Of a DNA stretch of 12,241 bases, positions 1 to 12,241 are shown piece after piece; positions within the stretch are counted from its first letter, which is position 1, and each line of letters opens with the position of its first letter. Made by a program: the position numbers and the translations under genes. The stretch lies in the NCBI GenBank assembly GCA_025449435.1, contig JANWJO010000198.1, positions 1-12,241 of the forward strand. The letters are read 5' to 3'. The DNA is from Chloroflexota bacterium. Lineage in GTDB: Bacteria > Chloroflexota > UBA4733. Under the pieces are notes generated by a model. That model was not told where the DNA came from. It worked only from the letters and a program-made list of their open reading frames with translations, and made no database searches.

Positions 1-267
1 CTGATTAAAGTGCACGCCCATCTGCCCGGTGCCGCCGTTCCAGGGCGCCGTACATCCAGGATGCGGACAGCCGCCTAGCACTATTGAGTTGGGGCGCCAG
101 TCGACGTTGCGGGCGCGGTCGGTGAACATATCCACGTACATGCGCTCGCCCTTGTAGACGTTGCGGGTAAAGGTGCCGATCAGGTGCCCATCGGTACAGG
201 TGAGCTGGTCGCCTGGGCGGGCATAGATCGTAGGACTCGGGTTGGTATATGTGAAGCTGTTCGTCAC
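1..267 (-). CDS. hypothetical protein, C-terminus beyond the window
   Basis: The reading frame is open for 89 codons and leaves the window at base 1, so the protein is truncated by the edge. The start is GTG at 267-265, because a TAG lies two codons upstream in frame and TGAGGA at 279-274 is a well-placed ribosome binding site. The visible part has Cys24, then Cys67 and Cys72 in a CPHPGC motif, which might bind zinc or form disulfides. It is rich in Thr, Gly and Asn and shows no membrane segment. I do not recognise the family. Its ribosome binding site abuts repeat array 1, so it is the first gene after that array in the direction of transcription. The other overlapping minus-strand frame here is rich in Arg and Pro and looks like a shadow. 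Confidence 0.75.
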   Translation of the reverse strand, partial: MTNSFTYTNPSPTIYARPGDQLTCTDGHLIGTFTRNVYKGERMYVDMFTDRARNVDWRPNSIVLGGCPHPGCTAPWNGGTGQMGVHFNQ

Positions 268-273
268 GCACTA

Positions 274-279
274 TCCTCA
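274..279 (-). promoter_or_regulatory. Shine-Dalgarno site next to array 1
   Basis: TGAGGA on the minus strand lies 6 nt before the GTG start at 267. It begins directly beside the edge of array 1 (CGCT at 280-283), so the mRNA leader of this gene is array sequence up to the ribosome binding site. It decides the GTG start. Confidence 0.55.
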
Positions 280-390
280 CGCTGCGTCAGATTGGTTCTA
301 CTATGCGGCACTGGCACGCTTCGTTACGTTGGGTCTACTATCGCGTACTGGCACGCTGGTATTGATTGGGTCTGCTCGGCCTTTTTGGCT
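280..390. repeat. array 1: three 37-bp monomers
   Basis: Three monomers fill exactly 111 bp (3 x 37). Each is CGCT, 9 nt, a central 10-mer, 9 nt, TGGCA. The central blocks start at 293 (TGGTTCTACT), 330 (TGGGTCTACT) and 367 (TGGGTCTGCT). The junction blocks TGGCACGCT are at 312-320 and 349-357. The left edge keeps only the CGCT half of the junction block and the right edge only its TGGC half. The array overlaps the 3' end of the RHH gene and supplies its last codons and stop. One monomer-plus stretch is an exact copy of part of array 4. Confidence 0.92.
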
Positions 391-594
391 TATGACATAC
401 TCCCGCAACACAAACACCCTGACGGCCGAAGTGCGGGTGGTCTTCGGCAACCGGTCCATGGTCACTTGCTTGACCAGCTTGGCGATAGGCACACCGCGCT
501 TGATGGCGATAGCGCGCAGCGCCAACCAGAACTCATCCTCTAGAGTGATGCTGGTTTGCAGCCCTTCCAGATCCAGTGAGTGCTTGTGCAGCAT
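301..594 (-). CDS. ribbon-helix-helix protein (RHH_4-like) with array-encoded tail
   Basis: This 97-residue protein has a ribbon-helix-helix domain at about residues 12-63. It follows the RHH_4 pattern: a strand (LQTSITLEDEF), a helix with WLALRAIAIKRG, a second helix starting IAKLVKQV, and the typical end SAVRVFVLREY. Proteins of this family bind DNA as dimers and are often repressors, so a regulatory role is inferred. The start is ATG at 594 with a GGGGT ribosome binding site. The known domain ends near residue 66. Residues 69-97 are translated from array 1, and the TAG stop at 303-301 lies in array sequence. The natural stop has therefore been lost or displaced by the array. The tail is low in hydrophobics and may be unstructured. 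Confidence 0.85.
   Translation of the reverse strand: MLHKHSLDLEGLQTSITLEDEFWLALRAIAIKRGVPIAKLVKQVTMDRLPKTTRTSAVRVFVLREYVISQKGRADPINTSVPVRDSRPNVTKRASAA
312..357. repeat. 46-bp exact repeat, copy 1 (array 1)
   Basis: This stretch spans TGGCACGCT, a variable 9-mer, TGGGTCTACT, a second variable 9-mer and TGGCACGCT. It is identical to 8334-8379 in array 4, including both otherwise hypervariable 9-mers (tcgttacgt and atcgcgtac). The two copies are about 8 kb apart. Identity in the variable parts points to a recent copying or recombination event between arrays. Confidence 0.95.
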
Positions 595-606
595 GAGCGT
601 ACCCCA

Positions 607-690
607 TCAGTAAACCCACAGCAGGAAGAACAAAAACACCAGCAACAGGATGACGCACAGCCCCAGCTTGATGCGCCAGTCCTCCCTCAT
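607..690 (-). CDS. 27-residue membrane peptide
   Basis: The peptide has a short charged start (MREDWRIKLG) followed by about 16 hydrophobic residues (LCVILLLVFLFFLLWVY), which is one membrane segment reaching the C-terminus. The Arg and Lys residues before the segment suggest an N-in orientation. The ATG overlaps the stop of the upstream gene as ATGA, so translation is probably coupled. The stop TGA at 609-607 overlaps an ATG, but the next real gene starts at 594. The family is unknown. Small single-span proteins like this are common in phage gene clusters. A chance ORF is possible at this length, but the hydrophobic composition and the overlap argue for a gene. Confidence 0.6.
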   Translation of the reverse strand: MREDWRIKLGLCVILLLVFLFFLLWVY

Positions 691-884
691 GCCTCCTCCA
701 ACATTTTCGGGTCCCACAACGGCATAATGCTCCAACGGCCTTTGCCAGACCCCAAGTTAGTACTAGCCCAACGCGCCGCTGCATCAGCAGTGGCAAACGG
801 TCCCCACAAGTTCAAAGCGGTTGGGGTACGTGCCCACAGGATGTAGCTGCCGGGATGAAACCCGCGCTCAACCACAGCCGTCAC
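687..884 (-). CDS. small hypothetical protein, start uncertain
   Basis: The frame gives about 65 residues from GTG at 884, or 62 from GTG at 875. There is no ATG in a sensible place. The body has a compact mixed pattern: SYILWARTPTALNLWGPFATA, then an Ala-rich helix (DAAARWASTN), then RWSIMPLWDP. The GPF plus Ala-rich helix pattern is like small proteins that use a G-P-F turn before an amphipathic helix, but I cannot name a family. The gene overlaps the 25-residue ORF upstream and ends by ATGA overlap with the 27-residue membrane peptide. No signal peptide or membrane segment is visible. Confidence 0.6.
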   Translation of the reverse strand: MTAVVERGFHPGSYILWARTPTALNLWGPFATADAAARWASTNLGSGKGRWSIMPLWDPKMLEEA

Positions 885-945
885 AGATATCGGGTGGCCT
901 GGGCGGGATAGGCGGCAATGCTGGCGTGCGGCTAGTAGTGTCCAT
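868..945 (-). CDS. 25-residue peptide with CxxC end
   Basis: The tiny ORF starts at ATG 945, inside the last codons of the membrane-protein gene, and ends at TGA 870-868, inside the next gene. It is Pro-rich in the middle (LPPIPPRPP) and ends with CDGCG, so Cys21 and Cys24 form a CxxC pair that could bind a metal. Overlap at both ends fits the coupled style of this cluster. At 25 codons it could be chance, so confidence is low. Confidence 0.35.
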   Translation of the reverse strand: MDTTSRTPALPPIPPRPPDICDGCG

Positions 946-1153
946 GAAACAACGGCACACTGAACCCTGCGACACCAATCAGGCTCAAAATCACCCACAG
1001 CACAATCAGCACCAGAACTACCACCATCAGCACATAGATGATGCGGCGGAACGGCTCTGGCAGCGGGATAAGTGGCAACAGTTGCTGCAGCGCCCACCAC
1101 AACACGCCAACTATTATTAATGTAACGATGATGCCGATCAATGCCCCGATCAT
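932..1153 (-). CDS. two-span membrane protein, Thivi_2564-like
   Basis: This 73-residue protein has two hydrophobic spans, about residues 2-21 (IGALIGIIVTLIIVGVLWWA) and 37-58 (RIIYVLMVVVLVLIVLWVIL). They are joined by a short loop with LIPLPEPFRR. The layout, a helix, a Pro-rich hinge, then a very Val/Leu-rich helix, matches what I recall of the Thivi_2564 family of small membrane proteins found in phages and proteobacteria. The function is not known. The start is ATG at 1153, with AAAGGA 7 nt upstream. The frame is open further upstream, but that part is Arg/Pro-rich and overlaps the lipoprotein gene. Confidence 0.75.
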   Translation of the reverse strand: MIGALIGIIVTLIIVGVLWWALQQLLPLIPLPEPFRRIIYVLMVVVLVLIVLWVILSLIGVAGFSVPLFHGHY

Positions 1154-1164
1154 GGCTCGATCCT

Positions 1165-1344
1165 TTATCTGTGCCAGAGGAAGTGGCGCGGGTGGCAGCG
1201 ATAGACCACGCCATTGGGCGCCTGACACCATTGCCGGTGCTCGTGCCGATACACCAGCACGCCGCCGACCAAGCCACCAACCAGCAGCGGCGCGCAACTC
1301 GAGAGCAGCGCTGCCGCTGTAACAATGGCAAGCGCCCGGATCAT
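1165..1344 (-). CDS. small putative lipoprotein
   Basis: The protein has 59 residues. The N-terminus MIRALAIVTAAALLSSC is a lipoprotein signal peptide with lipobox LSSC, so cleavage before Cys17 and lipid attachment are expected in a Gram-negative host. A Gly/Val-rich stretch follows (LLVGGLVGGVLV), then a polar tail with Cys40 and Cys50, two His-Arg clusters and a C-terminal FLWHR. The start ATG overlaps the previous stop as ATGA. Next to a two-span membrane protein and a tiny membrane peptide it could belong to an envelope or lysis module such as an Rz1-like spanin. It lacks a Pro-rich Rz1 body, so that is only a guess. Confidence 0.7.
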   Translation of the reverse strand: MIRALAIVTAAALLSSCAPLLVGGLVGGVLVYRHEHRQWCQAPNGVVYRCHPRHFLWHR

Positions 1345-1646
1345 CGATTCAGCAGGTGTACAAACTGCTCGGCGGTCATGCCAAGCTTGACGCCATCAAC
1401 GACGACGGTCTCGGGCACGGCAGGTTTGCCCGGCACCGCCTCCTTGGCTTCTTTCTTTTCCACGGGCGGCGTTCCCCCAAGTCCGGTGGTCGGATCAGCT
1501 GGCTCGCCAGGATGACCTTCGACCGCCTCCTGTGCCGGCTGTTCTGGCACTTCAGGCTCGCCCGGCTCCACCTCGATCGACTTGATCTGCGAGACGATAA
1601 TGATCTTCGGCTTGCCGTCTTCATAAGCGATAATTGCGGTAGGCAT
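1341..1646 (-). CDS. acidic Pro/Glu-rich hypothetical protein
   Basis: This 101-residue protein has three parts. Residues 1-28 form a likely beta hairpin (MPTAIIAYEDGKPKIIIVSQI). Residues 29-80 are low complexity, with many Pro, Glu, Gly and Ala and repeated PxxP and GEP motifs, and are probably disordered. Residues 81-101 (VVVDGVKLGMTAEQFVHLLNR) look like a small folded tail with an amphipathic helix. The start ATG at 1646 follows GGGAGA at a 10-nt spacing. The long unstructured linker suggests two small binding ends joined flexibly. The family is unknown. Its stop overlaps the lipoprotein start. Confidence 0.75.
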   Translation of the reverse strand: MPTAIIAYEDGKPKIIIVSQIKSIEVEPGEPEVPEQPAQEAVEGHPGEPADPTTGLGGTPPVEKKEAKEAVPGKPAVPETVVVDGVKLGMTAEQFVHLLNR

Positions 1647-1708
1647 GATGTTTTGTCTCCCTGTTAAGATTGTGATTGCCCCGAAACGACACGTCCTTAA
1701 GGCAGGGC

Positions 1709-1963
1709 CTAGGATGTTGCCTCGGATTGAACGGCCGTTTCGGGTTTCCCTGCAACGATGGCCTTGACCTGTTCGAACTCGGCGTGCTGCAAATGCAGGT
1801 GCGCCTTACCGTCGCCGGTCTGCCGCATCTGGTTATTGATAAAGCCTATCAGCTGCTGCTGCTTACGCCCACGTAACACATGCAACATCGCCAGATACTC
1901 ATCCCATGGCATTTCGATGCGATACAACGGACTCAAACGCGTTGGGATGATAGTATACTTCAT
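1709..1963 (-). CDS. small hypothetical protein
   Basis: The likely protein has 84 residues from ATG at 1963, directly after the previous stop at 1977. A longer frame upstream overlaps the neighbouring gene and has poor composition. The sequence has a mixed N-terminus (MKYTIIPTRLSPLYRIEMPWDEYLAMLHVL), a basic-polar segment (RGRKQQQLIGFINNQMRQ) and a helical C-terminus with HAEFEQVKAIVAG. No membrane segment or known motif is seen. The gap of 62 nt to the next gene downstream is one of the few non-array gaps in this half of the window and shows nothing clear. Confidence 0.7.
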   Translation of the reverse strand: MKYTIIPTRLSPLYRIEMPWDEYLAMLHVLRGRKQQQLIGFINNQMRQTGDGKAHLHLQHAEFEQVKAIVAGKPETAVQSEATS

Positions 1964-1976
1964 TAGGCAGCTGCAC

Positions 1977-2264
1977 TTAACGTTTAAGCCGCTGCAAGAA
2001 CGCACCGTAAGTCCACTCCGCGCGCTCTTCACCAAGTATGTCACCACGCGCAAGCTCGTTCAGTTCACACCACTCCTGCGTCCGATTGCGAACTGACGCA
2101 AAGCCATCATGATTCAACTCAAGCCAATCGTGCTTGCGATTCAGCGCACTGGCTACGCGAGCGCAGGCACAATGGTAGGGGTTCGCCCAATCGTACGTGG
2201 TTTCGGGATCTTGCTGCTCCAACCAAGCGATGATCAAATCACGCAGCGGGGTCTTTGCCAGCAT
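1977..2264 (-). CDS. hypothetical protein with HCACARVASAL motif
   Basis: This 95-residue soluble protein starts at ATG 2264 with a strong GGGAGG ribosome binding site. Residues 3-17 form a helix (AKTPLRDLIIAWLEQQ). An acidic aromatic stretch follows (TTYDWANPYHCACARVASAL), then a basic helix with RKHDWLELN and a C-terminal helix (WTYGAFLQRLKR). The two Cys in HCAC are the only obvious special residues. The mix of short helices with scattered Trp resembles small phage regulatory or host-takeover proteins, but I cannot assign a family. Confidence 0.75.
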   Translation of the reverse strand: MLAKTPLRDLIIAWLEQQDPETTYDWANPYHCACARVASALNRKHDWLELNHDGFASVRNRTQEWCELNELARGDILGEERAEWTYGAFLQRLKR

Positions 2265-2276
2265 GTCATCCTCCCA

Positions 2277-2543
2277 TTACTTTGTGGTTTCACACACTGT
2301 GGTGGTCGGGTTCTTCTTGGCGTAGGCGGCGGTGACGAACTTGCCGCTGGTGGCGTCACGGCAGTTGCTGCTCTTGGCTTTGGTGCTCTTGACCGTTGGC
2401 TTGACCGACAACGGCTTGACCGGCGTCGGCGCGGTTGGTGGACCTTGGGTTGTCGGTGGCGGTGGTGGCATCTGCGGAGGTGGAGTCTGCGCCTGCGCCG
2501 ACCAGCTGATCAACAACACGCCCAGCATCAAGATCGATCGCAT
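2277..2543 (-). CDS. secreted Pro-rich protein with CRDATSGKFV tail
   Basis: The protein has 88 residues. MRSILMLGVLLISWSAQAQ is a signal peptide with a likely cleavage after Ala-Gln-Ala near residue 18, so export is expected. Residues 20-58 are Pro/Thr/Lys-rich and disordered. The C-terminal 30 residues (CRDATSGKFVTAAYAKKNP, then TTTVCETTK) form a motif I recall from many small proteobacterial and phage proteins, of the form RDxxTGxFVxxxYAxxNPxTTVxE. Its role is unknown to me. The two Cys could bridge in the periplasm. The start follows AAAGGAG at 2557-2551. Confidence 0.8.
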   Translation of the reverse strand: MRSILMLGVLLISWSAQAQTPPPQMPPPPPTTQGPPTAPTPVKPLSVKPTVKSTKAKSSNCRDATSGKFVTAAYAKKNPTTTVCETTK

Positions 2544-2550
2544 TTTTAGA

Positions 2551-2557
2551 CTCCTTT
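2551..2557 (-). promoter_or_regulatory. strong Shine-Dalgarno site
   Basis: AAAGGAG on the minus strand lies 7 nt before the ATG at 2543 and overlaps the TAA of the upstream gene. It is one of the best ribosome binding sites in the window, which suggests strong translation of the secreted protein. Confidence 0.7.
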
Positions 2558-2744
2558 AATGTGTATTGTCGTTGAGTAAGGTTGCAAGAATAACTTGCAG
2601 AGTCTCCATGGGGCGCTCGTGAACAATAATGGAGTGGTCCGGGCCAAGGCCAATCTCTAGCTTATCCTTGATCACCTGCATTTCTTTTATGGCCTGAGTC
2701 TGCACCCAGGTTTCAGGTTTTTCGGCTATTTTGATAAGCGCCAC
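2556..2744 (-). CDS. small hypothetical protein, GTG start
   Basis: This 62-residue protein starts at GTG 2744, chosen because TAGGAG sits 6 nt upstream. It has a mostly helical, charged N-terminal half (KIAEKPETWVQTQAIKEMQV, then IKDKLEIGLG). The C-terminal half begins PDHSIIVHE and ends LQVILATLLNDNTH, which may be a beta strand and an amphipathic helix. There is no membrane segment and no recognised motif. It sits in a run of genes of similar size with tight spacing. Confidence 0.72.
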   Translation of the reverse strand: MALIKIAEKPETWVQTQAIKEMQVIKDKLEIGLGPDHSIIVHERPMETLQVILATLLNDNTH

Positions 2745-2750
2745 TTGCCG

Positions 2751-2756
2751 CTCCTA
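2751..2756 (-). promoter_or_regulatory. Shine-Dalgarno site deciding a GTG start
   Basis: TAGGAG on the minus strand is placed 6 nt before GTG 2744. Its first three bases are the TAG stop of the upstream gene, so termination and re-initiation are probably linked. Confidence 0.65.
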
Positions 2757-2930
2757 TTCTGCCTCGACCATCTGGTCCTGGAGCGCCTTCATAACGCTCT
2801 CGGTTGGTTGGCAATCTTCGGACATTAGGATCACGCCGTTGTCCGCGTCATACACATAAAAGCCATACATGCGCTCGGCGTCATCGGGCATTGCCTGTTC
2901 GTATCCGAATCCAAACTTTAGCCGCAACAT
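2754..2930 (-). CDS. 58-residue hypothetical protein
   Basis: The ORF reads from ATG 2930, six nt after the previous stop, with AGGGG just upstream. The protein starts MLRLKFGFGYEQAMPDDAER and continues with an aromatic strand (MYGFYVYDADNGVILMS) and an acidic helical tail with SVMKALQDQMVEAE. The pattern of strand, acidic loop, strand, helix suggests a small folded domain. It has a single Cys40. No family is recognised. Confidence 0.7.
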   Translation of the reverse strand: MLRLKFGFGYEQAMPDDAERMYGFYVYDADNGVILMSEDCQPTESVMKALQDQMVEAE

Positions 2931-2936
2931 CCGCCC

Positions 2937-3128
2937 CTATTCTGACTTGGATCGCGATAGGGTCACAGCCACCTGGGCAGCGACGATTGCTTCTGCAATC
3001 ATCAAGGTTAGCTTCGATAGTTTTTCCCACCCTGGCATCCCATGCGTGGCCCACATATGCGGATCATTGCAGCAATCATCTATGACCCGTTCAGCTCGTT
3101 GCATCGGGGTCGGTTGCACGGCTGTCAT
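2937..3128 (-). CDS. small helical hypothetical protein
   Basis: This 63-residue protein starts at ATG 3128. The first half is polar, with a vicinal Cys pair (VIDDCCNDPHMW) and GMPGWEKLSK. The second half is a long helix (LTLMIAEAIVAAQVAVTLSR) that is hydrophobic enough to be a weak membrane segment or a buried helix. Small phage proteins of the form RAERVIDDCCxDP with a helical tail may exist, but I cannot name one. It ends six nt before the next start. Confidence 0.7.
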   Translation of the reverse strand: MTAVQPTPMQRAERVIDDCCNDPHMWATHGMPGWEKLSKLTLMIAEAIVAAQVAVTLSRSKSE

Positions 3129-3140
3129 TCTTTTAATCTG

Positions 3141-3263
3141 CTAGAGATGCGGCATTAAAACGAAGTAGACGAAAGCGAATCCGCCAAGGACCACGAGCAG
3201 GGAGACTGCCACTATGCCTGTGCCGAACAGGATGGCTCTCATCATCAATACCAAGTCACCCAT
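3141..3263 (-). CDS. 40-residue single-span membrane protein
   Basis: The ORF starts at ATG 3263, inside the last codons of the upstream gene, giving an 8-nt overlap (ATGGGTGA). The sequence is MGDLVLMMRAILFGTGIVAV followed by SLLVVLGGFAFVYFVLMPHL. Residues 10-37 are strongly hydrophobic with small residues in the middle, a clear membrane helix. An alternative start at the two internal ATG codons would give 34 residues. With the neighbour at 3256-3354 this makes a pair of adjacent small membrane proteins, a common layout for lysis or envelope functions. That role is a guess. Confidence 0.65.
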   Translation of the reverse strand: MGDLVLMMRAILFGTGIVAVSLLVVLGGFAFVYFVLMPHL

Positions 3264-3354
3264 ATTTCACGCTACCGATCATATACAGCAGCAGCACGAT
3301 GGTCCACACGACGATATTGGCGCAAATCAAGCAACCATTATTGCTCAAATACAT
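3256..3354 (-). CDS. 32-residue single-span membrane protein
   Basis: The sequence starts MYLSNNGCLICANIVVWTIV and ends LLLYMIGSVKYG. Residues 9-27 form a hydrophobic helix, with a CxxC pair (Cys8, Cys11) at its start and a basic end. The ATG overlaps the upstream stop as TGATG, and its own stop lies inside the next gene, so coupling is expected on both sides. The function is unknown. Confidence 0.6.
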   Translation of the reverse strand: MYLSNNGCLICANIVVWTIVLLLYMIGSVKYG

Positions 3355-3521
3355 CACTGGCCCCAGTTGGCATTGACCGCGTCGAGCACCACCTGCGGCA
3401 CCAGATCAGCGGAGTCATCCACAGCCAAGTGGCCTTCGGCATCGATCTGCACCCGCCACACATCGCCCGCGCTGGTGAAGATGTAAGCTACACCCTCATA
3501 CAGCTCGCAGGCAACGATCAT
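3354..3521 (-). CDS. 55-residue hypothetical protein
   Basis: The protein starts MIVACELYEGVAYIFTSAGD and continues VWRVQIDAEGHLAVDDSADL. It alternates short strands and turns, like a small beta domain, and ends with a helix that includes VPQVVLDAVNANWG. The ATG at 3521 overlaps the stop of a 15-codon ORF as ATGA, and its TGA overlaps the next ATG. Codon composition is like the neighbours. No family is recognised. Confidence 0.7.
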   Translation of the reverse strand: MIVACELYEGVAYIFTSAGDVWRVQIDAEGHLAVDDSADLVPQVVLDAVNANWGQ

Positions 3522-3565
3522 GCATAGTCCATCGGTGAGCCGCCGCCTAAACCATGATCACTCAT
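3518..3565 (-). CDS. 15-codon ORF linking two genes
   Basis: The sequence is MSDHGLGGGSPMDYA. The ATG lies in the last codons of the 24-codon ORF (overlap ATGAGTGA), and the stop overlaps the next ATG as ATGA. It may serve only to pass ribosomes along. It could be chance, but the exact overlaps at both ends continue the pattern of the cluster. Confidence 0.3.
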   Translation of the reverse strand: MSDHGLGGGSPMDYA

Positions 3566-3632
3566 GGCCCACACTCACCAGCACACGTACGGTGAGGGTT
3601 TGGAAGTGCGACGGCTCATGCATGGACTTCAT
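3558..3632 (-). CDS. 24-codon ORF
   Basis: The peptide starts MKSMHEPSHFQTLTVRVLVS and ends VGHE. Its ATG overlaps the previous stop as ATGA. The middle (LTVRVLVSV) could be one beta strand. With the 15-codon ORF it fills what would otherwise be a 107-nt gap. Real translation is plausible because of the overlap, but there is no other support. Confidence 0.35.
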   Translation of the reverse strand: MKSMHEPSHFQTLTVRVLVSVGHE

Positions 3633-3892
3633 TTACTGAACTGTTCGAGCAGAAACAGCACCGCATCGTCACGCTTGCGGTAATAGTCGTTCACCAGCTC
3701 CATAGCAGTATCACTCATAGGCAACTGCTCACCAGCCATCTGCCGGTCTGCAACATCCTGCACCGCTAACCGCAATTGCTGCAACTCGGCCAGCAGCTCC
3801 GCCGCCTGACTCTTCGGCCCGCGTACAATCCCCAGGTCGGCACTAACGCCGCCCGCACCGCCCATGATGCGCTCGCCTTCGACATTGCTCAT
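3629..3892 (-). CDS. hypothetical protein with helical core
   Basis: The protein has 87 residues from ATG 3892, which overlaps the previous stop as ATGA. The first 25 residues are Gly-rich and flexible (ERIMGGAGGVSADLG). A helix follows (QAAELLAELQQLRLAVQDVA) with heptad-like Leu spacing, then a loop and a second helix (AMELVNDYYRKRDDAVLFLL). Two amphipathic helices joined by a Met/Pro loop suggest a helical hairpin that may form dimers. No family is recognised. Confidence 0.72.
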   Translation of the reverse strand: MSNVEGERIMGGAGGVSADLGIVRGPKSQAAELLAELQQLRLAVQDVADRQMAGEQLPMSDTAMELVNDYYRKRDDAVLFLLEQFSK

Positions 3893-4062
3893 CGCGCTTT
3901 ATGCTCCGGGAACGCGGTCACGTTGCTGCTGGTGATGCATGGCTTGGCCGCCAAGCTGTTGTAGATATCGCAGCCGCATAGCTGACAGACAATCCAGCCA
4001 TGCCGCTTGGTCCACAGGTGGCTGGGGTCGGTCTTCGCCTGCGGCTTACCTTGCTCCAGCAT
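3889..4062 (-). CDS. 57-residue Cys-rich protein, zinc-finger-like
   Basis: The ORF starts MLEQGKPQAKTDPSHLWTKR and has a Cys cluster at Cys26, Cys29 and Cys31 (CQLCGC), with Cys42 further on. This spacing with Trp/Ile around it (HGWIVCQLCGCDIY) resembles a zinc ribbon or treble-clef knuckle, so zinc binding is inferred. The ATG overlaps the upstream TGA as TGATG, and the stop overlaps the next ATG as ATGA. The small size suggests a regulator or adaptor. Confidence 0.65.
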   Translation of the reverse strand: MLEQGKPQAKTDPSHLWTKRHGWIVCQLCGCDIYNSLAAKPCITSSNVTAFPEHKAR

Positions 4063-4238
4063 CAGTATATACCAAGCCCCTTGCTGAGCCGATCCAGGTC
4101 AGTGCTGAATCGATTCATCTTGTCGCGAATATTCTCCAGCAGCAAAGTATGGCTGATCGCGGCCTGCTCGATCCTAACCAACCGCTGCTCGACGGCGTCC
4201 AATTTGTCAATGAACGACTGCTCGACTTGTTCGGTCAT
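4062..4238 (-). CDS. 58-residue coiled-coil protein
   Basis: The sequence starts MTEQVEQSFIDKLDAVEQRL and continues VRIEQAAISHTLLLENIRDK. Hydrophobic residues recur at heptad positions (L, V, L, I, A, L, I), which is a coiled coil over most of the length. The end (STDLDRLSKGLGIY) keeps the pattern. The ATG overlaps the upstream stop as ATGA. It follows directly on another coiled-coil gene of similar design (4235-4483), so the two may be partners or diverged duplicates. Confidence 0.65.
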   Translation of the reverse strand: MTEQVEQSFIDKLDAVEQRLVRIEQAAISHTLLLENIRDKMNRFSTDLDRLSKGLGIY

Positions 4239-4483
4239 GACGGTGGCTGCCGATCCTTTACCATCGCGGTCAGCTCGGCGATGCGGGCCTGTACCCCCTC
4301 GACCAGCGCTTGCTGCATTTTATACATGTTCTCGATCAAGGCAACGATGCGGTTGTTATGCTCGGCCATGCCCTGCATACTCCGCTCCAGCTCGGCCACC
4401 CGCACCGCCAGCATATCCAGCTGCGACCTGGGCGGGGTGACGGCGCGCATTGCCGCCATGGTGCTAGGGTCGACGTCGCTCAT
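4235..4483 (-). CDS. 82-residue coiled-coil protein
   Basis: After a polar N-terminus (MSDVDPSTMAAMRAVTPPRS), residues 20-77 form a long helix with heptad-like spacing: LDMLAVRVAELERSMQGMAE, then NNRIVALIENMYKMQQALVE, then GVQARIAELTAMVKDRQ. A coiled coil is likely. The start is ATG 4483, one nt from the previous stop. Phages often place small coiled-coil proteins among structural or lysis genes, but nothing here fixes the role. Confidence 0.72.
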   Translation of the reverse strand: MSDVDPSTMAAMRAVTPPRSQLDMLAVRVAELERSMQGMAEHNNRIVALIENMYKMQQALVEGVQARIAELTAMVKDRQPPS

Positions 4484-4484
4484 A

Positions 4485-4733
4485 TCAGTGCCAGAATCCT
4501 GCTAGTTGTTTCTGCCCCACCCATACTTTGCCGTTATAGGCGGCTTGGTACTTGCCGTTGTGGTAGGTCCAATAGCTGCCTAATGGCGGCGGTGGCGGAC
4601 GATAGCATGTCATCTCGGTGCAAGGCCGCACATTCACACCATGATAGCCAACGCCGCCAGTTGCATTGAGGCCGATAATGACGCCGGCATAAGCTATCAG
4701 CTTAAGGGTACCGAAGTCGATCATCGACGCCAT
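4485..4733 (-). CDS. 82-residue protein with N-terminal hydrophobic helix
   Basis: The start is taken as ATG 4733. ATG at 4724 is also possible. Residues 10-22 (LKLIAYAGVIIGL) form a short hydrophobic helix that could be a signal or membrane anchor. Then come VRPCTEMTCYRP with two Cys, a run of five Pro, and an aromatic region (GSYWTYHNGKYQAAYNGKVW) ending LAGFWH. The Tyr/Trp/Gly repeats look like a small beta domain outside the membrane. The gene overlaps the end of its upstream neighbour by about 30 nt. The family is unknown. Confidence 0.65.
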   Translation of the reverse strand: MASMIDFGTLKLIAYAGVIIGLNATGGVGYHGVNVRPCTEMTCYRPPPPPLGSYWTYHNGKYQAAYNGKVWVGQKQLAGFWH

Positions 4734-4872
4734 GCTCTCGCCTGAACTTCTCAATGGCATCATCAAGCTGTTTACCCAATGCGATATCGTCCTCGCCTCG
4801 CATGCGCGCCATCCACAACGCCCGCACCATGCGGGTCACCAGCAGCAGGTATTGCGCTTCAGCATCGGTCAT
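4702..4872 (-). CDS. 56-residue helical protein
   Basis: The start is ATG 4872, overlapping the previous stop as ATGA. The frame is open further upstream but would overlap the neighbour without a good start. The protein is almost all helix (MTDAEAQYLLLVTRMVRALW, then MARMRGEDDIALGKQLDDAI) with an acidic/basic tail that includes EKFRREHGVDDR. It is amphipathic rather than membrane-spanning. No family is recognised. Confidence 0.68.
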   Translation of the reverse strand: MTDAEAQYLLLVTRMVRALWMARMRGEDDIALGKQLDDAIEKFRREHGVDDRLRYP

Positions 4873-5159
4873 GCCACCACGCCTTGGATCACCGGCAACA
4901 GGTGCACAGGCACAGGATCGGTGTGCGCCCACCACATCGCCTCATACACCACGTAATAAACGCCCGGCGTCAGGGTAGCCGCCTCCCGCGCCGCATCCAT
5001 CGCCGACTTGCTGTCAGGGTATAAAGCATTGATCACCCCACTGCCGCCAATGCCTGCGGTGGTCCAGGTATTGCCGCCGACCGAATCGTCCAGCGTCGGA
5101 TCGATCCCAGGAGTAAACGCGGTGACGATCCAATGCTTGATGACGGGGGTTTCGGCCAT
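4869..5159 (-). CDS. hypothetical protein downstream of array 2
   Basis: The likely start is ATG 5159 (96 residues). A GTG at 5168 in the same frame lies 1 nt from the array edge. There is no clear Shine-Dalgarno site before either, and the leader is array sequence. The protein starts MAETPVIKHWIVTAFTPGID, has a Gly/Ser/Thr-rich middle (GGNTWTTAGIGGSGVINALY), an Ala-rich helix (SAMDAAREAATLTPG) and aromatic strands (VYYVVYEAMWW). It is probably a small soluble alpha/beta domain. The family is unknown. Confidence 0.72.
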   Translation of the reverse strand: MAETPVIKHWIVTAFTPGIDPTLDDSVGGNTWTTAGIGGSGVINALYPDSKSAMDAAREAATLTPGVYYVVYEAMWWAHTDPVPVHLLPVIQGVVA

Positions 5160-5169
5160 TGCAATCACA

Positions 5170-5801
5170 CGCTAGTCTGGGTTGGGTCTGCTTGATATCG
5201 TTGGCAACGCTATTTGTTCATGGGTCTTACTTGACGGCTGAGGCACGCTAGTATGTTTTGGGGCTGCTTTACATAACTGGCACGCTGGCATTTCTTGGAT
5301 CTACTCAAATACTCTGGCACGCTGGGGGAGCCTGGGTCTACTCTTGTCAACTGGCACGCTATGCTATTTTGGGTCTGCTATCAACGTTTGGCACGCTGGA
5401 TCTTTCTGGGTCTGCTCCTGAGCTCTGGCACGCTTAGTCTCTTGGGTCTGCTACACGGTTACTGACACGCTGCGATCAACTGGATCTACTCGAACACCCT
5501 GGCACGCTGAGACTCATTGGATCTACTTGAGCACTCTGGCACGCTATTAAGCCATGGGGCTACTTATCTTGACTGGCACGCTGCTTCAATTTGGGTCTAC
5601 TGCCGTGCTATGGCACGCTAACCATCTCTGGGTCTACTCTTCAAGACTGGCACGCTTGAACCAACTTGGGGCTACTAGCTTCAACTGGCACGCTTATTCT
5701 CGTTGGGTCAGCTACTTTCGTTGGGCACGCTAGCTACGCTTGGGTCTGCTAAACCTTCCTGGCACGCTCTTCCTGACTGGGTCTGCTATCGAATGTTGGC
5801 A
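5170..5801. repeat. array 2: 17 monomers of 37 bp
   Basis: Central blocks start at 5183, 5221, 5259, 5296, 5333, 5370, 5407, 5443, 5481, 5518, 5555, 5592, 5629, 5667, 5704, 5741 and 5778. They are mostly TGGGTCTACT, TGGGTCTGCT, TGGATCTACT and TGGGGCTACT. Junction blocks TGGCACGCT lie between them. The span is 632 bp, against 629 for 17 x 37. Small indels fall mostly in the blocks (for example TGGCAACGCT at 5202 and TGGGTCTTACT at 5221), while variable segments stay 9 nt except at 5435 (8), 5453 (10), 5657 (10) and 5714 (8). Variable segments differ from each other. It fills the gap between two co-directional genes and contains no supported gene. Confidence 0.95.
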
Positions 5802-5812
5802 CGCACTGTGGA

Positions 5813-5833
5813 CAGCGTCAACAAGTGACGCTG
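5813..5833. other. perfect hairpin in the array 2 interruption
   Basis: CAGCGTCA at 5813-5820 and TGACGCTG at 5826-5833 are perfect reverse complements around a 5-nt loop (acaag), so either strand could form an 8-bp stem. It lies in the 27-nt non-array stretch 5802-5828 between the end of array 2 and the lone monomer. The right arm includes the CGCT that begins the lone monomer. There is no T-run on either side, so it is not a typical intrinsic terminator, although it lies after the stop of the upstream gene. Confidence 0.7.
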
Positions 5834-5865
5834 CCGTTGTCTGGGTCTGCTCGGAGACCGTGGCA
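5829..5865. repeat. solitary 37-bp monomer
   Basis: CGCT at 5829-5832, 9 nt, TGGGTCTGCT at 5842-5851, 9 nt, then TGGCA at 5861-5865 give exactly one monomer of 37 bp. It is separated from array 2 by 27 unrelated nt and ends one nt from the TAA of the coiled-coil gene. It shows that the basic unit runs from CGCT to TGGCA, rather than from one central block to the next. Confidence 0.85.
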
Positions 5866-5866
5866 A

Positions 5867-6346
5867 TTACCGATGTGCACTAGGATGTGCACCCGACGCC
5901 AATGGATTGACGGTCGGGGCATTCGGATCGGCGGGAGTGTTGGCGCTAATGGCCGCACCCAACGCCGCAGCCGAACTGTTGAGCTGTGAAGCCAATGCCT
6001 GCAGCGCCGATGAGTCGTTGTTGGCCACCGCATCGGTGATCTGCTTGGCCAGCCCCTGGATCAGCGTCACCGCCGACTGTTCGAGGTTCGTGTTCGCCTG
6101 TACCTGTGCTTGCAGATCGTCTAAGGCAGCCATGATATGCTTCTCCTGGGTTTGAAGGGTAGCTAAGCTCGTCTTCTGCACTTGTAGACTCGTTTGCAGC
6201 TGATTCAACTGCAATTGAATGCTGGCCAGCTGCGTCATCAGATTATTAAAATCGCGCTGGGTCCAGAAATATACGCCGCCGATATTCGCCACATCGATCT
6301 CCAGTGCTCCTGGACGCAACCGTATACTGAGTTCGGGGCCATCCAT
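5867..6346 (-). CDS. coiled-coil phage protein
   Basis: The protein has 159 residues from ATG 6346, which overlaps the upstream stop as TGATG. Residues 1-30 are a mixed N-terminal part (RLRPGALEIDVANIGGVYFW). Residues 31-85 are a long Gln/Leu-rich coiled coil (NLMTQLASIQLQLNQLQTSL and onwards). Residues 86-135 form a further helical stretch with the pattern NTNLEQSAVTLIQGLAKQI, and then SALQALASQLNSSAAALGAA. The end is a Pro/Ala/Asn-rich linker. I recall this Leu/Ala heptad design from many small phage proteins of unknown role in or near structural genes. The stop lies one nt from the lone 37-bp monomer. Confidence 0.8.
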   Translation of the reverse strand: MDGPELSIRLRPGALEIDVANIGGVYFWTQRDFNNLMTQLASIQLQLNQLQTSLQVQKTSLATLQTQEKHIMAALDDLQAQVQANTNLEQSAVTLIQGLAKQITDAVANNDSSALQALASQLNSSAAALGAAISANTPADPNAPTVNPLASGAHPSAHR

Positions 6347-6585
6347 CAGTCGGGCTTCTGCGCAAGCTGCTCGGCTTGCTGCTTGGCACGTATGAGCTTT
6401 TCCTGGTTTTGCAAATGCGCCTCCGCCCGCGCCACGTACTCGATGGCATCCTGGCGGAAATTATCGATCCAGCCGAAGTCCCACGCCCGGTCCAGCAGTA
6501 CCTCCATGCGCATGCGGCGCAAGCCGCCTTTGCGGCGTCGGGCTTTACGATACTCGCGCATCACTTGCTTAACGGTGACTGTCAT
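6346..6585 (-). CDS. 79-residue basic helical protein
   Basis: The start ATG 6585 overlaps the stop of the zinc protein as ATGA, and the end overlaps the next start as TGATG. The N-terminal third is very basic (MREYRKARRRKGGLRRMRME) and could bind nucleic acid. The rest is helical, with WDFGWIDNFRQDAIEYVARA and a charged Gln/Glu/Ala tail that suggests a coiled coil. The family is unknown. Its place between a zinc-finger protein and a coiled-coil protein, all coupled, suggests that the three act together. Confidence 0.75.
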   Translation of the reverse strand: MTVTVKQVMREYRKARRRKGGLRRMRMEVLLDRAWDFGWIDNFRQDAIEYVARAEAHLQNQEKLIRAKQQAEQLAQKPD

Positions 6586-6731
6586 GCATCTGGCTCGCGC
6601 ACGGTGGGGTGGTCATCCTGCTCACTGATGAAGCCTGCACCATGGCAGTTCGGGCAGGTTTCCCAAGTGCTATCCTCGGCTTCGACCCTGCCGACGCCAT
6701 TGCAATCAGGGCATACTTTTACATCAGCCAT
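6582..6731 (-). CDS. 49-residue protein with two CxxCxGxG motifs (DnaJ-type zinc finger)
   Basis: The ORF starts MADVKVCPDCNGVGRVEAED and has CPDCNGVG at residues 7-14 and CPNCHGAG at residues 26-33. These are two CxxCxGxG motifs like those of the DnaJ cysteine-rich zinc domain, and four Cys are available to bind one zinc. The tail is acidic. In DnaJ these motifs bind zinc and help hold unfolded proteins. In small phage proteins the role is unknown, and protein or RNA binding are both possible. The gene lies just after array 3 in the direction of transcription and has no clear Shine-Dalgarno site. Its stop overlaps the next start as ATGA. Confidence 0.85.
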   Translation of the reverse strand: MADVKVCPDCNGVGRVEAEDSTWETCPNCHGAGFISEQDDHPTVREPDA

Positions 6732-6754
6732 ATGCAGCCACCGCTTAGGCATTG

Positions 6755-6866
6755 CGCTGTCGTACGTTGGGTCTTCTCAAGCTAATTGGCACGCTTGCAT
6801 CGTCTGGGTCTGCTAGCTTCAGTTGGCATCGCTGCGGAACATTGGGTCTGCTCGGTCAGCTTGGCA
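6755..6866. repeat. array 3: three monomers downstream of the TROVE gene
   Basis: Central blocks are at 6768 (TGGGTCTTCT), 6805 and 6843 (both TGGGTCTGCT). Junction blocks are at 6787-6795 and 6824-6833 (TGGCATCGCT, one base longer). The left edge begins with CGCT at 6755-6758 and the right edge ends with TGGCA at 6862-6866, four nt from the TAA of the TROVE gene. The variable segments are all 9 nt. It fills the gap between the TROVE gene and the zinc-protein gene. Confidence 0.92.
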
Positions 6867-6870
6867 TGGT

Positions 6871-8226
6871 TTAGTCTTCCTCCCCCATGCTCACTGGCAG
6901 CAGGCGGCCCTCGGTGGCCTGGATATAGCGCAGCACGTTCTCGGAGAAGCCGGTGACGTGTGCGGTCCAACCCTCGCCATAACCGACGCCGTTCTTATAG
7001 CTGCCGATATTGATCATGTAGGCGTAAGGGAACTGCGGCGCCGCCACCTGATCATGACTTTGCTCGTCGGTGATGACAATCAACCGCTGCGCCGTGATCT
7101 CGTTGCTGAGCTTGCGAATGGCAGCGCCCATATAAGTGCCGCCATTGGGCTGCGAGCGGATGATGCTGGGTATCCCAGCCAAGCCGCGCTCGCAGCTCAC
7201 TTCCACCAAGTTATTGGAAAAGCTGAATATGCGGCGCTCACCCTTGACGATACAAGCTAGGGCTGCGGCCGCATCCATGCGGGTCAAGTCGGACCGCTGT
7301 GATAGCTGATCCTGCATGCTGCCCGACACGTCGACCAGCACTATGGTCATGCCTGGAAGGTCGGGCAACAAATCGATGCTGGCACCCATTGCCTCGTTCA
7401 ATGCCGATTCGTATTGCGGGGCAGCCCGCGCGGCAGCGACAAAGCGGAACGGTAGCACCCGATGCGCCCCGTTGCGGCGCGCCAAGATGGCATCGGTCAC
7501 CAGCATGGAGTTGACGTGCGCCTCGACCATGTTGCGCAGGTTACGCAGCAGTGCGAGGTAGCCAAGCTGTCCCTCACGCAGCAGCCGCTCGAAGGTGGCC
7601 TTCTTGTCGGCGCCGCCGCTGAGCGCCACCTCCCAAGTATCGGGCGTGGCCAGCTCGTGCTTCACCACCTTGCGCCACAGCTCGGCCTGCGCCTCATCCT
7701 TGGGCTTGGGGCGGGCAATGCGCAATACATCACGCAGTGATAGCTGCCCCCTGCGGTCATACTTCGCCAGCTGATATTCGTCGAACCTGGGCAACAGCTT
7801 GCGGATGCCATTGGCCCAACCATGCGGGATCTTGCGCTGGTTCTGCCCACGTGCCTTCTGGCAGGCGAGGATGATGGCCAAGCTCTCGGCCATCTCGTCC
7901 ACCCGCTGGATGGTATGCGCCATGGTTACCGGCAGCAGTGATGGATTGCGCCGTGACAGGATCTCCAGCAACAGCAACGGGGCATGTCGCAAGTTGAATG
8001 AGGTGCGCGCCTCGATGGCCAATTCGGCTAGCTTGTCGGCAGGCACCAAGGCCGCGACTTCAGCTATGCGCTGCGCGATATCCTTGCCGGATTCATAAAA
8101 CTGTCGTTCCCACAGCATGCAGGCCAGCAACGACCGTCGCAGCTGCGCCACCGGGTCGGTCAATGCGACCGCGGGCGCCCCCTCATGGGTTCTGGCGGTG
8201 ACGTTGAGGCGGGCCATACCAATCAT
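6871..8226 (-). CDS. TROVE-domain protein, Ro60 (Rsr) family
   Basis: The 451-residue protein matches the Ro60 layout. Residues 20-285 are an all-helical TROVE domain of HEAT-like repeats (for example NLRHAPLLLLEILSRRNPSL and FDEYQLAKYDRRGQLSLRDV). Residues 293-451 are a von Willebrand A-like domain with a MIDAS motif at Asp299, Ser301 and Ser303 (VDVSGSM), a Thr365 loop (NGGTYMG) and Asp387 (ITDEQ). Ro60 proteins form a ring that holds single-stranded RNA ends in its hole and binds Y RNAs outside. In bacteria they work with exonucleases in RNA decay and quality control. The start is ATG 8226, with ATG 8217 as an alternative. Neither has a clear Shine-Dalgarno site, and the leader is array 4. 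Arrays lie on both sides of the gene. Confidence 0.95.
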   Translation of the reverse strand: MIGMARLNVTARTHEGAPAVALTDPVAQLRRSLLACMLWERQFYESGKDIAQRIAEVAALVPADKLAELAIEARTSFNLRHAPLLLLEILSRRNPSLLPVTMAHTIQRVDEMAESLAIILACQKARGQNQRKIPHGWANGIRKLLPRFDEYQLAKYDRRGQLSLRDVLRIARPKPKDEAQAELWRKVVKHELATPDTWEVALSGGADKKATFERLLREGQLGYLALLRNLRNMVEAHVNSMLVTDAILARRNGAHRVLPFRFVAAARAAPQYESALNEAMGASIDLLPDLPGMTIVLVDVSGSMQDQLSQRSDLTRMDAAAALACIVKGERRIFSFSNNLVEVSCERGLAGIPSIIRSQPNGGTYMGAAIRKLSNEITAQRLIVITDEQSHDQVAAPQFPYAYMINIGSYKNGVGYGEGWTAHVTGFSENVLRYIQATEGRLLPVSMGEED

Positions 8227-8227
8227 C

Positions 8228-8412
8228 CGCTATTTATCATTGGGTCTACTACGCACAACTGGCACGCTCGTTCGGCGTGGGTCTACTGGGGAGTGCTGGC
8301 ACGCTATTCAAGTTTGGGTCTACTTGATGAGATTGGCACGCTTCGTTACGTTGGGTCTACTATCGCGTACTGGCACGCTCAGACGCATTGGGTCTACTGA
8401 AACACGCTGGCA
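8228..8412. repeat. array 4: five monomers directly upstream of the TROVE gene
   Basis: The array is 185 bp, exactly 5 x 37. Central blocks TGGGTCTACT, identical in all five monomers, start at 8241, 8278, 8315, 8352 and 8389. Junction blocks TGGCACGCT at 8260, 8297, 8334 and 8371 are also identical. All ten variable segments are 9 nt. The left edge is CGCT at 8228-8231, one nt from the TROVE ATG, so the array is its 5' leader. The right edge is TGGCA at 8408-8412. This is the most uniform array and may be the youngest. Confidence 0.95.
8334..8379. repeat. 46-bp exact repeat, copy 2 (array 4)
   Basis: Identical to 312-357 in array 1, including both variable 9-mers. Confidence 0.95.
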
Positions 8413-8414
8413 GT

Positions 8415-8424
8415 CCGACGTCGG
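8415..8424. other. 10-bp perfect palindrome
   Basis: CCGACGTCGG lies three nt beyond the end of array 4, at the left border of the non-array insert. It could be an operator or a recombination site. A similar inverted repeat, GACCGA-G-TCGGTC, occurs at 8569-8581. Confidence 0.5.
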
Positions 8425-8496
8425 TGCAACGAGGCAAGTGATGGCTACTGAGTTTCTTATCATAGAAGTATCAGCAGCACGCAGCGCTCGTTGCAC
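8424..8496. ncRNA. candidate structured RNA next to the TROVE gene
   Basis: GTGCAACGA at 8424-8432 pairs perfectly with TCGTTGCAC at 8488-8496. This gives a 9-bp stem closing a 55-nt loop, and the loop itself is the first copy of an imperfect 80-nt repeat. No supported gene covers it. Bacterial Y RNAs are usually encoded beside their Ro60 gene, so a Y-like RNA is possible. However, I could not find a tRNA-like T-loop or the usual Y-stem motif, and I cannot tell the strand. Confidence 0.25.
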
Positions 8497-8567
8497 AAAC
8501 GCCAGTGGCCCGGCAAATGATGGCTACGGATTCTCATTTGATGCGAAGTATCCGTAACACGCAGCGC
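8433..8567. repeat. imperfect direct repeat, two copies about 80 nt apart
   Basis: Copy 1 begins at 8433 and copy 2 at 8512. The first conserved part is 19 nt with two differences (8433-8451 and 8512-8530). The second is 23 nt with three differences (8465-8487 and 8545-8567) and ends CACGCAGCGC in both. The part between is diverged. The insert 8413-8614 that contains it separates arrays 4 and 5 and holds no supported gene. Confidence 0.75.
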
Positions 8568-8568
8568 G

Positions 8569-8581
8569 GACCGAGTCGGTC
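8569..8581. other. inverted repeat GACCGA-G-TCGGTC
   Basis: A perfect 6-bp inverted repeat around one central base lies just after the second copy of the 80-nt repeat. It could be a protein site. As RNA the one-base loop would need to open. Its pair, in a sense, is the CCGACGTCGG palindrome at 8415. Confidence 0.4.
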
Positions 8582-8902
8582 ATACGCTAAAATACCATGC
8601 CAAGGCAAGTGGCGCGCTGCGCTTATTTGGTTCTGCTCATTAGGCTTGGCACGCTCGTTAAACCTGGGTCTGCTTGTTGATGCTGGCACGCTTTATTGGC
8701 TTGGGTCTACTCCCGCCCTATGGCACGCTGTTTGATCTTGGATCTACTAAAGCCGAATGGCACGCTGTTCTACGTTGGATCTACTTTTCGATTCTGGCAC
8801 GCTGGTCTTGCCTGGGTCTGCTGGAACTCGCTGGCACGCTTCATCCATATGGGTCTGCTAGTTCACTATGGCCGCGCTTGTTCACTTTGGTTAGCCTCGC
8901 CG

Positions 8903-8934
8903 TAACTGGCTCGCTGTAACGTATTGGATCTACT
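8903..8934. repeat. 32-bp exact repeat within array 5, copy 1
   Basis: This stretch covers TGGCTCGCT, the variable 9-mer gtaacgtat and TGGATCTACT, plus four bases before them. It is identical to 9090-9121. The shared rare variant TGGCTCGCT and the shared 9-mer mark a duplication inside the array. Confidence 0.95.
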
Positions 8935-9089
8935 TCATCAATTTGGCACGCTACTAAACGATGGAGCTACTTTTCGGTTTTGGCACGCTCGTCTGCCTTG
9001 GGTCTACTGAGGCAGAGTGGCACGCTGGCAACGATTGGGTCTACTCAAGTACGTTGGCACACGCTAAGATTAACTGGGTCTACTAGCGT

Positions 9090-9121
9090 TAACTGGCTCG
9101 CTGTAACGTATTGGATCTACT
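9090..9121. repeat. 32-bp exact repeat within array 5, copy 2
   Basis: Identical to 8903-8934, five monomers away. The monomers between the two copies are not repeated in order, so this was a copy of one unit and not of a block. Confidence 0.95.
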
Positions 9122-9322
9122 CGCACCGTCTGGCACACTTGGTCTTCGTGGGTCGACTACGGTGAATTGGTACGCTGCTTAATTTTGGATCTTACTCGCA
9201 GTATCTGGCACGCTGGCGGCCTTTGGGTCTGCTCGGCGTCTCTGGCTCGCTGGGGAAAACTGGATCTGCTCGATTTAGGTGGCACGGCCTATATAGCGGG
9301 CCGCAGCCGCCTTGGCAACCCC

Positions 9323-10792
9323 CTATTTCGACCAGCCACTGTAGCTGTGGTCGTAAAGTGGTCCGCCAGTTAATTTAGCAAAGGCTCCCGCTGCAGCGTC
9401 GATCTGGTCCAGGTACTTGCCGTTCGGATAGCTTTCGGCCTCGTTGAGGAACTCGTAGTTCCAGGTGCCAGCTACCAGCCTTACATTGTTGTTCTGCACC
9501 TGCGCCGCAAACGGTTCGGCGCGCACCTCGTTGGAGCCGGTAACCTTGTCGGCGTAGGCGTTGAACCCCGCCAAGTTCCTGATGCTGGCCTCGGCTGATT
9601 CCTTGCCGCCGCTGCCCGGCTCCTGCTCCACCCAGACCTCGTAGCTATAACCATACTGCTGCACGTCCATGCTGGCGAAGGTCTTGATGTGCTGCTCGCG
9701 CTCCAGCGCGCCCCAGCGTCCTCTGGCTACATGGCTGATGACGAACTGGCCGTTTTTAGTCTCGTGCATCAGCACCATGGCGGTGTAAGCGCCCTCGCCG
9801 CCCTCGGTGCCAGCTTTGTCGATGTAGCGGATCGACCGCTTGATCATGTCGCGGTTGAAGCTCGCGATGCAGGTCAGCTTATCGATCGGGAAGATGCCGC
9901 CGCCGATCACGATCGGGTGCTGCTGGTACTCGGATTGCCAGCTGGCCTCGGTCATCAGCTTCTTGCGTTCCAGCAGGTGGTCCAGCGGCTTGACCGAGGG
10001 AAACAAGGCGGTGCCTGCACGGCGGAACGGCTCGTCATGCTCGGCGATGGCTGGATAGCTGACGATGGTGACGTCCTTTTCCCGCTCCAGGTAGCGGCCC
10101 AGCAGGTCGTCGACGTGCCAGCGGGTCATGATGATCAGCTGCCCCGACGTCCTGGACATGCGCGGCATCCAGTCGTCGGTGAACCAGTTCCACACCTTGG
10201 CGCGCTCGGCCACGCTCAAGGCTTCGGCGCGCCCCTTGTGCGGGTCGTCGATCACGCCCAGGTGCAGCTCTTTGCCGTTGATGCCCGACTCCACCGTGGT
10301 GTTGATGAAGCTGCCGCCGGTGGCGATGCCAGCGTGGTTGGCGAACTCGACCAGCCACTGGTTGGCGATCAGGCCGTTGCCGCCGGTGTGCAGCGCGGGG
10401 AACGCCGCCTGGAACTTGGCGTCGGCCCAGATCCGCTGCAGGTTGCGGTTACGCTGCGTGCCCAGGTCATCCGAATAGCTGGCGAAGATGACCTTGAGCT
10501 TGGGGTTGTTGCCGACAATCCAAGCGATGAAGTCCTCGACGGTTAAACTCTTGCCATGCTGCGGCGGCGCCATGATGGCCATGCGCGGGCGCTTGCCGTC
10601 GAGCAGATCCTTGGCGAACTGCTGCAATCGGTAAGCCACCGTCTTGGTCCACCAGTTCCAGCGCAGCTCGGGGCGCATGTAGGCGCGATACTCGCGAAAG
10701 CTTGCCCGCACATCGTGCAGCCGCAGCTGATCTAGCAGGTCGGGCGTATCTGGCGGCTGCGGCGGCAACCGCAACCGTACCGCGGCGGTCAT
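9323..10792 (-). CDS. terL: terminase large subunit (TerL)
   Basis: The 489-residue protein is the packaging motor ATPase and nuclease that fills the phage head with DNA. Residues 75-82 (APPQHGKS) are the Walker A motif. LGVIDDP at 179-185 is the Walker B acidic strand. IMTRWHVDDLLGR at 221-233 is the coupling motif typical of this terminase family. The nuclease domain has Asp325 (YIDKAG), VWVEQEPGSGGKE near 387-398, and a final DQIDAAAGAFAKL. Length and motif order are normal for a full-length TerL. The start ATG 10792 overlaps the upstream stop as ATGA. The stop at 9325-9323 lies 38 nt before array 5. Nothing looks broken. Confidence 0.97.
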   Translation of the reverse strand: MTAAVRLRLPPQPPDTPDLLDQLRLHDVRASFREYRAYMRPELRWNWWTKTVAYRLQQFAKDLLDGKRPRMAIMAPPQHGKSLTVEDFIAWIVGNNPKLKVIFASYSDDLGTQRNRNLQRIWADAKFQAAFPALHTGGNGLIANQWLVEFANHAGIATGGSFINTTVESGINGKELHLGVIDDPHKGRAEALSVAERAKVWNWFTDDWMPRMSRTSGQLIIMTRWHVDDLLGRYLEREKDVTIVSYPAIAEHDEPFRRAGTALFPSVKPLDHLLERKKLMTEASWQSEYQQHPIVIGGGIFPIDKLTCIASFNRDMIKRSIRYIDKAGTEGGEGAYTAMVLMHETKNGQFVISHVARGRWGALEREQHIKTFASMDVQQYGYSYEVWVEQEPGSGGKESAEASIRNLAGFNAYADKVTGSNEVRAEPFAAQVQNNNVRLVAGTWNYEFLNEAESYPNGKYLDQIDAAAGAFAKLTGGPLYDHSYSGWSK

Positions 10793-11067
10793 GCGTGCCC
10801 CAGCACCGGCAGGTTAAGCAGCTTATGCTGATCCTGCAGCTTGACCTCGACGGCGACGTCGGCGCGCATCGCCTCCACCCGCTTGATGGCAGCTAACAAG
10901 GCTGGAGGTGGCGGCGGCGTACTCGGATCGTATGGGTCATCGTGCGCATAGGCGAAATCGTGCAGCCACAGCGCATAATGCTCCAGCGCCTTGGCCAACG
11001 CGAACACCGCCTGCGGCCAATCTGGTATGCGTTCCACGCTGTTGAAGTCGAAGCCGTCATCGCTCAT
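10789..11067 (-). CDS. hypothetical protein between the terminase subunits
   Basis: The protein has 92 residues from ATG 11067, which overlaps the upstream stop as TGATG. A GTG one codon earlier is also possible. Residues 1-40 form an acidic, aromatic N-terminus with a helix (WPQAVFALAKALEHYALWLH). A low-complexity part follows (DDPYDPSTPPPPP). The C-terminal half is a helix (ALLAAIKRVEAMRADVAVEV). The place between the small-terminase candidate and TerL, with overlaps on both sides, suggests a packaging accessory role, but no family is recognised. Confidence 0.78.
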   Translation of the reverse strand: MSDDGFDFNSVERIPDWPQAVFALAKALEHYALWLHDFAYAHDDPYDPSTPPPPPALLAAIKRVEAMRADVAVEVKLQDQHKLLNLPVLGHA

Positions 11068-11552
11068 CACGTCTGACCTTCGATGGACGCTACAATATCC
11101 GCCTCGGTCACATCATCATCGTCGCTGGCGTGGGTGCTGGTCAAGCGGAAGGTTTCTGGAATGTGCAAACCACGCTCGTTGAGAATGCTACGCAATTGCT
11201 GCGGCGGAATCAATTCCACCGTTTGCGTAGTCTGGATGTTGAGTCGCACATCCTTGGGGATAAGTCCCTTGGCTATGCTCAGGAATCCACGCAGATCCTT
11301 TTCAATCACATACAGCATGAAGGCGGTGAAGGCCGCCACATCCGACATCGGATCGAACTGCTGCGGATCCAACCCGTTGTCCTGCGCGTATTGCCCGCCA
11401 TAGATGATGATCGCCTGGGTAATACCCTCCACCATCAGGTTGGTGGAGCGGTTGCGGCTTCCCAGTGGGCGTCCAGGCCCGCCGCGTTGACCCTCCTGAA
11501 ACTGGCCAGCATGAGTAACCGGCGGCTGTAAGCGGCGACGTGGAACTGGCAT
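11067..11552 (-). CDS. putative small terminase or DUF5681-type protein
   Basis: The protein has 161 residues from ATG 11552. A TTG at 11576 would add eight. The N-terminus is basic and flexible and carries the motif GQFQEGQRGGPGRPLGSRN at about residues 16-34. This is the hallmark of DUF5681, often found in small-terminase-like phage proteins just upstream of TerL. The rest is helical (NLMVEGITQAIIIYGGQYAQ and FTAFMLYVIEKDLRGFLSIA), followed by PKDVRLNIQTTQTVELIPPQ and an acidic tail with DDDDVTEADI. The small subunit recognises phage DNA and regulates TerL. This role is inferred from motif and position. The ribosome binding site is weak. Confidence 0.75.
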   Translation of the reverse strand: MPVPRRRLQPPVTHAGQFQEGQRGGPGRPLGSRNRSTNLMVEGITQAIIIYGGQYAQDNGLDPQQFDPMSDVAAFTAFMLYVIEKDLRGFLSIAKGLIPKDVRLNIQTTQTVELIPPQQLRSILNERGLHIPETFRLTSTHASDDDDVTEADIVASIEGQT

Positions 11553-11659
11553 GAACGTTTCTTTATATGGCTGCAACAGGTAGGGGTCGAGACGCAGTTA
11601 CCACAGTCCCATACAATTGCCTGCATGGATGGTAGCCGCAATAGCTGCGGCGGCGAACG
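11553..11659. other. 107-nt gap without a supported gene
   Basis: This is the only intergenic gap of note that is not filled by the 37-bp repeats. On the minus strand it holds a short frame starting MQAIVWDCGNC that runs into the small-terminase gene without a stop, so I do not call it. There is no obvious terminator hairpin with a T-run and no promoter that I can defend. Confidence 0.4.
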
Positions 11660-12151
11660 CTATGCAGCCAACTGCACCGCGTCCGCGGCAATGAACACTT
11701 TCAGCTTGCGCCCCAGCACATCCAGCAGGATGCGGGTGCGGTCATGCGTGCACTGGCCCAGGTAGAGGCCGGTCTTACCTTCGAAGCTGCCGCGCACGAT
11801 ATTGACCCGCATGCCCGGCTTCGGTTTCGGAAGCTGGACAATGCCGTCGATCTCGCGCTGCTGCAATTGGTGGATGATGGCGTCATGGATGGTGGCGGGG
11901 TCGTCGCCGTGGCGAATCAAGCCTGATACGCCGAACGTGCTCAGCAGTCTGGGCCAGGATTCGGTGAAGCGGACGAACATGTAAGACGGGAACAGCGGTA
12001 CGGCGATGATGCGGGCGGGGATGCGCTGCTTGCGCATGATCAATGGCCGGTAGGTCTCGAACCCTTGCGCGAGGCAGTTTTCCGCTGCCCAGGCTTCGCG
12101 GTGCGGGCGGGTGGTCACGACCAGCCAGTTTTGCGCAGTCACATGCGTCAA
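11660..12151 (-). CDS. RfaH/NusG-like transcription elongation factor
   Basis: The 163-residue protein has the NusG N-terminal domain at about residues 8-110. The N-terminus reads WLVVTTRPHREAWAAENCLA, followed by a conserved PLFPSYMFVRF strand and GVSGLIRHGDDPATIHD. A KOW region follows (PGMRVNIVRGSFEGKTGLYL). The match in order and length is closer to RfaH than to housekeeping NusG. RfaH binds RNA polymerase at ops sites and suppresses termination over long operons. Here it would be first in a long minus-strand gene row, fitting late-gene antitermination. The start is uncertain: TTG 12151 (used here) or GTG 12142. Neither has a good ribosome binding site. Confidence 0.88.
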   Translation of the reverse strand: MTHVTAQNWLVVTTRPHREAWAAENCLAQGFETYRPLIMRKQRIPARIIAVPLFPSYMFVRFTESWPRLLSTFGVSGLIRHGDDPATIHDAIIHQLQQREIDGIVQLPKPKPGMRVNIVRGSFEGKTGLYLGQCTHDRTRILLDVLGRKLKVFIAADAVQLAA

Positions 12152-12212
12152 CCCATGCTGTGGAAAATATTTCTGTGTCGAAATCCCCTTTAGGCGCTTT
12201 TATGGCATAACT

Positions 12213-12222
12213 CAAGCGCTTG
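12213..12222. other. 10-bp perfect palindrome upstream of the RfaH-like gene
   Basis: CAAGCGCTTG is a perfect palindrome in the leader of the RfaH-like gene, with a further AAAGCGCC copy of the half-site nearby on the minus strand (about 12190-12200). It may be a repressor or activator site, but the region is cut by the window edge. Confidence 0.35.
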
Positions 12223-12241
12223 TGGGTCATTCTTAACGACC

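Follow-up and report, generated by a model that had tools for sequence, protein, structure and literature searches.

Five TIGR-type dual-repeat arrays in the late-operon gaps of a phage, with no Tas protein detected alongside

The window, meaning the whole 12,241-nt stretch of DNA analysed here, comprises 81 mechanically called open reading frames (ORFs). Its assigned genes encode a large terminase subunit, a TROVE/Ro60-like protein and a ribbon-helix-helix (RHH) protein (Table 1). Arrays of short alternating repeats occupy the gaps of this late operon. Parsing of the window yields five arrays spread over 9 kb, with 3+18+3+5+18 units of 37 bp, 47 in total, which confirms the 47 monomers and five intergenic loci of the initial annotation. 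That annotation was written on the plus strand; the functional strand of the arrays is the minus strand, as it is for the assigned phage genes.

Table 1. Arrays and neighbouring genes in the window
Feature	Position	Strand	Remarks
TIGR-type array 1	278..389	-	3 units; shares sequence with the RHH ORF at its 3' end; precedes the gene that starts at 267
RHH protein (RHH_4)	301..594	-	PF13467 E=2.6e-17; open frame runs into array 1
TIGR-type array 2	5168..5865	-	18 units; opens with a 5'-truncated edge (TGCCA) and closes with a 3'-truncated one (AGCGTG); a hairpin breaks it after unit 1
Hairpin of 10 bp inserted into an array 2 edge repeat	5797..5835	-	Separates unit 1 from unit 2
Protein, function not assigned	5867..6346	-	Gene ends directly at array 2; Nop domain not among the matches at E<=10
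TIGR-type array 3	6755..6866	-	3 units; begins 4 bases past the TROVE stop codon
TROVE/Ro60-like RNA-binding protein (451 aa)	6871..8226	-	PF05731 E=9.6e-16; phrog_850 E=6.2e-46; between arrays 3 and 4
TIGR-type array 4	8228..8412	-	5 units; ends adjoining the listed TROVE start codon (8226)
TIGR-type array 5	8610..9286	-	18 units; carries the compensated edge pair (9171); follows downstream of the large terminase gene
Terminase large subunit	9323..10792	-	phrog_38 E=1e-73

On the minus strand, each unit reads as an edge repeat (AGCG|TGCCA), a 9-nt spacer A, a loop repeat (AGYAGAYCCA) and a 9-nt spacer B, so that the 9-nt edge AGCGTGCCA alternates with the 10-nt loop through all 47 units. Both repeats contain a box C (CCA) and a box D (AG). 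In the parse, 91 of the 94 slots are exactly 9 nt long. The near-uniform length given by the initial annotation therefore stands, and its figure of 90 is corrected by one; the exceptions measure 10 nt (unit 5694) and 10 and 8 nt (unit 5471). As had also been proposed, blocks gain bases while the slots keep 9 nt: six blocks carry one or two additional bases (two ambiguous insertions at block ends being scored as 10-nt slots in this count), and all six insertions fall between box D and box C. Exact CCA and AG 9 nt apart flank 87/94 spacers in chains, and two further spacers with this spacing belong to unit 1 of array 2, which is cut off from the rest. Per-position entropy, whose tabulation the initial annotation had suggested, is 1.42-1.97 bits in the slot columns and 0 in eight block columns (46 of 47 units). 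The two-block pattern, allowing up to 3 mismatches, matches the window 38 times, against 0.02 expected from 200 dinucleotide shuffles.

The ends of the arrays are also patterned. Arrays 3 and 4 open with a truncated edge TGCCA and close with AGCG; in array 1 the corresponding truncated edges are GCCA and AGCGTG (for array 2, see Table 1). Array 5 starts with CGTGCCA and finishes in a full edge-like AGCGCGCCA. Array 2 is split between its first and second units, at ~5804-5832, by the hairpin insertion, which appears as one extra row of the unit parse and is excluded from the 47 units.

Several other readings of the repeats were discarded. A coding repeat is rejected, since a unit of 37 nt cannot be divided into codons and reading frames are interrupted by the slots. 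Pairing between slots is rejected as well, the best position pair (10, 29) reaching z=3.8 among ~2,000 tests with no helix. RNA folding of two array segments on both strands gave nothing unusual relative to shuffles (z 0.02 to 1.54), and Rfam returned zero matches at E<=1.

An additional base pair links successive edges. It is present in 45/45 parsed guides (44 G-C and 1 A-U; the two units whose slots deviate from 9 nt were left out), and the equivalent loop positions pair in 1/45. The single A-U pair is compensated across two different edges, 37 nt apart, of one predicted guide. Pairing confined to the edges and compensated in this way fits RNA rather than duplex DNA, on the basis of one event. 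The edge pair is not universal among comparators, since L030 has T and T in 4/4 edge-like repeats; single repeats of L035 and L039 also lack it.

TIGR (tandem interspaced guide RNA) arrays consist of two alternating repeats of 8-12 nt and 9-nt spacers in units of ~36 nt, with truncated edges at both ends and with boxes C (CCA) and D; many occur in phages, and they make paired guide RNAs for DNA targeting (PMC12045711; Faure et al., 2025). Judged by its sequence grammar, the window holds five such dual-repeat arrays, which are a new member of this type and not a new kind. The initial annotation knew of no described family with this design. TIGR arrays were published in 2025 (PMC12045711), and the novelty claim falls with this match to a known family. 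Its suggestions that fixed spacing reflects a protein or RNA reading the blocks, or slots storing short sequences, both fit the TIGR guide design.

The closest named comparator is CGphi29, a phage encoding the TasH protein, which has the edge AGCGAGCCA, the loop AAGACAACCA and a period of 36 (PMC12045711). Its edge differs from that of the window by one base. The database record of CGphi29 labels its TasH protein hypothetical. A search for CCA-N9-AG chains of at least 5 links returned chains of 6, 29, 6, 10 and 36 links in the window, which are its five arrays, and also found CGphi29 and L018, a 9.7-kb relative; none occurred in shuffled controls (one base shuffle for each of 51 records). Among 25 TasH loci from IMG/VR, 16 have arrays of the strict grammar (chains of at least 4 links). 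The remaining 9 have looser arrays with a 36-nt period, found in another scan for which no separate shuffles were made. Known arrays adjoin tas, with 26/28 chains lying within 0.51 kb.

L018 carries an array of ~10 units syntenic with array 1, and its array and the five of the window have the same orientation relative to genes. Two of the three guides of array 1 recur in L018, with 33/36 spacer bases kept. Third codon positions at identical residues are identical in 116/201 cases (58%), which differs from the guide bases at P=5e-5 (Fisher), the guides having been chosen as best matches. One unit of array 4 carries both spacers of an array 1 unit. Other units have just one spacer in common, a pattern that suggests shuffling of half-units. 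At the DNA level, close phages match only part of the TROVE gene, in six Xanthomonas phages. Among proteins, P0128 is a TROVE with 85% identity encoded on a contig of 106,790 bp. Other hosts are rejected: the 15 single pattern matches in genome_contigs, none in an array, are attributed to chance (~7 expected by arithmetic), as are those in L016, L017 and L022.

No Tas was detected in the 12.2-kb window or in the 9.7-kb L018, both of which are fragments. The best TasH profile match in the window has E=3.3, versus 1.2e-174 for the control. Nop and Transposase_20 had no match in 16 window ORFs (matches for 6 of the 16 being listed only at E<=0.001) or in 9 of 31 L018 ORFs, and Transposase_20 is absent from the whole L018 record. 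The guides likely serve a Tas protein whose gene lies elsewhere. In the literature covered, which left aside bioRxiv and most subscription papers, no description of TIGR arrays separated from tas was found.

The preferred reading, with a confidence of about 0.9, is that these are TIGR arrays predicted to be cotranscribed with the late phage genes and cut to guides that are likely Tas-loaded. Cleavage is predicted inside each edge repeat, giving guide RNAs of 36-37 nt, and the gene of the Nop-domain Tas protein that probably loads them would lie beyond the sequenced stretch. Within a guide, the two 9-nt spacers would pair with opposite strands of one DNA site of ~18 bp (from PMC12045711). As both spacers would read one site, each unit would name one target.

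The geometry used for target searches, spacer B, 0-2 nt and the reverse complement of spacer A, was derived from an 8-nt 3' overhang (PMC12045711). In viral_contigs, a first scan with the target patterns of two conserved guides gave 6 contigs and two unrelated genes; five of these contigs share one phage gene, which matches the L018 guide at 18/18 positions (1-nt gap) and the window guide at 17/18, and one contig differs. This gene is presumably a DNA methyltransferase (DPPY motif). A second scan gave 7 contigs and two other genes. By a rough estimate, such patterns should produce a few hits by chance, and no target is claimed. Guide pairs, 46 of the 47 from the window plus 9 from L018, against the array-masked window and L018 gave 22 sites at up to 4 mismatches, and 20 permutations gave 18-43. 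No target stands above chance in viral_contigs for the two conserved guides or in the masked window and L018.

Four other explanations were weighed. A distributed TIGR system, with five cassettes in the late operon uncoupled from tas and a phage Ro60 ring, located between two of them, as RNA-handling partner or even as guide-binding replacement for Tas, is unlikely. It is more improbable still that the arrays are decayed, non-functional TIGR remnants left after tas loss. The failure to detect Tas in either fragment agrees with decay, but decay would erode both the exact CCA/AG spacing and the guide recurrence, and two guides recur between phages with 58% identical synonymous positions. That the Ro60-like TROVE protein, instead of Tas, binds or matures the array RNA has yet less in its favour: its gene lies exactly between two arrays, and Microcystis phage Mvi-JY20 encodes TROVE together with a distant, array-associated Tas. 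However, TROVE is found in 0/25 TasH records (fragments), no arrays occur in the stretches read around the TROVE genes of L019, L020 and L021, and boxes C and D are Nop-domain contacts in TasR (PMC12045711). Least probable are DNA protein sites (iterons, partition or packaging) with RCT and TGG contacted at a distance of roughly a helical turn and the slots unread, since the fixed 9-bp gaps, the near-random slots and the RHH gene overlapping array 1 fit such binding but the uniform orientation of all six arrays, the compensated edge-only pair (one event), the repeats matching those beside tasH and the two spacer pairs recurring in L018 do not.

PMC12045711 leaves three questions open: the origin and evolution of arrays, their targets, and the maturation of guides. 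The window phage bears on the first two of these questions, with 47 guides within one 9-kb stretch and a syntenic L018 array that keeps two guides though ~42% of synonymous positions changed. If arrays sit in an operon away from tas, searches restricted to tas neighbourhoods would miss them.

Among known systems, CRISPR shares conserved repeats and variable spacers with the window. Its repeats measure 25-36 nt with spacers of similar size (PMC12045711), whereas the window has two alternating repeats of 9-10 nt; CRISPR is therefore rejected, as in the initial annotation. VIPR, whose vrRNA is likewise a phage RNA with conserved blocks and hypervariable bases naming a DNA target, has 9-16 YNNGG repeats, 2-nt variable positions and a folded tail (PMC13142463). 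The window instead has a period of 37, blocks of 9-10 nt and 9-nt slots, and VIPR is rejected. Compared with known TIGR loci, the window is unusual in its five arrays over 9 kb in late-operon gaps with no Tas detected. Its 10-nt loop gives a unit of 37, unlike the 36 of the TasH comparators, and its 47 units are dispersed while theirs stand beside tasH. No minus-strand terminator-like site lies at any array end; a rho-independent terminator after the array is 'typically' present and not defining (PMC12045711). With CGphi29, a Salicola phage whose array is termed SpTIGR, the window shares the alternation of edge and loop, spacers of 9 nt, the boxes C (CCA) and D (AG), the edge AGCGNGCCA, the extra edge pair, and an array that lies in a phage structural operon on its coding strand.

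The five intergenic arrays of the window are TIGR arrays, a new member of this group with an unusual layout. All assigned genes of this 12.2-kb phage fragment lie on the minus strand, and the gaps between them hold 47 units of 37 bp. The two-block pattern gave 38 matches at up to three mismatches (0.02 in shuffles), and slots measured exactly 9 nt in 91 of 94 cases, two ambiguous block ends having been settled by our reading. These counts confirm the 37-bp units with 9-nt slots described in the initial annotation; its claim of a new family was not borne out. Read on the minus strand, the unit is AGCG/TGCCA, 9 nt, AGYAGAYCCA, 9 nt, and arrays 3 and 4 start with one part of the first block (TGCCA) and end with the other (AGCG). 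Each of the six block insertions sits between box D and box C and leaves the box-to-spacer distance as it is. The hairpin that breaks an edge repeat of array 2 recalls the stem-loop type of TIGR array. The RHH ORF continues into array 1, which would thus encode part of the protein's C-terminal tail; in the related phage contig L018, the RHH frame likewise enters the array by a few codons (by eye).

Features of the window and of comparator phages (array ends read on the minus strand)
Feature	Record	Position	Detail
Array 1	window	278-389	start GCCA, end AGCGTG
Array 2	window	5168-5865	start TGCCA, end AGCGTG
Array 3	window	6755-6866	start TGCCA, end AGCG
Array 4	window	8228-8412	start TGCCA, end AGCG
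Array 5	window	8610-9286	start CGTGCCA, end full edge-like AGCGCGCCA
RHH protein	window	301-594	minus strand
NusG-like protein	window	11660-12151	minus strand
Large terminase	window		minus strand
TROVE/Ro60-like protein	window		minus strand
Hairpin in array 2	window	5797-5835	10 bp
Structured element	window	8412-8610	copies 8433-8487 and 8512-8567, imperfect
TIGR array	L029	16563-16702	same contig as tasH
Distant Tas with array, and TROVE protein	Mvi-JY20 (L024; L025)	about 6368-7500; 7829-9187	array edge ATGCGAGCC, period 36

In processed TasR guides, edge parts of both ends form an extra base pair that the loop lacks, according to PMC12045711. Of the 47 window units, 45 could be parsed into guides (the other two contain slots that deviate from 9 nt): 44 of these guides have G-C as this pair and one, at 9171, has A-U, and the loops offer a standard pair at matching positions in 1 of 45. 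The A-U pair, a single event, joins two changed edges that stand 37 nt from each other and contribute to the same predicted guide. Edge-like repeats of the comparators, counted within one repeat, are mostly C-G, with T-A in L036, L039, and L040; L030 has T-T in 4/4, and one repeat in each of L035 and L039 fails to pair.

L018, a 9.7-kb IMG/VR contig, carries about 10 units at the position matching array 1, with edges that are mostly AGCGGGCCA and also AGCGTGCCA. Two of the three array 1 guides recur there in the same order, retaining 33 of 36 spacer bases, compared with 116 of 201 matching third codon positions at identical residues of three neighbouring genes; the P value (Fisher P=5e-5) is generous because the guides were picked for matching. 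Exchange between phages is also a possible account of these common guides. In the window, units 8907 and 9094 have one spacer in common and different partners, and L018 has two more such pairs (7, 6, and 3 partner mismatches). Across 46 of the 47 window guides and nine of L018, 32 spacer pairs lie within two mismatches; 200 column shuffles gave 13.8 on average and 26 at most. This sharing looks like half-unit shuffling at block boundaries.

The window has no unassigned ORF of at least 240 aa except a 285-aa frame antisense to the terminase, and all four coding-strand ORFs of that size in L018 match phage families, one weakly. The TasH profile found nothing above noise in the window (best E=3.3); it scored 1.2e-174 on the positive control and 1.3e-28 on the distant Tas of Microcystis phage Mvi-JY20. 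Pfam detected neither Nop nor Transposase_20 domains in the scanned ORFs of the window and L018, and a search of the L018 record gave no Transposase_20 match. Because both sequences are fragments, a Tas may be encoded elsewhere. The arrays are probably transcribed together with the late genes, since terminator-like sites were not found at their ends in the window and they extend close to the next gene. The gene for the NusG-like protein lies upstream with the same orientation; antitermination by a phage factor could help transcription through the arrays.

By analogy with tested systems, cuts within each edge repeat would release guides from the transcript, and the two spacers of a guide would pair with opposite strands of one site of roughly 18 bp; the predicted Tas would determine whether cutting or binding alone follows. 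Target searches, in viral contigs and in the window and L018 themselves, gave counts no better than chance.

The TROVE gene is linked to the arrays by position only. TROVE occurs in 0/25 TasH records; Mvi-JY20 has both TROVE and Tas, about 82 kb apart, with a terminator-like hairpin and the array directly downstream of the distant Tas. The stretch separating arrays 5 and 4, on the upstream side of TROVE, contains a structured element in two imperfect copies. Minus-strand folding gave z=-5.1 (8405-8520) and z=-3.4 (8500-8615), and the stems of the two copies differ in both arms (CTGA/TCAG vs CGGA/TCCG). The element, for which Rfam returned no match, may serve the Ro60-like protein as a Y-RNA-like partner.

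The TasH alignment recovered 25 loci in IMG/VR, several on near-identical contigs. CCA-N9-AG chains of at least four links occur in 16, and the other nine have period-36 arrays, several with other box letters (second scan, without shuffle control). All 28 chains share the strand of tasH, and for 26 the distance to that gene is at most 0.51 kb; base shuffles (one each for 51 records) gave no chain at a threshold of five links. The L029 array lies 5.6 kb from tasH, so arrays distant from tas do exist in a TasH phage. The positive control was Salicola phage CGphi29, named as a TasH system in PMC12045711. Its 36-nt array directly follows a gene of 309 aa that has a Transposase_20 match, here taken for tasH and recorded as hypothetical. 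Box D is UG in TasR arrays, whereas it is AG in the window and likewise in CGphi29, whose repeats are AGCGAGCCA (edge) and AAGACAACCA (loop); this edge is one base apart from the window edge AGCGTGCCA.
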